DNA of 56,255 nt from positions 1-56,255 of the forward strand of contig JAGWBV010000032.1 in assembly GCA_021295715.1 (NCBI GenBank), in the 5' to 3' direction. Below, in pieces: positions 1 through 56,255 of this stretch. Position 1 is the stretch's first letter, and the number at the start of each line of letters is the position of its first letter. The notes under the pieces were generated by a model. That model did no database searches and was not told the origin of the DNA. It was given only the letters and a program-made list of their open reading frames with translations. Both the position numbers and the translations under genes were made by a program. Source of the stretch: Candidatus Poribacteria bacterium. Its GTDB lineage: Bacteria > Poribacteria > WGA-4E > WGA-3G.

Positions 1-399
1 ATACGTCGGGTGATTTCTTTCGTTTTTCTGCTTCGGTAGCAAATATGCAATCTTGACATGTTCACCGCGAAAGGTCATACCTTTGTGTTTTTTACACGAT
101 TTGAACTGTGGGTGACCTCTACCAAGTGTTTTCATTTCACGAAAACTTTGTGCCAAACGCTTAAGCATATTTTGCAAAGCCCATGAGTAGGGGATATTCC
201 AATGTTGGTACTTCTCAAGTTTCTTGAGCTTCGTCAAATGGGCAGACATTTTCTGATAGGAAAGTCCTTTGCCATACCGACGGTAATACCGCATGGACAC
301 CGCAAGGAAGTGATTTCGCACAACGCCGATGATATTCAACTCGTCGCACAAGTGGTGCAACGTCTTATCTTTGAAAAGTTTGTGTTTTGTATTTCGCAT
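1..399 (-). CDS. tnpB: TnpB (IS200/IS605-type RNA-guided nuclease), N-terminal part, cut by the window edge
   Basis: The minus strand is open without a stop from an ATG at 399 to base 1, giving 133 residues and running out of the window. The translation starts MRNTKHKLFKDKTLHHLCDE and has the N-terminal helix-turn-helix layout of OrfB/TnpB, with an Arg-Tyr-Tyr-Arg-Arg-Tyr cluster near residues 37-42 and a basic LTKLKKLEKY stretch. TnpB proteins are RNA-guided nucleases encoded by IS605/IS1341-type elements. Its RuvC domain and the guide-RNA end lie outside the window, so activity cannot be judged. No tnpA lies between this gene and the IS end at about 605, which suggests a tnpB-only (IS1341-like) element. 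It differs clearly from the tnpB at 27097-28332. No strong ribosome binding site is visible. Confidence 0.8.
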   Translation of the reverse strand, partial: MRNTKHKLFKDKTLHHLCDELNIIGVVRNHFLAVSMRYYRRYGKGLSYQKMSAHLTKLKKLEKYQHWNIPYSWALQNMLKRLAQSFREMKTLGRGHPQFKSCKKHKGMTFRGEHVKIAYLLPKQKNERNHPTY

Positions 400-441
400 A
401 GATTTTCACACATCACACTCTTAACCCCTGTAAAGTGGGTA

Positions 442-605
442 GGACCGACACACAACCAAGCGGTTGCGCTTTACATGTCGGTCCAGTGTGATATGAGTAT
501 TAAACCACAATTAAGGCTAAATGTCAACTCTTTTTTTTAGGCGTTTGGTCTAATCCACTAAGGCGGTGTCTACATCCCAAACCTAAAGGATTGGGTTTTG
601 ACACC
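442..605. repeat. IS-end hairpins upstream of the edge tnpB
   Basis: Between the tnpB start and the next gene there are two imperfect inverted repeats. At about 442-484, GGACCGACA and TGTCGGTCC flank a 25-nt loop. At 565-605, GGTGTC and GACACC enclose an inner CCCAA...TTGGG hairpin with CCTAAAGG at its top. A very similar CCCAA-CGCTAAAGC-ATTGGG hairpin lies at the tnpA side of the second IS (28841-28860), so this is probably the left end of the element, near 605. The rest of 400-678 holds no gene. Confidence 0.5.
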
Positions 606-678
606 GAAATCTGATAAAAGGAAAAGTCGGACGCAAACAACCTGATTGAAAACGTAAAAGACAGAAGGAGATGTAACA

Positions 679-1500
679 GTGATCGGTATCTCTTACCATG
701 CTGGTGGGATGAAAGACATCCCCCTACAAGAAGTTATCACGATTCTCGCCGATGCAGGCTACGACGCAATCGAGATGATGTGCGGTCCAGAAGCGCATAT
801 TCCCTCTGGCGAAGTTACCGATGGTTTGCTCAAAGAGGTTAAAACGATGGTCGACGACAGCGGGTTAAAGGTCTCTGTCATTAATCCTTTCACGGGAAAA
901 GGTTTATACCAACTGGCAGCGGAGAACCAGCAGGAAGCAGTTGACCATTACGCGCTTCTTCAAGACGTAGCCGTCGCACTGGGGGCGGGTGGCGTTAATT
1001 TCCTGACGGGGTATGGCGGCGAGAAAGGCGACGCGTTCGCATGGCGACTCCTCGTTGATGCCCTGAAGCCGATCTGCCGACGCGCTGAAGAACTCGGTAT
1101 CACAATGAACATCCACAACCACGAAGCGACGACAATAGATGCCTCTTCAAAAGTTACGCTTCTGATTGAACACGTTGGCTCTGACGCATTAAAATCCCTC
1201 AACGACATCACCAATTTTTATCATATCGGTGAAGACATCGCCGAAGTCACCGAAAAACTCGGACCGCTTACTACGCATTGCCATGTAAAAGGCGTGACAG
1301 GGATGTATCCCTACAGCACTTTCCTGATTCCGGGCGAAGAGGGAGATGAGTTGGATTTCCGAACCTTTGCCGAGAGTTTAGGGAAAGTCGGTTACGATAA
1401 GTATATCTCGGTAGAAACGTTCCCCCACATGCGCATGGAGAAGGCACAAATCGCTCACGACATGATGGCGAACACATTGAAAGAATTAGGTTTACGGTGA
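679..1500 (+). CDS. Sugar phosphate isomerase/epimerase family protein (xylose isomerase-like TIM barrel)
   Basis: A 273-residue protein of the AP endonuclease 2/xylose isomerase-like TIM-barrel family. The N terminus has a strand followed by LQEVITILADAGYDAIEM, the usual first repeat. Acidic and His residues sit at strand ends: HNHEA near 150, HCHVKG near 210, PGEEGDELDF near 225 and SVETF near 250, where the divalent-metal site of the family lies. Members isomerise or epimerise sugars and inositols; the substrate cannot be read from sequence. The start is GTG at 679, supported by AAGGAG at 665-670 with 8 nt spacing. The gene is monocistronic and converges on the oxygenase gene downstream. 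Two other TIM barrels of this superfamily (42152 and 52589) occur in the window and are not recent duplicates. Confidence 0.85.
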   Translation: MIGISYHAGGMKDIPLQEVITILADAGYDAIEMMCGPEAHIPSGEVTDGLLKEVKTMVDDSGLKVSVINPFTGKGLYQLAAENQQEAVDHYALLQDVAVALGAGGVNFLTGYGGEKGDAFAWRLLVDALKPICRRAEELGITMNIHNHEATTIDASSKVTLLIEHVGSDALKSLNDITNFYHIGEDIAEVTEKLGPLTTHCHVKGVTGMYPYSTFLIPGEEGDELDFRTFAESLGKVGYDKYISVETFPHMRMEKAQIAHDMMANTLKELGLR

Positions 1501-1507
1501 AATAAAT

Positions 1508-1617
1508 GTAGCCTGCAACATCGGTGCAGGGTTTTTGCTTGGGTGTTTCCCCTAGGTCTACGGAAAGGAACGTGAAGTTATCAACCCACCTGACCGACCC
1601 GCAAGGTATAATTAAAA
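1508..1617 (+). repeat. 5'-leader repeat element, copy 1 (not before a start codon)
   Basis: One of 13 copies of the leader-type repeat described in the findings. It begins with the GCCTGC...GCAGG hairpin, continues through ACGGAAAGGAACGT and a CCACCTGACCG block, and ends in CCGCAAGGTATAATTAAAAA. Unlike most copies it does not precede a gene. It points at the 3' end of the minus-strand dioxygenase gene, whose TAA stop codon is formed by the TTAATT of the repeat. This suggests that the element moved in and supplied a new stop. Confidence 0.65.
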
Positions 1618-2400
1618 ATCCAATGCTTTGATGCCGGGCCAATCCCGCCACATATCCTCATTCGGCGGTTCCTCCTGCGTTTGTTCTAATTCCGTTTTCC
1701 GAAAATCGTATAGCACTGCCTGCCGGATCTGCCGCGAGTAGTTATGCCCAGCAGCATGACCGATGCGATGGTGCCAGAAGACGACATCCCCCGCATTACC
1801 GTAGCACTCAACCCCCGGCTCTCTGCTGAGACGCTCGCGGTCGGTTTCATATTGCGGTGTCGGCTCGTTCTTGTATTGGGAATGGTAATCGTAATAGAAG
1901 ATTTTGTGGCTCCGGGGCCAGACAGTAAATCCACCACCTTCCGGCGGCACATCGTCAATATAGCCGACAGCGCCGAGATGAAACGGATGTGCGTCAACAT
2001 GACACCCAATTGATTTCTTCGGAACATCGCCGTAAGGTAGCGTGCAATAGATACCACGGACCCGGTTGGGGTGCACCAAATTTCCCTTACCCAAGAATTG
2101 CTCTGCCATCCGCCAGACGTTCGGATCGGTAGCAAGGAGTTGAACCATCCAATCTTCGCCACCCGGTTCACGGAAGTTCCACCGGAACCCGCGCCGATTG
2201 TTGTCTTTATCAATGTTTTCCTCTTCAGCGGTGAAGGGTCCTATCCAAGTATCGGGATCATCACGTCTACGTCCTTCGGGCGCGCCATCCCAGAGTCTTG
2301 CCCGTGCCCGCTCCATCAATTCCGGGTTCAGGACGTTGCGTTTCACCAAGTACCCTTCATTTCTGAAAAATTCAATGTCTTCTCGTGTAAGTTCAACCAT
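1612..2400 (-). CDS. Phytanoyl-CoA dioxygenase (PhyH) family protein
   Basis: A 262-residue Fe(II)/2-oxoglutarate-dependent oxygenase of the PhyH family, which hydroxylates small organic substrates. The metal site is visible: H134-x-D136 in GCHVDAHPFHLGAVGY and a distal His in GDVVFWHHRIGHAAGHN (probably H215), followed by an Arg near 226 that would bind 2-oxoglutarate. PhyH-like proteins are strongly expanded in Poribacteria, and the true substrate is unknown. The ATG at 2400 lies exactly 12 nt after the AAGG of a leader repeat (2402-2489), which fixes the start. The last codons run into leader repeat copy 1, so the C terminus may have been changed by that insertion. Confidence 0.85.
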   Translation of the reverse strand: MVELTREDIEFFRNEGYLVKRNVLNPELMERARARLWDGAPEGRRRDDPDTWIGPFTAEEENIDKDNNRRGFRWNFREPGGEDWMVQLLATDPNVWRMAEQFLGKGNLVHPNRVRGIYCTLPYGDVPKKSIGCHVDAHPFHLGAVGYIDDVPPEGGGFTVWPRSHKIFYYDYHSQYKNEPTPQYETDRERLSREPGVECYGNAGDVVFWHHRIGHAAGHNYSRQIRQAVLYDFRKTELEQTQEEPPNEDMWRDWPGIKALDF

Positions 2401-2401
2401 T

Positions 2402-2489
2402 TTTTAAGTATTCCTTGTGGTTAAATGACGTGAGTTTACGCATTAACGCTCTTTGCTCAAATTCGCTCTCTATTTCATTATGAACTACG
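2402..2489 (-). repeat. 5'-leader repeat element, copy 2
   Basis: Minus-strand copy directly before the dioxygenase ATG. It reads TAGTTCATAATGAAATAGAGAGCGAA at its 5' end, with a weak stem, and ends in CCACAAGG followed by AATACTTAAAAA and ATG. The distance between AAGG and ATG is 12 nt, as in five other copies. This is the most diverged copy (CCACAAGG instead of CCGCAAGG). Confidence 0.6.
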
Positions 2490-2654
2490 CACTTTATACT
2501 ACGAAGACGCATCATTGGACAATTACGCTAACTACATTTCAAGAATTTTAAAGGAATTTAACGATTTTTTCAAGGAAAAGCAACAATTGTCTCACCCCGC
2601 ACACTGTAAAGATGAAGAGGGTAGCGTTAGATACTTCACCGAGAACGGCAAAAT

Positions 2655-2690
2655 TTGACAACATACGGTGTTTCAACTATAATTAACGCA
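2655..2690 (+). promoter_or_regulatory. Consensus sigma70-type promoter for a leaderless mRNA
   Basis: TTGACA at 2655-2660, a 17-bp spacer and TATAAT at 2678-2683 match the sigma70 consensus perfectly. Only six bases (TAACGC) separate the -10 box from the ATG at 2690, so transcription should begin at or next to the A of the start codon. No Shine-Dalgarno sequence is possible in such a transcript. Confidence 0.75.
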
Positions 2691-4939
2691 TGTCAAAATT
2701 CGTCGTTGTTCTACTGCTATTCATTGCCTATCCACTATACCTTTTTGCGCACCCAGAAGGCATGGGTGAACATGTCGTTGAAGCCCACCGGATTGTAGGC
2801 GAACCCCCACAAATTGACGGGATGCTGGATGATGCTGTGTGGCAACGCGCAGAACCCCGCAGCGGTTTTGTTCAACTCGAACCGTCACGCGGTAATCCCG
2901 CAACTGACGATACAGAATTCCGCATCGCTTACGATGTGCATAACATCTACGTTGCATTCCGATGTTACGACGCTGAGCCGAATAAAATCATCAATCGGAT
3001 GACGCGGCGTGGCGATCTCTATGACTCGGAAGTTATTTCCTTTTTCATCGATCCTCATCACGATCACCGGACAGGCTATAAATTCGCTACAAACCCAGCG
3101 GGCGTCCAGAGTGATAACTACCGGTACGAGGACACACAACGCGACAGCAACTGGAAAGGAATTTGGTGGGTTGAAAGCAGTATTAATGAACAAGGGTGGT
3201 GTGCCGAGTTTAAAATTCCGTTCGCAAACTTTCGATTTACCGACTTCTCACATAAATCTGGGCCAACACAAATTTGGGGATTTGATGTGGAGCGGGTAAA
3301 TCGTCGGAAAAGCGAGGTTACGGTATGGAAACAGCTAACACAAGCCGGTGTTGTCACGCGGATGTCTGATTTAGGACACATTGTAGGTATTCAAGGCATT
3401 GAGACCGGAAAAAATTTTGAAATCTCACCCTATCTCTTAGGGGGTGGTATGGGTGCCGCCGATGCCGATTTAACAAGCCAATTCGGAACGGGTTTGGATG
3501 TGCAATACAGCCTCACGAGTGCCTTGAAGGCGAACGTTACCGTTAATCCTGATTTCGCTCAAGTTGAGGCAGACCAATTAGAGATTAATCTGACCCGATT
3601 CCCGACGCGTTTTCCTGAAAAACGTCCGTTTTTTGTTGAAGGAAACAGTTTTTTTGAAACGCCTTATGACCTGATGTTCAGTCGTCGTATCGGGAGTCGT
3701 GGTAACATCCTTTGGGGCAGTAAACTTACCGGTAAAATCGGTAAATACTCCGTTGGAGTCTTGGGAAACCAAACCGGTGAATTCAGGTTTTCTGAGAGCA
3801 CCCCGTCCGAAAAGGAGGAGGCGTGGTTTTCTGCAATCCGTGTTAAACGCGACATCCTCAAACGTTCAAATATTGGAGTCCTATTCGTGAATAAAGAACA
3901 GCCCGGTAGTGAAAGGTGGAGTCATAGCCGAGTGGGTGGTGTTGATATGAACCTCGCTTTGGGCAAAACCTATCACCTCACGGGGCAATACGCGGGTAGT
4001 TTCCATCCGGGCGAAGATAGTGATAACTTCGCGTATACGGTTGATTTCGCACAGCGCAACTATCTCTGGAGTAGCGACATTGGATTTGAACGGGTCGCGC
4101 CGCATTTTGAAATTAATCAGACAGGGTTTCTGCGGAAAGAACGAAACCGTGGCTGGCAACGTGTTTCTATGCGGTCCTCCTATTCTCCGCACTGGGGAAA
4201 GCACCAATTTTTTTCGGGTATAACCGCTCGTCTCTCTCAAAGCCTTTATACACCCGCGTATTTTGCGGAGTGGCGAGAACGTAACCCGGAGTTGTCCCTT
4301 TCGCCTGATTTCGATGAAGACCTGTTCAGATGGAGTGTTGGTGGAAATGTCGGGATGGATTTTAGGGAAATTCTCTTGGATGATATCATGGTGTACTATG
4401 ATCGAAGCCGGGAAGTTGAACTCACAGAAGTATTTACAGCAGACAGATACGGGTTTGAGATGGATACCGATTCCACAAAACCCATTGCTATCGGTATCGG
4501 CGTGGATTTCGCCGACTATTTTAACTTTGGACGACAGCAAGCTGGCAAACAGCGGAGCCTCATGCTTGAGACCACTATCCGTCCACAGAGCAATTTGTCT
4601 ATAGAGTTAGACAGCGGCTACGCCCAGAGTTTTGATTTGGAGGGGGCAATTGATGGTAGGTTCTTCGTTAGCTCATTGCGTGCTACTTACCTGTTCACGC
4701 GAGAGTCGTTTCTCCGGATGTTCGCGCAAACCAATAGGGAACGTCCACTTTCTATGGAAATTCATCAGACGTATCTGCTGAGTTTTCTATTTGGATGGGA
4801 ATATAGTCCGAAGAGTCACCTGTTCATTGCCTATAACGAAGCTTGGGGCGATGCTCCTGTTGGAGCAGCCTCCAACCGTCAGTTGCAACTGGAAAACCGT
4901 GTCATTGTCATTAAAGTGACGTATCTCTATAACTTATAG
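2690..4939 (+). CDS. CBM9-like/DUF5916 outer-membrane beta-barrel protein
   Basis: A 749-residue exported protein. Residues 1-20 form a signal peptide (cleavage near LFA-HPEG). Residues about 30-210 form a carbohydrate-binding family 9-like domain: PQIDGMLDDAVWQRAEP at its start, then FRIAYDVHNIYVAFRCYD and FFIDPHHDHRTGY. The rest matches the DUF5916 layout, with a PDFAQVEADQLEINLTRFP segment followed by EKRPFFVEG near residue 310 and many amphipathic strands ending in an aromatic/Leu C terminus (VTYLYNL), typical of an outer-membrane barrel. The function in the family is unknown; glycan binding or surface transport is plausible. The start is set by the consensus promoter 6 nt upstream. A related CBM9 module is fused to an Omp85 barrel at 38110-41925. 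Confidence 0.8.
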   Translation: MSKFVVVLLLFIAYPLYLFAHPEGMGEHVVEAHRIVGEPPQIDGMLDDAVWQRAEPRSGFVQLEPSRGNPATDDTEFRIAYDVHNIYVAFRCYDAEPNKIINRMTRRGDLYDSEVISFFIDPHHDHRTGYKFATNPAGVQSDNYRYEDTQRDSNWKGIWWVESSINEQGWCAEFKIPFANFRFTDFSHKSGPTQIWGFDVERVNRRKSEVTVWKQLTQAGVVTRMSDLGHIVGIQGIETGKNFEISPYLLGGGMGAADADLTSQFGTGLDVQYSLTSALKANVTVNPDFAQVEADQLEINLTRFPTRFPEKRPFFVEGNSFFETPYDLMFSRRIGSRGNILWGSKLTGKIGKYSVGVLGNQTGEFRFSESTPSEKEEAWFSAIRVKRDILKRSNIGVLFVNKEQPGSERWSHSRVGGVDMNLALGKTYHLTGQYAGSFHPGEDSDNFAYTVDFAQRNYLWSSDIGFERVAPHFEINQTGFLRKERNRGWQRVSMRSSYSPHWGKHQFFSGITARLSQSLYTPAYFAEWRERNPELSLSPDFDEDLFRWSVGGNVGMDFREILLDDIMVYYDRSREVELTEVFTADRYGFEMDTDSTKPIAIGIGVDFADYFNFGRQQAGKQRSLMLETTIRPQSNLSIELDSGYAQSFDLEGAIDGRFFVSSLRATYLFTRESFLRMFAQTNRERPLSMEIHQTYLLSFLFGWEYSPKSHLFIAYNEAWGDAPVGAASNRQLQLENRVIVIKVTYLYNL

Positions 4940-4982
4940 TCGTCAGTTACCACTTGTTAGTTAAAAGACAGATTTGTTAACC

Positions 4983-5092
4983 TAATAGTCTGTCATATCT
5001 AAACTGATAGGTGTGTTCGACTGATTTTGTCGGGTTTCACTCCGTTCTACCCGACCTACAAAAAGTCAAAATAACGTTGATAGACTACTAAG
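4983..5092. repeat. Small MITE-like element with terminal inverted repeats
   Basis: The segment begins TAGTCTGTCATATC and ends GATAGACTACTA, so its ends are inverted copies. Inside lies GGGTTTCACTCCGTTCTACCC, a motif that recurs at 22797-23043. There is no coding capacity. The adjacent 4940-4980 carries a short heptanucleotide-type array (GTCAGTTACC, GTTAGTT). Confidence 0.45.
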
Positions 5093-5113
5093 CTTCCCTT
5101 TTAACTGAAGACC

Positions 5114-5198
5114 GTAGCCTGCAACACCGGCGCAGGCGGATATGAGGAATGGGCATCAAGTCCAAACGCAGGTCGTTCCTCCGCAAGGTAAAATTAAA
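5114..5198 (+). repeat. 5'-leader repeat element, copy 3
   Basis: Plus-strand copy with a perfect GCCTGC/GCAGGC hairpin (5117-5137), a second stem GAGGAATG/CGTTCCTC, and CCGCAAGGTAAAATTAAAA. The downstream gene starts 49 nt further on, after its own promoter-like box, so the element is upstream of, but not abutting, the start codon. Confidence 0.65.
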
Positions 5199-5222
5199 AT
5201 TTTAATAAAAAGAGTAGAGGTG

Positions 5223-5231
5223 TGGTATAAT
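5223..5231 (+). promoter_or_regulatory. Extended -10 promoter, candidate leaderless start
   Basis: TGG-TATAAT at 5223-5231 matches the TGn extended -10 form. No good -35 is seen. The ATG at 5238 lies 6 nt after the box, the same distance as at 2690, so the mRNA would begin at the start codon. Confidence 0.5.
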
Positions 5232-5237
5232 AAAGCC

Positions 5238-5606
5238 ATGAAAGATTTTTTACTGCTATTTTTCAACGTTTTGCTAACGGTAATGGGACAGATTTTGTTT
5301 AAACACGGCATGAACACGATCGGTCGTATCAATAGCCTACGAGACGCTACGGGCAAATTGGCGCAGGCATTCCTGAACCCTTATATCCTCAGTGGAATTG
5401 CCATATACGGTTTTACAACGCTCGTTTGGCTGATTATCCTGTCGCGTGTTAAACTGAGCATTGCGTATCCGATGTTAAGTTCTGGGTATGTCCTGTCAAT
5501 CCTGTTTTCCTGGATGTTGTTCAAAGAATCTATCCCTAAGATTCGTATCATAGGTGCTCTGATTATCTGTATTGGGGTCTACCTTGTGGCACAAGGAGAA
5601 TCTTAA
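5238..5606 (+). CDS. Small multidrug resistance/EamA-like transporter
   Basis: A 122-residue membrane protein with four predicted membrane segments, about residues 3-23, 45-65, 70-90 and 100-118. The ending IRIIGALIICIGVYLVAQ is typical of the SMR/EamA drug-metabolite transporter superfamily. Members export small cations, polyamines or lipid-linked sugars. The first helix contains LLTVMGQILFKHG, resembling the helix with the conserved charged residue of SMR proteins, although the canonical Glu is replaced by Gln. That makes a classical EmrE proton-drug antiporter unlikely. I chose ATG 5238 rather than an upstream in-frame ATG at 5142, because 5142 lies inside the leader repeat and would add a non-homologous 32-residue extension. 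Confidence 0.7.
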   Translation: MKDFLLLFFNVLLTVMGQILFKHGMNTIGRINSLRDATGKLAQAFLNPYILSGIAIYGFTTLVWLIILSRVKLSIAYPMLSSGYVLSILFSWMLFKESIPKIRIIGALIICIGVYLVAQGES

Positions 5607-5608
5607 CA

Positions 5609-6037
5609 ATGGTAGATCCCGCAAATACGCGTGTTGCCGCCAGCAATTCTTTCGTTGCGATGATCCTGTCCGCAATTCTTCCAGGACTCGGTCAACTCTA
5701 TTTAGGGCAGCTTCTAAAAGCGATTCTCCTTTTTACCATTTTCGCTTCTGCTATTGGTATTTTCTACCTCAATTCACTGCCAGTAACAGGATGGGATGAT
5801 TTAATGCGGTTCAAACCCGCAACGCCGGAGAACACCTCAACAGACGAAACCCGCAACGCTGAAGCACAGGAGCCTTATTCAATTCACATCTGGACGTTCG
5901 ATGATGGCGAAAAACTGATGTACCGACCTTCATGGAAACTGAAAATCAGTGCATCTGTCCAAGGTATTTTATGTTGGCTCTACGCAGTTGGTGATGGATG
6001 GCGGGGCAGGCGTAGAACCAGAAGACACCATAATTAA
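5609..6037 (+). CDS. Small membrane protein with a GLGQLYLGQ motif (TM2/DUF5683-like)
   Basis: A 142-residue protein. Residues about 15-55 contain two hydrophobic segments around ILPGLGQLYLGQLLKAILLF, the motif shared by TM2-like and DUF5683-like membrane proteins of unknown function. A polar Thr/Glu-rich region follows (residues 70-95), then a third hydrophobic patch near 118-128 and a very basic tail (RGRRRTRRHH). The gene begins 3 nt after the stop of the transporter gene, with AAGGAG 10 nt before the ATG, so the two are probably cotranscribed. The function is unknown. The 6038-6120 gap holds a short palindrome-type repeat (ACTCCGATTCCCGAC) and a heptanucleotide-like array. Confidence 0.6.
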   Translation: MVDPANTRVAASNSFVAMILSAILPGLGQLYLGQLLKAILLFTIFASAIGIFYLNSLPVTGWDDLMRFKPATPENTSTDETRNAEAQEPYSIHIWTFDDGEKLMYRPSWKLKISASVQGILCWLYAVGDGWRGRRRTRRHHN

Positions 6038-6138
6038 TTTTCTGTAGGAAGGAACTCCGATTCCCGACTGATAACTTCTATCTTGGTGATAGTTAACAAC
6101 TAACTGTATTACAAACTATCGTGGAACGTAATGGAGCG

Positions 6139-7482
6139 ATGCACAGAAGTCAATCGTTTAAAATAATAATTCAGTGGAGCCTCCTCATTGTATTGGTAAC
6201 CGGGTGCCAAGATGATACGGCGGTTCTGAAAAAGAGTGAAGAACTTCTGAACGCTGGAACGCCACAAGCAGCAGTGGAAGAACTGGAGGCTTATATCGAA
6301 ACGGTGCCTGAGGAGCCGAAGGCACGAATGTTGCTCGGGAAAGCCTACAATGACTTAGGGCGTTATAACGACGCGGTGCTGGAGTTACAGAAGGCATCAC
6401 AACTTTATGCCGCACAACCGGAAGAACGGATTGCAGCACGACTTGAGTTGGCTCGTACCTATTTAAGATTCGGTGATAGGGGTTCCGCTTTTCGTGTGCT
6501 ACGACTCGTTCAGCGGAGCACACTGGATCCTGAAGTGTTGCGCGAAATTATTGAACTCGTCGGAGACACTTATCATACAAAACAGTTGACCCGTGGTGAT
6601 TCAGATAACTATTCACCTACCTTTTCTCCGGACGGCAGACAAATTGCCTTTGCATCCTTTCGACTCGACAATGGCGAAATCTATTTAATGGACTTAAATG
6701 GGCGTATCCAACGGCGTGTAACCTTCACAACAGATTTCAACGATAGTTCACCGGCGTTCCTCAAGACCCCAAACTATCTGTTCTATAGCAGCGAACCGAA
6801 GTCATCTCGCGAAGTTAAAGTTGTCATCCAAAGCAGCGGCTCCACTCCGATTTACGCCGGATTCCATGTAACACATATTCATAGCAAAATAACGCGAACC
6901 GTTTTACCTGTGAGTTTCGGTGCCCGTGTGCCTCGGACATCGCCTGTTGAAGATCAAGTTGTTTATGAATCCAATGTAGATGGGAATCTGGAATTATATC
7001 TCATCAATTTAGCAGGGCTTGATCTCGCACAACTCACACCAGAAGACATTGAGCCGAAACGTATCACTTTTAACGAAACCGATGACGGAAGTCCCGCGTT
7101 CTTCCCGGACGGAAAACGCATTATATTTGTCTCCTCTCGCAATGAAGTAAACCAACTTTACACCATAGACATTGACGGAAAAAATGAGAAACATTTCAAT
7201 CCAAGTCGCTGGGGGTGCTACAATCCCACGGTGTCGCCTGATGGAAAAACGATTGCGTATGTCTCCGCCAGAGAAGGCGACTGGGAGGTATATCTCATTG
7301 ATGCAGATGGTAAAAATGAGCGGCGGATTACCAGTGACATCGGTAGGTCTATTCAACCCGCCTTTTCGCCTGATGGTCGCTACCTCGCGTATGTTTCCGA
7401 TAGGAGTGATACTTTCCACATCTACCTGATGTCTCTCGACAAACCTGTCACTCGTGAGGATTTAGCCAGACGCTTACAATAG
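6139..7482 (+). CDS. TPR and TolB-like beta-propeller lipoprotein
   Basis: A 447-residue lipoprotein. A short signal peptide ends in the lipobox LVTGC (Cys23). Residues about 30-140 are TPR-like helices (TPQAAVEELEAYIE, ARMLLGKAYNDLGRYNDAV). Residues about 150-435 carry at least four PD40/TolB repeats of the type SPTFSPDGRQIAFASF, SPAFFPDGKRIIFVSS, NPTVSPDGKTIAYVSA and QPAFSPDGRYLAYVSD. Such proteins are periplasmic and bind partners through the propeller; the specific role is unknown. An in-frame GTG at 6121 would add six residues. I prefer ATG 6139 because it gives a standard lipoprotein signal, but neither start has a convincing ribosome binding site. Confidence 0.8.
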   Translation: MHRSQSFKIIIQWSLLIVLVTGCQDDTAVLKKSEELLNAGTPQAAVEELEAYIETVPEEPKARMLLGKAYNDLGRYNDAVLELQKASQLYAAQPEERIAARLELARTYLRFGDRGSAFRVLRLVQRSTLDPEVLREIIELVGDTYHTKQLTRGDSDNYSPTFSPDGRQIAFASFRLDNGEIYLMDLNGRIQRRVTFTTDFNDSSPAFLKTPNYLFYSSEPKSSREVKVVIQSSGSTPIYAGFHVTHIHSKITRTVLPVSFGARVPRTSPVEDQVVYESNVDGNLELYLINLAGLDLAQLTPEDIEPKRITFNETDDGSPAFFPDGKRIIFVSSRNEVNQLYTIDIDGKNEKHFNPSRWGCYNPTVSPDGKTIAYVSAREGDWEVYLIDADGKNERRITSDIGRSIQPAFSPDGRYLAYVSDRSDTFHIYLMSLDKPVTREDLARRLQ

Positions 7483-7513
7483 CCGTCGGCAGTCAGCCGT
7501 CGGCAGTCAGTAG
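7481..7513. repeat. Heptanucleotide array
   Basis: Four consecutive 7-mers alternating AGCCGTC-type and GGCAGTC-type units start at the TAG stop codon of the preceding gene. The same degenerate AGTCAGC unit recurs at about 12130, 18515, 21478, 36725, 39850, 44815 and 48906. Confidence 0.6.
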
Positions 7514-7587
7514 AGCATGTGGCAGGTGAGAACGTTTGCAACCGCCACAGGTCCCTGATAGCCATTAAGAAAGGAGGTTAGAAAATC

Positions 7588-8550
7588 ATGTTGCGAGTAA
7601 CTAAACCAGAAGGCTTCGGCAACATCCAATTGGAAGAAGTGCCGATGCCGGAAATCAATGCGGAGCAGGTTAGAGTACAGACGGACACGACCTTAATCAG
7701 TCGAGGTTCCGAACTATTTCGACGGTATATCCGAGAAGAGGCAGTTTCGCCCTCAATTATGGGGTATTCTCTCACAGGCGTTGTGGATGCAGTTGGCGCA
7801 GCGGTAGAAGATTATCAAGTCGGTGAACGCGTCATGGTTGTAGCACCACACGCGGAATATGTCGTTGCTGAACCGAACGCAACTGAGGGACGCATCGTCC
7901 CGCTCCTTGACGACGTTAGTTTTGAAGAGGGAACTTTTCTACCGCTGGCAACCAGTGCTGTCGCTTGGTCAGATTCGTCTGGCGTTAAAGCTGGGGATAC
8001 CATCGTCATTCTGGGACAAGGCTTGGTGGGTAGCCTGATGATGCAGGTGTTGCAAGGCTACAATCCCGAACGGATTATAACTGTGGACGCGTTGACACTG
8101 CGATGCGAATTGTCAGCAAAACTCGGTGCCAATACGGTCATAAATGCTGAGGATGTAGATCCCGTGGAAGCCGTCCTGGGTCTCACGGGTGGCAAAGGGG
8201 CAGATCTCGTGGTCGATTGTGTCGGTGGATACGCCGGAGTCAAATCCTTCGAGCAAGCACAAGATATGACACGTCGGTTCGGTATTATCCAGCTCATCGC
8301 TCTCTATCAACAGGCACCCTTACCTTTACACTCCTCAAAGATGATGAGCAAACGCCTCGTCGCAGGTATCTTAACGGATGAACCCCGTTCTCAGATTGCA
8401 GCGCGCGCCTTGCGAAAGATACAGAATAACGAAATCCGCGCCTCTGAGATGATTACCCATCGTTTCCACTATAAGGAAGCGAAAGATGCGTTTGACCTGC
8501 TCTGGAATACTCCTGGTGATGCACTCGGAGTCCTGATAAAATGGCAGTAG
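7588..8550 (+). CDS. Zinc-type alcohol dehydrogenase-like (MDR) oxidoreductase
   Basis: A 320-residue medium-chain dehydrogenase/reductase. The N-terminal GroES-like domain is shortened, and the catalytic Cys/His zinc ligands of true alcohol dehydrogenases are not apparent. The cofactor domain is clear: AGDTIVILGQGLVGSLMMQ near residue 132-150 is the Rossmann GxGxxG loop, and GGKGADLVVDCVGG near 200-213 is the family's second landmark. Related short MDRs oxidise sugars or act in polyketide-like steps; the substrate is unknown. AGGAGG lies about 10 nt before the ATG, one of the best ribosome binding sites in the window. The 3' end overlaps the next gene by 10 nt, so the two are translationally coupled. 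Confidence 0.8.
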   Translation: MLRVTKPEGFGNIQLEEVPMPEINAEQVRVQTDTTLISRGSELFRRYIREEAVSPSIMGYSLTGVVDAVGAAVEDYQVGERVMVVAPHAEYVVAEPNATEGRIVPLLDDVSFEEGTFLPLATSAVAWSDSSGVKAGDTIVILGQGLVGSLMMQVLQGYNPERIITVDALTLRCELSAKLGANTVINAEDVDPVEAVLGLTGGKGADLVVDCVGGYAGVKSFEQAQDMTRRFGIIQLIALYQQAPLPLHSSKMMSKRLVAGILTDEPRSQIAARALRKIQNNEIRASEMITHRFHYKEAKDAFDLLWNTPGDALGVLIKWQ

Positions 8551-9119
8551 ATTCCTTTCCACGAGAAGTCAACTTCCGAGCGGAAATGCGTGATGCCTCC
8601 CTTACCTTTTCTGCAACGTGGGGACTTTTCTCGCCAAAAGCGATTGATGCAGGAACACACCTGCTGATTGAGCACTTGGATATCCAAGAAGGCGACATCT
8701 GTCTCGACCTCGGATGCGGATATGGTGCCGTCGGTGTCACGCTCGCCAAATGCACGCAAACGGCAACTGTCTATATGGTCGACAAGGATTTCGTAGCAGT
8801 TGATTACGCCCGTAAAAACGTGAAACAGAATCAACTTCAGAATTGTCACGTCCTTCTGAGCAACGGTTTTAGTCATCTCCCCGATATTCAATTCGACCTC
8901 ATTGCCTCTAACCTGCCCGCTAACGTCGGAAAGGAACTCCTACAGATTTTTCTCGCTGATGCGAAGCAGCATCTCAAGCCCAACGGACGACTTTATGTTG
9001 TTACCATTTCAGGACTTCGAGCGTTCATCAAGCGTAACTTTCTGAACATATTTGGAAACTATCAGAAGGTCAAACAACGCCACACCCATACTGTTGCTAT
9101 GGCAACCCGCGACGGATAA
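8541..9119 (+). CDS. Class I SAM-dependent methyltransferase (RsmC/small-methyltransferase type)
   Basis: A 192-residue protein. Motif I is CLDLGCGYGAVGVTLAK (residues about 54-70). The acidic loop MVDKD follows at about 78-82. The catalytic-type motif is SNLPAN near residue 124, a variant of the NPPF/NPPY motif of amino-methylating enzymes that act on rRNA, tRNA or proteins. The layout, with RDASLTFSATWGLFSPKAIDAGT before motif I, is that of RsmC-like 16S rRNA guanine N2-methyltransferases, but the auxiliary N-terminal domain of RsmC is missing. A nucleic-acid or small-molecule substrate is possible. The gene starts inside the MDR gene (10-nt overlap). Confidence 0.75.
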   Translation: MAVDSFPREVNFRAEMRDASLTFSATWGLFSPKAIDAGTHLLIEHLDIQEGDICLDLGCGYGAVGVTLAKCTQTATVYMVDKDFVAVDYARKNVKQNQLQNCHVLLSNGFSHLPDIQFDLIASNLPANVGKELLQIFLADAKQHLKPNGRLYVVTISGLRAFIKRNFLNIFGNYQKVKQRHTHTVAMATRDG

Positions 9120-9150
9120 CTGATTACCGCTGGCTGCTTTCGCGGTGGAC

Positions 9151-9179
9151 TTGACATAGGCACATCCATCAGGTATAAT
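9151..9179 (+). promoter_or_regulatory. Perfect sigma70-type consensus promoter
   Basis: TTGACA (9151-9156), 17 bp, TATAAT (9174-9179). Transcription should begin near 9186 and run through leader repeat copy 4 into the transglutaminase gene. In this case the repeat is part of a 5' untranslated RNA about 150 nt long. Confidence 0.7.
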
Positions 9180-9223
9180 TAACGTATCTTGATTAAAAGC
9201 TTTTACAGGATAATCCTAAGTGC

Positions 9224-9333
9224 ATAGCCCGTAATGTAATGGAGGGCGGATTTAAGGAACGCACGTCAAAGTTCTAACGCCCGTCGTTCCTCCGCAAGGA
9301 ATAATTAAAAATCCGCAAGGAATAATTGAAAAT
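9224..9333 (+). repeat. 5'-leader repeat element, copy 4, with duplicated end module
   Basis: It has the second 5' variant (AGCCCGTAATGTAATGGAGGGC, stem GCCC/GGGC) and a strong second stem AGGAACG/CGTTCCT. The terminal module CCGCAAGGAATAATT occurs twice in tandem. The second AAGG is 13 nt before the TTG at 9334. The element lies downstream of a consensus promoter and should be transcribed. Confidence 0.7.
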
Positions 9334-10845
9334 TTGAAATGTTATCATCTACGCCGCTTTGTGTTTGTAGGCATGGCAATGATACTTCTTAATATTGGCT
9401 TGCAAGCAGCGATACCAGCGGACACCGCGGGCGAAAAACAAAACACATTCCAGAATATGCTAAACCATCCCCAAGAGCATTGGTACAGCCTTACCCTGAT
9501 GAACACCAAAATCGGTTACATGCACACGTCTATTGAAGGAACTGAACATCACGGGGAACAGGTCGCTCGGAACAAAACCGATATAGTTATGAACTTTAAG
9601 GCACTCGGGACCGATATAACAATTGAAATTACGCGCGTTGAATACACAGGTCCGGACTTAATGCCGCGCCATTTTCTTTTGACATCTAATGAATCGGGTT
9701 TGAAACAAATTGAAGGTCGAATTGTAGATGGAATCGCTCACGTTAAAACAACACTCAACGGTGAAACCACCGAGTCAGAAATTCCGATCCCCTCGGACAC
9801 CGTTTCTGAGCATACAGGTGTCGCGTCCGTGTTAACCCAGAAAGGGCTTAAAACAGGCGATAAACAAACCTTTCATACGTTCATTTTTGATCTCCTGAAA
9901 CCTGTGAAAACGGAAATTGAGGTTTTAGGGGAAGATACTTTCACCTATCGGTCAGAGGAAAAACAGGTCTATGTTTTGAAGCAGACAATGGACATGATGA
10001 ATGGTATTACCGCAAAACTGTGGATTGACCCTAATGGCGTGAGTTATCGAACAGAGGTGCCATTGATGGGGCTTTCCATGGTAACGACGAAAACCGACAA
10101 GGAAACTGCCCTGGGTGGTATTGAAGAAGTTGACGTTGTCTTAAAAACTCGTATCCTTCCCTCTGGCGAGCTCCCGATCCCAAAAGCAAAACACCTTGAG
10201 GCAGAAGTGAAACTTCCAACAGGGAACATCGCCGAAGTTGTTATGTCTACGCCACGGCAAAAACTTGAGGCAAACACTGCACACGCTGGTAAACTCTCTA
10301 TTCAGGTGCCATCAATTGTCGCCGAAGACTGTCCGAATCTCCCTATCCAGAATGCAGAAGGCGAATTCCTTACCGCAAGTGCCTATATTCAAGCCGATCA
10401 CCCCGATATTCAATCGAAAACTGAAGATATTTTGGAGGACGAAATCAATTCATGGCGCGCAGCGGAAAAAATATGTCGATGGGTTTATGCCTCTATTAAC
10501 GACAAAAAGATGAGTGGGGGCTTTGCATCGTCATTAACAGCACTGCAATCGCTCTCTGGAGATTGCACGGAGCATACAGTATTATTTATCGCTCTGGCGC
10601 GTGCTGCAGGCATTCCCGCGCGAATCTGCTCCGGTATTGTATTCGCAAAGGATGCCTTCTATTACCATTTCTGGCCCGAAGTCTACGTCGGTGAATGGGT
10701 GCAAATGGACCCAACGTTGGACCAGACCATCGCTGATGCGAATCACATTCAACTCGGCGGAAGCATCTTGGAGTCGGACAATCTTATGGAATACGCAGCA
10801 GATGTTTTCCAGACGCTCAATCAACTTGAAATTACCATTTTCTAA
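9334..10845 (+). CDS. Exported transglutaminase-like protein
   Basis: A 503-residue protein with an N-terminal signal sequence (residues 1-27, hydrophobic FVFVGMAMILLNIGLQA). The C-terminal third is a transglutaminase-like cysteine protease fold with its triad visible: Cys411 in SGDCTEHTVLFIALARAAGIPAR, His445 in YYHFWPEVYV and Asp459 in WVQMDPTLD. The middle is beta-rich and resembles other secreted bacterial transglutaminase-like proteins. Members hydrolyse or cross-link peptides. The start is TTG at 9334, chosen because it is in frame, gives a good signal peptide and sits 13 nt after the AAGG of the leader module. It lies just upstream of a VWA protein, a pairing often seen among bacterial transglutaminase-like genes. 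Confidence 0.8.
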   Translation: MKCYHLRRFVFVGMAMILLNIGLQAAIPADTAGEKQNTFQNMLNHPQEHWYSLTLMNTKIGYMHTSIEGTEHHGEQVARNKTDIVMNFKALGTDITIEITRVEYTGPDLMPRHFLLTSNESGLKQIEGRIVDGIAHVKTTLNGETTESEIPIPSDTVSEHTGVASVLTQKGLKTGDKQTFHTFIFDLLKPVKTEIEVLGEDTFTYRSEEKQVYVLKQTMDMMNGITAKLWIDPNGVSYRTEVPLMGLSMVTTKTDKETALGGIEEVDVVLKTRILPSGELPIPKAKHLEAEVKLPTGNIAEVVMSTPRQKLEANTAHAGKLSIQVPSIVAEDCPNLPIQNAEGEFLTASAYIQADHPDIQSKTEDILEDEINSWRAAEKICRWVYASINDKKMSGGFASSLTALQSLSGDCTEHTVLFIALARAAGIPARICSGIVFAKDAFYYHFWPEVYVGEWVQMDPTLDQTIADANHIQLGGSILESDNLMEYAADVFQTLNQLEITIF

Positions 10846-10847
10846 TT

Positions 10848-10947
10848 TACCTTGCCGATCTTTAATTATGCCTTGCGGGTAAGTAACGCAATTTGGAATT
10901 TCACGCTTTTCGTGTTCGAGTCGTCTTCCATTTCATTACAGACTTAT
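10848..10947 (-). repeat. 5'-leader repeat element, copy 5 (minus strand, at a gene 3' end)
   Basis: Reads on the minus strand TCTGTAATGAAATGGAAGAC (stem GTCT/AGAC, a compensatory variant of GCCC/GGGC) and ends in CCGCAAGGCATAATTAAAG followed by a second CGGCAAGG. It points into the 3' end of the plus-strand transglutaminase gene, so this is the second copy that is not at a start codon. It is head-to-head with copy 6. Confidence 0.55.
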
Positions 10948-10971
10948 GCTTTGACTTAAAAAACAGAAAAC

Positions 10972-11061
10972 GTAGCCTGCAACACCGGCGCAGGCGACTC
11001 GTAAGAGAAGCACGTAAAGGTTTCTAACCCACGTCCCTTCTCCGCAAGGTAAATTTAAAAA
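10972..11061 (+). repeat. 5'-leader repeat element, copy 6
   Basis: A perfect GCCTGC/GCAGGC hairpin, a second GAGAAG/CTTCTC stem and CCGCAAGG followed by TAAATTTAAAAA and the ATG of the VWA gene. The distance between AAGG and ATG is 12 nt. Confidence 0.7.
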
Positions 11062-13380
11062 ATGGCATTTCTCAACCCATTTTTCCTTTTCGGACTTCTC
11101 GCCACTGGTATCCCTTTAGTCATTCATCTCTGGAACCGTCGTCGTGTTGTGACAATCGATTTTAGCAGTCTGATATTCATCACAGCCGCACACCGCGAAA
11201 ATGCTCGCCGATTCCAACTCCGTCAGTTTCTCATTTTGCTTCTAAGAATGGCAGTTATCGCACTCATTGCACTCGCATTGGCACGTCCTTTTTTGACACT
11301 CGGACTTCCAGTCGCATCTGTGCGGGCAAAGACAGATGTGATTATCGTCTTGGATAACTCTTACAGTATGGCGTATCAAGACATCAATGGCATCAGATTC
11401 GACAAAGCGAAAATTTTGGCAACCGACATCATTGACTCTTTGCGACATGGCGATAGAGCCGCCCTTATATTAATGTCAGACATCCCAAAACCTATCTTTC
11501 GGCAACTCACACCCGACATTGAGAGCGTTACTGAAGCGATTAACGATACAGAAACTTCCTACCGCACCACGAATGTTCACCCCAGCCTTGAACTCGCCCA
11601 TGAAATTCTTGCTGAATCGGAGCAGCTCAACAAAGAAATCTATTTGATTTCAGACTTCGCTCAAAACGGATGGGAGAACTGGAATAGGCTTCCAAATCGA
11701 TCGGGTGCACGCATTGCTCTGATTCCGGTTGCTAAGGGTGAAGCACATAACATAAGTATTAAAGAAATTCGTCCGTCCAATCAACTAATAGGCGTAGATT
11801 TACCATTTCAATTCAACGTGACGACTGTGAACCATTCAGTAGCACCTTTGAATCAAAATATACTCACGCTGTTTATTGGAGGCGAGAAACAAAAAACCAT
11901 GAGTCTGTCTGCGGCAGCGAACGAATCGCTGAATACCGCCCTAACATACAACTTTTCGACGCCCGGTACGCATATCGGTTACCTCACGCTAACGGACGAT
12001 CGCCTTAATATCGACAATCGACATTATTTCGCTTTCGATGTCCTCGGTGAAGTCCGCGTCCTTTGTGTCGGCGAACAAACGGAATATCTAACATTGGCGT
12101 TAAATCCACATACAGATGGTTTCCGTCAGCAAAATAGCGGTCAGTCGTCAGTGGTCAATCGTCAGTTAAGAGAGGATTTGGTTAAATCAGATTCCTCTTT
12201 AACGGATAACCGAAAACTGATAACTGATAACTATTCCAATACCATGATTCTACCAACGCAGTGCACACCTGATGAATTTGAGACCTTTCCGTTGGAAGAC
12301 TATGATGTCATTATCCTTGCTGATGTAGGGACAATATCGCTCCGAATGAGTGCCCAACTTCAAGAATTCATTCGCCAAGGTAAAAGTCTTATTGCCTTCG
12401 TGAGTTCTCACAGCGACCCCACAAGCTACAACTTGTCTCAAAATGCTTGGTTACCTGCCCAACTTGGGAATCCGCTAACCTGGGTCCCACCACAACGAGT
12501 GCAGGCTTATGAGGAAACACATCCTATTTTCGACATTTTTCCAAGCGAAGGATTCTCTATGCAATACGCGCCGCAGTTTTACAATGGCATAGCACTACAG
12601 CCTTCGTCGGAGTCTAACGTTATTGCACGTTTCGGTGATGATACTCCCTTCCTCGTTGAACGAAGTCAAGGAACAAGTGCCGTGATGCTTTATAACTGTG
12701 GCTTGCTCGCTCGACTGGTGCCCGCGTCTCCTACAACGTCTGCTCGCACGGCGACCTACACAAACGATCTGCTCGTTAATCCGTATTTCCTGCCGATGCT
12801 GCAACAAAGTGTGCTTTACGCGACAATAGCCAGCAATAATATTTTAACAGGGCGTAGACATGTCGGGGACACCTATACAGGATACTATCCTCGGAGTGCC
12901 GGTGGAAAAGCGTCTATTCGTTTAATGACTGTCGGCAGTCAGCAAGAGGCGAGTGGTTCACTGGAAACCGATGGTTTCCAAAGGTTTCCGATAGCCGTTC
13001 TTCCAATCGCCGAAGACGGCACACTGCGATTTCAAGACACAGAACTTCCAGGCATCTATCAAGTCGAGGTGCAAACACAAAACAGAATTCAACGCGACTT
13101 TTTTGCTGTTAATGTGGATACGACTGAATCTGATTTAACAGGGATCCCGTTGGCACAGGCAGCGGCGAGAGTCGGCGCGCAAACAACAGCAGATCAGGAA
13201 ATCGAAGGAACAACGGTAGCGGCTGATGCTTACAACGTTCAGCGACACGGTAGAGAAATTTGGGGTGAATTGCTCATTTTAGTCGTCTGTCTTATGCTTT
13301 TTGAAAGTTTTCTCTCAAACCGGGGGCCCCAACCGTTACAGGGAAGGGGCGAAGGGACACTGACCGCAGGTGGAGTATAA
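11062..13380 (+). CDS. BatA/VWA domain membrane protein
   Basis: A 772-residue protein. The N terminus (residues 1-85) has the BatA layout: a first membrane helix in FLFGLLATGIPLVIHL, then LWNRRR and a second helix near 55-80. A von Willebrand A domain follows, with the MIDAS motif D98-N-S100-Y-S102. Residues about 350-395 are encoded by an inserted heptanucleotide repeat and read as a Ser/Gln/Asn/Arg-rich linker. The C terminus has another membrane helix (ELLILVVCLMLFESFL). Such proteins accompany MoxR and transglutaminase genes and are thought to take part in envelope or chaperone functions; no MoxR gene is present here. The ATG is placed by the leader repeat. Confidence 0.8.
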   Translation: MAFLNPFFLFGLLATGIPLVIHLWNRRRVVTIDFSSLIFITAAHRENARRFQLRQFLILLLRMAVIALIALALARPFLTLGLPVASVRAKTDVIIVLDNSYSMAYQDINGIRFDKAKILATDIIDSLRHGDRAALILMSDIPKPIFRQLTPDIESVTEAINDTETSYRTTNVHPSLELAHEILAESEQLNKEIYLISDFAQNGWENWNRLPNRSGARIALIPVAKGEAHNISIKEIRPSNQLIGVDLPFQFNVTTVNHSVAPLNQNILTLFIGGEKQKTMSLSAAANESLNTALTYNFSTPGTHIGYLTLTDDRLNIDNRHYFAFDVLGEVRVLCVGEQTEYLTLALNPHTDGFRQQNSGQSSVVNRQLREDLVKSDSSLTDNRKLITDNYSNTMILPTQCTPDEFETFPLEDYDVIILADVGTISLRMSAQLQEFIRQGKSLIAFVSSHSDPTSYNLSQNAWLPAQLGNPLTWVPPQRVQAYEETHPIFDIFPSEGFSMQYAPQFYNGIALQPSSESNVIARFGDDTPFLVERSQGTSAVMLYNCGLLARLVPASPTTSARTATYTNDLLVNPYFLPMLQQSVLYATIASNNILTGRRHVGDTYTGYYPRSAGGKASIRLMTVGSQQEASGSLETDGFQRFPIAVLPIAEDGTLRFQDTELPGIYQVEVQTQNRIQRDFFAVNVDTTESDLTGIPLAQAAARVGAQTTADQEIEGTTVAADAYNVQRHGREIWGELLILVVCLMLFESFLSNRGPQPLQGRGEGTLTAGGV
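12130..12238. repeat. Heptanucleotide repeat inserted in frame in the VWA gene
   Basis: GGTCAGTCGTCAGTGG at its left and CTGATAACTGATAACT at its right enclose TTAAGAGAGGA...TCCTCTTTAA, an inverted repeat. The same arrangement (AGTCAGC-type units around an AAGAGG core) occurs between genes at 36725-36825 and 48906-48990. Here it is about 110 bp long and leaves the reading frame open. Confidence 0.6.
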
Positions 13381-15350
13381 TGGCAGATCTTTTGTATGTC
13401 ACGCGTCCATTTCGGATTTTGTGCGCAATCGTCTTACTGAGTGTCAGTGTCCAACTTGAAATTTCATCAGAAACGGTAGATGCTACGCAGAAAAAAAAAG
13501 CGGTTTTAGCAAATGAAGCGAGCATTGTACGCAGCCTCGTAATTGATGGAAACGAATCGTTCTCTGAACAGCAAATCCGTGTGCTAATGCGGACAGATGT
13601 CTGGAGTGTTTACGATGCAACCGTTTTGAAAGCAGACCTTGAGGCGATTACACGTTTTTATCGGGAGAACGGGTACCGTTTCGCGCGTGTGGATGAAGCG
13701 CAACTCTCTGTGAAGAAATTCGCGGATGGTGTTTATCTCGGCATTGAGGTTGACGAAGGTCGTGTCGGCAACATTATCGTAACTGGGAATATACAGACGA
13801 AAGAAGACGTTATCCGCCGAGAGCTCCTGTTTATGCAGGGCGATATCTATACTGAAGCAGATAGAGAGGAAAGTGAACAGATCCTCCGCCGCAAGACTTA
13901 TATTGGTGCCGCAAAGGTTGATGCCCAATGGGATGAACTGTCGGAATCCGTCACGATTCACGCCACTATTCGGGAACTTTTGTCCTTCCCATTTGGGGCG
14001 GATCTGAACCTAAACAACCAAAAAAGGTATTGGCTACTACAGTATCGAGATCCGAACATATTCGGCTCGGGTCAAAGCACCCTGTGGCGCTACGAAAGGA
14101 TTAGTGAAGTAGGGGAAAAGACGCGTAGCCTTGTGAGAGGAAGGTATAATAACCCGCGACTCTTCAAGTCGCATTGGAACTTTGATGGTGAGTATATCCA
14201 GAAACGTGAAGGCGATGCCTTGGTTGTGCTACTGGAACGTCCCCAATATACCTTGAAAAGTCGATGGAGTGCAAGTGTTCGTTTGTCTGAATCGGTTAAT
14301 CCGATATATTGGTATGAAAACGCGGAGAAAACCGATACGTTTGAACAAAATCTACAGGGAACCTTTGCAAACGTCCGGCGCTATTTCGGGGACCGACGCC
14401 AACAGAATTATATCGGGTTATGGGCAGCTTCACGACGTTCAAAATACGTACTTCTTGAAAAATCAAGCGGATCCGATGCAATGTTAGAGAACCGAGACCT
14501 AAAACGGATCGGATTCACCTTAGGTAGACAACGTATCGCATATCACAAAACCCGATTCCTCCGACGGATGGGGCAAGAGGAAAACTTTCTTATCGGTTCT
14601 CAATACGCGCTTTCTCTTGGATACGCTTCACCTTTATACGCCTCCGACCGGGCAGAATCTTACGCCGAACTGGCTTTGGTGTCCGGATGGATAAATGGAA
14701 GTAAGCTCTTTAACTTATCAACGTTGGCACTCAGCACGAACTTCACGAGTCGGATTGAACGTTCCATTCTCCAAGCGCAAACCTCTTGGTTTTATACAGA
14801 TGTATTCAACGCAGGTGATATTTATACACTTGAAACCGGTTTTAGAGAGAACGGTCTCTTCGATTTTCATCAGACGTTTGTCGTGCAGTTTAAAACGGAA
14901 ATGCAGTTTGGATGGACTGGACGCAGCCAAGTTCTCTTAGGAGCGTTCGATGGGTTACGCGGCTACGCCTATCGGCAGTTTAGTGGTGAAAAGATGATGT
15001 TGCTGAGCCTCGAAAGCCGAACGATATTCGGTGGAACGGTTTTCCGAAAAATAGATGAAGCACTGGCAGCGGTTGCAACATCTGTGGCGCGTCCCTTTAG
15101 CGACCGAAGCGTTCATCTCGGGGTTATGTTGAGCGGGGTCATATTTGCAGATGTTGGATACATCTGGAACGGCAAACACACCTTCAGTTTACTGAGACCC
15201 AAGCGAAGCGTTGGCTTTGGGTTGCGTGGAAGTCTCTCTCAGTTTAGTGGGACCGGTATTCTTCGAGTAGAATTCGCCTTCCCACTTGATCCACCCTTTT
15301 CCCCATCGTTTAGACCCCGGATTTTCTATGGTCAGGAGCGAACTTTTTAA
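13380..15350 (+). CDS. Omp85-family outer-membrane protein with POTRA domains (BamA/TamA-like)
   Basis: A 656-residue protein. After a signal-like hydrophobic N terminus, residues about 40-200 form two POTRA-like units: IVRSLVIDGNESFSEQQIRVLM, then FYRENGYRFARVDEAQLS, and VGNIIVTGNIQTKEDVIRRELLFMQGDIYTEAD. The last 430 residues are beta-strand rich with FGFGLRGSLS-type strands and end in RPRIFYGQERTF with the terminal Phe typical of outer-membrane barrels. Omp85 proteins insert or translocate proteins across the outer membrane. The start overlaps the VWA stop by 1 nt (TAATG) with GGAG 4 nt before it, so it is coupled to the VWA gene. It is shorter than BamA and probably a specialised paralogue. 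Confidence 0.8.
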   Translation: MADLLYVTRPFRILCAIVLLSVSVQLEISSETVDATQKKKAVLANEASIVRSLVIDGNESFSEQQIRVLMRTDVWSVYDATVLKADLEAITRFYRENGYRFARVDEAQLSVKKFADGVYLGIEVDEGRVGNIIVTGNIQTKEDVIRRELLFMQGDIYTEADREESEQILRRKTYIGAAKVDAQWDELSESVTIHATIRELLSFPFGADLNLNNQKRYWLLQYRDPNIFGSGQSTLWRYERISEVGEKTRSLVRGRYNNPRLFKSHWNFDGEYIQKREGDALVVLLERPQYTLKSRWSASVRLSESVNPIYWYENAEKTDTFEQNLQGTFANVRRYFGDRRQQNYIGLWAASRRSKYVLLEKSSGSDAMLENRDLKRIGFTLGRQRIAYHKTRFLRRMGQEENFLIGSQYALSLGYASPLYASDRAESYAELALVSGWINGSKLFNLSTLALSTNFTSRIERSILQAQTSWFYTDVFNAGDIYTLETGFRENGLFDFHQTFVVQFKTEMQFGWTGRSQVLLGAFDGLRGYAYRQFSGEKMMLLSLESRTIFGGTVFRKIDEALAAVATSVARPFSDRSVHLGVMLSGVIFADVGYIWNGKHTFSLLRPKRSVGFGLRGSLSQFSGTGILRVEFAFPLDPPFSPSFRPRIFYGQERTF

Positions 15351-15389
15351 TTTATCTTTTGCGTCGTTTTTAAGGAAAAGTCTAAGCGA

Positions 15390-15538
15390 GTAGTCCGTAA
15401 TGAAATGGAGGACAGATATACGGAGAGGCACTCTATGTATCAAACCCACCTGACCGAACCGCAAGGTATAATTAAAAAACGGAAAAGAACGTGAAACCAT
15501 CAATCCACCTTACTGAATCGCAAGGTATAATTAAAAAA
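15390..15538 (+). repeat. 5'-leader repeat element, copy 7, with tandemly duplicated 3' half
   Basis: The 5' stem is GTCC/GGAC, a compensatory variant. The 3' half (from ACGGA through CGCAAGGTATAATTAAAAA, about 60 bp) is present twice. The second half-copy lies within the annotated open reading frame of the next gene, so it encodes the apparent N terminus (residues 1-16). Confidence 0.65.
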
Positions 15539-17422
15539 ACGGAAAATATCACATGGCGAGCTATTCTGTTAGGATTGTTATCGCTTCCACTCAATATTTA
15601 CCTCGTCGTTCAAACAGAAACGGTGTGGACAACACAATATCCCACCACGATGGCGATTTTCTTCAACGCCGTCTTTACCCTCTTCCTCGTTGCAATATTC
15701 AACCTATTCTTAACACGCCATCTCCCGAAATGGAAACTCACACAAGCAGAAATGCTAACGGTGTATCTCATGGTAACGCTTGCCTGCGTCGTTTGCGGAC
15801 ATGACCTATTGCAGGCGACAATGTGTGTTTTGGGGCACGCGGCGTGGTTCGCTACACCAGAGAATGAATGGCAAACGCTTTTCTTCCGCTACATCCCGGA
15901 TTGGATTGCTGTAATGAATCGGCGTGCCTTAACCGGCTACTATGAAGGCACCTCAAATCTATTCGAGATAGAGCATATTCAGGCATGGCTCACACCGGTA
16001 TTCGCGTGGCTTGTGTTCTTCTCTGCGTTGGCGTTCTCTATGATGATGCTCAGTGTTATTCTCCGTAAACAGTGGATTGAACATGAAAAGCTGAGTTATC
16101 CGATCATCTTACTCCCGTATGAAATGACGAAAGATGCGGGTTTCTACCGAAACCGACTCCTCTGGATAGGTTTTGCTATCGGATGCGGGATCGATTTGCT
16201 CAATGGAATTAGTTTTCTCTATCCTTACGTGCCGAGCATCCCTATCCGCCATGATATTGGAATCTTGTTCACAGAAAAACCGCTGAGTGCTATCGGTTCA
16301 ACCCCTATTCATCTAAACCCCTATGCCATCGGAATTGGTTTCTTAATGCCGCTGGATTTGTCGCTCTCTTGCTGGCTGTTCTACCTTTTTTGGAAGGTAC
16401 AACTCGTTTTTGGCGCAATGACAGGATTGAACCAGACACCGGGTTATCCGCACATTGATATGCAGTCGACGGGTGCATATTTTGGTCTCTGTTTCTTCGC
16501 ACTTTGGATAACACACAAACACCTCTGGCAGGTTGCACGCAATATTTTAGGTTTGAAAACAAATCTTGATACAAGAAACGAACCGATGGGATACCGCGGT
16601 GCGTTTCTTGGGTTTCTGCTGGGTATCGCAGTTGTTTTTGGATTTTGCCTGAAGGCAGGAATGTCATGGTGGGGTGTACTTGGGTTCTTCAGCATACAAT
16701 TTATACTTGTTTTAGCGTTCACCCGGATGCGTGCCGAACTTGGAACACCGACGATGGATTTCTATCGTGCCGGTCCTGGACTTTTTCTCACCTCGCTCGT
16801 TGGGTCCAGAAAGATTGGTGCTCCAACGCTAACAGGGTTCGCTTTCCTCTACGGGTTTACCCGTAATTACCGTTCGCAACCGATGCCGAATCAATTGGAA
16901 GGATTTAAACTCGCTGACAGAGGTGGAATCAACGTTCGTCAGATTCTCTGGGTGATGTGGGGTGCGACGGTTATTGGGCTGGTGATTGGCTTCGTTGCGT
17001 TCCTTCATGCTGGTTACTTACATGGTAATCTCGGAACGTGGCGCGGGCAGGAGGCTTTCAGTGATCTACAACGCTGGCTAACGCTACCGAACGACACAGA
17101 CTGGGGACGCATGGGATTTTTTGGCTTCGGTATCACCCTGACGCTCACGACGCTCTTTATGCGCCTGCGATTTATTTGGTGGCAACTCCATCCACTCGCG
17201 TATCCGCTTGCGGGCAATTGGAACTTCGGTAGGCTTTGGTTTCCTGTATTCTTGGCGTGGGTGCTAAAGTCTATACTGATTCGCCACGGTGGGATCGGGG
17301 CGTATCGCCGAACACTGCCACTGTTTTTAGGGACAATGCTCGGCGAATTCGTGATGGGGAGTCTTTGGGCAATTTTAGGACTGTTTCTCGGACAGCGGAT
17401 GTATTCGTTTAAACACTGGTAA
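15491..17422 (+). CDS. DUF6785/DUF6784-type polytopic membrane protein
   Basis: A 643-residue integral membrane protein with about 12-14 hydrophobic segments, for example residues 22-40, 53-75, 84-105 and 165-190. It resembles the DUF6785/DUF6784 family, distantly related to oligopeptide transporters. PHIDMQSTGAYFGLCFFALW, FTRMRAELGTPTMDF and a C-terminal GTMLGEFVMGSLWAI are visible landmarks. The transported substrate is unknown. The start is uncertain. GTG 15491 is inside the duplicated repeat and has no good ribosome binding site. The family-like N terminus appears to begin at residue 17 (ENITWRAILLG), where the codon 13 nt after the second AAGG is ACG. A non-AUG start is therefore possible. 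Confidence 0.7.
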   Translation: MKPSIHLTESQGIIKKTENITWRAILLGLLSLPLNIYLVVQTETVWTTQYPTTMAIFFNAVFTLFLVAIFNLFLTRHLPKWKLTQAEMLTVYLMVTLACVVCGHDLLQATMCVLGHAAWFATPENEWQTLFFRYIPDWIAVMNRRALTGYYEGTSNLFEIEHIQAWLTPVFAWLVFFSALAFSMMMLSVILRKQWIEHEKLSYPIILLPYEMTKDAGFYRNRLLWIGFAIGCGIDLLNGISFLYPYVPSIPIRHDIGILFTEKPLSAIGSTPIHLNPYAIGIGFLMPLDLSLSCWLFYLFWKVQLVFGAMTGLNQTPGYPHIDMQSTGAYFGLCFFALWITHKHLWQVARNILGLKTNLDTRNEPMGYRGAFLGFLLGIAVVFGFCLKAGMSWWGVLGFFSIQFILVLAFTRMRAELGTPTMDFYRAGPGLFLTSLVGSRKIGAPTLTGFAFLYGFTRNYRSQPMPNQLEGFKLADRGGINVRQILWVMWGATVIGLVIGFVAFLHAGYLHGNLGTWRGQEAFSDLQRWLTLPNDTDWGRMGFFGFGITLTLTTLFMRLRFIWWQLHPLAYPLAGNWNFGRLWFPVFLAWVLKSILIRHGGIGAYRRTLPLFLGTMLGEFVMGSLWAILGLFLGQRMYSFKHW

Positions 17423-17432
17423 CCCTACGCCT

Positions 17433-18527
17433 TTAATCCGCTGCTTTTTGCAAATGGATGTTCCCGCCAGAGGTATGCAATTTCAGCAAGGGACCGCCGC
17501 CATTGATGCTACCTTTCAATCTATTTCTGGGAACCTTCCCCTGGATAATCGATGCCACCACAAAATCCGTTGAGACGCGTCCACCGCTGGTTTCCGCGTC
17601 TACGTCAATCGCAATATCTGGGATAAGCGTGACGGTTATTCCACCACCCGACGTGCGCAAACGACACGCCTCCTGGAGTTGTGTTTTCATAACGGCATGG
17701 ATGGAGCCTCCCGAAGTTTTGGCATTTACATCGCCACCGACGTTTTGTAACCTGATACCACCGCCAGAGGTCTGGACATCTGCCCCTCCACTGCACCTGG
17801 CAACCTTGATACTGCCGCCTGATGTCTTGCCCCAGATAGAACCCTGAATCTCACCGAAGCGAAGACTACCGCCAGAAGTTTGTGCTTGAACGTCACCCGC
17901 GACATCGACGACTTCGATACTACCCCCAGATGTTTTCAAATCGATTGGACTCCCACACGATGTGAGTTTGATGCTGCCACCGGAGGTCCGTCCCCACACC
18001 GTTCCTGTGATGTTCCCGAAACCTAAACTCCCACCCGAGGTATGTGCTCGAACCTTACCCTCAAGGTCACCGACTTTGATGCTACTGCTTTGGGTCGTCA
18101 AATCAACATTATAGTTTTTGGGGACCGTCACGTGGAAACGAATTTCCAAGCGATTCAGTATTTTTCGCCAACGTTCTCGTCCATGTTTGAACTTACTCTC
18201 AGTATGAACATCGGTATCCTCGGGCGAGAATGATACCTCAAAGTCAGCAAGTGCTTCTTTTGCCGATCGTTTCAAGGATTTTGCCGCTTTTGTGATCACG
18301 ATTTCAATCTCATCCTGTTCGGCGGTTTGGATTTCAATTGCTCCGAGTTCCGACGCAATTGTTAAACTTCCTCCAGCCTTGACGCTATATGTTCTTTCAA
18401 TCTTTTCCAAAATCGATTCCTCCGCCGTTAGAGACATGGATTGGCAACCAACACTATAGAATAGAAGTAATGTTGAGAAAAAATGGATAGCGCGATAAAC
18501 ACTTTTATCATTTTGGCTATCAGCCAT
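17433..18527 (-). CDS. DUF4097 beta-repeat lipoprotein
   Basis: A 364-residue probable lipoprotein: the hydrophobic stretch FFSTLLLFYSVGC ends in a lipobox-like Cys28. Residues about 35-130 contain IERTYSVKAGGSLTIASELGAIEIQT, the typical start of the DUF4097 family. The rest is a right-handed beta-repeat in which TSGGS/TSGGG recurs about ten times, roughly every 19-23 residues. The family is of unknown function and sits in the periplasm or at the envelope. An in-frame ATG at 18584 lies within a heptanucleotide repeat and would add 19 basic residues, so I chose 18527. This start is also in the repeat and lacks a ribosome binding site, so the N terminus may have been rebuilt by the insertion. 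The gene converges with the DUF6785 gene, 10 nt apart. Confidence 0.75.
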   Translation of the reverse strand: MADSQNDKSVYRAIHFFSTLLLFYSVGCQSMSLTAEESILEKIERTYSVKAGGSLTIASELGAIEIQTAEQDEIEIVITKAAKSLKRSAKEALADFEVSFSPEDTDVHTESKFKHGRERWRKILNRLEIRFHVTVPKNYNVDLTTQSSSIKVGDLEGKVRAHTSGGSLGFGNITGTVWGRTSGGSIKLTSCGSPIDLKTSGGSIEVVDVAGDVQAQTSGGSLRFGEIQGSIWGKTSGGSIKVARCSGGADVQTSGGGIRLQNVGGDVNAKTSGGSIHAVMKTQLQEACRLRTSGGGITVTLIPDIAIDVDAETSGGRVSTDFVVASIIQGKVPRNRLKGSINGGGPLLKLHTSGGNIHLQKAAD

Positions 18528-18604
18528 CGGCTGTCGGGAACCTTTAGACAAGAGGTTTATTCGTGAACTCTCGCTGCGAGGCAATCCGCTTGCTGATGGC
18601 TGAC
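18513..18604. repeat. Heptanucleotide array overlapping a gene start
   Basis: TGGCTATCAGCCATCGGCTGTC at the left and TTGCTGATGGCTGACT at the right enclose an AAGAGG core. This is the same composite as at 36725-36825. It covers the start region of the DUF4097 gene and the gap up to the preceding gene. Confidence 0.55.
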
Positions 18605-18611
18605 TCCTATT

Positions 18612-19196
18612 TTAAAGTTCTTTGTTCTGCTCAACCTGTTGTGTCCGAATCTCTTGGAGTATCTCTACAACAGTCTCCATTTGCCCTTCAAGCTTGGCAA
18701 TACGCTGTTCGACAGATGTTGTGTCCTCATCATCGTCTGAGGTGACCTCAACGGTCTCCGCAACATCGGTATCATTTTCTTGTGTTTGTCCGCCCCATAC
18801 GTCTTTGAGGAAGGTGGGCATTGATTGTCGCACAACTTCCCTGACATCCTTTAACTCATCACCAATTGTTTTCTTGATTTGTGTGAAGTCAACAAACTCA
18901 TCAGCGCAGCTTTCTTTAACGTAGGCAGCGACTTGATGGCAGGCAAAGCAAACATCGCCGAAAGAGGCGTTATCGTCTTCCAGACGTTCAAACAGATCGT
19001 CGGGCACTGCACCGAGATCGGTCAGGAGTTCAAGTGCGTTGTTAAATTGCCGAGCGCATCGCTCCTCACTCCCTGAAAATTGATCTGTAATTGCTGAGGT
19101 TTCTATGATGCGTGCTGTCATTTCCAATAGCCTCAGAATCTGACGGATTTCCTTTTGCCGACGGATTTCCTTCTGAGCTTCACGTTCGTTAGACAT
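18612..19196 (-). CDS. Uncharacterised acidic coiled-coil protein
   Basis: A 194-residue soluble protein I do not recognise. Residues 1-45 form a charged helix (EAQKEIRRQKEIRQILRLLEMTARI). Residues about 45-110 are helical, with an ALELLTDLGAVPDDLFERLED segment and a pair of Cys residues in DVCFACHQVAAYVKESC. A long acidic stretch (NDTDVAETVEVTSDDDEDTT) leads into a C-terminal coiled coil (RIAKLEGQMETVVEILQEIRTQQVEQ). AGGAG lies 7 nt before the ATG. The CFAC pair could bind metal, but nothing else supports that. Confidence 0.55.
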   Translation of the reverse strand: MSNEREAQKEIRRQKEIRQILRLLEMTARIIETSAITDQFSGSEERCARQFNNALELLTDLGAVPDDLFERLEDDNASFGDVCFACHQVAAYVKESCADEFVDFTQIKKTIGDELKDVREVVRQSMPTFLKDVWGGQTQENDTDVAETVEVTSDDDEDTTSVEQRIAKLEGQMETVVEILQEIRTQQVEQNKEL

Positions 19197-19505
19197 GATT
19201 TTCTCCTATTGTCCCGCAGGTTTCCGCTATAGGAGACCCGCGCTTATGGATTTGCCTATATAGAGTCCCTTAAGACTAAAAAGGATAGTAAAATTTTTTA
19301 CTATTTTATAGTTACCAGTTACAAGCGGGTGCTTTACTTGGGTATTTCTGCGGATTCCCCTTGTTAAACGGAAACCTCTTAACTGAAAACTGAAAGGTTT
19401 TTCGCAGAAAAACCGTATTCTCACTGCGAAGCAAACCGACAACTATTCTATAGAGCTAACTCAGACCAAAAGGATAGTGGGAAATTTAACAAGGCTGGCT
19501 ACATA

Positions 19506-20720
19506 CTATGAGGTATCTGACTTTAACTCAGCGACGTTCCGACGAATTTTAATCGTCGCCTTAATAATATCCTCTATGTCCTCTTCACTCGCCATCAGGA
19601 CGTTCTGACTTAAGGAAAGACCTGTTTGACATATCTTTTCCGTTTCAGGGCAATGTACACCCTCATAATTGAGATCCTGACCGAAAAGGTTAGAGGCGAG
19701 GAAGTCTGCTCGATACATAGGCGTGGTATACCAATACCCCATCGGTATCCCTTCGGCGCGCATTGCCCGGAGGAACGTCTCACGTGAAATGCCTTCAAAT
19801 TCCTCGGAATCAAAGATCGCCTTATAGCCGTGACATCCGCCACGCGTGGCACGCGGGTCAAGCGGCGTGACTTTAATACCTGGAATCTCACCAAGCCAAC
19901 CATCTAACCACCGCATGTTCTTATGCCGGTAATTAGTTTCAGCCTCGAGCCGAGTCAAACGGGAAAGGAGTAACCCAGCTTGCCATTCCGTCATTCGGAA
20001 GTTTCCCCCAAAGGGTTCCGCCTCTCCGAACTCAGCATCGAGTAAGGTGCGACCACAGTTATGGAGCGCGTAAGCACGTTCGTAGAGTTCTCGATCGTTT
20101 ATAAGGACGATGCCCCCTTCGCCAGCACAAAGATTTTTCGACGATTGGAAACTAAAGCACCCGAAGTGCCCCCAACTGCCGACCCCTCGCCCGCGCCATT
20201 CCGCGCCGTGTGCTTGTGCACAATCTTCGACAATCTTCAGGTTATGCCGATTCGCTATGTCGATCAGCGCGTCCATATCCGCTGGATACCCGGCAATATG
20301 AACGGGCAAAATCGCCTTCGTCTTTTCCGTTATCGCGGCTTCCACTTTGGAAGGATCCAGCAAAAAACTGTCCGGTGCAGTATCCACAAAAACTGGCACA
20401 GCATGCGTCATCAAAATGGCGACGACCGTCGCCTGAAAGGTATACGGGGTCGTAATGACTTCATCACCCGGACAAACGCCAGCGGCTTTTAAGGCGATAT
20501 AGAGTGCCGAGGTGCCGCTATTGACGCAAACGCCATAGTTCGCACTTTGGAAGTCAGCGAATTGTTGGGCAAACTCAGGAACCTTTGGTCCCCCAACACC
20601 CCATTGTCCGCTTTTATAGATGGTTTCAAACGCTTCAAGGTCTGCTGGATCAAACGTGGGCCATGCGGGGAATCCAGCAGTTCGGACAGGTGCGCCTCCA
20701 TTTATTGCCAATGTTGCCAT
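19506..20720 (-). CDS. DegT/DnrJ/EryC1/StrS family PLP-dependent aminotransferase
   Basis: A 404-residue aspartate-aminotransferase-fold enzyme. The PLP lysine is K195 in FSFQSSKNLCAGEGG. D166 in VEDCAQAHGA should contact the pyridine nitrogen, and NSGTSALYIAL (residues 67-77) binds the phosphate. The family transfers amino groups to keto-sugars in surface polysaccharide or antibiotic sugar synthesis. No other sugar-nucleotide gene lies next to it, so the pathway is open. The MATLAINGGAPVR opening is typical of a subgroup found with sugar dehydrogenases. The ATG lies 12 nt after the AAGG of leader repeat copy 8. Confidence 0.85.
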   Translation of the reverse strand: MATLAINGGAPVRTAGFPAWPTFDPADLEAFETIYKSGQWGVGGPKVPEFAQQFADFQSANYGVCVNSGTSALYIALKAAGVCPGDEVITTPYTFQATVVAILMTHAVPVFVDTAPDSFLLDPSKVEAAITEKTKAILPVHIAGYPADMDALIDIANRHNLKIVEDCAQAHGAEWRGRGVGSWGHFGCFSFQSSKNLCAGEGGIVLINDRELYERAYALHNCGRTLLDAEFGEAEPFGGNFRMTEWQAGLLLSRLTRLEAETNYRHKNMRWLDGWLGEIPGIKVTPLDPRATRGGCHGYKAIFDSEEFEGISRETFLRAMRAEGIPMGYWYTTPMYRADFLASNLFGQDLNYEGVHCPETEKICQTGLSLSQNVLMASEEDIEDIIKATIKIRRNVAELKSDTS

Positions 20721-20810
20721 ATTTTTAATTTTCCTTGCGGTTCGGTGAGGCGAGTTGAATGAACTACGTGCCTCTCCGTATATCCGCCTGCGCCGTTGTT
20801 GCAGGCTATC
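20721..20810 (-). repeat. 5'-leader repeat element, copy 8
   Basis: Minus-strand copy with stem GCCTGC/GCAGGC and a second stem CGGAGAGGC/GCCTCACCG (one A-A mismatch), ending CCGCAAGG, AAAATTAAAAAT, ATG. AAGG to ATG is 12 nt. Confidence 0.7.
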
Positions 20811-20820
20811 GTTTTCGCGT

Positions 20821-21378
20821 TCAAGACGATAAGGTCTCTACATAATTCTGCAGATCTGGAAACCCCGCTCTACGCATTACTTCTTGTAAACGACTCTCCA
20901 AATGACCAGATTCAACTTCAGCGATTAATGCCTTTAAGACTTCCAGTGCTTTTCCTTCCAATTCAGTGTCAATCGCGCCCTTCTGCACTGCCTCTTCAAA
21001 CTCGTCCTCGTCCTGAATTTCGTAGGTGCCATCTGGATTTATCCACAGGTCTAAGAACAGATCTGTTATTTCAAAACGATTCAGTTTTCCATTTACATCC
21101 ACACTCCGTTTGACCGGTTTCAGAACATCACAGTAATAGCCGGTCCACTCGTTCTCCAGATTATAAACCTTGCCGACATCATACCACGACCCTGTAAACA
21201 CAAACCAGACTGCAGCGAAGTTATCTGCCAAAACTGTCTCACCGTTCTGAACTATCGGCGAGGACGGTTTAACCCGTTGGGACGTAACAATGACCGCATC
21301 GTCGAGGTACAGTAATTCCTGTTGAAAATGATTGACTCGATCAGGGGGTCTTTTATAGGTAAGTGTTACTGTTTCCAT
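20821..21378 (-). CDS. DUF402 domain protein
   Basis: A 185-residue protein resembling the DUF402 family: the segment GSWYDVGKVYNLENEWTGYYCDVLKPV, then RFEITDLFLDLWINPDGTYEIQDEDEFEEAVQKG, matches the conserved core with its D-x-D-x-DEFEEA ending. DUF402 proteins include nucleoside phosphatases and RNA-binding FAU-1-like proteins, so phosphate ester hydrolysis or RNA binding is plausible. The C terminus is helical. An upstream in-frame ATG (21420) lies inside the leader repeat. The ATG at 21378 is exactly 12 nt after AAGG and begins the conserved METVTLTYKRP, so I chose it. Confidence 0.75.
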   Translation of the reverse strand: METVTLTYKRPPDRVNHFQQELLYLDDAVIVTSQRVKPSSPIVQNGETVLADNFAAVWFVFTGSWYDVGKVYNLENEWTGYYCDVLKPVKRSVDVNGKLNRFEITDLFLDLWINPDGTYEIQDEDEFEEAVQKGAIDTELEGKALEVLKALIAEVESGHLESRLQEVMRRAGFPDLQNYVETLSS

Positions 21379-21465
21379 TTTTCTAATTTTCCTTGCGGAA
21401 GAACAACGTGGGTTCCTCAAGCCTAAAGAAACACCCCTCTGCTACGCTTACGGGCTGCGGGTTTG
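21379..21465 (-). repeat. 5'-leader repeat element, copy 9
   Basis: Minus-strand copy with a CCC/GGG stem (AGCCCGTAAGCG...AGGGGTG), a second AGGAAC/GTTCTT stem and CCGCAAGG plus 12 nt to the ATG of the DUF402 gene. Immediately upstream, at 21478-21520, is a heptanucleotide array that also supplies the stop codon of the methyltransferase gene. Confidence 0.65.
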
Positions 21466-21507
21466 GGGCTAACGAAAACCTCTTTACTGACTGCTGACAA
21501 CTGATTG

Positions 21508-22488
21508 CTAACCGCTAAACGGCGCGATTGCTTCACGGAATGCTTTAATATGTACTGGCGTTGTCCCACAACAGCCACCTATTAAGTAAGCCCCTGCTTC
21601 AAGGAGTGTGGGAACGTAACTTGCCATCTCTGTTGGGGTCTGCGTATAGACGGTTTGGTGGTTCTCATCAAGCTTCGGCATGCCAGCGTTAGGATACGCC
21701 ATCATCCGCTTACCATTAATTCCTGTTGCAGTGAGTGCTGTGTGCAACTGTTGGGTCCCGAAAATCGCATAAGGCATTCCCGTATGTTCATCGCGTCTGG
21801 ATTCGGCACCACAGTTCACGCCGATGATACTCACCGACTCCAACAGAGAATCTCCTGCCGCAGATTCGTTGTTCATGAGAATATCAATTAGATCTGCTGG
21901 AGAATTTCCCCAGTCAGTTCGATAGATGATATTACCGGTGCGCCGTTCTTTTGTCCATTTGTAGGTCATGTTCACGGCAATAGGGATACCTGTCTCGCGC
22001 GCAACATCTACAGCGATCGCCGCTTCTTTGGCAGAAAACATCGTCTCAAGACAAAGAAAATCCACGCCTTCTTCTGCGAGGGTATGGATAACCAATTTAT
22101 GTGCCTCTCTCGCGTCCGCATTTGGAATGCCGAAAGTGGTATCTCCGCTGTCGGCTTCAATGGCACCGGGAGAGGGTCCCACAGAACCAGCAATATAGAC
22201 CTCTCTGCCACTCTGTTCGACAGCTGTTTTAGCGTGTTGAACGGCGAGTCGCGTGAGCCGTTTCGCATCGGATTTGTCTTGTCCCGCCATCTCCAAGTGA
22301 AGCGGAGATGCCACGAACGTGTTTGTCCCAATCGCTTCAGCTCCCGCACTGATGTAATCCGAATGAATATCAGGAACAGCGGTGGGGTGTAGCTCGTTGG
22401 CAAGTGCGCTGTTAGCGAGTTCTATACCACGCGCAAATAACTGTGAACCAAACCCGCCATCGTATAAAATTGGTTCATTAGACTTCAA
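21508..22488 (-). CDS. Homocysteine S-methyltransferase family protein
   Basis: A 326-residue (betaine/cobalamin)-homocysteine methyltransferase-type barrel. The zinc ligands are all present: Cys226 in GVNCGAES and Cys306-Cys307 in GGCCGTTPVH. ILYDGGFGSQLFARG near the N terminus is the usual family opening. These enzymes move a methyl group to homocysteine or a corrinoid. It lies on the same strand as the corrinoid protein and its activator (23120-25790), separated by a repeat-rich 630-bp gap, so the three may form a methyl-transfer module. The start is uncertain: TTG 22488 is the first canonical start, but conserved-looking residues (NFQERL) precede it in frame back to the leader repeat. A non-AUG start further upstream is possible. 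The final two codons fall in a heptanucleotide array. Confidence 0.8.
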   Translation of the reverse strand: MKSNEPILYDGGFGSQLFARGIELANSALANELHPTAVPDIHSDYISAGAEAIGTNTFVASPLHLEMAGQDKSDAKRLTRLAVQHAKTAVEQSGREVYIAGSVGPSPGAIEADSGDTTFGIPNADAREAHKLVIHTLAEEGVDFLCLETMFSAKEAAIAVDVARETGIPIAVNMTYKWTKERRTGNIIYRTDWGNSPADLIDILMNNESAAGDSLLESVSIIGVNCGAESRRDEHTGMPYAIFGTQQLHTALTATGINGKRMMAYPNAGMPKLDENHQTVYTQTPTEMASYVPTLLEAGAYLIGGCCGTTPVHIKAFREAIAPFSG

Positions 22489-22501
22489 ACGTTCTTGAAA
22501 G

Positions 22502-22673
22502 TTTTTAATTTTACCTTGCGGAGAAACGACGAGCGTTAGAATTTTGACGTGCGTTCCTTAAATCCGCCCTCCAAATGTAAAGCATTCTGCGCAGGTCTCC
22601 TATGGAGGCTTGCGGGACAATGCGAAGCAAAATTATGCCATTTATGGCATAATTTCATTACAGGCTATGTGCT
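22502..22673 (-). repeat. 5'-leader repeat element, copy 10, with an insertion in the hairpin loop
   Basis: The minus strand reads AGCCTGTAATGAAAT at the 5' side and GGAGGGCGGATTTAAGGAACG further on. About 80 nt of foreign sequence lie between the two halves of the first hairpin, including the perfect palindrome AATTATGCC-ATTTA-GGCATAATT type at about 22630-22655. The second stem (AGGAACG/CGTTTCT) and CCGCAAGGTAAAATTAAAAA are retained. Confidence 0.6.
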
Positions 22674-22796
22674 TTGGGTCAAGCAAACTCATGTTTGCAG
22701 TGCCTTCCTTTGGAGTTGCTATTTCGTAGCATAGCCTGTTAGGCTGTGTCACTGCTCCATAGATGTCAATTTAAGAAGAAACTGAGCATGGCATTG

Positions 22797-23043
22797 TAGG
22801 GTGGGTAGAACGGATACAACCCAAACCGTAAAAATCAGAGAAAGACAAAGTTTTCATCAGACACGCCACATTGATAGAACCGAGTGAAACCCAACGCTTT
22901 CGTTGTCAAATACCTGCGACTCTGGCGGTATGAAGTTGGGTTTCGCTGCGGTCTTGAGCGCATATGACGACAGGTTGGATTCCAGGCGTATTTGGCACTG
23001 CGACCTCTCTGTTTCCGTTCCGCTCTACCCAACCTACCGGACC
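22797..23043. repeat. Palindromic GGGTAGA/TCTACCC element (MITE-like), with flanking repeats
   Basis: The segment begins TAGGGTGGGTAGAACGGA and ends TCCGCTCTACCCAACCTAC, inverted relative to each other, and includes GGGTTTCGCTGCGG. No coding potential is seen. The phrase TTAGGCTGTGTCACTGCTCC occurs on both sides (22740 and 23073), as expected for flanking duplication or a second small repeat. Together with copy 10 this accounts for the whole 22489-23119 gap. Confidence 0.5.
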
Positions 23044-23119
23044 CCGAAATCCCTAAATTGACACCTATGGTTAGGCTGTGTCACTGCTCCGTTCGGGTAG
23101 GAGAACCCAAGACCTACCC

Positions 23120-25030
23120 TTATAATGTTGTTGGCATCGGGTTAAATTGGCAGCCTTCCACGAATATATCAAAGAAATCGGGCGTTGTCTCCAATTCAAT
23201 ATGTTCAATATTGTTGACAAACGCTTCAATATCAGCACGCTTTTGATCAGAGAGGAGGACAGCTGTCGCGCCTGCTATCGCGGCGTTGCCGATCTTAACA
23301 ACGTTCGCTTCTGGAACGGGTGCGAGAAATCCGATTTCAATAGCATCCTGTAGGTTAACATAATTGGCGAAACCACCTGCCAAAAAGAGTTTTGTTATAT
23401 CTTTTGGAACGCAGCCGAAGTGCCGCAGAACAATATATTGTCCACAGTAATTCGCCGCCTTGGCTTGTGCCAAATTGCTTGCATCCTCGCGTGAGAAGGT
23501 GATACCGTGTTCCGGCAAAAGGGACATGATGCGTTGTTTCCTATCTGCAAAAACGCCTTTTGGACTCATCTGATCGTTCCGACGCAGCTCAGCGAGGAGT
23601 GAAATCAGTCCAGAACCGCATAACCCCTGTGGTGTCTCCCCCTCTGGGGTCTCACCACCAATCGTCTCGTAATTGAACTGACCATCGTTCCACTTTACAG
23701 ACTCAATAGCACCCGGGTAAGCAGGCATTCCGTATTCAATGCCGCCACCTTCAAATGCGGGACCGGCAGGACATGACGCAGCGACCATCCGTTCTGCATT
23801 TCCGACAACCACCTCTGTATTCGTTCCAACATCAACCAACATGATGACTTCATCTCGCGAAGGTATATCAATCGAGACTAAATCCGCCGCAACGTCTGCC
23901 CCGACATGGCTCGCGATCAACGGTAAGCTGTAGACCATCGCTTTCGGATTCGCGCGGATACCCAAGCGACGCACTTTTTCAATAAGAGAAGTGGTCGAAC
24001 GGACGCCCTCCCGATACGCATGCTCAATCAGAGATTTATACGGCTTTTGCCCGATGCTCTGAACGTCATGTTTGAAGAAAATATCACGCATCGTTGTGTT
24101 ACCAGCAACAACGACTTCATAAATCTCTTGGCGAACGAAGTTGTGACGTTCGCACATCTCCATGATTTCGCTGTTGAGTGCAGCAATCAACGAGCGGCGC
24201 AGTTCACCCTGAAATTCACCATCATAGGAGATGCGATTCATGATATCGCTCCCACCAAAACGCTGCGGGTTCTCAAATGAACTGACAGAAACCGTTTTCC
24301 CGTTCTCTAAATCAACCAAATTCGCCACCACCGTCGTTGTTCCGATGTCCAAGGCGAGTCCGTAGAGATGTCCGCGGTAACGGTCAATAGGATCGTCATT
24401 GTAATAGACAACCCCATCGCGATGGGTAACGCGTGGATCTAATTCGGACGCACTACTATCTGTCGTAACGGTGTGCGTCAAGATCCTTGGTGTGCGTCGA
24501 AGCGGTCCGAACTCAATGTCTTTGTCAATGTCAAGAACAACTGCTTGGCAGGCGAGGCGGTAGTTATCTCGGAGGAAGGCTTCTGTTTCATTTGGAGGTC
24601 GGAGGCTGTCCATACCATGCTTAATCTCGACGATACATTCGTGGCACTGTCCGGTTCGGAAACAGGAGGTGGGTACTTGGACGGTTAAATCGTCTGCATA
24701 GTCAAAAACGGTTTTCCCAGGCGTGAGTTGATAGGCGTTTCCGTCACACGTAATTGTGCCCGTGCTGTGTATTTTTCCCGATTCGTCGGGAGCGTCAGTC
24801 TCCCACGCATTGCGATAATCTAATTTATCGTCTCCAACACAAAGAAGACCTGTCCCTTCATCAATCTTTCGTTGATTTCTGCAGCCGAACTTTGCTGTAC
24901 AATGATCAAAGCGATTTTTGTAGGGACACCGATACGTCGCTTGTTCATCGGCGTGTACAACCAGATCTTCAAAAATTTGTGTAATTTTACTGAGGCGTTT
25001 TTCGTATTCGGCTTTATCTATTTTTTTCAT
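23120..25030 (-). CDS. Corrinoid-protein reductive activator (RamA/RACE-like, ferredoxin plus ASKHA domain)
   Basis: A 636-residue ATP-dependent activator of corrinoid proteins. Residues about 92-165 are a [2Fe-2S] ferredoxin-like domain with ligands C123, C129, C132 and C161. Residues about 220-630 are the ASKHA ATPase (DUF4445): YGLALDIGTTTVVANLVDLE is the phosphate-1 motif, IMLVDVGTNTEVVVG the second, and LCGSGLI and KLFLAGGFANYVNL follow. The family re-reduces inactive Co(II) to Co(I) in corrinoid methyltransferases. Unusually, the N terminus has a further Cys set (C35, C44, C50, C64) that could hold another cluster or zinc. ATG 25030 follows the stop of the corrinoid gene by 1 nt. An upstream in-frame ATG inside that gene is not credible. 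Confidence 0.85.
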   Translation of the reverse strand: MKKIDKAEYEKRLSKITQIFEDLVVHADEQATYRCPYKNRFDHCTAKFGCRNQRKIDEGTGLLCVGDDKLDYRNAWETDAPDESGKIHSTGTITCDGNAYQLTPGKTVFDYADDLTVQVPTSCFRTGQCHECIVEIKHGMDSLRPPNETEAFLRDNYRLACQAVVLDIDKDIEFGPLRRTPRILTHTVTTDSSASELDPRVTHRDGVVYYNDDPIDRYRGHLYGLALDIGTTTVVANLVDLENGKTVSVSSFENPQRFGGSDIMNRISYDGEFQGELRRSLIAALNSEIMEMCERHNFVRQEIYEVVVAGNTTMRDIFFKHDVQSIGQKPYKSLIEHAYREGVRSTTSLIEKVRRLGIRANPKAMVYSLPLIASHVGADVAADLVSIDIPSRDEVIMLVDVGTNTEVVVGNAERMVAASCPAGPAFEGGGIEYGMPAYPGAIESVKWNDGQFNYETIGGETPEGETPQGLCGSGLISLLAELRRNDQMSPKGVFADRKQRIMSLLPEHGITFSREDASNLAQAKAANYCGQYIVLRHFGCVPKDITKLFLAGGFANYVNLQDAIEIGFLAPVPEANVVKIGNAAIAGATAVLLSDQKRADIEAFVNNIEHIELETTPDFFDIFVEGCQFNPMPTTL

Positions 25031-25031
25031 T

Positions 25032-25790
25032 CTACCACTCTTCGTCCGGCTCCTCAAGGAATTGCTTGGCGAGCGCGACGCATGCCAGGGCATCTTTGCC
25101 ATACCCATCAGCCCCCATATCATCAGCAAACGTCTGTGTAACTGGCGCACCCCCTACCATAATTTTGACTTCTTCCCGTAAGTCTTCGTCAATAAAAGCA
25201 TCAATTGTTTTTCCCATGTTCGGCATTGTTGTTGTTAGGAGTGCCGACATCCCCAAAATCGGTGCTTCATGTTCCTCAACGGCTTCAATGAACTCATCCT
25301 CAGAGGTATCAACCCCTAAATCGTGGACCACAAAACCTGCCCCACGCAACATCATGATGCACAAATTCTTGCCAATATCGTGCAAATCGCCCTTGACGGT
25401 TCCCATAATCACAGTCCCGATCGGTTCAATCCCGGATTCTGAAAGAATTGGTTCAATATACGCCATTCCGGCTTTCATTGCACGGGCACACGCCAAGACT
25501 TCTGGTACGAAAATGAAGTTTTCTCGGAATTTGATGCCAACGATCCCCATCCCAGCAATGAGACCATCATCCATAATTTCCAATGCTTCTGTGCCTTCTT
25601 CCAGCGCAGCTTCTGTCAATTCATCAACAGTGTGATGGTCGCCGTCAATCAGGGCAGCAGCGATGGCTTGCATAGCTGGGGTCGCTTGTGCAAACATCTC
25701 AATGGTCCGTGTTATCTCGTCGGGTTCTTCCAGGAACTCTTCGATCTCTTCCCGTATAAATTCGTTTGCAATGTCATTAATAGATGCCAC
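25032..25790 (-). CDS. Methyltransferase-cognate corrinoid (B12-binding) protein
   Basis: A 252-residue MtaC/MtbC-type corrinoid protein. Residues about 30-115 are the four-helix cap domain (QAIAAALIDGDHHTVDELTEAALEEG). The cobalamin domain follows, with D135-L-H137-D-I-G in GTVKGDLHDIGKNL, where His137 is the lower cobalt ligand. Other Rossmann landmarks are GMSALLTTTM and VGGAPVT. It carries methyl groups between a substrate-specific methyltransferase and an acceptor. The start is GTG 25790, with AGGAGG at 25802-25807. A longer ORF from 25874 has no such site and no conserved residues. The candidate promoter TTGTTA-17-TATCAT lies at about 25825-25853 (minus). It is first in an operon with the activator. 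Confidence 0.85.
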   Translation of the reverse strand: MASINDIANEFIREEIEEFLEEPDEITRTIEMFAQATPAMQAIAAALIDGDHHTVDELTEAALEEGTEALEIMDDGLIAGMGIVGIKFRENFIFVPEVLACARAMKAGMAYIEPILSESGIEPIGTVIMGTVKGDLHDIGKNLCIMMLRGAGFVVHDLGVDTSEDEFIEAVEEHEAPILGMSALLTTTMPNMGKTIDAFIDEDLREEVKIMVGGAPVTQTFADDMGADGYGKDALACVALAKQFLEEPDEEW

Positions 25791-26187
25791 GAGCTTTGAA
25801 GCCTCCTCAAAGATACAATGATACCACACACTCGGAAAAATAACAAGTGAATTTTGGAATGGACTCAATGCCATTCAGTTTTCTGGTAGGCGAAAACTCC
25901 GATTCCCGACTTTCTTCTCTAAGAGCAACCTACCGGCAGCGAGTTATCATACACAACCAACAGAAAGTCGAACACTAAATGCCCTATAATATGAGACGGG
26001 TATTGTATCACAGATTGCGTGGAACGTCAAAAAAACAAGAAATTTTTAGCGGAATTTAGAGAATAATCCGCGATTCAGATTATCGGAGAGAAAAATTGAA
26101 AGTGTTCTACTTTATGAGCATGAAGATTTTCGCGGCTCATAATCGAAAAGGGCCTCCCCGGTAGCGTCCATACGGTTTCAAGCGGAT

Positions 26188-26230
26188 ATAAAAAACGGCT
26201 CAAACCAAGTTATTACTGGATTCAAGCCGA
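26188..26230 (-). terminator. Candidate intrinsic terminator
   Basis: On the minus strand, CGGCTTGAATCCA and TGGTTTGAGCCG form a hairpin followed by TTTTTTAT. It lies 25 nt after the stop of the secreted F5/8C protein gene. The remaining 25875-26187 has no gene. It holds an ACTCCGATTCCCGAC palindrome remnant near 25890. Confidence 0.55.
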
Positions 26231-26255
26231 TTTAGAAAATGTCTGATATTTGCGT

Positions 26256-26963
26256 TTATCGGGCGTTTTTGAGGCTTCCCCATGTGGTTGTGAGCTTCGC
26301 TTTAGGGTCTACGGCGGTAAGATTAGCATCGCCAAAGTACTCAATTTCGCCAATTTGAAAGTACGCCCCAGCCGGGTTCGATGCGGTGTCTAAAGTAACA
26401 TGCCGAAAAAAGCGATATCCTGTGGTTTGAACCTCGAAATCTTCCCCTGCCTCAAAAAGGACGACTTGCAGTCGCTGCTCCCAAAAGCTATCCCCGTCGT
26501 GAGAAAAGATGGTCGTAAACGCCTCGCCGTCATTCGACCCCTGAATCTCCCACACTGTAGGGTCCCTCGCAGGAACATCGTTCGCTGAAGATACAGTGAA
26601 ATGTGTCAATGCGTACGGCTCCTCAAACTCAGCTGTCACGTGCAGACCTTCCTCCGGAATGCCGCCCCCAAGTCCGCAGCACCATTTGTCATTGCTGGGT
26701 CCAAGGCGGTTATCGAAGACGTTAAACGCAAATTCACCGCCCCCGAATCCGGGTTCATCGTTAGCTGAGAAAATGGCGTTGTAACCGCTATCTGCTTCAG
26801 GTTCACCATCGTCTTCTGGGTCGGTTAGGTCTCCTCCGAGCAGTGAATCCGTTCCTTCTCCCAAGACTTCCTCCGCCTGTGCCAGGTTGCTCGTGCTGAT
26901 AACACAATAGGCTATCATCAACACAAATCCTGCTAAGACCATCATAATTTTCATGTCATTCAA
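26256..26963 (-). CDS. Secreted protein with an F5/8 type C (discoidin-like) domain
   Basis: A 235-residue exported protein: signal peptide of about 30 residues (IMMVLAGFVLMIAYCV...LAQA). Residues about 60-210 resemble a galactose-binding/F5/8C fold, with the landmarks YALTHFTVSSANDVPARDPTVWEIQGSNDGEAFTTI and YRFFRHVTLDT...YFQIGEIEYFG. Such domains bind glycans. The C terminus (PKAKLTTTWGSLKNAR) is separated from the domain by a short linker and looks like a short tail signal. I recall similar WG-containing tails in this lineage but cannot confirm it. GGGAG lies 9 nt before the ATG. It is a single gene followed by a terminator. Confidence 0.65.
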   Translation of the reverse strand: MNDMKIMMVLAGFVLMIAYCVISTSNLAQAEEVLGEGTDSLLGGDLTDPEDDGEPEADSGYNAIFSANDEPGFGGGEFAFNVFDNRLGPSNDKWCCGLGGGIPEEGLHVTAEFEEPYALTHFTVSSANDVPARDPTVWEIQGSNDGEAFTTIFSHDGDSFWEQRLQVVLFEAGEDFEVQTTGYRFFRHVTLDTASNPAGAYFQIGEIEYFGDANLTAVDPKAKLTTTWGSLKNAR

Positions 26964-27088
26964 CTCCCTATAGAATGAATCTCACTTTTACGTGAGTTTC
27001 GGATGTAGTAAGATACGGAAAGAAAGGGAGGTGATTTGTGTCCGTTCCATTTCCGCTATAGTTAAACGTTCAGCACATATGTGATACT

Positions 27089-27109
27089 CACAACGGCTAA
27101 AGCCGTGTG
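27089..27109 (-). ncRNA. Right-end hairpin and likely 3' end of the omega (re)RNA of TnpB
   Basis: The 21-nt hairpin overlaps the tnpB stop codon (TAG at 27097-27099). In IS605 elements the guide RNA comes from the 3' end of tnpB and the right end, with the guide being the sequence just outside the IS. Here it would be read on the minus strand from about 27250 to 27050. The exact end and guide cannot be fixed from one copy. Confidence 0.4.
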
Positions 27110-28332
27110 CTTCTTTGCTTCCTCGTGGGAGGCTTACTTGATTTGAGTCCCGAAAACGGTGACCACTTATCAAGTCTACACAGGTCAGGATGATACCTGA
27201 TACCCGCGGGGGATACCACCGCCCCGACTACAGGGTTAAAAAGGAAACCCTGATACTTCGTCAGAATGTTACTCGCACCTACAACGTCTCTGTGTCCTTG
27301 CCACTCGCATTGGCGACAATGGTAAGTCCTTTGAGAAGGTTTCTTTCTATGTCCGCAGGAAGGGCAGGTTTGAGACGTATAGGCTTCGTCCTCTGTATCA
27401 ACGTTGATACCTACGGCTTTTGCTTTGTAGGTAATCATGTTCTGAATTTTAGAGAACGCCCACTGGTGTAACTTCTGATTGGACCTGTTGCCATAGTTGA
27501 TAGATCGTCTAATATGCTTTAGATCTCCAATGACAATCGTTTCTATCTTTCGCTCTCGGCAAGAAGAAACAAAGCGTGACGTGATTTTATGGCGCATATC
27601 ACGCAACTGCGCGGTTAACTTCTGTAGGGTTCTATTTTTGACGCGTTTGAGTTTTTTCCAGCGTCTGCTATATCTAATGCACCGCGATAAGGCTTTATTG
27701 AGACTCGACTTAAATTTGTTCTGATACCTAACAACACTGCGGATTTGCCTACCATTGTAGATTTCGGAATGGAGACCGTCAAAATAACGATTGGGTGGAT
27801 TTCGCCCATATCTACAGCAACTGCCGACCCTACTTTTGCTTTCGCCTTTTTCGGAGTTGTGTCGTATGTTGCATGAAACTCGTATTGTTTTGTTGTTCGA
27901 TTATACACGAGTGAGACTTCGGCAGGCACGACCTTATGGAACTTTTTATCGATCTTTATCCAAAGCGGGTCTTGGTCTAATCCCATAGAAAGTTGTAGTT
28001 TCCCACGCTTATAGGAAATGCCCGTTGCTCGCCATGTGAACGTGTGAAACTTCCGTGTTTTGTTTGGCGGTTTCGCGTTCGGATTCGATTTTCGGTTGGC
28101 AAAGAAAGAACGTCTTGCTCCACAATAGTCGTCTATAATTGCCTGAACGCTATGGGCATGGCACGGATACTTTTTGAATTTGAGATATGCCTTGAGTCCC
28201 CTGTCCGAAAGCCAAAAACCTTTCTGCTCATGCGTTTGGAACGCAAGCGAAACGGTTTTAGAATAGATACGTCCACCGAGGCGTGGAAGTCGCTAAAATA
28301 TAGGTTCGGTATTCTTTCTTGGATTTAGACAC
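27097..28332 (-). pseudogene. tnpB: tnpB with two frameshifts
   Basis: About 410 codons long, the usual TnpB length. A GTG at 28332 overlaps the tnpA stop by 8 nt and gives VSKSKKEYRTYIL. The frame then shifts near 28293, continues as RLPRLGGRIYSKT...KVGSAVAVDMGEIHP, and shifts again near 27785, continuing as FDGLHSEIYNGRQI to the stop at 27097. RuvC-I is AVDMG. The zinc finger is CPSC...CRQC, followed by HRDVVGASNIL with the RuvC-III Asp. RuvC-II reads IVIGDLKHI, with Gly where the usual IEDL glutamate stands. The two shifts make the gene non-functional as assembled; sequencing error cannot be excluded. Confidence 0.75.
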
Positions 28333-28738
28333 TCTTTTGATCCTCGATATATTCTTTGACGACTTTTAGAGATACACAGCCCACAGATGATATGAACTTT
28401 GAACGCGTCCAAAGGGAAGGTAAGCGGGATTTAAGGTGTGGGAACTCTTCTCTGAGTATCCGAGACGTATAACCTTTGATTAATCCCACGATCCGAGTAA
28501 TAGGCACTTTCGGATTGTTCTCAAGTATCAGGTGTACGTGGTCTTCCATAATCTCACTGGCACGCACTTTGAAATCTAATTCTGTTTGTTTGGAGCAGAT
28601 TAAATGGTGCAAACGCTCTTGGATAGACGCGTCTAAAACTTTGCGTCTGTATTTGGTACACCAGATAATGTGATATTGACAACTATAAACCATGTGGGTA
28701 TCTGAATACCAATCTTTTTCGGGGTTCTTGATAAACAT
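28325..28738 (-). CDS. tnpA: Y1 HUH transposase of the IS200/IS605 family
   Basis: A 137-residue single-strand transposase. The metal-binding HUH motif is H67-V-H69 in EDHVHLILE. The catalytic tyrosine is most likely Y130 in VVKEYIEDQ. The N-terminal MVYSCQYHIIWCTKYRRKVL is the family signature. The gene is complete, in contrast to the tnpB beside it. TnpA excises and inserts the element as single-stranded circles and could act on the copy here. Its stop overlaps the tnpB start. Confidence 0.9.
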   Translation of the reverse strand: MFIKNPEKDWYSDTHMVYSCQYHIIWCTKYRRKVLDASIQERLHHLICSKQTELDFKVRASEIMEDHVHLILENNPKVPITRIVGLIKGYTSRILREEFPHLKSRLPSLWTRSKFISSVGCVSLKVVKEYIEDQKSV

Positions 28739-29004
28739 TATACTATAACCTTTATGTTAGTTTCTATAATATAGTATAATATATATTTTAGATAAGGTCA
28801 AATATATTTTGATAAAAAAACAGAAGTTAGCGGGGTTGGACCCAACGCTAAAGCATTGGGATTGTTAGACAATGCCCTTCATACGCGCCTCACCTCTGAA
28901 AAGGCTGACTAAGATTAAAAAATCTTTAACCTTGGGGTATTATACCATATTTTCTACGCTGTGCCAAGTCAATCATAAATCTTAAATTTTAGATTCCGTA
29001 TCAT

Positions 29005-29043
29005 CAAGAAAGCCACTGACTTCATTAGCCAATGGCTTTCTTG
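29005..29043. repeat. Perfect 11-bp inverted repeat and adjacent palindromes
   Basis: CAAGAAAGCCA and TGGCTTTCTTG flank a 17-nt loop, lacking a clear T-tract. Nearby, AGACTGTTAGTCT (about 29088) is a palindrome whose relative AGCCTGTTAGGCT lies at 22731. A larger imperfect hairpin spans 29192-29275 (GTAGTAGCGC...GCAGGACTAC). They fill the 28866-29333 gap; no gene is seen there. One of them may terminate the STAND gene. Confidence 0.45.
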
Positions 29044-29333
29044 TATTCCGATTGCTTCATAGGTTTAAATTTTTGTAGCATAGACTGTTAGTCTGTGCAT
29101 CTGCAGCAGACGCGAGGCATACATCACAAACTCAAACTCGCAGCAACGCTGTTGCTTTATCCAGTTTCAAATTAAAGGTAAAACCGGTTCGTAGTAGCGC
29201 AATTCTGCGGTGTACTCACCCAAATGCGACGTGCATTATTGCGCATTCGGGACGTGCGATAAATCGCAGGACTACAAACCTACCCTAAAATTCAAACTGG
29301 CTGGAACACTGTAACCTAATTTGTAAAAAACGT

Positions 29334-32300
29334 CTACCAATTATTAGAATCAGAGGTAGGTTTCCACCAAGGGGCGATTCGAGGAGTTGAACCTACTGGA
29401 AGTTTCTCACCTCGACAGTAGTCGCTGAATTTTCTCCCAAAAACTTTGACATCACGTTTCGTCTCTGTAGAGTGTCCCCATCGGTACCAAAATCGGTAAT
29501 GGAGCGCAGCAAGTTTAGGGTCGATGTCTTGTGGGTCCTCACCAAATTCCTCTTTTTCGATTTTACGATGCCACCATTGGGCAATAGGTGATAGAGCAGG
29601 CTTGATTTGCTCAAAAACAGCGGAAATTCGGAAAGGATCGCGCGTCTGTAAGGCTTTCCGATAGACTTCTTGACAACTTCGTTCCTGTTGTGCCACTTCA
29701 TAAGCCCAAGTAGCGTGTTCACGCACCCATCGACTTGAATCATTTAATTTCAATCCTTCAAGTTTCTCAATCGCTTCGTCCGTTCCAAACCACGGCAAAA
29801 TCGAAATACCCAGATTACGTTCCTTTGCATAAGGGCTCGCTAAATACTTCTCGGTCACCAACTTCCATAACTCTTTCTCCCCTCCCCCAGCTAAAGAGGC
29901 AAGGGTCATGAACATAATTTCTTCGTCGTTTAGGCACTCTTCTAAAAGTTCACGTCTGAGTTGACGGTGTTCAGGCGAGTTACAATACTCAACTTTCCAG
30001 AGTTGAGCGAGAAATGTTTCTACCCCACCGTACGCCCAAAAAATTGTTGTACCGCCTTTTGCCTTTGATTGACGGTAATATCGCATTGCGGTAGTAGGTT
30101 GGAAGCGCAATAACAGGCAGAGGATGTTATCCATGAAGTCATACGAGCCTCGGCAATACCATCCCGATTTGGAAAGTAAGTCCAGATATTCGATTGCCAA
30201 TTGTGAGAAATCGGTGGTGTTGTATGTCGCCCAAGTCTGAAGAACTTCTCGGTTGACCGTGAACCGTAACTCCTCGGCAGAATCATGGTTTTTCTCATCA
30301 CCTTGAAGAATTGAACACATCTGAGTTATCAGTTCCCTGCCCCACCGCGACAGATCATCCGTCCGATCTAGTGAGCAGAGAAAGGAACCCACAATTTCTA
30401 TTGGTAGCAATGGGACGAGTGTCTCATAGGACGGAACATCCTTACCTTCATAAATAGGAACTGTCAGCCTTCTGCTATTCTCGTGAAAAAGATGTTTTCT
30501 TATTTCCTTACTATTCAAAATTTCATCCAAGAACCGTTTTGGATCTGATAATGCCGACAACATCAATATGAATGTTCCAGCAGTTAAATCAGGTTTCCTC
30601 AGCTTTAACTCTTTCAACGCCCATGTTACTAACTCCTCATCAGTTTGATTTCCAAAGGCATAAAGGACCCTCCAATACTCTTGCTCTGGCAATTTTTTTG
30701 ACCCTTCGTTAGACATAGACCCATCATTAGTTGTTCCCGGATCAAGTGTTTCCAACTTTTGTTGTGCCAACTCTACAATTGGCTTCGGTAACAACTCCTC
30801 CAGTAAATATGGTAGCGGTTCATAACAAATTGATCTCCTAAGTGCTTCATGTGAAGATAGAAATTCAAACCAGTCTGTCAATACTTCCTCAGAGGCAGAA
30901 AAAAGAAGGGTTTCTGTCAGTAAGGAAGTCAAATGAATGGCATCGAATGATGAATTATCCGTTTGAGCATCTTGAACGAGACGCTGCTTCATTCCTAAAA
31001 TTGCTTCCATGATTCTTACGTTATCTTCCGGTTTAAAAACAAGTCCGTGAATTGACCGAAGTTTAAATTGTGCCCATTTTTGATTCAGAGTATTAAGTTT
31101 GAGATGGCAGGCAAGTTCTGCATAACTTTCAGGATCATACTTAGCAACCCACGGCAGTAGATTTTCTATACAAAAATCCTCAAGGGTCGCCCCCACACTC
31201 GATCCCAATTTAGCAGTTACTGATACATCTTGCAAAATCTTCTTGATTTCAACGATATCCTCATGGTGCCAATCAGGCAAATCTGTCCGAACCGCTAAAT
31301 AGTCGAGTCCGTGGTAATTACCGTTGGCTGCGGGTGAATCACCTATTAGTAAACGTTCCTGATTACGGATGCGATCAATATAAGGCTTAAAACGACGATT
31401 GTGTTGTTCTATAAAGGCATGTGTCTCTAATTCTTTCTTTGAGAGTGGACGTTGCAACAACGGCGGTAAATTCACAAGTAGACAATCCGCCAACCCGTAA
31501 ACCCCTCTTAATAATGATGCATCAGCTTGGGCTAATTCTGCTAACCAATGCAAATTACCTAAAACTTCCTCAGTGTATCCCCATCTCATCAATTTACCAA
31601 TTTCCTCAAAAAATCGTGTTCCTCTATTAAAGTTATCGTCAACATTTGCCTTGCTATGCAGGGTTGCGTAGCAACGTGTGAGTGTTTTTAAAAATTGACG
31701 CTCTGGTCTTTGAGATAAAATTGAGATTGCCGCGTCTAATAATCGGGATTGTATGTCATCCTTTTCCCGAGGAGACCGCTTCCCCTCGGTATGTGTATAA
31801 ACAACGTCTTCCGGTATATCATCAGTGTATATAGGCAGAAGCCATTTGGTAAGGCGCGATGCCAAACGATTAAGATCACCTTTCTTGTTTAACCAAGTTT
31901 TCGCCAGCGGGGCAATGAGGGCATCTTCATAATTTGGGGAATTGTGATACTCTAATTCAAATTCAACGACTTGTGCATAAGCATCCGGGTCTTTTTCTGC
32001 CCAAAACAATAGTCGTTCATCTGTAATTTGTGCATTGTGACTATGGAACCAAGCAAGCATCAAAGCAGCTCGTTTTTGCGACAATTGTTCTTGTGAAAGG
32101 TCAGTATTTGGAAATATAGCAGATAACTGTAGCGCGGCAAACAGTGCCTCTGTTCTCAGATCTTCTGAAAGAATTGGCTCAAGTTCTTGCTGAAAATGCT
32201 CAAGTAAATCTTCAATTCTGGTAAACTTTGTGTTATCAAAAAGGTGAGAGAGGTAAAGGGTCCAGCAAAGTAAAACATAATCAGCACTCAACTTTGCGTC

Positions 32301-34052
32301 AAATAGACCTGCTTTGCTTACAATGCGTTGTTCTTCTAAATCGCGCCTGATTTTGGAGTAGTCGGAAAAACACCCTTTAAGCAGTTGTCCAAGTTTCTCT
32401 GGTGCGGCATCAATTTTGTCCCATGCTATTTGTTTTGCGAGATTTGAAAAAAAATCTTTAGGATCTTCAGGACGAATCCAATCAAGTTTTTGTTTAATCT
32501 GTTGGTCAGAGCGCTTAATTTTGTCAGTTAAATCTGCCAATAAAACCATTTCCGGAGTGACGACAGCAAATGAACCAAGTTCATCTCGCAATTCAAGGCA
32601 TCTCTGAAAATATCGTGGAATTCTTGCAGTGTCTTTTAATGAATTTGGTAAGTCATCGGGTTGGAGTCCGTTTAGGATTAGCATCTTCTGTAGTTCGGAA
32701 TCATTAAAATGGTCAACAGGAATTTCATGGCATCGGCTCCACCAATCAGGATAGTCATTCAAAGGACGCGTAGTTAACAAAAAACGGACTCTACTTCCCC
32801 ACTCGTTCTCGTGCCTAAAGTATTCCGAGAGTATCCGATCTGCTGTCTCAAGGGCATCCCTTTCATTGACACCATCAAGTACAATAAGGGTTTTACGCCA
32901 GATTTTTGCAGGCTTGTTTTGCAGTTTAACGATTTTCCCTTGTTCGTAAGATGGATAGATTAAACTAAAACACGTGTAAAGCAAATCAAATATAGACTTG
33001 TGTCCTTTCCAGTCTTTACTATCTAACCAAAAAGCGACAATATTCTCGTTCTGACAGATCGAGTTCATCGCCTTGGCGGCAAGCCACGATTTTCCGTGTC
33101 CTTCCTTACCTTCAAGATAGCAGACAGGCTGCCCCGATGCCTCCCACCAATCTTTGATTTTTGATCCCAGCAGAGACCTTTCTATTGCTTGGGGTAAGTT
33201 GATAGGATTGAAACCTTTGTTTGTGCTAAAACGCTTAAGCAGGTATCTTTCAATGTCTTCTTGAACATGTTTTTGAGTTTGGATTCCATCTTTGAGCTTG
33301 TCTCGGAGTTCAGATGTTTTCTTGGTCGTTTCTAACTTATCCTTCTCTATTCCAACCCAGGCCAAGAATTGTTGACTGGTGTCTGAAAGGTCAAAGAATT
33401 CGTTGATGTCCTCCCAAAGGGTAACGCACAACGCTCCAAGTTCTGACAGATTATCCGTCAGTTCAAGAGTAACAATATCCAAGCCGGTTTCTTCTGAGAC
33501 AGCCTCCAATTCACCAAGCGACTGTGCAGAAATATCACGAGAAATAACCAAGACATAAACTTGAAGGTCTTGTAAATTTCTCTTTACTATATTAATGTCT
33601 CCCACAATTTCTACATCTCTAGGCTTTTTTCCGTCGCTGTAGTTCTTGGCTTGAATTGCTACTTCTCCTGTCATGTTCCTAGCGTCGCCACTTGGTTGAG
33701 TGCCGGATTTTGCGAGCACAAACGGAATTTCAAGAAGTAATTCTAGTAGCCTTGCAGCGAGTTCTTCAAAAGGCTCGCCTTTTTTGCGTCCTTTGTGTTG
33801 TTCGTCCAGTGATTGGATGAGTTCTTTTAGTTTTCTCCAACCTTGTTCTGCCGAAAGCGGGTCGCTCTGATCAACTGCTTCACTCTCGTCTGATGACAGA
33901 TTCTGACGTGATTTAAGATTAACCTGAACTTCCACCTCGAGGGTTTCGTCCCAATAATCAGAAAGGCTGTGCGTATCCCAAAATTCGCCTATCTCCTCTG
34001 GTGTTGCCTCGGGAGGGGGCATTGGATCTCGTTTTTTATCTTTGTCTTCCAT
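29334..34052 (-). CDS. Antitoxin-like/Mrr nuclease/STAND (NACHT) NTPase fusion, Avs-like defence protein
   Basis: A 1572-residue multidomain protein. Residues about 15-50 (EEIGEFWDTHSLSDYWDETLEVEVQVNLKSR) match the C-terminal part of BrnA/CopG-like antitoxins, which normally stand alone beside BrnT. Residues about 93-200 form an Mrr-like restriction nuclease: FEELAARLLELL, D123 in SGDAR, then the QxK motif Q134-A-K136. Residues about 285-480 are a STAND/NACHT ATPase: Walker A GKEGHGKS (315-322), Walker B LIVLDGVNE (389-397) and the sensor arginine LLTTRP. About 1000 residues of helical repeats follow, the position of the ligand sensor in Avs/NLR proteins. The start overlaps the BrnT-like gene by 17 nt. 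The gene is AT-richer than its neighbours and lies next to an IS, suggesting transfer. Anti-phage function is inferred. Confidence 0.8.
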   Translation of the reverse strand: MEDKDKKRDPMPPPEATPEEIGEFWDTHSLSDYWDETLEVEVQVNLKSRQNLSSDESEAVDQSDPLSAEQGWRKLKELIQSLDEQHKGRKKGEPFEELAARLLELLLEIPFVLAKSGTQPSGDARNMTGEVAIQAKNYSDGKKPRDVEIVGDINIVKRNLQDLQVYVLVISRDISAQSLGELEAVSEETGLDIVTLELTDNLSELGALCVTLWEDINEFFDLSDTSQQFLAWVGIEKDKLETTKKTSELRDKLKDGIQTQKHVQEDIERYLLKRFSTNKGFNPINLPQAIERSLLGSKIKDWWEASGQPVCYLEGKEGHGKSWLAAKAMNSICQNENIVAFWLDSKDWKGHKSIFDLLYTCFSLIYPSYEQGKIVKLQNKPAKIWRKTLIVLDGVNERDALETADRILSEYFRHENEWGSRVRFLLTTRPLNDYPDWWSRCHEIPVDHFNDSELQKMLILNGLQPDDLPNSLKDTARIPRYFQRCLELRDELGSFAVVTPEMVLLADLTDKIKRSDQQIKQKLDWIRPEDPKDFFSNLAKQIAWDKIDAAPEKLGQLLKGCFSDYSKIRRDLEEQRIVSKAGLFDAKLSADYVLLCWTLYLSHLFDNTKFTRIEDLLEHFQQELEPILSEDLRTEALFAALQLSAIFPNTDLSQEQLSQKRAALMLAWFHSHNAQITDERLLFWAEKDPDAYAQVVEFELEYHNSPNYEDALIAPLAKTWLNKKGDLNRLASRLTKWLLPIYTDDIPEDVVYTHTEGKRSPREKDDIQSRLLDAAISILSQRPERQFLKTLTRCYATLHSKANVDDNFNRGTRFFEEIGKLMRWGYTEEVLGNLHWLAELAQADASLLRGVYGLADCLLVNLPPLLQRPLSKKELETHAFIEQHNRRFKPYIDRIRNQERLLIGDSPAANGNYHGLDYLAVRTDLPDWHHEDIVEIKKILQDVSVTAKLGSSVGATLEDFCIENLLPWVAKYDPESYAELACHLKLNTLNQKWAQFKLRSIHGLVFKPEDNVRIMEAILGMKQRLVQDAQTDNSSFDAIHLTSLLTETLLFSASEEVLTDWFEFLSSHEALRRSICYEPLPYLLEELLPKPIVELAQQKLETLDPGTTNDGSMSNEGSKKLPEQEYWRVLYAFGNQTDEELVTWALKELKLRKPDLTAGTFILMLSALSDPKRFLDEILNSKEIRKHLFHENSRRLTVPIYEGKDVPSYETLVPLLPIEIVGSFLCSLDRTDDLSRWGRELITQMCSILQGDEKNHDSAEELRFTVNREVLQTWATYNTTDFSQLAIEYLDLLSKSGWYCRGSYDFMDNILCLLLRFQPTTAMRYYRQSKAKGGTTIFWAYGGVETFLAQLWKVEYCNSPEHRQLRRELLEECLNDEEIMFMTLASLAGGGEKELWKLVTEKYLASPYAKERNLGISILPWFGTDEAIEKLEGLKLNDSSRWVREHATWAYEVAQQERSCQEVYRKALQTRDPFRISAVFEQIKPALSPIAQWWHRKIEKEEFGEDPQDIDPKLAALHYRFWYRWGHSTETKRDVKVFGRKFSDYCRGEKLPVGSTPRIAPWWKPTSDSNNW

Positions 34053-34323
34053 AATTTCTTCGCTCCGTTCTGGTCATATCCCTTGCGCTGATAATCAACG
34101 CCCGACGATTTGGTTTTTGAATAAAAAAAATGATGAGATACCGTCCCGCGTCGGTTTGTCCCATAGCTGAGTAAACATCTTCACCAGACCGATTGCCTTT
34201 AGAGACGAAACGAAAACGAGGACGATTGGTTAAGACTTCTTCAACTTCCGTTTTTTCTACACCATGCTTTGTCGCTAATTTCTCAACAAATTGTTGCTGC
34301 CATATAATCTCATCAATCCGCAA
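34036..34323 (-). CDS. BrnT-like type II toxin (RelE-fold)
   Basis: A 95-residue protein of the BrnT/DUF497-like group. The opening MRIDEIIWQQQFVEKLATKHG, the central EEVLTNRPRFRFVSKGNRSGEDVYSAMGQTDAGRYLIIFF and the ending IISARDMTRTERRNYGRQR correspond to the usual fold, with basic residues and the SAR-x6-ER-x-Y tail. BrnT cleaves RNA or blocks translation and is neutralised by a downstream BrnA antitoxin. Here the downstream gene is the Mrr-STAND fusion carrying an antitoxin-like N terminus, overlapping by 17 nt. The start is TTG at 34323 with GGAG 7 nt before it. No separate antitoxin gene is present. Confidence 0.75.
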   Translation of the reverse strand: MRIDEIIWQQQFVEKLATKHGVEKTEVEEVLTNRPRFRFVSKGNRSGEDVYSAMGQTDAGRYLIIFFIQKPNRRALIISARDMTRTERRNYGRQR

Positions 34324-34399
34324 ATTTCCGCTCCGGTCCTGTGTTAGCGTTCTCGCGATTAGCTTGGTGCTTGTAGAGGTAAGTTTTCAGATTAAAAAA

Positions 34400-34437
34400 G
34401 TGCAGAGTCAGGCGAGTGCCATACACTTTCCTGACTC
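34400..34437 (-). terminator. Intrinsic terminator between the TRAP operon and the BrnT/STAND locus
   Basis: On the minus strand GAGTCAGG (34437-34430) and CCTGACTC (34412-34405) form an 8-bp stem with a 17-nt loop, followed by TGCACTTTTTTAAT. It lies 280 nt after the DctP stop and 80 nt before the toxin start, so it should separate the two transcripts. The rest of 34324-34717 holds a CTCCGATTCCCGAC-type palindrome (about 34555-34615) and no gene. Confidence 0.6.
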
Positions 34438-34717
34438 TCTCCTTGCAGCATTATATCACATCATTCAGTGTCTTGGCAACATTTCATCAATATACCAGAG
34501 TCATTCAATTTTGGATTTTTTAACCATTTTGGTTGGAAAGTTGCGATTCAAAGGTCGCGTCTACTGGAGTATGTCGGGAATCGGAGTTCCCTCCTACAGG
34601 AGAACTGAATGCCTCTGCCAAGGTGAAGCAAAACAGAACTTATATAAATTTGATAAGCGCGCTGTCAAAGCGCGCCTATCGACAAAAGATCATTGGCGGA
34701 TTGCTGACCGCTATCCC

Positions 34718-35779
34718 TTAATTTTTCGCTCGATACGCTTGCAAGAGGGCATTAATCTTGTCAAGAAACGCTTGCGAGTAGATCTCACCAACAAGAGTTT
34801 TATGCGTTTCTGCAGCGAGGGCATCCCACGCTTCTCGGGAATCCTCCTCAAATTCAACGACTTGAATGCCTGCCTTCTTTTGCAGTGCCTCAAGCGCCCT
34901 TTCATTATCCTTACGAATATCCTGAATTAAATCGCTCTGATGCGCGTCCGCAACTTCACGCACAACCTTCTGCTGATCCGGAGAAAGCTCATCAAACTTT
35001 TCCTTCGTCATGACTGTTGCACCAACACCAACACTGACAGGAAGATTCGTCATATATTTGAATTTATCGTGCCATTGCAGCGCAACAGTGACATAAGGTG
35101 ATGCAGCTAAAGTGTTGATTTGCCCTGAGTAGAGCGAAGAGAGGACCTGTGTGACCTCTCTCGGCACAGTTGCGATCTCAGCGTTTTTGTGAAACGTAAG
35201 CCCAATTTTGTCGCTCGTCCGAGCCCACATCTTGACGTTTGGGGATTGAAGATCGGCAATAGTGCGGATAGGTTGATTGCTGAAGATATAATAAAAGCCG
35301 ATGTCTCCCATACCGAGTAGGACATACCCGGCATCCATAAATGCTTTGTCAAGATCGTCACGGAGGTAGTCACGGACATAGTCAAGTTCTTCGTAAGTTC
35401 TGAACATTCGAGGCAGTTGGAAAATCAGGACCTCTTCCTGTATCTCACCAAGACCCGTAGCGGTCATGGCACCTGCGTGGATCAGTCCAGCACGCATCTT
35501 GCGGATAACGTCAAGTTCATCTCCCTGAACCCCATTCGGATAGATACGGAGTCGGAGATCACCATCTGTTTTGGCGCGAATTTCTTTCCCCATCGCTTCA
35601 AAATTGTTCATCCATGTGGAACCCTTTGGCGCGAGTGTTGCGAACTTAATAGATTCAGCACTAAGATGCGCTACGGGTAGACAGAACATTCCTAAAATGA
35701 ATAGGAACACGCACACTAATTTAAAAAGGGAATCGGGGTTAAAAACCCCTCCTACATAGCCTATTTTTTCGTTCTTCAT
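34718..35779 (-). CDS. TRAP transporter substrate-binding protein (DctP family)
   Basis: A 353-residue periplasmic binding protein. Signal region about residues 18-42 (LFKLVCVFLFILGMFCLPVAHLSA). The mature part has the family signatures: IKFATLAPKGSTWMNNFEAMGKEI, LRLRIYPNGVQGDELDVIRKMRAG, PNVKMWARTSDKIG (the Arg that usually binds the ligand carboxylate) and EFEEDSREAW near the end. It should bind an organic acid. The membrane subunits DctQ/DctM are not in the window. It overlaps the TatT gene by 1 nt with AAGGAGA before the ATG. Residues 8-18 (YVGGVFNPDSL) are encoded by an interspersed palindrome, so the signal peptide has been lengthened by a repeat. Confidence 0.85.
   Translation of the reverse strand: MKNEKIGYVGGVFNPDSLFKLVCVFLFILGMFCLPVAHLSAESIKFATLAPKGSTWMNNFEAMGKEIRAKTDGDLRLRIYPNGVQGDELDVIRKMRAGLIHAGAMTATGLGEIQEEVLIFQLPRMFRTYEELDYVRDYLRDDLDKAFMDAGYVLLGMGDIGFYYIFSNQPIRTIADLQSPNVKMWARTSDKIGLTFHKNAEIATVPREVTQVLSSLYSGQINTLAASPYVTVALQWHDKFKYMTNLPVSVGVGATVMTKEKFDELSPDQQKVVREVADAHQSDLIQDIRKDNERALEALQKKAGIQVVEFEEDSREAWDALAAETHKTLVGEIYSQAFLDKINALLQAYRAKN
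35723..35756. repeat. Interspersed palindrome inserted in frame in dctP
   Basis: On the minus strand it reads TGTAGGAGGGGTTTTTAACC and continues CCGATTCCC. Related copies lie between genes at about 6045-6070, 25887-25905 and 34585-34612. Here it falls within codons 8-18 without breaking the frame. Confidence 0.6.
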
Positions 35780-36687
35780 TACTCTGTGTCTCCTTCCTCC
35801 ATTTCTGGATCAAAAAGGTCATCAACCTGGTCGAGTAAGCGTTTGGCACGCGATTTCGCCAACGAAGTTGCGGCTTCCTCACCAGGATAAATGTCCGAGG
35901 GTGCGTCAAGGATTTCTTGTAACGACTGTTTGAAAAGCGTCACATTCTGTTTTGGATAAGCATAGTACCGTGCAAGGTAGAGTTTGCTCATCAAGAACTT
36001 GCCGTCATTGATTTGATCGACATGCGCAATATGTACTTTTGCCTTCTCTGGATCTCCGCCGATTGAGGGTGCCCGGTCGCCGTAATAAACAGCATAGAAT
36101 AGATGCGCGCTGCCGAAATAGAAGGTTTCATCCAATTCAAGCACACGTCCCATCATCAATTCCACACGGGCGAGGTCAATCACCTGCATCGGATCATCTT
36201 TCTGGAGGCTAATGCCGCGTGCAATCGAATAAGCCGCCCAAAATAGCGGTTCAACATCCTTTTTTTTCAGTTTCTGAAGTGCTTTTTCAAACGCTTCAAG
36301 ATCAACAGTTCTTGTTTCATTGAAGGTTTTATCGGATTTCGCTAAAGCCTTGCTCGCGTATCCTTCAGAACGTGTATAGAGTTCAATTGCCCGTGTGCGC
36401 ATTTCGTCCGCAGTCTCATAGTCGCCTGCTATTTCGGCTTCTTCCATCTTATCCTCAATAAAGCCTGCATAGGATGAATACGCACGAGCCGTCTTAATAA
36501 TGAGATTTTTATTTCCAATCTTAGCCACGCTCTCAAGTGTGCCGATGTTTCCCTCAAGGGTGGCTTCTACGACAGCGAGGTCCCCTTCCCCTTGAATCCT
36601 TGCCAGTTTGGCAAGACCGCATCCTCCTAAAAGCATGGGGAGGAACAATAAAAGCGATATACGAAAATAAAATTTGCTGTTTAGCAT
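35779..36687 (-). CDS. TRAP-associated TatT-like lipoprotein
   Basis: A 302-residue helical lipoprotein: signal peptide ending in LLGGC (Cys23). The protein resembles the TRAP transporter TatT (T-component) family of TPR-like periplasmic lipoproteins, with LARIQGEGDLAVVEATLEGNIGTLE at the start and EPLFWAAYSIARGISLQKDDPMQ, ELDETFYFGSAHLFYAVYYGDRAPSIGGDPEKAKVHI in the middle. TatT trimers bind the P protein and help pass ligand. This agrees with the adjacent dctP. A strong AAGGAGG precedes the ATG by about 13 nt. The upstream gap (36725-36825) is a heptanucleotide composite repeat. Confidence 0.8.
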   Translation of the reverse strand: MLNSKFYFRISLLLFLPMLLGGCGLAKLARIQGEGDLAVVEATLEGNIGTLESVAKIGNKNLIIKTARAYSSYAGFIEDKMEEAEIAGDYETADEMRTRAIELYTRSEGYASKALAKSDKTFNETRTVDLEAFEKALQKLKKKDVEPLFWAAYSIARGISLQKDDPMQVIDLARVELMMGRVLELDETFYFGSAHLFYAVYYGDRAPSIGGDPEKAKVHIAHVDQINDGKFLMSKLYLARYYAYPKQNVTLFKQSLQEILDAPSDIYPGEEAATSLAKSRAKRLLDQVDDLFDPEMEEGDTE

Positions 36688-36724
36688 CGGTTTAGATTTA
36701 CCTCCTTAGAATGATTAATTATAT

Positions 36725-36826
36725 TGGTTATCAGCCGTCGGTTATCGGCTATCAGTAAAGAGGTTTTTGGTAAAGGGCCCCTCTTGCTGACTGCCGACTG
36801 CTGACTGCTGACCGCTATTTTCAATG
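36725..36826. repeat. Heptanucleotide composite repeat
   Basis: GTTATCAGCCGTCGGTTATC at the left, AAAGAGG and CCCCTCTT in the centre, and GACTGCCGACTGCTGACTGC at the right. The units are 7 nt long and degenerate. It is the best-preserved intergenic copy. Confidence 0.65.
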
Positions 36827-36868
36827 ATAAAGGAAAATATGTTAAATAACAAGTTTTCGGGTTACAAG

Positions 36869-37981
36869 TTACGCCAAAAATGGCAGAAGCACGACTTTAC
36901 CATCAACAGATCCTTCTAATGTTTCAATTCGGACACGACTATCTGCTGCAGTAACTTCCATCCGAACGTAACCGAGAGCAACCGATTTTCCGAGGGTCGG
37001 TGCAAAGGTAGCACTCGTAATCCAACCAACCTCTTTGTCCCCGTTAAAGACTCGCGCACCCAAAAAATCCTTATGGCTGTTTTGTGATGTTAAGTTTGCA
37101 TCAATTTCAATACCGCGCAAGAGGCGGTTTGGATGTCCTCGGTACTTCATACGCGCGACAATCTCCTGCCCAATATAACACCCCTTTTCAAAATCGATAG
37201 CGTGTTCTAATTCCGCCTCAAGCGGGATAACAGAATCTGTCAATTCTGCTGCATATCTCGGTACGCCTACTTCGATACGGAGCGACTCAAGGGCATTCCA
37301 ACCGATCGGTTGAACGTCAAAGCGCGTCCCTTCAGTCATCAATATCTCCCAAAGCGAAACTAATGCCTCGGCAGTGGTATAAAGCGTCCAACCTATCTCG
37401 CCAGTGCCATCTGTTCTCACACAGACAATTGCGTGTTCAAAAAGCGCGTCTGCTTCACGAAAGCAGTTATGCCCTTCTGGCAGCGTAGCAAGTTCGTTTA
37501 TATCAAGCACAGATTGAATAAGATCCGTCGATTTTGGACCGTGGACAGCAATCGCCCCGGTTTCAGCGGTTACATCAGAAAGCTCAACATCGTCAGCGAT
37601 GATGTACTTATCCAATTCGTTGAAGAGGTTGTCTGTTGTCTCAGGCGCGGTGTCAATACTGATTGCGTCCTCAAGAACGGAGATGTTCATGTCGGCTATA
37701 ATTTTGCCGCGATGTGTTAAGATCGTGGCGTAAGTCCCCTGACCAATCGAGAGGCTTTCGACATCGTTGGAGATGATACGATGTAAAAATTTCGCCCGAT
37801 CCTCGCCGATTAACCGATACCGGCCTCGGTAGGACACGTCAGCAATACCGACATTGTTTCTGACAGCATGATGTTCAGAAATAGCATCAGTGAACTCGGT
37901 CGCGATATTCCAATCCAAATGCTTTTTCTCGAATGCCGCATCGAGTTGTTCATGGATGGTATAGAGTGGTGTTGTTTTCAT
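36869..37981 (-). CDS. YgfZ/GcvT family folate-binding protein
   Basis: A 370-residue protein with the tetrahydrofolate-binding fold of aminomethyltransferases. The motif KGCYIGQEIVARMKYRG near residue 267 is the K-G-C-x-G-Q-E signature of YgfZ, which supports Fe-S cluster repair in E. coli and binds folate. The N terminus (DAISEHHAVRNNVGIADVSYRGRYRLIGEDRAKFLHRIISNDV) is GcvT-like. It is not a glycine-cleavage T protein, because the other gcv genes are absent. The start is 18 nt after the AAGG of leader repeat copy 11, six more than in the other copies, because of an A/T-rich extension. Confidence 0.8.
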   Translation of the reverse strand: MKTTPLYTIHEQLDAAFEKKHLDWNIATEFTDAISEHHAVRNNVGIADVSYRGRYRLIGEDRAKFLHRIISNDVESLSIGQGTYATILTHRGKIIADMNISVLEDAISIDTAPETTDNLFNELDKYIIADDVELSDVTAETGAIAVHGPKSTDLIQSVLDINELATLPEGHNCFREADALFEHAIVCVRTDGTGEIGWTLYTTAEALVSLWEILMTEGTRFDVQPIGWNALESLRIEVGVPRYAAELTDSVIPLEAELEHAIDFEKGCYIGQEIVARMKYRGHPNRLLRGIEIDANLTSQNSHKDFLGARVFNGDKEVGWITSATFAPTLGKSVALGYVRMEVTAADSRVRIETLEGSVDGKVVLLPFLA

Positions 37982-38075
37982 ATTTTATTTTTTAATTTTC
38001 CTTGCGGTTCGGTCAGGTGGGTTGAATGAATGACGTTCCTCGGGTATATCCAGCCCTGCCCGTTGGTTGGGCTTA
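37982..38075 (-). repeat. 5'-leader repeat element, copy 11
   Basis: Minus-strand copy with AAGCCCAACCAACGGGCAGGGCT as the 5' hairpin, GGATATACCCGAGGAACG, then CCACCTGACCG and CCGCAAGG, AAAATTAAAAAATAAAAT, ATG. Spacing is 18 nt here. Confidence 0.6.
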
Positions 38076-38109
38076 CGTTTTTCTAATTTTCTGCTGGTAT
38101 TTTCTGTCC

Positions 38110-41100
38110 TTAGAACATGCGATCCAAGCGCAAAATGATGATCGGATTTCGTAAGGAGAAAGATGAATTCAGTGGTTCTGCTACCTCAAGCGCAAGGCTC
38201 CATGGTGGCGGATTTCCGAACGGATCCCAAAAAACGGAGCATCCAATCCCAACAGACGTCTTCAACCGTGTCATAAAATTTTCAAAATCAGAAAATGGGG
38301 CATCGTCATACCACCATATACTACCCGCATCCAAGAAGCAACTGAGTGTCCACCCAAGGACACCATCTTGTTCGTTGGGAATTGTTTCTTTGATGAGCCG
38401 ATACTCAAGGTTAAGTAGGAGCCGATTATCCCCGGCGAATACATTAGAATCGTGACCGCGCACGGTATTACCACCCCCAAGGTGAAGGAGCCGTTGCCTT
38501 GGCAAGGGAGCATCAGAAAAATCACCTGCAATCCGAATATTCAGATGGTGTGAGCCGGACAAAGGTGTGTAGCGTGTCAACTCAAACCGATAGAAATTGA
38601 AGGCGTGGTCCCCACCGAAACTGTTCCCTGCTATCTCAACGGCGAAGTGTCCGCGCCATCCGCGTCGGGTCCGCTCATTTGCGGAAAACAGCGTGTGGAA
38701 ATGTCGTGTGGTCGTCGATCTGTGGTCTCGTGTATCAAACGCATAAACGAGAGAAAGACTTCTCAATTGTCCACGATTAATGCGTGAGTTTCCCCGCTTA
38801 ATCAGATTTCGGTTTAAGTAACTCCAATCCGTAGATTTGGAAAGGTTGTCGTGCCTTTCCCCAGTGAATTCCAGTCTAAGATACGACCATTCTGATGGCG
38901 CATAGGTTATCCATCCCTGAGACCCCTGACGTTGATAATAATCTTGAAATGCTGAACCATAATAGGAGGCACTCAGGCTGGCATTACCTTGATGTAGATA
39001 GAGATTAGAACTGACATCGGTGAGCTTATAGAAACTCCCTCCAAATTTGAGCATCTGCCTCTTAAAAAACCCTTTCTCAATACCGGCATGGTAGTTCCAT
39101 ATTTTGCTCGAAAATCCACGACTTATTGAACCGAAAACCTGTTCTTTACCCGTGAGGCGCGTCGAGAGTGTCCCACCCGCACCAAGCATTAATCCGTGAA
39201 CACGATTGAATTGAAGAATCGGGAAACCACCCGGTCTCGCGAACGGCTGCTCTTCAATGTCAACAATCATGACGTTTTTTCCACCCTCACGTTGAACATG
39301 CCAATTCCGAACCGATTTGAAATGCTCACTGTTTTTGCTGAGCTCCCGACGCATACCGTTTATCTTTGATTGACCGAGCGCATGATGGTAAATTTCTGGG
39401 GCTTGTGAATCTCCTACTCCATCACTATTTCCAGTGCTTAGGTTAAGTGCTGACAACAGTTCCGCTCGTGGGATTCGACTGTTTCCAGTGAAACGAATCT
39501 CGTGCAGGGTTCCCTCGTCAATGCTAAATTCCAAGACATCGTTGTCAAGTCGATGTGTGACAGTGGCGAATTCATAACCACGATTTACGTAAAAATCAGC
39601 AATTAATCGTTGCTTCAATCTAACAATGGTAGCGGCAAAATAGCCGGATTCTAAATGAAACCACTCCTTGATGAATCGTGAAGGGAAACTCCTGTTCCCT
39701 TCAATCTTAATTTGCTGAGCGAAAAGCACAGGGGCTTCCGTGACTCGAATATGCAAACTGACACTTGGAACGGAATCGGTTGGAAGGTTGGAAGAAGGGA
39801 AGGTTGGGTCCCCTTCCTCATCTTCCAGTCTTCCACCCTTTCGCTCTTCCATTCCAGTCTCTTGCTGATTGCTGACCGCTGATTGCTGACCGCTGTTGGC
39901 TTCTTCACTATCCCTCTCCACCTGCCGAGTTTCCAAACGCACATCTTGAAACCAATCCTGTTCCCTCAACTCTGCGATGAGCCAAGAAAGTTGCGGACTT
40001 GTGATAACATCTTCAGGCTGAATGGGAAGGGATTGTTGAACGACTTCTGTCGGAATAGTGGTATTCCCCTTGATTTCAAGGGTCGCAACCCGGATCTTAG
40101 TTTCGGATGCGAAGTCTGTAGAAGCGAGTGGTAGCGTAATGAATTCCAAAAGCCCCATTGCTGAACCATAACGTCCGGCAAGTGGGCCTGTATACTCTTG
40201 TGGCGAATGCGGCCACCACGGACGCTCGGTATCGTAAATTGGCAGCCAATAACTATATTCTCTGGATGTGGCAGGAATAAGACTCGCTATATTGCTACTA
40301 TGCATCTTACGATGGATGTTAAAAAGCCACTTGTTTTCAAAAGAGAGAGTTGACTGCGGATCCATTTTTGGTGAAGGTTCCAACATTTTACGCGGAAGAG
40401 CAATCTCAAGGCTCCAAAAAGTAGCGTTAATTTGACTTCCAACTTTTGCATTTGAATCCCACGCGCTGTCCGCCTTGAACGCCGTTTGCATCGTTTTTCG
40501 ATTTAAAGTGAGTTGGACATCATGCGGCGCGAACTGGAAACTCGGTTCTCCAGGCGTGTTGACCTGCTGGTCAAAATACGCGCGAATCGGGTTAATAACA
40601 AGGTGATAGTAAACATCAGTTTTCGGATTCGGATCAATCAGGATTTCAATACACTCGTCTTCCCAAATTGGTGAATCATGCTGGGTCTGTGAAATATACG
40701 GAAGCAGCGAATCGGACATGTACGCCTTTACACCGACATAGAAATTCTCGGTATCCCACAATAAAAAAGTTTCAGTTGAATTGCTTGGAACATCGGTGCC
40801 ATCTGGGTTTTGGAACGGAGAGAGTCGCGCAGCGGATTGCCACGCGATTTCAGATAAATTTCCATCAATAGTGGGCGGTTCTGCTGCGTGCGGGACGGGT
40901 TGAGCGAAATCTATGGTGAGATCCGTTTCAGCATCTGCGGATGTATTGCCGCCGCTTGTTGATCTCGGTAGGAGGGAAATCGCGTTGGTGGCTTTCAACC
41001 GAAACAGCGGTCCGCCATCGTTAATAATGGTCAGCCCCGTTTCGTCGTCAAATTGTGCGGGCAAATTAACAACGATCTGCTGTTTCTCACTCTCAAGTTC

Positions 41101-41925
41101 AATATCCGCGGCATAATTTTCGGGAAGTCGTAAACGGATGCTACCGCCTTGTGCGGTTATATCCATCGGTGTGGCAACAGGGTCAAGGACCACCAGTCCA
41201 ATTGAGCCATTCTGGGTCTCCAACTTGTTTTCTCCGTGGGTCAACAAAATTTTTCCGTCAATGTTGCCCTTGGTGACACGGATGTTATAATTGCCTAAGG
41301 TTTCATTTAAATGGATGTTCCCCGTCTCCGTTGAGGCTTCTATCTTTCCACGGATACGCTGAAGAGATATATCTCCGGTTTTGGCATAGAGCTTAACAGA
41401 AACATCCGGTGGCGTTTTGATTGTACATTTCAGTTGGAGTCCATCATAGCGCACTTCTTGTAATGCTATCGTGTTGGAAAGCGAGTTCGGCTGTGTTTCA
41501 GCGGACGTGTCCGGTAGTTGTATCCTTAACTGGAGTGTGTCATTGCTTTGCGTTCCTGTAAAGGTGATGTTATCAAGATAGTCTCGGATCAGATCGTCCT
41601 GTTGTGTATTTGTGGTTTCCCGTGCCTGCTTCTCAAGTGTAACGGTGATGACCTCGTCTTCTGTGGCAATCAGTTCGATATTACCCGATATATTCAAGCT
41701 GAGTTCTATATGATAAACATCTGCAAAACTGAAGGTTTTTGTTGACGCTGCCCCCACTATCAATGTCTGGGTTTCACGAATTGAATCGTTGACGGGTGGA
41801 GGCGGTGTGCTTCCTTCGCCTTCATGATCCGCCGCGTATGTATGCTGGACTGGTAAATTCAGCGTGAGCATGAAAAAATAAAATAGATATGAGTAAGAGA
41901 AAATCGTGCGAGATATGGGCAACAT
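38110..41925 (-). CDS. Chimeric outer-membrane protein: DUF4097-like, CBM9-like and Omp85 domains
   Basis: A 1271-residue exported protein. The signal peptide is FSYSYLFYFFMLTLNLPVQHTYA. Residues about 40-330 are a DUF4097-type beta repeat (GKIEASTETGNIHLNETLGNYNIRVTKGNIDGKILLTHGENKLETQNGSIGL). Residues about 345-560 are a CBM9-like domain (PPTIDGNLSEIAWQSAARLSPF, WEDECIEILIDPNPKTDVYYHLV). Residues about 610-840 contain POTRA-like repeats. The last 370 are an Omp85 barrel ending in IIILRLDRMF. Between the POTRAs (about residues 680-730) lies a low-complexity segment encoded by an inserted repeat. ATG 41925 has AAGGA upstream; a GTG at 42006 with a promoter 7 nt before it is the alternative. 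I have not seen this architecture described. Confidence 0.75.
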   Translation of the reverse strand: MLPISRTIFSYSYLFYFFMLTLNLPVQHTYAADHEGEGSTPPPPVNDSIRETQTLIVGAASTKTFSFADVYHIELSLNISGNIELIATEDEVITVTLEKQARETTNTQQDDLIRDYLDNITFTGTQSNDTLQLRIQLPDTSAETQPNSLSNTIALQEVRYDGLQLKCTIKTPPDVSVKLYAKTGDISLQRIRGKIEASTETGNIHLNETLGNYNIRVTKGNIDGKILLTHGENKLETQNGSIGLVVLDPVATPMDITAQGGSIRLRLPENYAADIELESEKQQIVVNLPAQFDDETGLTIINDGGPLFRLKATNAISLLPRSTSGGNTSADAETDLTIDFAQPVPHAAEPPTIDGNLSEIAWQSAARLSPFQNPDGTDVPSNSTETFLLWDTENFYVGVKAYMSDSLLPYISQTQHDSPIWEDECIEILIDPNPKTDVYYHLVINPIRAYFDQQVNTPGEPSFQFAPHDVQLTLNRKTMQTAFKADSAWDSNAKVGSQINATFWSLEIALPRKMLEPSPKMDPQSTLSFENKWLFNIHRKMHSSNIASLIPATSREYSYWLPIYDTERPWWPHSPQEYTGPLAGRYGSAMGLLEFITLPLASTDFASETKIRVATLEIKGNTTIPTEVVQQSLPIQPEDVITSPQLSWLIAELREQDWFQDVRLETRQVERDSEEANSGQQSAVSNQQETGMEERKGGRLEDEEGDPTFPSSNLPTDSVPSVSLHIRVTEAPVLFAQQIKIEGNRSFPSRFIKEWFHLESGYFAATIVRLKQRLIADFYVNRGYEFATVTHRLDNDVLEFSIDEGTLHEIRFTGNSRIPRAELLSALNLSTGNSDGVGDSQAPEIYHHALGQSKINGMRRELSKNSEHFKSVRNWHVQREGGKNVMIVDIEEQPFARPGGFPILQFNRVHGLMLGAGGTLSTRLTGKEQVFGSISRGFSSKIWNYHAGIEKGFFKRQMLKFGGSFYKLTDVSSNLYLHQGNASLSASYYGSAFQDYYQRQGSQGWITYAPSEWSYLRLEFTGERHDNLSKSTDWSYLNRNLIKRGNSRINRGQLRSLSLVYAFDTRDHRSTTTRHFHTLFSANERTRRGWRGHFAVEIAGNSFGGDHAFNFYRFELTRYTPLSGSHHLNIRIAGDFSDAPLPRQRLLHLGGGNTVRGHDSNVFAGDNRLLLNLEYRLIKETIPNEQDGVLGWTLSCFLDAGSIWWYDDAPFSDFENFMTRLKTSVGIGCSVFWDPFGNPPPWSLALEVAEPLNSSFSLRNPIIILRLDRMF
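39768..39902. repeat. Composite repeat inserted in frame in the Omp85 chimera
   Basis: GGTTGGAAGGTTGGAAGAAG at the left and TTGCTGATTGCTGACCGCTG at the right. The same bipartite element, with TTGGAAGG units then CTTCTTCCAGTTCC and heptanucleotide units, lies in the unrelated GT39 gene at 44715-44868. Confidence 0.65.
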
Positions 41926-42013
41926 TCCGGGGAGGTTCCTTTTAATCCGGGATATATGACAATGCAATATCGGTTTGTAAACCCTGACTACAGAATTGCT
42001 TGACACATTTTAA

Positions 42014-42042
42014 ATAATACAGTATACTTATTAGAAAGTCAA
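42014..42042 (-). promoter_or_regulatory. Sigma70-type promoter of the Omp85 chimera gene
   Basis: On the minus strand TTGACT (42042-42037), 17 bp, TATTAT (42019-42014). A GTG begins 7 nt after the box (42006), again at leaderless distance. The ATG at 41925, with its own ribosome binding site, is 80 nt downstream. Confidence 0.6.
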
Positions 42043-42151
42043 GCAGTTTTTTCGTATCCTTTATCGCTAACGCAGCGTTTCCAAAACAAAGCGATCAGAG
42101 GTAATATTTGTAACGAAATGGAAGAAAAAACGTTGCGTATAGGAGAGGATG

Positions 42152-43204
42152 ATGAGCGAACCCCTTAAAGAAGCAACAGAGTATTGTTTCTCTTTCGGAC
42201 CCTGGAACATACACGAGGGAATAGACCCTTTTGGACCCCCTGTTCGGGAGGCGTTCAGTTTCGATGAAAAAGTTGGGTTTTATCGCGATCTCGGTTTTGT
42301 TGGAATCCAATTTCACGACGATGATATTGTGCCGGATATTGACGAGAAAACACACGCACAACTGATAGCACAGACAAAAGCCGTCAAAAGACAGATCGAC
42401 AACCATGGTTTAACAGCAGAGGTGGTGGCACCGCGATTGTGGGAATCTCCACAGACTATCGATGGAGCTTACACTTCTAATTCTGCAAAAGAAAGACGCT
42501 ACGCACTGGAACGTTCAAAACGGTGTGTTGATATTGCTAACGAGGTAGGGTGTAAAAATCTCGTGTTGTGGCTTGCCCGGGAAGGCACATACATCCGGGA
42601 AACGAAAGACGCAGCAGCCGCAGTTGGACAAATTTTAGAAGCAATTAACGCGTTACTCGAATACGATCCAGAAATCCGAATCCTTATAGAACCAAAACCC
42701 AATGAACCGATGGACATCGCATATATTCCGACCATCGGACACGCTATTGGTTTAGCCTATGCCAGTGATGCACCGGAGCGCGTTGGCGGGTTAATCGAAA
42801 GTGCACACGCAATTCTCGCAGGTTTGGAACCCTCCGATGAGATGGGATATGCTCTCCATCATCAGAAACTTTGGAGCGTCCATCTCAACGATCAGAATGG
42901 GTTAAAATTCGATCAAGATAAAGCGTTCGGTTCCGTTAATTTGCGCCGTGCGTTTAATCAGGTACGGGTACTTGAAGAAAACGGATACGGTAGAAACGGT
43001 GAATTCATTGGATTAGATGTGAAGGTCATGCGGACACAACCACGGGACATCTCAACAAAACACTTATTGAGCAGTCGCAGAACCTTCCTGAATCTACTTG
43101 AGAAGGTCCGCACGTTTGACAAAAAGGTCGAACAGGAATTTATCGCAGCCCGAGACTATGAAGGTTTGGACTTCTACATCCTTGAACACCTTCTTGGAGC
43201 ATAA
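42152..43204 (+). CDS. Xylose isomerase family protein
   Basis: A 350-residue homologue of class I xylose isomerase. The catalytic pair is seen in FHDDDIVP (H55, D58). The metal site has E180 and K182 in LIEPKPNEP. The C-terminal LNDQNGLKFDQDKAFGSVNLRRAF corresponds to the segment with the second metal ligands. Isomerases of this type interconvert aldoses and ketoses, with D-xylose or a related sugar the likely substrate. It is somewhat shorter than typical XylA and lacks the C-terminal dimerisation extension. AGGAG lies 6 nt before ATG 42152; a preceding ATG at 42149 is less well spaced. It lies upstream of the adenylate kinase gene with an 88-nt gap. Confidence 0.8.
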   Translation: MSEPLKEATEYCFSFGPWNIHEGIDPFGPPVREAFSFDEKVGFYRDLGFVGIQFHDDDIVPDIDEKTHAQLIAQTKAVKRQIDNHGLTAEVVAPRLWESPQTIDGAYTSNSAKERRYALERSKRCVDIANEVGCKNLVLWLAREGTYIRETKDAAAAVGQILEAINALLEYDPEIRILIEPKPNEPMDIAYIPTIGHAIGLAYASDAPERVGGLIESAHAILAGLEPSDEMGYALHHQKLWSVHLNDQNGLKFDQDKAFGSVNLRRAFNQVRVLEENGYGRNGEFIGLDVKVMRTQPRDISTKHLLSSRRTFLNLLEKVRTFDKKVEQEFIAARDYEGLDFYILEHLLGA

Positions 43205-43292
43205 GGTTTATTATAGGCGTGTGTAGGAACGCTGTTGTAAAGCGCGCTAACTCAACGAAGAGGAAGACAGGCGGCAGAGGACGAAAACAGAC

Positions 43293-43943
43293 ATGACAAC
43301 GGATAAAAGCCTTCCACACGAGGCGGATGGACTGTGTTATCAAGCAGTGATACTTGTTGGTCCCCCTGGTGTCGGCAAGGGAACACAAGGGAAAATGCTG
43401 GCACAAATCCCCGGCATTTTCCACGTCTCCAGTGGGGATATGTTCCGCGAACTTGATAGCAATTCCAAATGCGGACAGATATTCCAACAATACGCAGGCA
43501 TCGGTAAATTAGTCCCAGATCACATTACAATCAAAATCTGGCAAGACTACATGGCGGCAAAAGTCCGCGAGCAGGTTTACGCGCCAGAAAGCGATCTGCT
43601 GATTCTCGATGGCATCCCACGCAACATTGTGCAAGCCGGTCTCATAGCACCTTATATAAAACTTTTTAAGGTAATCTATATGGTCTGTGAGGACCGGGAA
43701 GTGATGTTTAAACGCATCCGAGGACGCTCCCTGAAAGAAAATCGAATCGACGATTCTGAAGAAATTGTCGTTCGCTACCGGTGGGATGTTTACAAACGAG
43801 AAACCGAACCATTGATTGATTACTACCCGCAAGACCTCATTCGAATCATTGATGCCGATACGACTGCAGCGGATGTTCTTCATCAAATCCTCTCAGCCAT
43901 CGTGCCTATCCAAAAGAATTATTTCAAACCTCCCGTTATGTAA
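43293..43943 (+). CDS. Adenylate kinase-type nucleoside monophosphate kinase
   Basis: A 216-residue P-loop kinase. The P-loop is GPPGVGKGTQ (residues 23-32) and the NMP-binding helix region HVSSGDMFRELD follows. ILDGIPRN is the usual DGFPR motif, with Ile for Phe. The LID region (RGRSLKENRIDDSEEIVVRYRWDVYKRETEPLIDYY) is short and lacks zinc cysteines. It converts AMP and ATP to ADP. It has a 12-residue N-terminal extension compared with most Adk proteins and is not next to secY or ribosomal genes, where the housekeeping adk usually sits. It may therefore be a paralogue. Confidence 0.75.
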   Translation: MTTDKSLPHEADGLCYQAVILVGPPGVGKGTQGKMLAQIPGIFHVSSGDMFRELDSNSKCGQIFQQYAGIGKLVPDHITIKIWQDYMAAKVREQVYAPESDLLILDGIPRNIVQAGLIAPYIKLFKVIYMVCEDREVMFKRIRGRSLKENRIDDSEEIVVRYRWDVYKRETEPLIDYYPQDLIRIIDADTTAADVLHQILSAIVPIQKNYFKPPVM

Positions 43944-43977
43944 GCAATCACGCGAAATCCCACTTCTATTTTCCCAT

Positions 43978-45789
43978 TCACGGCATTATTGCATCGAGAC
44001 GGCGATAGACGCGGAGTTCTGGATGCGCAAGGGCGCGCATCGGAAACGGGGCACCGTTATCGGATATCATTTCGATGCCTAAGAACTTTGGTGCGCATCG
44101 GAATATTTTGTACAACTCATACGGACTTCCGTCCCCTAAAACCTGCGTATAGAACGCAAGTGTCTCCGCTAATTCAATCTCGCTGAGAGGGTACCAGTCC
44201 TCATCTCGATAACGTTGAGGCGCTTTTTCGTATTTGCGGAACACTTCATAATCCGGCATAACGATAAGTACCCATTTTACCTTTTCATCTGTCACACTGA
44301 AGTCTAACGCAGGGAGAAGCCAGTCGAATAGGATCTCTGGCGCGACAGCAACAGGTTCCTCTGGCGGAATGTGCGTGGTTATCCAGTTCGATGCTGCAAT
44401 CTTCGTTGGCTGCGAGAGCAGGATGGAGGCAAACGAGAGGGTATAAACCAATGAGTAAAGCACTACAACACCCCCCACGACTGTTCCAAACCATTTCCCA
44501 AATGTATTAAGCTCTTCAGTGGAACATGGAAAATTCACGCGCGCGCGCGGGTGTCCCAACGCTAACAGAGTTGCCACAATGCTCGGAAAACGTGTGAGCG
44601 TGGCAGCTCCCAGGACAGTGAGTGCCGGATAGAGTATCAGGAGGTGGCGGGCGAACTTAACTTTATGTATCCCGATAAATAGGAGATACGGAATGATGAA
44701 AGATAGTAAGAGGATGGATTGGAAGGTTGGAAGACTGGAAGATTCTTGGTTGGAAGGTTGGAAGGTTGAATGGTTGGGATCCCCATCCTTTCCTTCTTCC
44801 CTTCTTCCAGTTCCTTGCTGACTGCTATTCTTTCCCACTGCCGATTGCCGATTGCCGACCGCTTTAAGCGACACGAGCGCACACAAAACCCCCAAACTGA
44901 CGAGGAGCGCAAGCGGTAGACCCATGCCCCATTTCAAGAGCGTCCAGAGATAGGTAAGCCGATGTAGCAATCCAGAGTCCGCTGTAGCGATGAGACCGAA
45001 GTGTCCATGGTGATAATGAGTGGCTTCATACCAGAAATCCTCAAAGAAGAGATGCCACTCTGGTGAAATCAGGTCGATGAGCCAATAAGGGCAGAGGAGT
45101 GTAAAGGTTAATACGGAAATACCAATGGTTGTTGCGAATTTTTTATAAAATCCCTCACTCCTAATGAAGACCAACAAAGAGAAACCTACAAAGACGGTTG
45201 TAAATTTGACGGCGAAACCGGTTCCCGCGATGACACCGAGCCATACCGCAGTTTGAAATGTAGGCGCGACTGAAGAAGATCGCACACGTATCACGAGATA
45301 GAGAAACAAAGTCACACAGAAAGTCGCGGGGATGTCAACAAGTGCAAAACGCGATTCATTCGTGGCATGTAACATCGCGACAGCGAGCAATCCTACGGCA
45401 ATCTGACCTATACGTTTATTGTAACAGTGAACGCCAATGCGATAGGTGAACCAAAGTGTTGCCGTGGATAGCAGAACGTTGATACAGCGTGCCAGTAGGA
45501 TTACGTGGGCTTCCGTTAGCTGCAAACCGACAAGCGACAGTAATTTACCTATCCCAGCAATACTGTAAAACCATGCTGTTCCGGGCCAGTTATAGATTTG
45601 AGGTGGAGCTGTGAAGTGGATAAGGTTCAGCACATCTCGTGCGATGAGCACTTCACGTGGGTCAGGAGAATCAGGTAAGCCGATGTTTATCCCGATAAGT
45701 CGGAAACCGAAGCCGCTGATGAGGATCGCAGGTATAACAAAACGACTCGGGGAACGGAAATAGTTTGTCACCGCGAGAGGCACTCTCAT
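43978..45789 (-). CDS. Glycosyltransferase family 39-like (PMT-type) membrane protein
   Basis: A 603-residue protein with about 11 membrane segments. The first luminal loop holds the acidic PDSPDPREVLIARD motif, and TAWFYSIAGIGKLL and NESRFALVDIPATFCVTLFLYLV follow, as in ArnT/PMT-type transferases that use lipid-linked sugars. The C-terminal third is soluble (PEEPVAVAPEILFDWLLPAL...). Residues about 307-358 (GNRQSAVGKNSSQQGTGRRE...) are encoded by a composite repeat and form a hydrophilic linker between two membrane helices. The ATG follows the stop of the GNAT gene by 2 nt, so it is part of the same transcript. Confidence 0.75.
   Translation of the reverse strand: MRVPLAVTNYFRSPSRFVIPAILISGFGFRLIGINIGLPDSPDPREVLIARDVLNLIHFTAPPQIYNWPGTAWFYSIAGIGKLLSLVGLQLTEAHVILLARCINVLLSTATLWFTYRIGVHCYNKRIGQIAVGLLAVAMLHATNESRFALVDIPATFCVTLFLYLVIRVRSSSVAPTFQTAVWLGVIAGTGFAVKFTTVFVGFSLLVFIRSEGFYKKFATTIGISVLTFTLLCPYWLIDLISPEWHLFFEDFWYEATHYHHGHFGLIATADSGLLHRLTYLWTLLKWGMGLPLALLVSLGVLCALVSLKAVGNRQSAVGKNSSQQGTGRREEGKDGDPNHSTFQPSNQESSSLPTFQSILLLSFIIPYLLFIGIHKVKFARHLLILYPALTVLGAATLTRFPSIVATLLALGHPRARVNFPCSTEELNTFGKWFGTVVGGVVVLYSLVYTLSFASILLSQPTKIAASNWITTHIPPEEPVAVAPEILFDWLLPALDFSVTDEKVKWVLIVMPDYEVFRKYEKAPQRYRDEDWYPLSEIELAETLAFYTQVLGDGSPYELYKIFRCAPKFLGIEMISDNGAPFPMRALAHPELRVYRRLDAIMP
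44715..44868. repeat. Composite repeat inserted in frame in the GT39 gene
   Basis: GGATTGGAAGGTTGGAAGAC units at the left, CTTCTTCCAGTTCC in the middle, and CCGATTGCCGATTGCCGACC at the right. It shares its layout with 39768-39902. It leaves the frame open in the minus direction. Confidence 0.65.
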
Positions 45790-45791
45790 GT

Positions 45792-46319
45792 TTAGAAAAG
45801 ATCCAGTTTTTCAAAAATACCGCGCCACCGTAGCAGATGGTTTTCACCAGCATAAACAGGAACAAACCCTAAGTTGAGATAATTTTTGATTGCTGGGAGT
45901 CGAAAATCGTCTGTGTCTAACATTACGGGTGCCACACGTTGCGCTTTGAAATAGTGTAGGAGATACACCGTTAGCCATTTGCCGAGTTTATGACCCGTGT
46001 GTTCTGGAAGCACTGCGAGCATGTCAATGTAGCCAATCGGTTTGCCGCGAAGAGATTCCTTCCACGCACACGCTGTCCCGATAGGAACCTCTTTGTGAAT
46101 AGCGAAACAGAAGCCATCTGGATCAAAATTCGGTTGGCTAATAACGTTAGCGTAGGTATCTTGAGCGGTTCGTCCCTGGTCTACGAAGGCTCTGTCCATG
46201 ATTCGCGCCCAGTGTGCTTCGTCTCCTTGTCGGTAGGTGCGGATATAATACCCGTCAGGACACTGGAGCGTCGGTAAATTTTCCAAACCGTGGCGAGCCA
46301 TTTTAAGTTGATCTTCCAT
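45792..46319 (-). CDS. GNAT family N-acetyltransferase
   Basis: A 175-residue GCN5-related acetyltransferase. MLAVLPEHTGHKLGKWLTVYLLHYF is the acetyl-CoA-binding region (motif A, R/Q-x-x-G-x-G/A replaced by HTGHKLG). FVPVYAGENHLLRW is the C-terminal motif B region. It is about 45% alike by eye to the neighbouring GNAT at 46326, so the two arose by tandem duplication. The acceptor is unknown. Its start lies 6 nt after the stop of the other GNAT, and it is followed by the GT39 gene 2 nt further on. Confidence 0.75.
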   Translation of the reverse strand: MEDQLKMARHGLENLPTLQCPDGYYIRTYRQGDEAHWARIMDRAFVDQGRTAQDTYANVISQPNFDPDGFCFAIHKEVPIGTACAWKESLRGKPIGYIDMLAVLPEHTGHKLGKWLTVYLLHYFKAQRVAPVMLDTDDFRLPAIKNYLNLGFVPVYAGENHLLRWRGIFEKLDLF

Positions 46320-46325
46320 TCTCTA

Positions 46326-46922
46326 TTAAATTGAGACTTTCGCCCATAAATCCTTTGGAAATGTTTCGCTAACGTTCTCGATTTGCGTTGACATAGAGGG
46401 CAGTCCCAATTTCTCAAAAATCTTTTGCCATCGTTCAGGCTGCCCCTCTTCAACGTAAACAGGTATAAACCCTAAATTCAGATAAGTCTTGACAGCAGGA
46501 ACACGGAAATCGTCGGTATCCAGCATTGAGCATTTGAATCCATTGTCGCGGAAGTAGGTGAGAACAGCGAGCGAGACCCATTTTCCGAGTTTGTGTCCGG
46601 TGTGTTCACCGACAACACCTACCATGTGCACATATCCGACATCCTTCTCATCTACAGATTGCCGCCACGCACAAGCCGTTCCAACAGGAATATCCTGATG
46701 TGTTGCGAAATAGAGTCCTTCAGGAATGAACACATCTCTGCTGGTAATCTCATTCTTTGTATCTTGGGCAGTGCGTTTCCTGCCGCCAAACGAGTCGCTA
46801 ATGATATGTGCCCAATGCACCTCATCCCCCTCACGATAGGTTCGCATGCTGTAGCCTGACGGGAGTTGCAGTTCAGGTAAATTTTCTAAATTGGGACGTA
46901 CCATTCTGAGTTGTCGTGCCAT
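46326..46922 (-). CDS. GNAT family N-acetyltransferase (paralogue)
   Basis: A 198-residue acetyltransferase, paralogous to the next gene: both have ENLP(E/T)LQ, GY.(M/I)RTYR.GDE.HWA near the start and GEHTGHKLGKW/PEHTGHKLGKW in motif A, then LDTDDFR.PA.K.YLNLGF.PVY. The shared LDTDDFR segment is in the position of the acceptor site. It is the first gene of a three-gene minus-strand operon with the second GNAT and GT39. The ATG lies 12 nt after the AAGG of leader repeat copy 12. Confidence 0.75.
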   Translation of the reverse strand: MARQLRMVRPNLENLPELQLPSGYSMRTYREGDEVHWAHIISDSFGGRKRTAQDTKNEITSRDVFIPEGLYFATHQDIPVGTACAWRQSVDEKDVGYVHMVGVVGEHTGHKLGKWVSLAVLTYFRDNGFKCSMLDTDDFRVPAVKTYLNLGFIPVYVEEGQPERWQKIFEKLGLPSMSTQIENVSETFPKDLWAKVSI

Positions 46923-47100
46923 TTTTTAATTTTACCTTGCGGTTCGGTCAGGTGGGTTTTGAAGAATAACGTGCCTTTCCGTATATCCGCCTGCGTGTTT
47001 TTGCAATGTAATACAAGGAATGGAAATGTAATACAAGGAACGGATTTAGTCTCTCCCCAGACTAAATCCGGTATTTCTGCGTATTGTTGCAGGCTACGGT
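46923..47100 (-). repeat. 5'-leader repeat element, copy 12, with insertion in the hairpin loop
   Basis: The minus strand has TAGCCTGCAACA, then about 85 nt of insertion, then ACGCAGGCGGATATACGGAA, so GCCTGC and GCAGGC remain at the hairpin base. The insertion holds the perfect inverted repeat GGATTTAGTCT/AGACTAAATCC (47043-47070) and a 19-bp near-repeat (AATGTAATACAAGGAA twice). It ends CCGCAAGG, TAAAATTAAAAA, ATG. The remaining 47101-47275 holds the aroK promoter and a heptanucleotide-like pair. Confidence 0.65.
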
Positions 47101-47180
47101 TTTTGTATGATATTTCTATGGCAAAAAACGTATCATCGCTTCCGTAATTATACCATACCTCAAAAATTGGTGCAAAACCT

Positions 47181-47208
47181 TTGCATTATTTTTCAAAAGT
47201 GTTATAAT
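47181..47208 (+). promoter_or_regulatory. Promoter of aroK-aroB
   Basis: TTGCAT (47181-47186), 16 bp, TATAAT (47203-47208). The following leader of about 65 nt carries an inverted heptanucleotide pair (TCGGTTGTCGGTTG and CAACTGACAAC) before AGAGGTG and the start. Confidence 0.6.
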
Positions 47209-47275
47209 GATTATCAGGTATCGGTTGTCGGTTGCACATATCCACAACTGACAACTCTTAAGAGGTGAAAATCCG

Positions 47276-47818
47276 GTGCAGCAACCTGTCAAAAGAAAAC
47301 CCAATATTGTGCTTGTCGGTTTTATGGGCACAGGAAAAACTTCTATCGGAAGACGACTTTCCTCGCAACTTCGGATGCGCTATGTGGATACAGATGACGT
47401 TGTTGAGCGGAACAGTGGCAGACGTATCAGTGCCATCTTTGCGGAAGACGGCGAATCTGCTTTTCGGGAGCTTGAGAGCGAAGCCGTTCGTGAGGTTTCG
47501 AAACTGTATAACCACGTTATTTCCACAGGTGGCGGAGTCGTCCTGAAAGAAGCCAATATGATAGAACTAAAGCGAAACGGTATTGTCTTCTGCCTAACAG
47601 CATCGGCGAAGGAGATTTATAGACGGGTTGGACACCAAACACACCGACCGTTGCTCCAAACCCCTGACCCACTCGCGAAGATCCAGTCCATGTTGGCGGA
47701 ACGACAACCCTACTATGTGAAAGCTGATCACGTGATAAGCACAACGGGACGTTCATTCGGTGAAATTATCACTCACATTAAACGGGTGTTTACAAAAAGC
47801 ATTAGGAATTCAAAATGA
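47276..47818 (+). CDS. aroK: Shikimate kinase
   Basis: A 180-residue P-loop kinase phosphorylating shikimate in the chorismate pathway. The P-loop is GFMGTGKTS (residues 15-23). VDTDDVVER (about 36-44) holds the Mg/shikimate-binding Asp, and FRELESEAVREV plus ISTGGGVVLKEAN match the conserved RxxE and GGG motifs. RVGHQTHRPLL is the LID region with Arg. The start is GTG 47276 with AGAGGTG about 9 nt upstream. The stop overlaps the aroB ATG (ATGA), the classic aroK-aroB order. Confidence 0.95.
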   Translation: MQQPVKRKPNIVLVGFMGTGKTSIGRRLSSQLRMRYVDTDDVVERNSGRRISAIFAEDGESAFRELESEAVREVSKLYNHVISTGGGVVLKEANMIELKRNGIVFCLTASAKEIYRRVGHQTHRPLLQTPDPLAKIQSMLAERQPYYVKADHVISTTGRSFGEIITHIKRVFTKSIRNSK

Positions 47819-48906
47819 CGAGAACCTTACACGTGGAGCTTGGAGACAACAGTTATCCGCTCGTTGTTGGGACAGGACTCCTTAACAACTTTGGAGAATT
47901 GCTCACACCGCATACGAAATCTAATAAGGTGCTCATTGTTTCGGATACCTATGTCAGAACGCGCTATCTGCCCGTTGTGCTGAAGAGCCTCAAAGATACC
48001 CGGCTTGACGTCCACGCAATCGAAGTCCCAGTTGGTGAAGAGAGCAAATCGCTGACGCAGTTTTCCCGGATACAGGACAGTTTGGTAGAACATCAACTTG
48101 ATCGAGGGTCAATGCTCATTGCTCTCGGTGGCGGTGTCATTGGCGATTTGGCTGGATTTGCCGCAGCCGTATACATGCGTGGCATTCCTTACGTTCAGAT
48201 TCCAACGACGTTACAGGCGCAAGTTGATGCCAGTGTCGGCGGCAAGACAGCGATTAATCACCCAAAAGGGAAAAACCTCATTGGTGCGTTTCATCAACCA
48301 AAGTTGGTTGTCATTGATGTAGATACGCTCAAGACTTTACCACAGCGCGACATCCGAGCAGGACTTATCGAAGTTATCAAAATGGGTGTTATCCGTGATG
48401 AACCGCTGTTTGAAAGGGTTGAAGAAAATCTTGAGACTCTCTTAAACTTAGATGACACAGTACTCATTGAGATGATCTCACAAGCGTGTGTCAACAAGGC
48501 AGAAATCGTCGCAAAAGATGAGAAAGAAAGCCGACTGCGGATGGTGCTAAATTATGGGCACACCTTTGGACACGCGCTGGAAGCACTGACGCATTATAAC
48601 AGGTATCGACACGGGGAAGCGGTTTCTATCGGTATGAATTGCGCCGCACAGTTAGCTACCAATTTAGGGATGTTCTCTGAGACCGATTTTCAACGACAGC
48701 GCACGCTCTTAAAGCGTGCAAAATTGCCCATCACTCTTCCTTCTGACCTTACCCCTGAAGCCTTATGTGACGCCATGTATTTAGATAAAAAGACGTTAGG
48801 TGGTAAACTCCGCCTCATTCTGCCGACGCGTATCGGAGAAGTCGTTATCCGCGACGATATAGAGGATCGGCAGGTTATAGAAGCAATTACGCAATGTTTT
48901 TGTTAA
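47815..48906 (+). CDS. aroB: 3-dehydroquinate synthase
   Basis: A 363-residue enzyme that converts DAHP to 3-dehydroquinate, using NAD and a metal. VPVGEESKSL (near 85) and ALGGGVIGDLAGFAAAVYMRGI (near 102-122) are NAD-binding landmarks. TTLQAQVDASVGGKTAINHPKGKNLIGAFHQP is the signature substrate-binding region. The metal ligands are in KAEIV (Glu), LNYGHTFGHALE and HGEAVSIGM (His). Full length. It is translationally coupled to aroK by a 4-nt overlap. A heptanucleotide array follows directly after the stop. Confidence 0.95.
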   Translation: MTRTLHVELGDNSYPLVVGTGLLNNFGELLTPHTKSNKVLIVSDTYVRTRYLPVVLKSLKDTRLDVHAIEVPVGEESKSLTQFSRIQDSLVEHQLDRGSMLIALGGGVIGDLAGFAAAVYMRGIPYVQIPTTLQAQVDASVGGKTAINHPKGKNLIGAFHQPKLVVIDVDTLKTLPQRDIRAGLIEVIKMGVIRDEPLFERVEENLETLLNLDDTVLIEMISQACVNKAEIVAKDEKESRLRMVLNYGHTFGHALEALTHYNRYRHGEAVSIGMNCAAQLATNLGMFSETDFQRQRTLLKRAKLPITLPSDLTPEALCDAMYLDKKTLGGKLRLILPTRIGEVVIRDDIEDRQVIEAITQCFC

Positions 48907-48990
48907 TGGCGGTCAGCGGTCAGCAGTCAGCAGTCAGAAAGAGATTGTTTCTGCTGATAGCCAACTATTGAAAGTTGATAGCCATAAATG
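48906..48990. repeat. Heptanucleotide array after aroB
   Basis: GGCGGTCAGCGGTCAGCAGT and another AGCAGTC unit, then AAAGAGA and an inverted GCTGATAGCC/GTTGATAGCC part. It begins at the aroB stop codon. Confidence 0.6.
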
Positions 48991-49001
48991 AGGAATAATT
49001 T

Positions 49002-50147
49002 ATGACAAAAATAACTCAATGGATAGTCATTTGCTTGGTTTTATGCGTTATCGGTGGCATTGCATTTAGCCAAGGACTTGCACCACCGTCAAATGTCACG
49101 GCAGTGGACACACCCAACGACGACGGCAGCAGCATCACCGTTAAGTGGGGTGCCGCACCGGAAGGTAGCGATATCAGTGGGTATCAAATCCTACGTCGGA
49201 TTGCCGGCGGTGGTCTTGAAGAAATTGGTGGGCTGCTACCCGCTGGAGCAACATCCTACGTTGATCCCACTATCGAAAAAGGGAACGCTTATGCCTACAT
49301 CGTGCGTGCCGTTAGCGACACAGAGGCAACAGTTGATTCTGAAGAAACCGTACCCGTTAAAGGAACGGGTGAATGGTTTCACACCGGCAAAATCCCACTC
49401 CTTATTGCGATGCTTCTTTTCTGTGCCGCGATTCTTTGGAATATCTACGATGCGAGAAGCGGTAAAGAGATCTTTGTTCGGCGCATTCCTGGACTTGAGG
49501 CGGTGGATGAAGCTATCGGCAGAGCCACTGAAATGGGACGCTCCATTCTCTATGTACTAGGATTGGGGGGTGTAGATAATGTCGCTACCATTGCGAGTAT
49601 GACAATCTTAGGGCAAATCGCACGGCGGACAGCCGACTATGAAACACCGCTGCGTGTGCCGTGTAATGACCCTATTGTGCTGAACGTGGTGCGAGAGATG
49701 GTAAGAACATCTTACCTCGACGAAGGTCGCCCGGATGCTTACAACGAAGAAAATATTTTCTTTCTCACCGATAGCCAATTTGCTTATGCCGCTGGTGTAG
49801 ATGGGATGATGGTTCGCGAGAAACCAGCAGCAGTTTTTTTGCAAGGTCAGTTTTATGCTGAATCGCTCCTCATGGCTGAAACCGGTAATTCTATCGGTGC
49901 AATACAAATCGCAGGGACAGATTCTGAACATCAGCTTCCGTTCTTTATTGCAGCGTGTGATTACACTTTAATTGGTGAGGAACTCTACGCTGCGACGGCT
50001 TACCTATCCAAAGATCCTATGTTTTTAGGGAGTCTGAGAGGTCAAGATTGGGGTAAGGTTGTCATCTTTGCAGCAATTGTGTTTGGTGTAATTCTGGAAT
50101 TATCTGGCGTTAACTGGATCACATCGTTCTTACAGAGAGTCCGTTAG
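49002..50147 (+). CDS. Fibronectin III plus DUF6754-like membrane protein
   Basis: A 381-residue protein. Signal peptide (residues 1-24). Residues about 27-120 form a fibronectin type III domain (PPSNVTAVDTPNDDGSSITVKW, ISGYQILRRIAGG, SYVDPTIEKGNAYAYIVRAV). One membrane helix follows at about 130-147 (IPLLIAMLLFCAAILWNIY). A conserved cytoplasmic domain with MTILGQIARRTADYETPLRVPC, FFLTDSQFAYAAGVDGMM and KPAAVFLQGQFYAESLLMAETG follows, then a last helix near 352-372. This resembles the DUF6754 family. It is the first gene of a tight four-gene operon. The function is unknown. GAGG lies 8 nt before the ATG. Confidence 0.7.
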   Translation: MTKITQWIVICLVLCVIGGIAFSQGLAPPSNVTAVDTPNDDGSSITVKWGAAPEGSDISGYQILRRIAGGGLEEIGGLLPAGATSYVDPTIEKGNAYAYIVRAVSDTEATVDSEETVPVKGTGEWFHTGKIPLLIAMLLFCAAILWNIYDARSGKEIFVRRIPGLEAVDEAIGRATEMGRSILYVLGLGGVDNVATIASMTILGQIARRTADYETPLRVPCNDPIVLNVVREMVRTSYLDEGRPDAYNEENIFFLTDSQFAYAAGVDGMMVREKPAAVFLQGQFYAESLLMAETGNSIGAIQIAGTDSEHQLPFFIAACDYTLIGEELYAATAYLSKDPMFLGSLRGQDWGKVVIFAAIVFGVILELSGVNWITSFLQRVR

Positions 50148-50155
50148 GAGGCTTT

Positions 50156-50806
50156 ATGAAACGACAAGTACCCTTAGTCCTCTGTTTTCTTTTTGGTATA
50201 GCACTCATCTTCACGCAGTTCAGTCCACATTCGTCGTCTCAAAAGCTTTACGAAGAGATAATTGATTGGAATCTTATAATAATACCATTCGCGTTGGTTT
50301 TGGCGGTGGCGACACTCATTGAAACCCATATAGCACGGGTTCGCCGCCGCGCGGAGCATTGGCAATACAGTCTTGTTGTCTTTGTGAGCATGGCGGTTAT
50401 GGTTTTAATAGGTATTCCCTTTGGACCGCAAAACTCCGTTTTTGAATGGTTATACAACAACGTGCAAGTCCCGATGGACGCGACAATGTTTTCGTTGCTT
50501 GCCTTCTTTATTGCTTCAGCAGCTTACCGTGCCTTCCGCGCCCGAACGTTTGAGGCAACTTTGCTCCTCGTTACTGCAATGATTGTAATGATAGGAAATG
50601 TACCCGTGGGAGACCTCGCTTGGAACACTGTCCTGTCATGGCTTCCTTTGGAAGACGGTGCTTCAAAAGCACGCCAATGGATTTTAGACATCCCTAACCT
50701 CGCAGCACGACGCGGCATTATCCTTGGGGTGAGTTTAGGCGTGATCTCACAATCCATTCGGATTATTTTGGGTATTGAACGCTCTTACTTGGGCGGAGGA
50801 GATTAG
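50156..50806 (+). CDS. Polytopic membrane protein of the DUF6754 operon
   Basis: A 216-residue protein I do not recognise. It begins with a signal-anchor (LVLCFLFGIALIFTQF), then has three or four more helices: about residues 38-58 (LIIIPFALVLAVATLIET), 74-92, 110-128 and 137-155. A short cytoplasmic loop HIARVRRRAEHWQYS and a loop FGPQNSVFEWLYNNVQVPMDATM link them. The start has AGGAGG 4-5 nt upstream. It begins 8 nt after the first gene of the operon and ends 3 nt before the third. All four genes are probably subunits of one membrane complex. Confidence 0.6.
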   Translation: MKRQVPLVLCFLFGIALIFTQFSPHSSSQKLYEEIIDWNLIIIPFALVLAVATLIETHIARVRRRAEHWQYSLVVFVSMAVMVLIGIPFGPQNSVFEWLYNNVQVPMDATMFSLLAFFIASAAYRAFRARTFEATLLLVTAMIVMIGNVPVGDLAWNTVLSWLPLEDGASKARQWILDIPNLAARRGIILGVSLGVISQSIRIILGIERSYLGGGD

Positions 50807-50809
50807 CCA

Positions 50810-51631
50810 ATGCTTGAAAAATTAATGAACATGGATCGGCGGATAATTTTTATATTCGTTGCCGTAGTCGTTATCATCCCAACGCTTATCCCGGTGAGGC
50901 TACCGACGCGGGTGTCCGAACCGGCGCAGAAACTTTATGACTATATTGATGGACTTTCTCCAGGCGAAACCATTATGCTCGCTTTTGATTACGGTCCATC
51001 CTCTTTAGCTGAACCAGAACCCATGGCAAAGGTGGTGCTGCGGCACTGCTTTGATAAAGGTGTGAATGTCATTGGAGTGACCCTTTATGCGAACATGCCT
51101 ACCTTGGCTCACGGTCTTATGCAAAAAATTGCTGCGGAAAACGATGCGGTTTATGGTGAGGATTACGTTTTTTTGGGTTACCGCCCTGGTGTTTTACAGG
51201 TCATCCTTGGGATGGGGAATAATATCGCCGGTGTTTTTGAAACCGATTACAGTGGAACGGCTATTAATGAAATTCCGATGATGAAAAATATTAAGAACTA
51301 CGACCAGATTGCCTTGCTACTTGACCTTGCCGCTGGAAGTTCAACGGAAGCCTGGATTATTTACGCAAACACAAGATACGGTTTAAAAATTGGTGCAGGC
51401 GTTACAGGGGTCATTATCGCACAGATGTATCCGTTCCTGCAAACCGGACAGTTGGTCGGTTTGATGCCGGGTTATTTGGGAGCCACTGAGTATGAGAAAC
51501 TGTTAGACGCTCCTGGGGATGGAACTATAGGCTTAAATACAGCATCCTTCGTCCATGTTTTCCTTATCGGATTAGTCCTTCTGGGCAATATTGCTTTTTT
51601 CATTCATAGACGGCGGGGGGGAGTAGATTGA
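50810..51631 (+). CDS. Membrane-anchored protein of the DUF6754 operon
   Basis: A 273-residue protein: N-terminal helix (residues 10-27, RIIFIFVAVVVIIPTLI), a roughly 200-residue alpha/beta domain, and a C-terminal helix (HVFLIGLVLLGNIAFFI) followed by RRRGG. The domain contains PAQKLYDYIDGLSPGETIMLAFDYGPSSLAE, GVNVIGVTLYANMP, GEDYVFLGYRPG, ILGMGNNI and MPGYLGATEYEKLL. The repeated strand-helix pattern resembles a periplasmic Rossmann-like fold, but I cannot name a family. It is coupled to the next gene by overlap. Confidence 0.6.
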   Translation: MLEKLMNMDRRIIFIFVAVVVIIPTLIPVRLPTRVSEPAQKLYDYIDGLSPGETIMLAFDYGPSSLAEPEPMAKVVLRHCFDKGVNVIGVTLYANMPTLAHGLMQKIAAENDAVYGEDYVFLGYRPGVLQVILGMGNNIAGVFETDYSGTAINEIPMMKNIKNYDQIALLLDLAAGSSTEAWIIYANTRYGLKIGAGVTGVIIAQMYPFLQTGQLVGLMPGYLGATEYEKLLDAPGDGTIGLNTASFVHVFLIGLVLLGNIAFFIHRRRGGVD

Positions 51632-52323
51632 TGGAAATTTTTGGTATCTGGATTGCAGCACTATTGACGCTTTGTATCTACAGTTTCCTTTACAGAGATA
51701 ACCCGTTCTATCGGTTTGCAGAACATCTCTTCGTGGGAATATCGGTTGGATATGGTATTGTCATTACTATTCATCAAGGATTCATACCGTTAGCTTGGAA
51801 TCCGCTGTCTGAGGCAGTGAGTGCACTTGGGACCCAAATAAGAGGTGAAGCCACACCAGAGACAAGTGAAGCCCTCAGTGGTTTATTCAAAATATTCCCG
51901 ATTGGCATCGGTTTGCTCTTTTTTGCTCGGCTATCCGCACGGCACGCGTGGTTAATTCGCTATCCTATTGCTATCCTCATCGGGTTTAACTCTGGAATTG
52001 CTATCCCGAATGTGTTACGGGCATCTATTTTCGAGCAGACACACGGCACACTTACACCCTTTGCACAAATGCATGCCGGTTCGCTACCCCTTGGCGATAT
52101 TATCGGAGCAGTCCTTATAGTCATTGGTTTGATTTGTACGCTCATCTATTTCTTTTTCTCTGTGGAACATCAGGGACCTGTTGGATGGTTCTCAAAAATT
52201 GGTATTGCTTTTCTCATGATAGGGTTCGGTGCAGCGTTCGGTAACACTGTAATGGGGCGTGTCGCGCTCTTGATTCACCGCGCGGGTTTTCTAATTAACG
52301 ACTGGCTCGGTTCAATTTTTTGA
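51631..52323 (+). CDS. Polytopic membrane protein closing the DUF6754 operon
   Basis: A 230-residue protein with about six membrane helices (residues 1-18, 32-50, 85-103, 110-130, 155-175, 185-210). It has a conserved-looking NPFYRFAEHLFVGISVGYG near residue 25-43 and FGNTVMGRVALLIHRAGFLI near the end. The ATG shares one base with the stop of the previous gene (TGATG), with GGAG 7 nt upstream; a TTG three bases earlier is also in frame. The function is unknown. The operon likely ends here, since a leader repeat and a divergent function follow. Confidence 0.6.
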   Translation: MEIFGIWIAALLTLCIYSFLYRDNPFYRFAEHLFVGISVGYGIVITIHQGFIPLAWNPLSEAVSALGTQIRGEATPETSEALSGLFKIFPIGIGLLFFARLSARHAWLIRYPIAILIGFNSGIAIPNVLRASIFEQTHGTLTPFAQMHAGSLPLGDIIGAVLIVIGLICTLIYFFFSVEHQGPVGWFSKIGIAFLMIGFGAAFGNTVMGRVALLIHRAGFLINDWLGSIF

Positions 52324-52480
52324 CGTTGTGCCGCAGATGTAAAGTAAAGACAAATTATGCCATTTAAGGGAACCTAATTTCATTCCGTCCAGGTTTTTAG
52401 TTGCTTGGACATTCTTCCTTAGAGTCGGACGTGAGCTTCACCGGAAACCGTTGTGAAACCTTCTTCGTAGTTCAAAACCC

Positions 52481-52588
52481 GTAGCCCGTAATGAAATGGA
52501 GGGCGGACTTAAGAAAAGGATGCTCAAGTTCAAACCCACGCCATTTAACCGCAAGGAAAAATAAAAAGCCGCAAGGAAAAATTAAAAA
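52481..52588 (+). repeat. 5'-leader repeat element, copy 13, with duplicated end module
   Basis: Stem GCCC/GGGC (AGCCCGTAATGAAATGGAGGGC). The end module occurs twice: CCGCAAGGAAAAATAAAAA and GCCGCAAGG, AAAAATTAAAAA, ATG. AAGG to ATG is 12 nt. Before it, 52324-52480 holds the hairpin GTCCA-GGTTTTTAGTTGCT-TGGAC and a part of the AATTATGCC palindrome; no gene. Confidence 0.7.
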
Positions 52589-53431
52589 ATGAAACTTGGA
52601 TATAGCACATGGGGGATGCCTACCGTCCCCATAGATACCGCTCTTTCCCATCTCGCCAACCTCGGATACGATGGCGTTGAACTCACCATTATTCCCCGCT
52701 TTACCACCGAACTTAGCACACTTGACGCAACAGAACGGAAACGGATTTCATCCCTGTTCCAACAGCATAATTTGGCACTGCCAGCCATCGCTGCGCATTC
52801 CAGTCTATTGGAAACGGATCCGGAAGCCCACGCGAAAAACATGTGGCGATTGAAAGGTGGCGTTGATTTAGCAGTTGAACTCGCACAAGGGGACGAACTC
52901 GCCGCTGTCAATACGACACCGGGTGGAAAGCCAGAGGAGTGGGAATCTAAGAAAGGTTTCCTCGCAGAACGGGTCGGAGCACTCGTCGATTACGGGGCAT
53001 CGCGGGGTGTCACCATCGCGATGGAACCCCATGTCGGTGCGATTATTGATACACCTGCAAAGGTGCTTGAACTCCTCGAAATTGTCAACTCACCGTATCT
53101 CAAAGTTAACTTTGACATCAGCCATTTCGATATTGTCGGTATGACAACCGAAGAGACGGTGTCAGCGTTAGCACCCGTATCGGCACATACACACGTCAAA
53201 GACCAACGCGGCACTGCCCCGGATCACGAGTTCCTCATCCCCGGCGAAGGTCCTTTTGATTATGTTGACTACCTCAAGCGGATGCGAGCACATGGTTATG
53301 ATGGATTCATTACTGCTGAGGTGAGTTTCATGGTGCAAGCGAGAGAAGATTACGATCCGCTCGCCGCCGCGACACTTTCTTATGAAACATTGGCGAACGC
53401 TTTTAAAGAAGCCGGAATCGAACGAGGATAA
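52589..53431 (+). CDS. Sugar phosphate isomerase/epimerase family protein
   Basis: A 280-residue TIM barrel of the AP endonuclease 2 superfamily. KLGYSTWGMPTVPIDTALSHLANLGYDGVELTI is the first repeat with the metal-site Glu near 36. VTIAMEPHVG has another Glu, LKVNFDISHFDIVG contributes Asp and His, and HTHVKDQRG has His. PGEGPFDYVDYLKRMRAHGYDGFITAEVSF matches the closing part. It probably rearranges a sugar derivative linked to the sulfatase gene that follows 2 nt downstream. The ATG is set by the leader repeat. Confidence 0.85.
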   Translation: MKLGYSTWGMPTVPIDTALSHLANLGYDGVELTIIPRFTTELSTLDATERKRISSLFQQHNLALPAIAAHSSLLETDPEAHAKNMWRLKGGVDLAVELAQGDELAAVNTTPGGKPEEWESKKGFLAERVGALVDYGASRGVTIAMEPHVGAIIDTPAKVLELLEIVNSPYLKVNFDISHFDIVGMTTEETVSALAPVSAHTHVKDQRGTAPDHEFLIPGEGPFDYVDYLKRMRAHGYDGFITAEVSFMVQAREDYDPLAAATLSYETLANAFKEAGIERG

Positions 53432-53433
53432 CG

Positions 53434-54813
53434 ATGGCGACTCCGAACATCCTTTTGCTCATGACAGACCAACAGCGTTGGGACGCGATGAGTTGCAGTG
53501 GCGATTGGGTACAGACCCCAAATTTGGATCGGATTGCCAGTGAGGGTATCCGGTTCACAAACTGCGTTACCACATCACCCGTCTGTATTCCGACGCGACT
53601 CAGTCTGGCGACAGGCTTGTATCCGCACAACACCCACGTCTGGAACAACATGAACCACCAGATGCCTGCCGAAACGCCGACATGGATGCAAGCCGTGCGC
53701 GATGCTGGGTATCGGACAAGTCTTTTCGGTAAAACACATCTCCATCCGCACAGCGGCGATCTACGCGAACGTGAGGACTTAATGAATGCCTATGGATTGG
53801 ACGATGTGAACGAAATCGGTGGACCGCGGGCAAGCGCGAAGGTGCTGTCCCACATGACCGCGATGTGGGAAGAGAAAGGGTTGTGGGAGGCTTATCGTGC
53901 CGATTATCGCGAACGGTTCAGCACAAAACCGCATCTCGTCCGACCCTCGACGCTCGGATTTGAAGACTACGCCGATGTCTACGTCGGGCAACAAGCGAAG
54001 CAATACCTCCAGAACTATGAACGGGAGGAACCTTGGTGCTGTTGGGTCAGTTTCGGAGGACCCCATGAGCCGTGGGACACGCCCGAGTCGTATGCCAGTA
54101 TGTATAATCCTGAGGACATGCCCTCAGCCGTCTCGCGTCCACCGGCAGGAGAACGTCCTCGTGGGCATTTGGACAGACTCATGCAGCGTGTGAACCCGAC
54201 ATTTGGACCCGGCGAAATCGGAAGACTCCGAGCGAATTACGCAGGTAATGTGACACTCATTGATGATCAAATCGGGGAGATTCTCGATGCAATTGAGGCA
54301 CGCGGCGAACTTGAAAACACAATCATTGTCCACACCTCCGACCACGGTGAAATGAACGGGGATTATGGACTCATCTACAAGAGCAACTTCCTCAATGGTG
54401 CCGTTCGGATCCCACTACTCGTGCGAACCCCTGACAGTGCAAACGCGGGGAGCGTTTGTGAGAGCCCAGCGGAATGGATCGACATCGGTCCAACGCTTGT
54501 TGAAGTGGCAGGTAGTGAGTTAGAAAATCGTCAATTCGGGAAATCGCTGTGTCCCGTGTTGACGCAACCTGACGCGATACACCGAGACTTCGCGATTTCG
54601 GAAATAGAGGGTGAGATTATGCTCCTAAATCAGGAGTGGAAGGCTGCTCTCAACGCAGATGGCGAGGTTTATCTCTTATTTGATGTGCAGAACGACCCAA
54701 ACGAGGGACAGAACCTCGCGGGTAGACCTGAAGTTGCGGACGTTGAAACGGCGTTGCGCCTGCAAATTTTAGAAAGACTCATGCAGACGCAACTGGATAA
54801 ACCCTTTCGGTAG
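53434..54813 (+). CDS. Type I (formylglycine) sulfatase
   Basis: A 459-residue sulfatase. The catalytic cysteine is C51 in SPVCIPTRLSLATG, the C-x-P-x-R motif that is oxidised to formylglycine; the sulfatase-maturating enzyme is not in the window. Metal-binding landmarks are PNILLLMTDQQRWD at the start and HTSDHGEMNGDYGLIYKSN (about residue 300). GKTHLHPH has the usual Lys/His. There is no signal peptide, so it would act in the cytoplasm unless exported otherwise. These enzymes strip sulfate from glycans or small molecules. GAGGA precedes the ATG. The stop is followed by a candidate terminator. Confidence 0.9.
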   Translation: MATPNILLLMTDQQRWDAMSCSGDWVQTPNLDRIASEGIRFTNCVTTSPVCIPTRLSLATGLYPHNTHVWNNMNHQMPAETPTWMQAVRDAGYRTSLFGKTHLHPHSGDLREREDLMNAYGLDDVNEIGGPRASAKVLSHMTAMWEEKGLWEAYRADYRERFSTKPHLVRPSTLGFEDYADVYVGQQAKQYLQNYEREEPWCCWVSFGGPHEPWDTPESYASMYNPEDMPSAVSRPPAGERPRGHLDRLMQRVNPTFGPGEIGRLRANYAGNVTLIDDQIGEILDAIEARGELENTIIVHTSDHGEMNGDYGLIYKSNFLNGAVRIPLLVRTPDSANAGSVCESPAEWIDIGPTLVEVAGSELENRQFGKSLCPVLTQPDAIHRDFAISEIEGEIMLLNQEWKAALNADGEVYLLFDVQNDPNEGQNLAGRPEVADVETALRLQILERLMQTQLDKPFR

Positions 54814-54817
54814 TGCT

Positions 54818-54847
54818 GGCATCATTTTGATGCCGTTGCTTCTCTTT
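54818..54847 (+). terminator. Intrinsic terminator between convergent genes
   Basis: GGCATCA-TTT-TGATGCC (54818-54834) is a perfect 7-bp stem, followed by GTTGCTTCTCTTTTTA. It ends the sulfatase transcript just before the convergent SDR gene. Confidence 0.6.
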
Positions 54848-54871
54848 TTAGGTATATACGCTGGAAGTAAA

Positions 54872-55585
54872 TTACGCCCTGCCGTAAACGGGGATCGCAG
54901 CACCGTTGATGATCGTTGCATCGTCAGAAGTCAGGAAACATATCACCTTGGCGACATCGGCAGGTGCTACCCACCGGTCATGCTCCTCGTCCGGCATGGA
55001 CTCACGATTCGCGGGTGTGTCCATAACACTCGGCATAATGGCATTAACATTTACCCCCGAATCCATCACCTCAGCCGCCAACGCCTCGGTCAAGGTGCGG
55101 ACCCCGCCTTTAGAGACACAATAGGCACTGAGTCCTGCCTCACCTTTCAATCCAGCGCGTGCGGAAACGTTGATAATCTTGCCGTAACCACGTTCGGTCA
55201 TGTGGGGTATGACTGTTTTGCAACACAGAAAAACCGATTTGAGGTTAAGGTCCATCATAAAATCCCACCTGTTCTCTTCAAGCTCGGCAGTTGGAATCCC
55301 ACCGACAAACCCGCCAACGATATTCACTAAGACATCCAGCGAACCGAATTTGGATAAAAATTCCTCAATGGTCTTCTGGACTTCGGCTTCTTCGGTGACG
55401 TTCGCAAAGAGGAATGTCACGTCTTCACTGAGTTCGGGATTGTATTCTTTGAAACTTTCGACTTCGTTCTCAAACAGATAGGTAACAGCGACAGTGTCGC
55501 CTTGTGCGAGATAGGCTTTGGTGACGGCACTCCCTAATATACCAGTGCCGCCGGTGATGAGGACGTTGCGGTTCTGTTGTGTCAT
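54872..55585 (-). CDS. Short-chain dehydrogenase/reductase (SDR) family oxidoreductase
   Basis: A 237-residue classical SDR. The cofactor loop is TGGTGILG (residues 11-18). The catalytic residues are S141 in NVSARAG, Y155 and K159 in YCVSKGG. NIVGGF stands at the usual NAG position. It reduces or oxidises a small alcohol or keto compound; the substrate is unknown, though the neighbours suggest sugar metabolism. GGAG lies 10 nt before the ATG. It starts within 3 nt of the end of the antitoxin-like gene upstream, possibly by chance. Confidence 0.85.
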   Translation of the reverse strand: MTQQNRNVLITGGTGILGSAVTKAYLAQGDTVAVTYLFENEVESFKEYNPELSEDVTFLFANVTEEAEVQKTIEEFLSKFGSLDVLVNIVGGFVGGIPTAELEENRWDFMMDLNLKSVFLCCKTVIPHMTERGYGKIINVSARAGLKGEAGLSAYCVSKGGVRTLTEALAAEVMDSGVNVNAIMPSVMDTPANRESMPDEEHDRWVAPADVAKVICFLTSDDATIINGAAIPVYGRA

Positions 55586-55812
55586 TTTTTGTTTTCTCCA
55601 CTTTGCTTATTGGTAGTCTGTATCCTAATATTACTACGAAATTCACGGTCATGGAGCGTGTCGGAAACGTAGATACGCTCATCGTGTCGTTCTTGTTCTT
55701 TGAAGTCGTTGTAAATTGCACGAGGATCGTAGTTAAATTTCGCAGCGTGTACTTCTCTGATTTTACGAATTTCATCCACAATTGGGTCACATTTATTACA
55801 CATTTTAATCAT
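55582..55812 (-). CDS. Small antitoxin-like protein paired with a PIN-domain remnant
   Basis: A 76-residue protein with MCNKCDPIVDEIRKIREVHAAKFNYDPRAIYNDFKEQE. The DPIVxEIRxIRExxAAKFNYD segment is familiar from small proteins next to PIN-type toxins in cyanobacteria and other environmental bacteria, where it is annotated as an antitoxin component. It overlaps the PIN gene end by 8 nt, so the two were cotranscribed. It also has an unusual CxxC near the start. The assignment rests on context. Confidence 0.5.
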   Translation of the reverse strand: MIKMCNKCDPIVDEIRKIREVHAAKFNYDPRAIYNDFKEQERHDERIYVSDTLHDREFRSNIRIQTTNKQSGENKK

Positions 55813-56140
55813 CCCCCATTAATTCTTCAGGAGTACAAATGATAATTGGCTCATAATTCGCTTTGTGACAAACAGCATCGATACGCGGACGCATTGTTGC
55901 ATTAACGATGTGTCGGAAATTCCAAGACACTAAGTATTCAACCTCACTTGCTGTTGTTGGAATAGCTATATGGAGAGCATCCTCAAATGCTGTCAATGGT
56001 ATCGCCCCCTCGTCCACCAAGTTTTCAGCTAAAACTAACGCATTTTCAGAAAGTTCCAACGTAGTTATTGTATCTAGCGCATCAAGCCTCGCTTTCACCT
56101 CTTCTGGATTGCCCTGCCTTGCTTCTTGAACAACTAACAC
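55805..56140 (-). pseudogene. PIN-domain (VapC-like) toxin, N-terminally truncated
   Basis: The 111 residues (from GTG 56140) match only the second part of a PIN domain: LVVQEARQGNPEEVKARLDAL, then LTAFEDALHIAIPTTASEVEYLVSWNFRHIVN and CTPEELMGDD. The first part, with the first catalytic Asp, should lie upstream, but reading back in frame gives only FDLVAS and then a stop near 56175. The DNA beyond carries a GGGCAGCC...GGACTGCCCC palindrome (about 56212-56240), so a rearrangement appears to have removed the start. The remaining Asp of EDALHIA is present. As it stands the nuclease would be inactive. Confidence 0.55.
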
Positions 56141-56204
56141 AGAAGCAACTAAGTCGAATTTGTTTTGGCAGTTCTGCCACTAGTGCTGTGTCACTCCTAA
56201 AATG

Positions 56205-56247
56205 ATGGATGTGGGCAGCCACAAGGGACTGCCCCTACAGGGAAAAT
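56205..56247. repeat. GC-rich interspersed palindrome
   Basis: TGGGCAGCCACAAGGGACTG is followed by CCCCTACAGGG. This is an imperfect palindrome related to small repeats seen in many environmental bacteria. It lies right where the PIN gene lost its start. Confidence 0.45.
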
Positions 56248-56255
56248 CCCTTCAA

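Follow-up and report, generated by a model that had tools for sequence, protein, structure and literature searches.

A BrnT toxin gene overlapping a nuclease-STAND gene that begins with half an antitoxin in Poribacteria: a candidate tethering operon

Avs proteins have an N-terminal nuclease, a STAND NTPase and a long helical C terminus. BrnA antitoxins (COG5304/COG3514) carry a C-terminal ribbon-helix-helix (RHH) region, as described in two studies (PMC2701414; PMC11980606). The brnTA fusions described in the accessible text of the second link BrnT to BrnA, RHH or HTH, and a fusion to a STAND protein is absent among them (PMC11980606). Toxins have also been linked to larger immune systems: a type I RM enzyme keeps the latent anticodon nuclease PrrC silent (PMC2610378), and HicA/HicB occur in diverse defense contexts in which a toxin domain or the toxin-antitoxin (TA) pair is fused to larger proteins (PMC10865869). 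In the open-access literature, we did not find an antitoxin half on a STAND protein, the arrangement described below.

The window analyzed here is a 56,255-nucleotide stretch of Candidatus Poribacteria DNA (assembly GCA_021295715.1, contig JAGWBV010000032.1). The group of Poribacteria to which it belongs is sponge associated, and the relatives of the locus are themselves Poribacteria. All genes of the locus lie on the minus strand. The original prediction described a 95-residue BrnT-like protein overlapping a 1572-residue protein by 17 nt, and both ORFs are found as it placed them: brnT (34036..34323; TTG start, GGAG upstream) and the large ORF (29334..34052; ATG start). The overlap (34036..34052) has the same offset at the majority of fused loci and in relatives with the canonical brnTA arrangement. 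The 95-amino-acid protein fits the BrnT_toxin profile PF04365, a family of RNase toxins, above cut-off (residues 14–87; E 1.3e-11, 45.1 bits versus 34.5). In our alignment of BrnTs (A4), H20 and E87 are invariant, K19 is nearly so (R in L172) and F37 is present; these residues of the window BrnT correspond, with numbering matched by eye, to the Lys, His, Phe and Glu reported to be important for BrnT activity (PMC10714953). Where full alignments could be made, the BrnTs of STAND loci are 80–97% identical, and the dN/dS of brnT (0.18) indicates purifying selection. A PDB sequence search returned no relatives of BrnT, and no PADLOC model matched either BrnT or the 1572-residue protein.

Upstream of brnT is a predicted promoter (34450..34479, minus strand; TTGCCA, 18 nt, (TG)TATAAT; 11 of 12 matches in our scan, with an extended −10), whose −35/−10 pair is kept in 12 aligned STAND loci, at the upstream edge of their shared homology. 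Since the DNA common to the STAND loci starts at this conserved promoter, promoter, brnT and STAND gene behave as a single unit. Between the promoter and brnT, the leader contains an imperfect, partly conserved 15-nt inverted repeat (34404..34438), which could possibly serve as an operator or form an mRNA hairpin. STAND loci are found in at least two chromosomal neighborhoods, with TRAP-transporter/corrinoid genes or with an ornithine-carbamoyltransferase-like gene (named by eye), and some adjoin other NACHT or type ISP restriction genes. At two loci, a second NACHT protein of ~800 amino acids is encoded directly upstream of the BrnT-STAND unit (L004:2965-5316 and L006:2893-5298). The locus had also been predicted to be AT-rich and next to an insertion sequence. 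An IS200/IS605-type element is indeed nearby, with a Y1 transposase (28325–28738) and a TnpB-like gene that survives as a remnant split into two ORFs (27097–27986); the composition leans in the expected direction, but only mildly (42% GC versus 46–48% around). We considered a mobile or phage-borne origin of the locus and rejected it, as searches of plasmids and viral contigs gave zero matches. Elsewhere in the window, a 1298-amino-acid ORF (38110–42006) appears by eye to combine a carbohydrate-binding-like region with a surface-antigen/POTRA-like one.

The predicted architecture of the large protein is borne out. After an N-terminal segment and a variable linker (residues 51–71; 33840..33902), it contains an Mrr-type nuclease domain (residues ~72–200; 33453..33839), a STAND/NACHT NTPase (residues ~290–460; 32673..33185; Walker A GKEGHGKS, Walker B LIVLDGVNE) and an all-helical C-terminal region, presumably the sensor (residues ~520–1572; 29337..32495). 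Across 14 orthologues there is no variation at the nuclease residues E96, D123, Q134 and K136, which form an Mrr/PD-(D/E)XK-type motif (Q134-x-K136), or at the Walker A and B residues. Of the Pfam profiles, NPHP3_N matches above cut-off (E 1.4e-6), NACHT falls just under it (E 1.4e-4) and Mrr_cat matches one orthologue weakly (E 0.22), while the nuclease-STAND region gave zero relatives in a PDB sequence search. AlphaFold2 models residues 621–1572 as all-helical (mean pLDDT 75, pTM 0.66), resembling generic helical solenoids. The model of residues 1–620 has alpha/beta topology in the nuclease part and matches NLR-type folds; as the model is poor (pLDDT 56), we treat these matches as no more than supportive. 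The proposed Avs label did not hold: PADLOC Avs/AVAST models went unmatched at E values up to 1 and the C terminus is a generic solenoid, so we dropped this assignment.

The N-terminal segment (residues 1–50; 33903..34052) is, as had been proposed, derived from an antitoxin. It aligns with free antitoxin relatives (L097 and L172), which make the conserved half, EEIxxFWDTHSLxDYWDE, clear, although STAND-fusion segments score below threshold against Pfam PF12441 (CopG_antitoxin). The fusion segments cover only positions ~9–45 of this 79-position model, whereas free relatives reach ~78 and, across the phylum, most PF12441 matches span the whole profile in frames of ~85–145 amino acids. By profile and alignment, the C-terminal RHH half is not found in the fusion, and the linker and Mrr domain stand in its place. 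Since the segment matches the first half of the profile and free relatives match all of it, the RHH half has been replaced, leaving half of a CopG/BrnA antitoxin rather than a BrnA. Searched against the PDB, the antitoxin alignment gave weak matches to the CopG repressor only, and these fall in its RHH half. Read-through or an internal start could have made the ORF longer than the true STAND gene, but the window's gene lacks start codons from residue 40 to the nuclease domain, ruling this out; a STAND protein without the segment should therefore not be made from it. Chance extension of the ORF is likewise excluded, since the segment stays open, with strong conservation, across 10 full-length orthologues.

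The segment is also the slowest-evolving part of the STAND fusions (dN/dS 0.036–0.07 versus 0.37 for the linker and 0.28 for the body; 0.036 for its 39 core codons, 95% CI 0.011–0.068). Its synonymous divergence is comparable (pS 0.40–0.42 versus 0.49), a value high enough to rule out, for STAND, that its conservation is a by-product of recent spread. The synonymous divergence of brnT is lower (pS 0.26), which hints at extra constraint or recombination.

Are toxin and segment inherited together? Full-length fused orthologues occur in 10 genomes and have BrnT just upstream in every case (9 intact and 1, L009, frameshifted). Four unfused orthologues lack the segment and have the nuclease domain at their very start (M...W-x-K-L-K), and BrnT accompanies none of them; the difference between the two groups is exactly BrnT plus the half-antitoxin. 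In a tree built from the body alone, a branch with SH-aLRT 96 separates the fused orthologues from the others, so a single acquisition suffices. Homologues lacking the segment or lacking BrnT had been named as evidence against the coupling; the orthologues found to lack one always lack both, which fits coupling instead. Among intact BrnTs of this subfamily, 17 of 17 (10 STAND, one of these on a gene truncated close to a contig edge; 4 DUF2806; 1 ArgC; and 2 free antitoxins) precede an in-frame half-antitoxin. The converse fails, as BrnT is missing beside many half-antitoxins. Such asymmetry is expected of a TA pair and is our main evidence that the fused half still neutralizes the toxin. Free antitoxin relatives with an RHH half are encoded within the genus at L097 and L125 and, elsewhere in the order, in a related family (L172–L174); L097 and L172 are free BrnTA pairs with the same overlap as in the window.

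The BrnT and half-antitoxin cassette is also found on DUF2806 proteins and ArgC, and the half-antitoxin alone on HsdS and FGE-sulfatase-like proteins. BrnT is retained mainly with STAND and with DUF2806, a second partner that adjoins type I RM genes (4 of 6 loci), and is mostly lost with HsdS, ArgC and FGE, sometimes leaving remnants. Between partner classes, the homologous DNA is sharply bounded and comprises either BrnT with the segment (about −290 to +150) or just the segment, and the segment tree requires several partner switches. When loci are compared, some of the fusions to HsdS, ArgC and FGE look as if they arose by deletion from a BrnT/half-antitoxin/DUF2806 cassette. On HsdS, with BrnT gone, the segment is still constrained (dN/dS 0.10, CI 0.05–0.20), so something besides BrnT may constrain it; this could reflect recent toxin loss or protection in trans. 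The type I RM HsdS genes with a half-antitoxin and no intact BrnT are at L094, L096, L098, L100, L104, L107, L109, L110, L115 and L116, and several half-antitoxin HsdS genes sit just after hsdM and HigBA-like TA genes. ArgC, an arginine-biosynthesis enzyme, carries the half-antitoxin at L119, L120, L112 and L113, with BrnT intact only at L120. At L175:1613-2788 (G056:C1 near 6065624), a separate, second PF12441 N-half (profile positions 2–38) is attached to an AMP-binding-domain protein, near which BrnT was not found.

If the segment retains toxin binding, how might the operon work? The domain identities, the replacement of the RHH half, the co-occurrence and the purifying selection on toxin and segment are established by sequence comparison; that the segment physically neutralizes BrnT is, on the same basis, very probable. 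The BrnT RNase would be held inactive by the toxin-binding half at the N terminus of the nuclease-STAND protein. Both genes would be transcribed from a single promoter and, through the 17-nt overlap, translationally coupled. With the RHH half lost, this antitoxin would have no DNA-binding autoregulation, so BrnT control would hinge on how much STAND protein is present or what state it is in. Loss, degradation, blockage or trigger-induced rearrangement of that protein would then release BrnT, whose RNA cleavage would back up the nuclease of the STAND protein itself. Such a tethering operon is the best explanation of the locus, and we lean slightly toward it. The cell probably depends on the sensor protein to keep the toxin quiet; whether BrnT release serves as a guard or second effector, as opposed to pure addiction, is uncertain, and we put the former at somewhat less than an even chance.

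In an addiction-only scheme, the fused half would neutralize BrnT and loss of the STAND gene would free the longer-lived toxin, with phage sensing releasing nothing. This is a serious contender, though we would not wager on it. It accords with the occurrence of the unit, homologous from its promoter through the gene, in two or more chromosomal neighborhoods and with the STAND remnant loci L127 and L122, at which BrnT is frameshifted or lost, and the same tether on a metabolic gene, ArgC, favors it. It does not predict the preference of BrnT for STAND and DUF2806, a pattern that favors a functional link, but the sample is small and its lineages are related. It is also conceivable, if rather doubtful, that the half-antitoxin is a portable guard tag on immune proteins (nuclease-STAND, DUF2806 and HsdS), whose disabling or triggering by phage frees the BrnT RNase. 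No immune role is obvious for the ArgC and FGE fusions, and they, together with the segments left on HsdS after BrnT loss, make some fusions look like deletion scars, which weakens the reading of the locus as an immune hybrid; we regard a role in addiction as about as possible as that reading.

Could the fused segment itself be such a scar, left after a TA cassette had landed upstream of genes and shed its RHH half by deletion, giving in-frame N-terminal tails without function in the host protein? The sharp edges at about −290 and +150 would follow, loci L103, L105, L106 and L108 and the type I RM loci resemble successive deletion products, with the FGE gene at L106 starting on its own, and even short remnant ORFs show low dN/dS (0.15). 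For the STAND fusion, however, this origin is improbable: the fusion is single and old, and has been kept through a pS of about 0.4–0.5 with a tail dN/dS of 0.04–0.07 beside a quickly evolving linker. Purifying selection also maintains BrnT, and a maintained toxin needs a functional antitoxin.

If the tethering operon that we favor is real, it suggests that the toxin-binding half of an antitoxin can be separated from the half that regulates and grafted onto large immune proteins, so that a latent RNase depends on whether a sensor is present or on what state it is in. Guard systems could then evolve along a simple molecular route, with the fused, unfused and decayed loci forming a natural set for testing guarding against addiction.

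Finally, the locus can be set against the systems with which we began. Like type II BrnT/BrnA modules (DUF497/COG2929 with COG5304/COG3514), it has the toxin gene first, the antitoxin second and overlapping, and a PF12441 N-half, but the RHH half is missing and a 1500-amino-acid nuclease-STAND protein takes its place. With Avs/AVAST and other STAND antiphage NTPases it shares a nuclease, a STAND NTPase and a long helical C terminus; it differs in having no PADLOC or PDB sequence match, a generic solenoid at the C terminus and a tethered toxin. PrrC, an RNase that an immune complex silences and, once blocked, releases, provides a precedent for guard logic, and the Poribacterial cassette too occurs in type I RM loci, although the toxin families are unrelated and the tether here is a covalently fused antitoxin half. 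As with HicA/HicB, TA domains have been recombined with larger proteins in defense islands; there the toxin domain or the TA pair is fused, whereas here the antitoxin half alone moves between partners.

Follow-up and report, generated by a model that had tools for sequence, protein, structure and literature searches.

Palindromic repeats that occur in frame and are fixed to a single reading frame are rare and have been discussed mainly for Rickettsia; the Rickettsia palindromic elements (RPE), together with the Wolbachia palindromic elements named beside them, are the closest known system to the repeats that we describe here. Tandem heptamers are also familiar from heterocystous cyanobacteria, where the STRR heptamers occur even inside a functional gene, rnpB; to our knowledge, the STRR heptamers differ in sequence from the elements of this study and have no core.

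According to a review on MITEs (PMC10969869), RPE are palindromic, about 100-150 bp long, fall into several families, encode a conserved peptide and are found both between genes and in frame in unrelated genes. A second described system is that of the TAACTGA heptamers of Beggiatoaceae, Cyanobacteria and Bacteroidetes, mostly intergenic repeats located near start codons (MacGregor 2015, PMC4679880): every frame of the forward orientation contains stops, and inside open reading frames (ORFs) the stop-free orientation prevails, with 10 sets; the repeats are direct, with a single inverted case, and Poribacteria are absent from the text.

Here, we have analysed a window, i.e. a whole stretch of 56,255 nucleotides, from Candidatus Poribacteria, a sponge symbiont, whose assembly comprises 5.14 Mb in 175 contigs. 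An initial annotation had proposed that two segments, one in a chimeric Omp85 gene and the other in a GT39-like gene, are one composite repeat: we have found that both are indeed copies of a single composite hairpin repeat, as their architecture is shared and the GT39 copy, the borders of which are refined in Table 1, is recovered by a search with the Omp85 copy. The likeness to RPE that was also proposed holds in behaviour. As RPE are described in the review mentioned above, the Poribacteria elements resemble them in size and palindromy (heptamer-armed elements have a median span of 99 nt, composites measure about 130-180 nt, overall lengths are about 100-180 bp, and the elements fold into hairpins), in being located in frame in unrelated genes and absent from orthologues, and in having one encoded peptide frame (nine of nine in sense, frame 0). 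They differ from RPE in belonging to another phylum, in their tandem heptamer and octamer arms, in their exchangeable cores and in their peptides; since the host is a member of the Poribacteria and the likeness rests on behaviour, not on sequence comparison, the elements may be said to work like RPE, and we do not claim membership.

Membership in the TAACTGA repeat family is not claimed either: the arms share the heptamer family TCAGTTA/TAACTGA, also in tandem, but unlike those direct repeats, the Poribacteria heptamers form both arms of a hairpin, as inverted arrays around a core. Being short, repeated, non-coding inverted repeats that are mostly extragenic, the elements are similar to REP/BIME and bacterial MITEs, but they have no linked transposase and many of their copies are located inside coding sequence. 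GAATRG-ended tandem-heptamer arms are not described in the literature examined on REP/BIME and MITEs, and a literature search on palindromic or repetitive DNA in Poribacteria has found nothing relevant.

Architecture and distribution of the elements

Read in the coding direction, the composite begins with a tandem-heptamer arm, (TCRGYNN)n, reading AGCGGTCAGCAATCAGC..., and continues with the junction CAAGAGACTGGAATGGAAG and an octamer hairpin, which has a GGGNCCC-like loop flanked by arms of GGAAGNNN and CTTCCNNN units; the heptamer arm comes first in both the Omp85 and the GT39 copies (Table 1). The inverted heptamer arm, (NNRCYGA)n, i.e. GCCGATAGCCGATAGCC, is often present in intergenic copies of the same genome. 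Composite copies are marked by the CAAGAGACTGG junction, a constant, unique sequence of 19 nt that is shared, along with the heptamer-octamer order, by at least nine unrelated genes and intergenic DNA. Simpler relatives have the same heptamer arms around other cores, and the octamer hairpin also occurs alone. The commonest unit of the left arm is TCAGTTA, the window arm at 12200-12232 has the unit TAACTGA, and the outer ends, in the 14 elements measured, are GAATRG and CYATTC.

The flavours of the left and the right arm are correlated across elements (r 0.60, p<1e-4), the correlation within the window's own genome alone being not significant. Four of the five window elements have fold z-scores of -2.8 to -5.1 versus shuffled sequences; the GT39 element, with a z-score of -0.7, has no advantage over its shuffles, which is what one would expect of a decayed copy.

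Table 1. Elements of the repeat superfamily in the window and the genes that host them.
Feature	Position	Strand	Remarks
Composite element in the Omp85-chimera gene	39768..39902	-	right heptamer arm missing
Omp85 copy, heptamer arm	~39862-39895	-	
Omp85 copy, junction CAAGAGACTGGAATGGAAG	39846-39864	-	
Omp85 copy, octamer hairpin	~39770-39845	-	
Composite element in the GT39-like gene	about 44712..44866	-	right arm missing
GT39 copy, heptamer arm	~44839-44866	-	
GT39 copy, octamer hairpin	~44717-44811	-	
Host gene, CBM9 + POTRA + Omp85 chimera	38110..42006	-	1298 aa; element at aa ~703-750
Host gene, GT39/PMT_2-like membrane glycosyltransferase	43978..45789	-	603 aa; element at aa ~309-357
In-frame full heptamer-armed hairpin (AATAG...CTATT) in the BatA/VWA gene	12132..12234	+	core unlike that of the two composites
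Host gene, BatA N-terminal domain + VWA protein	11062..13380	+	772 aa
Intergenic heptamer-armed hairpin	48906..48986	.	from stop codon to next start
Intergenic heptamer-armed hairpin	36725..36822	.	nine units
Heptamer-armed hairpin	18510..18606	.	over the 5' end of ORF 17433-18584
Heptamer-arm element	7479..7568	+	outer AATAG is the stop codon of upstream ORF 6121-7482
Heptamer-arm fragment	21478..21520	-	over the stop codon of ORF 21508-22488

Used as a query against its own assembly, the Omp85 copy yields 42 matches with E<=1e-3, among them that to the GT39 copy (44748-44863, E=3.3e-7); the best other copies have E values of about 1e-17. Three-heptamer matches on the two strands of this genome number 331+287, versus 20+55 for a reversed control pattern. 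Throughout the genus, arrays of three heptamers run to hundreds in each genome. There are about 42-465 such matches per strand in the 35 other genomes of the genus that were searched, and 0-52 in the sister genus, where they are about tenfold rarer; most other families have none or few, with the exceptions of G060 (45/39) and G052 (15/10). In a 440-kb sample, chosen without regard to the repeat, 44 heptamer hairpins have been counted strand-wise, versus none in shuffled sequence. The copy numbers come from searches, and the genus-wide element set is a sample that is short of a full annotation. Rfam has no match in the window. The relatives of the GT39 protein in named genomes all belong to Candidatus Poribacteria (50 of 50) and all come from metagenomes; assembly error is an unlikely source of the elements, which are also carried by one-contig assemblies, such as G010.

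Insertion into genes and the reading frame of the copies

Both composite copies of the window are located inside long minus-strand ORFs, in agreement with their proposed in-frame presence in two unrelated genes, and a third in-frame element, with another core, is found in the BatA/VWA gene. Comparison with orthologues shows that the segment is an insertion in GT39, in LpxK and in the Omp85 linker, which bears out the proposal of entry by insertion. The GT39 segment is carried by genomes G000, G010, G027, G001 and G009; the sequence LVRLK-RGVGGLP is uninterrupted in most of the other genomes, among them G017, G008, G024, G033 and G007, and different inserts occupy this site in G034 and G018. 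Distant orthologues do not share the segment either, as it is absent from the other families; the initial annotation had named its presence in all of them as a refutation, and this check speaks in favour of the proposal. In LpxK, the composite is present in G000 and G013 only; other inserts occur in G010 and G017, a short remnant in G008, and little or nothing is found at the insert site in most of the remaining genomes. The linker ahead of the detected POTRA domain of the Omp85 chimera is short in more than 18 species; part of these length differences may be ordinary linker drift, because this linker is variable in general. Clean empty sites also exist between genes, with flanks that are 92-94% identical.

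The Omp85 tree, where the five carriers are interleaved with non-carriers, agrees poorly with the GT39 insert having been gained once, and all carriers except G010 have a common changed right flank; one therefore has to assume either that species exchanged the segment or that it was lost several times.

The composite copies inside genes are placed in linkers or loops. The Omp85 copy had been located between POTRA-like domains: one POTRA domain is detected directly after the insert, at aa 765-832, and a second is not detected, so that this placement is plausible and half shown. The GT39 copy had been assigned to a surface loop; in the AlphaFold model of the window protein (mean pLDDT 76.6), the insert is a disordered, low-confidence coil (coil block pLDDT 44-59) between the long helices 291-322 and 354-375, which supports the surface loop in so far as it is an interhelix coil, be it on one side of the membrane or the other. 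The host ORFs of composite and related copies belong to the FG-GAP/UnbV, bacterial sugar transferase, LpxK, AAA_15, TPR/FG-GAP, double ABC ATPase, BatA/VWA and SpoIIE-type phosphatase families, and three more hosts in relatives are known from sequence alone [L188; L200 (TPR/FG-GAP protein); L203/L210]. In LpxK and AAA_15, the Pfam profile spans the insert.

As neither seven nor eight is divisible by three, a long tandem arm of heptamers or octamers gives the same cyclic peptide in every frame; the frame of the arms is therefore uninformative and only that of the junction has been used. At all nine independent coding sites that were found by the DNA junction motif, a small sample for a claim on frame and one based on mechanically called ORFs, the junction is read in sense, frame 0 (QETGMEE); GT39, found by the initial annotation, is a tenth such site, outside the motif-based nine. 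Motif matches with no surrounding element (L181-L186, L189) have been left out of this count as chance matches to ordinary proteins. In 18 intergenic copies, a few weak motif matches included, the sense strand is open in frame 0 in 13 copies, in frame 1 in 11 and in frame 2 in 10, and the antisense frames are open in 5, 9 and 4, so that stop codons alone are insufficient to force the sense orientation and frame 0. Were all open frames tolerated alike, the chance of finding frame 0 at nine sites out of nine would be small, by our own estimate well below 0.001; given the single frame at all nine sites and the other frames that are often open, we therefore infer, from this small sample, that selection acts on the encoded hydrophilic peptide.

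Copies between genes and the turnover of cores

Among the loci sampled, with the ORF rule used, heptamer-armed hairpins are intergenic in 50 of 57 cases. The stop codon of an ORF of at least 80 codons lies within a few bases of 33 of the 114 outer ends, versus 2% at random positions, and a start codon lies no more than 40 nt from 56 of the 114, versus 25%; in G008 and G001, an element directly follows a TATAAT-like box. This occupation of the gap between a stop and the next start, along with the TAACTGA repeats of Beggiatoaceae that also adjoin start codons (PMC4679880), speaks for domesticated regulatory hairpins, where the intergenic copies would stabilise mRNA or control translation and the genic copies would be by-products. 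We consider this reading rather unlikely, about one chance in several: sister species have no element, or one with an unrelated core, at the same place, and compact spacers alone would yield the same positions, so that the intergenic locations may be due to spacer compactness no less than to function.

At homologous sites, related species have different hairpins. In the spacer near 48.9 kb, the left heptamer arm is present in 23 of the 28 orthologous spacers of at least 45 nt, mostly with unlike sequences, and both arms in 17; where the flanks share at least 80% identity (108 pairs), the elements of 93% of the pairs are less than 60% identical, near the shuffled level. Two element-free spacers have median identities of 0.70 and 0.58; rapid turnover is also seen in spacers that contain other repeats, so the element-free control is not clean and there is no proof that core exchange is peculiar to these arms. 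The same turnover is seen in coding sequence, at the BatA site, where G000, G008, G010 and G001 each have a different hairpin at one position. Two genomes that are 92% identical around GT39 have different cores at one site, while at another, the core is lost and the arms are kept.

A tentative extension, which we hold to be possible yet doubtful, is that the tandem-heptamer arms act as sockets, the cores of occupied sites, in coding sequence or outside it, being swapped for those of other family members when arms recombine with arms, inside one sponge-symbiont species and perhaps across species; if so, the genes would bear an exchangeable in-frame linker cassette.

Proposed movement of the elements and its meaning

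Our best overall explanation, to which we assign a probability of about 0.8, is that the elements of these Poribacteria form a superfamily of small repeats, specific to the genus, non-autonomous and able to fold into hairpins, with insertion, a filter on frame and replacement of cores. Each copy is a nested inverted repeat, with outer tandem-heptamer arms (left, TCRGYNN; right, NNRCYGA) and a variable core, which in the two composites is the octamer GGAAGNNN hairpin. New sites would be reached at low frequency by copying, through either single-strand transposition in trans or a recombination-type process; copies in coding sequence would survive only if they preserve the frame by their net length and encode a soluble stretch, the arms being frame-tolerant and the unique junction probably tolerated only as QETGMEE. 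At an occupied site, a new core would take the place of the old one within a short evolutionary time, with recombination through the repeated arms as the most likely route, so that sister species would show different hairpins at one site.

No mobile enzyme has been tied to the elements. The question of a target duplication, raised by the initial annotation, is answered in the negative for the elements measured, as a direct duplication of at least 3 nt is visible in none of the 14. If the elements were REP-like, they would be moved in trans by a transposase of the Y1 (HUH) kind, either IS200/IS605 or RAYT; hairpins with no target duplication speak for this reading, and exactly one Y1 transposase (PF01797) has been found in the same genome, at 28337-28690 of the window. 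Its flanks, as far as read, have no heptamer or octamer arm, and we have not adopted this gene as the mover; most REPs are defined by GTAG/CGTC tags at the foot of the hairpin (PMC3733652), and the ends of the 14 elements measured here are GAATRG/CYATTC. Movement by a Y1 enzyme appears improbable to us, to much the same degree as the regulatory reading.

The inverted ends and the lengths of the elements would also suit MITEs whose terminal inverted repeats match those of a DDE insertion sequence, an origin that we consider less probable still, given the lack of target duplications; in the part of the genome that was read, no insertion sequence with GAATRG/CYATTC ends was met. Lastly, in-place expansion of low-complexity linkers, through replication slippage and with no element ever having moved, would account for arms of tandem heptamers or octamers, for host sites in flexible linkers and for the difference of three heptamer units (21 nt) between the GT39 copies of G000 and G010, but slippage is largely refuted, and very improbable, because the unique junction, with the heptamer-octamer order, is common to unrelated sites, and orthologous sites are empty in relatives.

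For the annotation of Poribacteria, the superfamily means that stretches of the QQSAVSNQQETGMEERK type are repeat-derived. The many species with empty, filled and differently filled sites allow us to ask how such repeats enter genes, why a single frame is tolerated and whether cores are exchanged, and the presence of in-frame, frame-fixed repeats in a distant, uncultured phylum suggests that the gain of peptide segments by repeats of this kind has arisen more than once.

Inserts in the GT39 interhelix loop

In the orthologues of the membrane glycosyltransferase GT39 from the relatives' genomes G018 (locus L007) and G034 (L004), the loop between the two helices carries different, unrelated inserts, and their occurrence at one loop suggests that it readily accepts foreign segments. 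Another in-frame insert, VRLETAPTGGGAERLET..., which looks like another repeat family, is located at aa 425-431 of the GT39 of G008 (L009) and G024 (L011).

Further repeats and the Y1 transposase

Two additional repeats occur in the window: the first, which is dispersed and terminates in CCGCAAGGTAWAATTAAAAA, is mostly located directly upstream of ORF starts, in spacers that also turn over rapidly between species; the other contains GGAACTCCGATTCCCGAC. The window also holds the sole Y1 transposase match (IS200/RAYT-type, PF01797) found in the entire assembly; the flanks that were read show neither heptamer nor octamer arms. In the distant genome G060, from another class of the same phylum, heptamer arrays of a separate kind, TCAGTRATCAGTRATCAGT, are abundant, with 45/39 three-unit matches on the two strands.

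Repeats and transposase gene of the window
Feature	Positions	Orientation
CCGCAAGGTAWAATTAAAAA-ended repeat	1554-1618, 5158-5199, 9247-9311, 11019-11061, 15414-15537, 20722-20774, 22502-22544, 37989-38041, 46924-46976, 52526-52567	
GGAACTCCGATTCCCGAC repeat	6042-6069, 25872-25931, 34552-34611	both
Y1 transposase	28325-28738

Follow-up and report, generated by a model that had tools for sequence, protein, structure and literature searches.

The question raised by this locus is whether one gene really joins a beta-repeat, a carbohydrate-binding module and an Omp85 barrel in a single exported polypeptide, as a reading of the sequence alone had claimed, and what such a protein would be for. The gene (38110..41925, minus strand, as are all the modules described below) lies in the 56,255-nucleotide stretch of poribacterial DNA analysed here (the window). 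Its open reading frame runs from 42006 (GTG) to 38110, and a AAAAGGAA-type ribosome site is found directly upstream of the Met at 41925, from which a protein of 1271 amino acids is encoded. Residues 1-31 (41833..41925) form a signal-peptide-like segment that ends in HTYA, with the cleavage site placed by eye, and has no lipobox Cys. Because the start resembles an export signal and direct reading showed no Cys near the N-terminus, the product looks exported and is not expected to be a lipoprotein. From the N- to the C-terminus, this segment is followed by a toastrack (DUF4097), a CBM9-fold domain, three POTRAs and an Omp85-type barrel. The single exported polypeptide was therefore confirmed by Pfam and NCBIfam matches, fold comparison, direct sequence reading and conservation in one frame.

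The toastrack, a beta-solenoid resembling stress proteins, is of the DUF4097/LiaG type and covers residues 56-299 (41029..41760). In the protein scan, Pfam DUF4097 (PF13349) matched residues 72-280 with E 1.4e-4 and 21.7 bits, just below the cut-off of 22.9, while in the genome search the same profile reached 24.0 bits, above it. NCBIfam LiaG matched residues 59-295 with E 6e-8, yet under that model's own cut-off. The structural model of the domain aligned with 3lyc (Z 13.2, rmsd 3.4, 196 aligned) and 4qrk (Z 13.0), with Z 12-13 over 3lyc, 3pet and 4qrk; the DUF4097 assignment is thus supported by the LiaG match together with the fold comparison.

The CBM9-fold domain (residues 340-599; 40129..40908) was recognized by Pfam CBM9_1 (PF06452; residues 353-441, E 9e-7, 29.4 bits against a cut-off of 23.4), and its model aligned with 7nwn (Z 18.9, rmsd 2.6, 179 aligned) and 1i82 (Z 18.4). 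Structure prediction, which the sequence-only reading had proposed as a check, thus bore out both front domains, the models matching solved toastracks as well as solved CBM9s. The aromatic clamp of the Thermotoga CBM9-2 (TmCBM9-2) consists of Trp71 and Trp175 (PMC8280721). In the alignment, W421 (codon 40663..40665) corresponds to the sugar-stacking Trp71, and W570-W571 (40213..40218) are conserved candidates for the second clamp residue, the putative counterpart of Trp175 by position. Of 30 relatives, 29 have Trp at the position of W421 and all 30 keep W570/W571, which makes sugar binding by the chimera plausible and argues against a purely structural domain, or one with some other ligand and no link to sugars. 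Such a domain, which would be compatible with any of the readings discussed below, is nonetheless conceivable, if doubtful: among the most distant members both Trp sites decay, W421 having been lost from L061, L066 and L067 and W570/W571 from L060. Moreover, a CBM9-fold domain also occurs as the haem-binding subunit of ethylbenzene dehydrogenase (2ivf), although its Z of 12.9 is well below that of true CBM9 structures (18.9). It should also be noted that a CBM9 without the clamp residues bound no natural sugar among those tried (PMC8280721).

While the presence of POTRA was correctly proposed from the sequence alone, Pfam and the models gave three such domains instead of one. POTRA1 (residues 607-732; 39730..40107) has an expanded loop and only a weak Pfam POTRA_1 match, but its model aligned with a BamA POTRA (Z 10.9, rmsd 1.5, 69 aligned). 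The loop contains a variable insert (residues 671-720; 39766..39915) with copies of a short repeat found genome-wide; mean pairwise identity is 0.14 in the insert against about 0.5 in the adjoining modules, and the short genomic repeat has enlarged the POTRA1 loop. POTRA2 (residues 735-805; 39511..39723) was found by Pfam (E 5e-14, match 738-805), and POTRA3 (residues 806-895; 39241..39510) was assigned from the model of the relative L095, whose three POTRAs align with BamA POTRA1-3 (2qdf, Z 13.2).

Residues 896-1271 (38113..39240), starting near FNRVHG and closing with a terminal Phe, are the Omp85-type beta-barrel, assigned by Pfam and by the tree. Pfam Omp85 (PF01103) matched residues 990-1228 with E 2.4e-7 and 31 bits (cut-off 24), and the ShlB profile matched more weakly (25.7 bits, cut-off 22.7). 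The sequences VRGH (38452..38463; LRGY in most relatives) and FLDAG (38323..38337) are the Omp85 loop-6 RG and FxDxG motifs. The PF01103 match, the two motifs and the POTRAs show that the chimera is a member of the Omp85 superfamily. In the full-length model, long stretches of the barrel have pLDDT < 50 and pTM is 0.46, so that the strand count (16 expected of Omp85) and the domain packing are not readable there.

The chimera is not the BamA of this genome: it scored 66.1 bits on TIGR03303 (BamA equivalog), far under the cut-off of 297, while BamA is a separate gene at C38 with 406 bits. Nor is it the counterpart of TamA, since TamB lies at C35, directly before another Omp85, and no TamB is present in the neighbourhood of the chimera in this genome. 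Pfam detected no patatin domain, its place being occupied by the toastrack and CBM9; patatin-Omp85 proteins were also absent among the listed fold matches, which excludes nothing. No conserved large cargo gene (TpsA) adjoins the chimera, as would be expected of a TpsB/FhaC two-partner secretion protein. Finally, DUF5686 (PF18939) partly matches the barrel region of proteins related to the chimera and of solenoid-barrels from other phyla, but in the barrel tree the DUF5686 sequences group in a clade of their own, and no PF18939 match was found in the window protein at E up to 1 or in the genome at E up to 1e-4.

Of 84 Poribacteria genomes, 73 encode the chimera as a single frame (68 secure, 5 with a weakly supported CBM9), and in 3 further genomes it is cut by contig ends; the best eight candidates were scored per genome, and the counts were made by hand from the rows. 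In the five weaker cases (G050, G051, G054, G057, G059) the CBM9 rests on a profile match. A Pfam check of four members, leaving out G054 (L067), placed CBM9 below cut-off in L157 and did not report it in L158, L061 and L066. A scan of named genomes with two CBM9 peptide patterns, which finds relatives carrying those patterns, yielded 37 named Poribacteria loci. Outside Poribacteria, the analysis covered 17 genomes, together with 132 from the phylum to which G090 belongs; among the best five candidates per genome, none of the 132 joins both halves. A chance fusion or an assembly artefact in one genome is a negligible explanation, refuted by the 37 named loci and the 73 genomes, several of which are single-contig assemblies. 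The toastrack-CBM9-POTRA-Omp85 combination is therefore real, and conserved in almost all Poribacteria. A family architecture both common and already described would have spoken against the sequence-only reading; half of this applies, as the architecture is common within one phylum, while a literature search found no published description of it. Mean pairwise identity is 0.53 for CBM9, 0.48 for the toastrack and 0.49-0.57 for the POTRAs and barrel, and this similar degree of conservation indicates that both front domains are under selection.

The most likely mechanism, which we advance tentatively, is that the chimera, with its docking modules in the periplasm, acts as a specialized factor for assembly or translocation at the outer membrane, and would insert or export a particular set of envelope proteins. 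The three POTRAs would receive unfolded clients and hand them to the barrel, proteins would dock on the flat sheets of the toastrack, and the CBM9 might tether the arm to, or select, a glycan-bearing partner (a glycosylated client, envelope polysaccharide or peptidoglycan). As the housekeeping BamA has a gene of its own, and so has the TamB-linked Omp85, the chimera would be a third, dedicated machine. The presence of the chimera in nearly all the genomes, the match of its POTRAs to BamA POTRA1-3, the retained RG and FxDxG motifs, the even conservation of all the modules and the conserved clamp Trp agree with this mechanism, and extra BamA-like copies have been proposed as assembly factors (PMC4104836). 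The low TIGR03303 score and the poor confidence of the barrel model count against it. It is a more speculative step, and improbable as a whole, that the CBM9 arm recognizes a sugar carried by envelope clients or partners, and in this way determines which cargo is inserted or exported by the POTRAs and barrel of a phylum-wide third machine. If the CBM9 does bind sugar in the chimera, however, glycans would be linked to outer-membrane assembly. The protein is best read as an Omp85 barrel with periplasmic modules attached, and these modules may bind glycans, as was also suggested in the sequence-only reading.

The relatives of the barrel bear on this mechanism. In the same lineage, the barrel is preceded by a toastrack, DUF4252, DUF4252-CBM9, DUF4252-POTRA or a bactofilin-like solenoid, and Pfam found no POTRA in the near relatives (toastrack-barrel, DUF4252-barrel, DUF4252-CBM9-barrel, solenoid-barrel). 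Two trees were built from hand-picked rows (n = 38 and n = 36), in which rows L053 to L158 stand for families; the barrel tree does not include the 577-aa frame of L151. These sequences show that the N-terminal fronts of the lineage are exchanged. The DUF4252-CBM9-barrel of Poribacteria (L152; intact in 22 of 81 genomes by hand count) carries a CBM9 on a barrel of the lineage to which the chimera belongs, but neither toastrack nor POTRA was found in it and its CBM9 comes from another clade; CBM9 was recruited to the lineage at least twice. Short toastrack-barrels, without CBM9 and POTRAs, are nested inside the chimera clade in the barrel tree, whose inner branches are weak. They were accordingly rejected as the ancestral state; more probably, though not with certainty, family f3 has lost its CBM9 and POTRAs.

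Client handling by POTRAs is thus not a common trait of the family, which weakens the assembly mechanism and favours its main rival, a PlpD-like scaffold, in which the barrel would fix the folded toastrack and CBM9 to the periplasmic side of the outer membrane, where they would act as a tether for, or a sensor of, glycans or envelope stress, and would insert no other proteins. What the lineage shares is a folded N-terminal front, which the nested short toastrack-barrels keep without CBM9 and POTRAs. In addition, toastracks are tied to envelope stress (PMC11237479), and the dimeric PlpD, which keeps its fused domain in the periplasm (PMC11116518), suggests that an Omp85 protein so built may do something other than assembly. 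Even so, we consider an anchor rather unlikely, because it would not need the three well-conserved POTRAs of the full-length family. A third possibility, the old type Vd idea, is that the toastrack-CBM9 passes through the barrel as a passenger and binds host or matrix glycans. Patatin-Omp85 proteins show this succession of passenger, POTRA and barrel (PMC11116518), and a surface sugar binder might be useful to Poribacteria, which are dominant in marine sponges (PMC3909097). Surface display is improbable, however, given the periplasmic passenger of the prototype PlpD, the three POTRAs between passenger and barrel, and a phylum-wide distribution that is not patchy like that of a typical adhesin.

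Gene neighbourhoods at the named loci revealed no conserved cargo, partner or signalling gene, which counts against the assembly factor and the sensor alike. The commonest recurrent neighbour is a GcvT-like gene (36869..37981, minus strand; 28 of 37 named loci by hand count), the only one that recurs past genus and family, in family f2; it is probably not a functional partner. A role in surface assembly shared with two other genes of the window, a CBM9/DUF5916 barrel at 2690 and a DUF4097 lipoprotein at 17433, had also been suggested, but is not supported by our data. CBM9/DUF5916 genes are multi-copy in the genome, and the gene at 2690, one of many paralogues, is therefore no special coincidence; its CBM9 belongs to a different clade. 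Pfam DUF4097 detects only the chimera and 17433 in the genome, but the lipoprotein has further paralogues, and no close orthologue of it was found in the chimera-bearing G010, G029 and G081. With a distant CBM9, a lipoprotein often missing from genomes that have the chimera and neighbourhoods that lend no support, the three-gene unit was rejected; the closeness of the genes is genus-level synteny. The window also contains a further Omp85 gene at 13380-15350, overlooked in the sequence-only reading, and a NACHT-like protein at 29334 for which PADLOC gave no match.

The chimera can be compared with several known systems. Its CBM9 has the same fold as those of xylanases (1i82, 7nwn) and one or more of their clamp Trp residues, but it is not joined to a glycosidase and its sugar binding is putative. 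The toastrack fold is common to the LiaG/DUF4097 proteins (PMC11237479), in which the domain is interpreted as intracellular; in the chimera, an export signal precedes it and an outer-membrane barrel is joined to it, which places a toastrack outside the cytoplasm, contrary to the published reading. PlpD and the patatin-Omp85 proteins likewise have an extra folded domain ahead of POTRA and barrel, but PlpD combines one POTRA with a patatin (PMC11116518), while in the chimera three POTRAs follow two domains that are not known to be enzymes. The BamA-like subfamily (Heinz and Lithgow, 2014; PMC4104836) resembles the chimera in having one to three POTRAs and a barrel beside a true BamA, and differs, as described there, in that neither toastrack nor CBM9 precedes them. 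Section 10 of that survey describes ten Omp85 subfamilies, all without toastrack or CBM9 modules, and the chimera adds to those catalogued an architecture that is near-universal among the examined genomes of a whole uncultured phylum.

The gene of the chimera lies at 41925-38110 on the minus strand. The open frame extends upstream to a GTG at 42006. A good ribosome site precedes the Met at 41925, and the alignment of close relatives also starts at this residue. The product has 1271 amino acids, with an N-terminal segment that reads as signal-peptide-like, without a lipobox Cys. Three Pfam families, CBM9_1, POTRA and Omp85, passed their cut-offs, and DUF4097 narrowly missed its own; the NCBIfam LiaG model matched with E 6e-8, under its cut-off, and the BamA model, whose cut-off is 297 bits, gave 66. 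Residues 45-735 were modelled with AlphaFold2 (30 rows; mean pLDDT 72.8) and compared with solved structures. In this model, residues 56-299 resembled toastracks (Z 13.2 to 3lyc, 13.1 to 3pet and 13.0 to 4qrk), residues 340-599 CBM9 domains (Z 18.9 to 7nwn and 18.4 to 1i82; only 12.9 to the ethylbenzene dehydrogenase subunit 2ivf, below the CBM9 structures), and residues 607-732 the POTRA domains of BamA (Z 10.9). The full-length model of a relative, L095 (mean pLDDT 68.4, the barrel part being poor), agreed in its CBM9 part (Z 19.8 to 4jpq, 19.7 to 7nwn), and its three POTRAs aligned with POTRA1-3 of BamA (2qdf, Z 13.2). The Pfam matches, together with the fold matches to toastracks, bear out the sequence-only reading of this gene as a DUF4097, CBM9, POTRA and barrel fusion.

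All 37 named whole-protein relatives (L070-L106; L080, L089 and L101 partial) are from Poribacteria, while the 19 loci from other organisms matched mainly in the CBM9 part. In 72 of the 84 Poribacteria genomes searched, one match spans the protein from its toastrack to its barrel, although in G053 the contig ends before the C-terminus is reached; G050, with two matches within one frame, brings this to 73/84. Contig ends cut the chimera in three genomes (G013, G049, G082), and its full form was absent from eight of the 84 (G037, G040, G042, G047, G055, G056, G058, G067). The CBM9 is weak in five of the 73 (G050, G051, G054, G057, G059). Families f9 and f10, outside the class of the window, carry the chimera with strong domain matches: all four modules were matched in L155, and CBM9, POTRA and Omp85 in L156, for which DUF4097 was not reported. 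Within the phylum of G090, 132 genomes were searched (one record, L113, is titled Zixiibacteriota, and G084, a Calditrichota record, was grouped there too), and in none did a match at E up to 1e-50 link front modules with barrel; all eight matches were barrels, seven of them in frames of 571-608 amino acids. Toastrack and barrel were likewise never joined among the matches listed for 17 genomes from several other groups, where toastrack frames measured 282-391 amino acids and the best barrels 558-602, weaker barrels lying in longer frames.

The toastrack and CBM9 fronts are conserved as well as the POTRA/barrel engine: mean pairwise identity among 30 rows is 0.48 for the toastrack, 0.53 for CBM9 and 0.54 for the barrel, with 0.49, 0.50 and 0.57 in the POTRA stretches and just 0.14 in the POTRA1 insert. 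A copy of a GTCAGCA/GTCAGCG-like 7-base tandem repeat (39864-39892, minus) sits within the POTRA1 loop, where it encodes SGQQSAVSNQQ. The window contains 12 occurrences of the repeat where 0.09 would be expected, with copies also at 36786-36814 (minus), 7483-7504, 48910-48938 and 12929-12943 (all plus), and further copies elsewhere in the genome.

The clamp of Thermotoga CBM9 is formed by Trp71 and Trp175, according to PMC8280721. W421 of the chimera aligns with Trp71 and is conserved as W in 29/30 rows, W570 and W571 in all 30. In distant rows these candidate residues decay: W421 is lost in L061, L066 and L067, and the W570/W571 site in L066, L067 and L060 (which keeps W421), one Trp being left in L059 and L061. 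This pattern makes sugar binding plausible, not proven, for the order-level family, and probably not universal across carriers.

Related barrels bear other fronts. The toastrack is the sole front in L062 and L065, and by alignment in L064; DUF4252 is the front in L063 and L068, and precedes a POTRA in L004. A second CBM9-Omp85 chimera of Poribacteria is a DUF4252-CBM9-barrel fusion without POTRA (L152:3039-5582, minus); of 81 genomes searched, 22 carry it intact (18 as a single match, four as two matches in one frame), and in G025 it is interrupted by one stop. The nearest barrels of other phyla (L131:1501-3237, minus; L132:412-2148, plus) have no POTRA and carry a bactofilin-like solenoid, with weak Bactofilin matches in both; L127 was assigned this front by sequence. 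In the barrel tree (38 rows) the chimera clade comprises 17 rows (90/91), the short toastrack-barrels nesting inside it in the starred nine-row clade (99/97), with the DUF4252 forms (eight rows, 99/97) and the DUF5686 rows (five rows, 99/99) in clades of their own. In the CBM9 tree (36 rows), the CBM9s of the DUF4252 chimera fall among those of DUF5916 proteins (13 rows, 96/98) and that of the window chimera in a different, starred clade (eight rows, 96/87); L061, L060 and the f5 rows, whose CBM9s are weak, are not firmly placed with the latter. Given these separate clades, the barrel lineage most likely recruited CBM9 at least twice.

TIGR03303 matching revealed seven Omp85-type genes in the source genome: C38, C39, C35, C51, C99, window 13380-15350 and the chimera. 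The BamA is C38 (406 bits), and a TamB match (C35:9146-9796) lies in the frame directly preceding the Omp85 frame of C35; therefore, the chimera is neither the BamA nor the TamB-linked Omp85. The gene at 13380-15350 (plus; POTRA E 2e-21) immediately follows a BatA/VWA gene (11062-13380), and another protein of the same genome (L148:1275-4490, plus) combines Peptidase_MA, a PD40 propeller and an Omp85 barrel.

The commonest neighbour of the chimera is a GcvT-like gene (28 of the 37 named loci; three are cut by contig ends and six lack it), and apart from it the surroundings vary beyond genus and family. A PMT_2-type glycosyltransferase gene (43978-45789, minus) belongs to the genus-level neighbourhood. 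The proposal that the chimera shares a role with the CBM9/DUF5916 barrel gene at 2690 and the DUF4097 lipoprotein at 17433 was not supported: the three are neighbours through genus synteny, not a unit. In five genomes of the genus in which one contig spans the region (G005, G010, G018, G022, G029), about 24-51 kb separate the chimera from an orthologue of the 2690 gene; in G044 this orthologue is far away, and G081 lacks it. Close orthologues of the lipoprotein occur in G022 and G005, and in pieces in G018; none was found in G010, G029 or G081. Elsewhere in the window, 27097-28738 (minus) combines a C-terminal piece resembling TnpB/Cas12f (at 27097) with a transposase of IS200 type (Y1_Tnp, at 28325); L104 has relatives of 27097 and 27615 at a different place, so this is probably a mobile, decayed IS200/IS605-type element. 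The 1572-amino-acid protein of 29334-34052 (minus) has NPHP3_N/NACHT matches and gave no PADLOC match.

Beside the observed anatomy, conservation, distribution and separate BamA and TamB-linked genes, we place the reading that we tentatively prefer, with somewhat less than even weight: the chimera may act as a factor specialised in assembly or translocation that carries a docking arm on its periplasmic side. The front arm would lie in the periplasm and bind a glycan or a partner, and the protein would handle clients. The strongest rival is a scaffold like the patatin-Omp85 prototype PlpD, a homodimer whose fused domain remains periplasmic (PMC11116518); the near relatives of the chimera without POTRAs favour it.

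Our literature search, which reached few subscription papers, found neither DUF4097 nor CBM9 together with POTRA, and a single paper, on Pseudovibrio genomics, mentioning both Poribacteria and POTRA. In the part of Heinz and Lithgow 2014 (PMC4104836) consulted, none of the ten Omp85 subfamilies has a toastrack or a CBM9, whereas the chimera has both. PMC11237479 argues for an intracellular toastrack, a rule to which the chimera family would be an exception.
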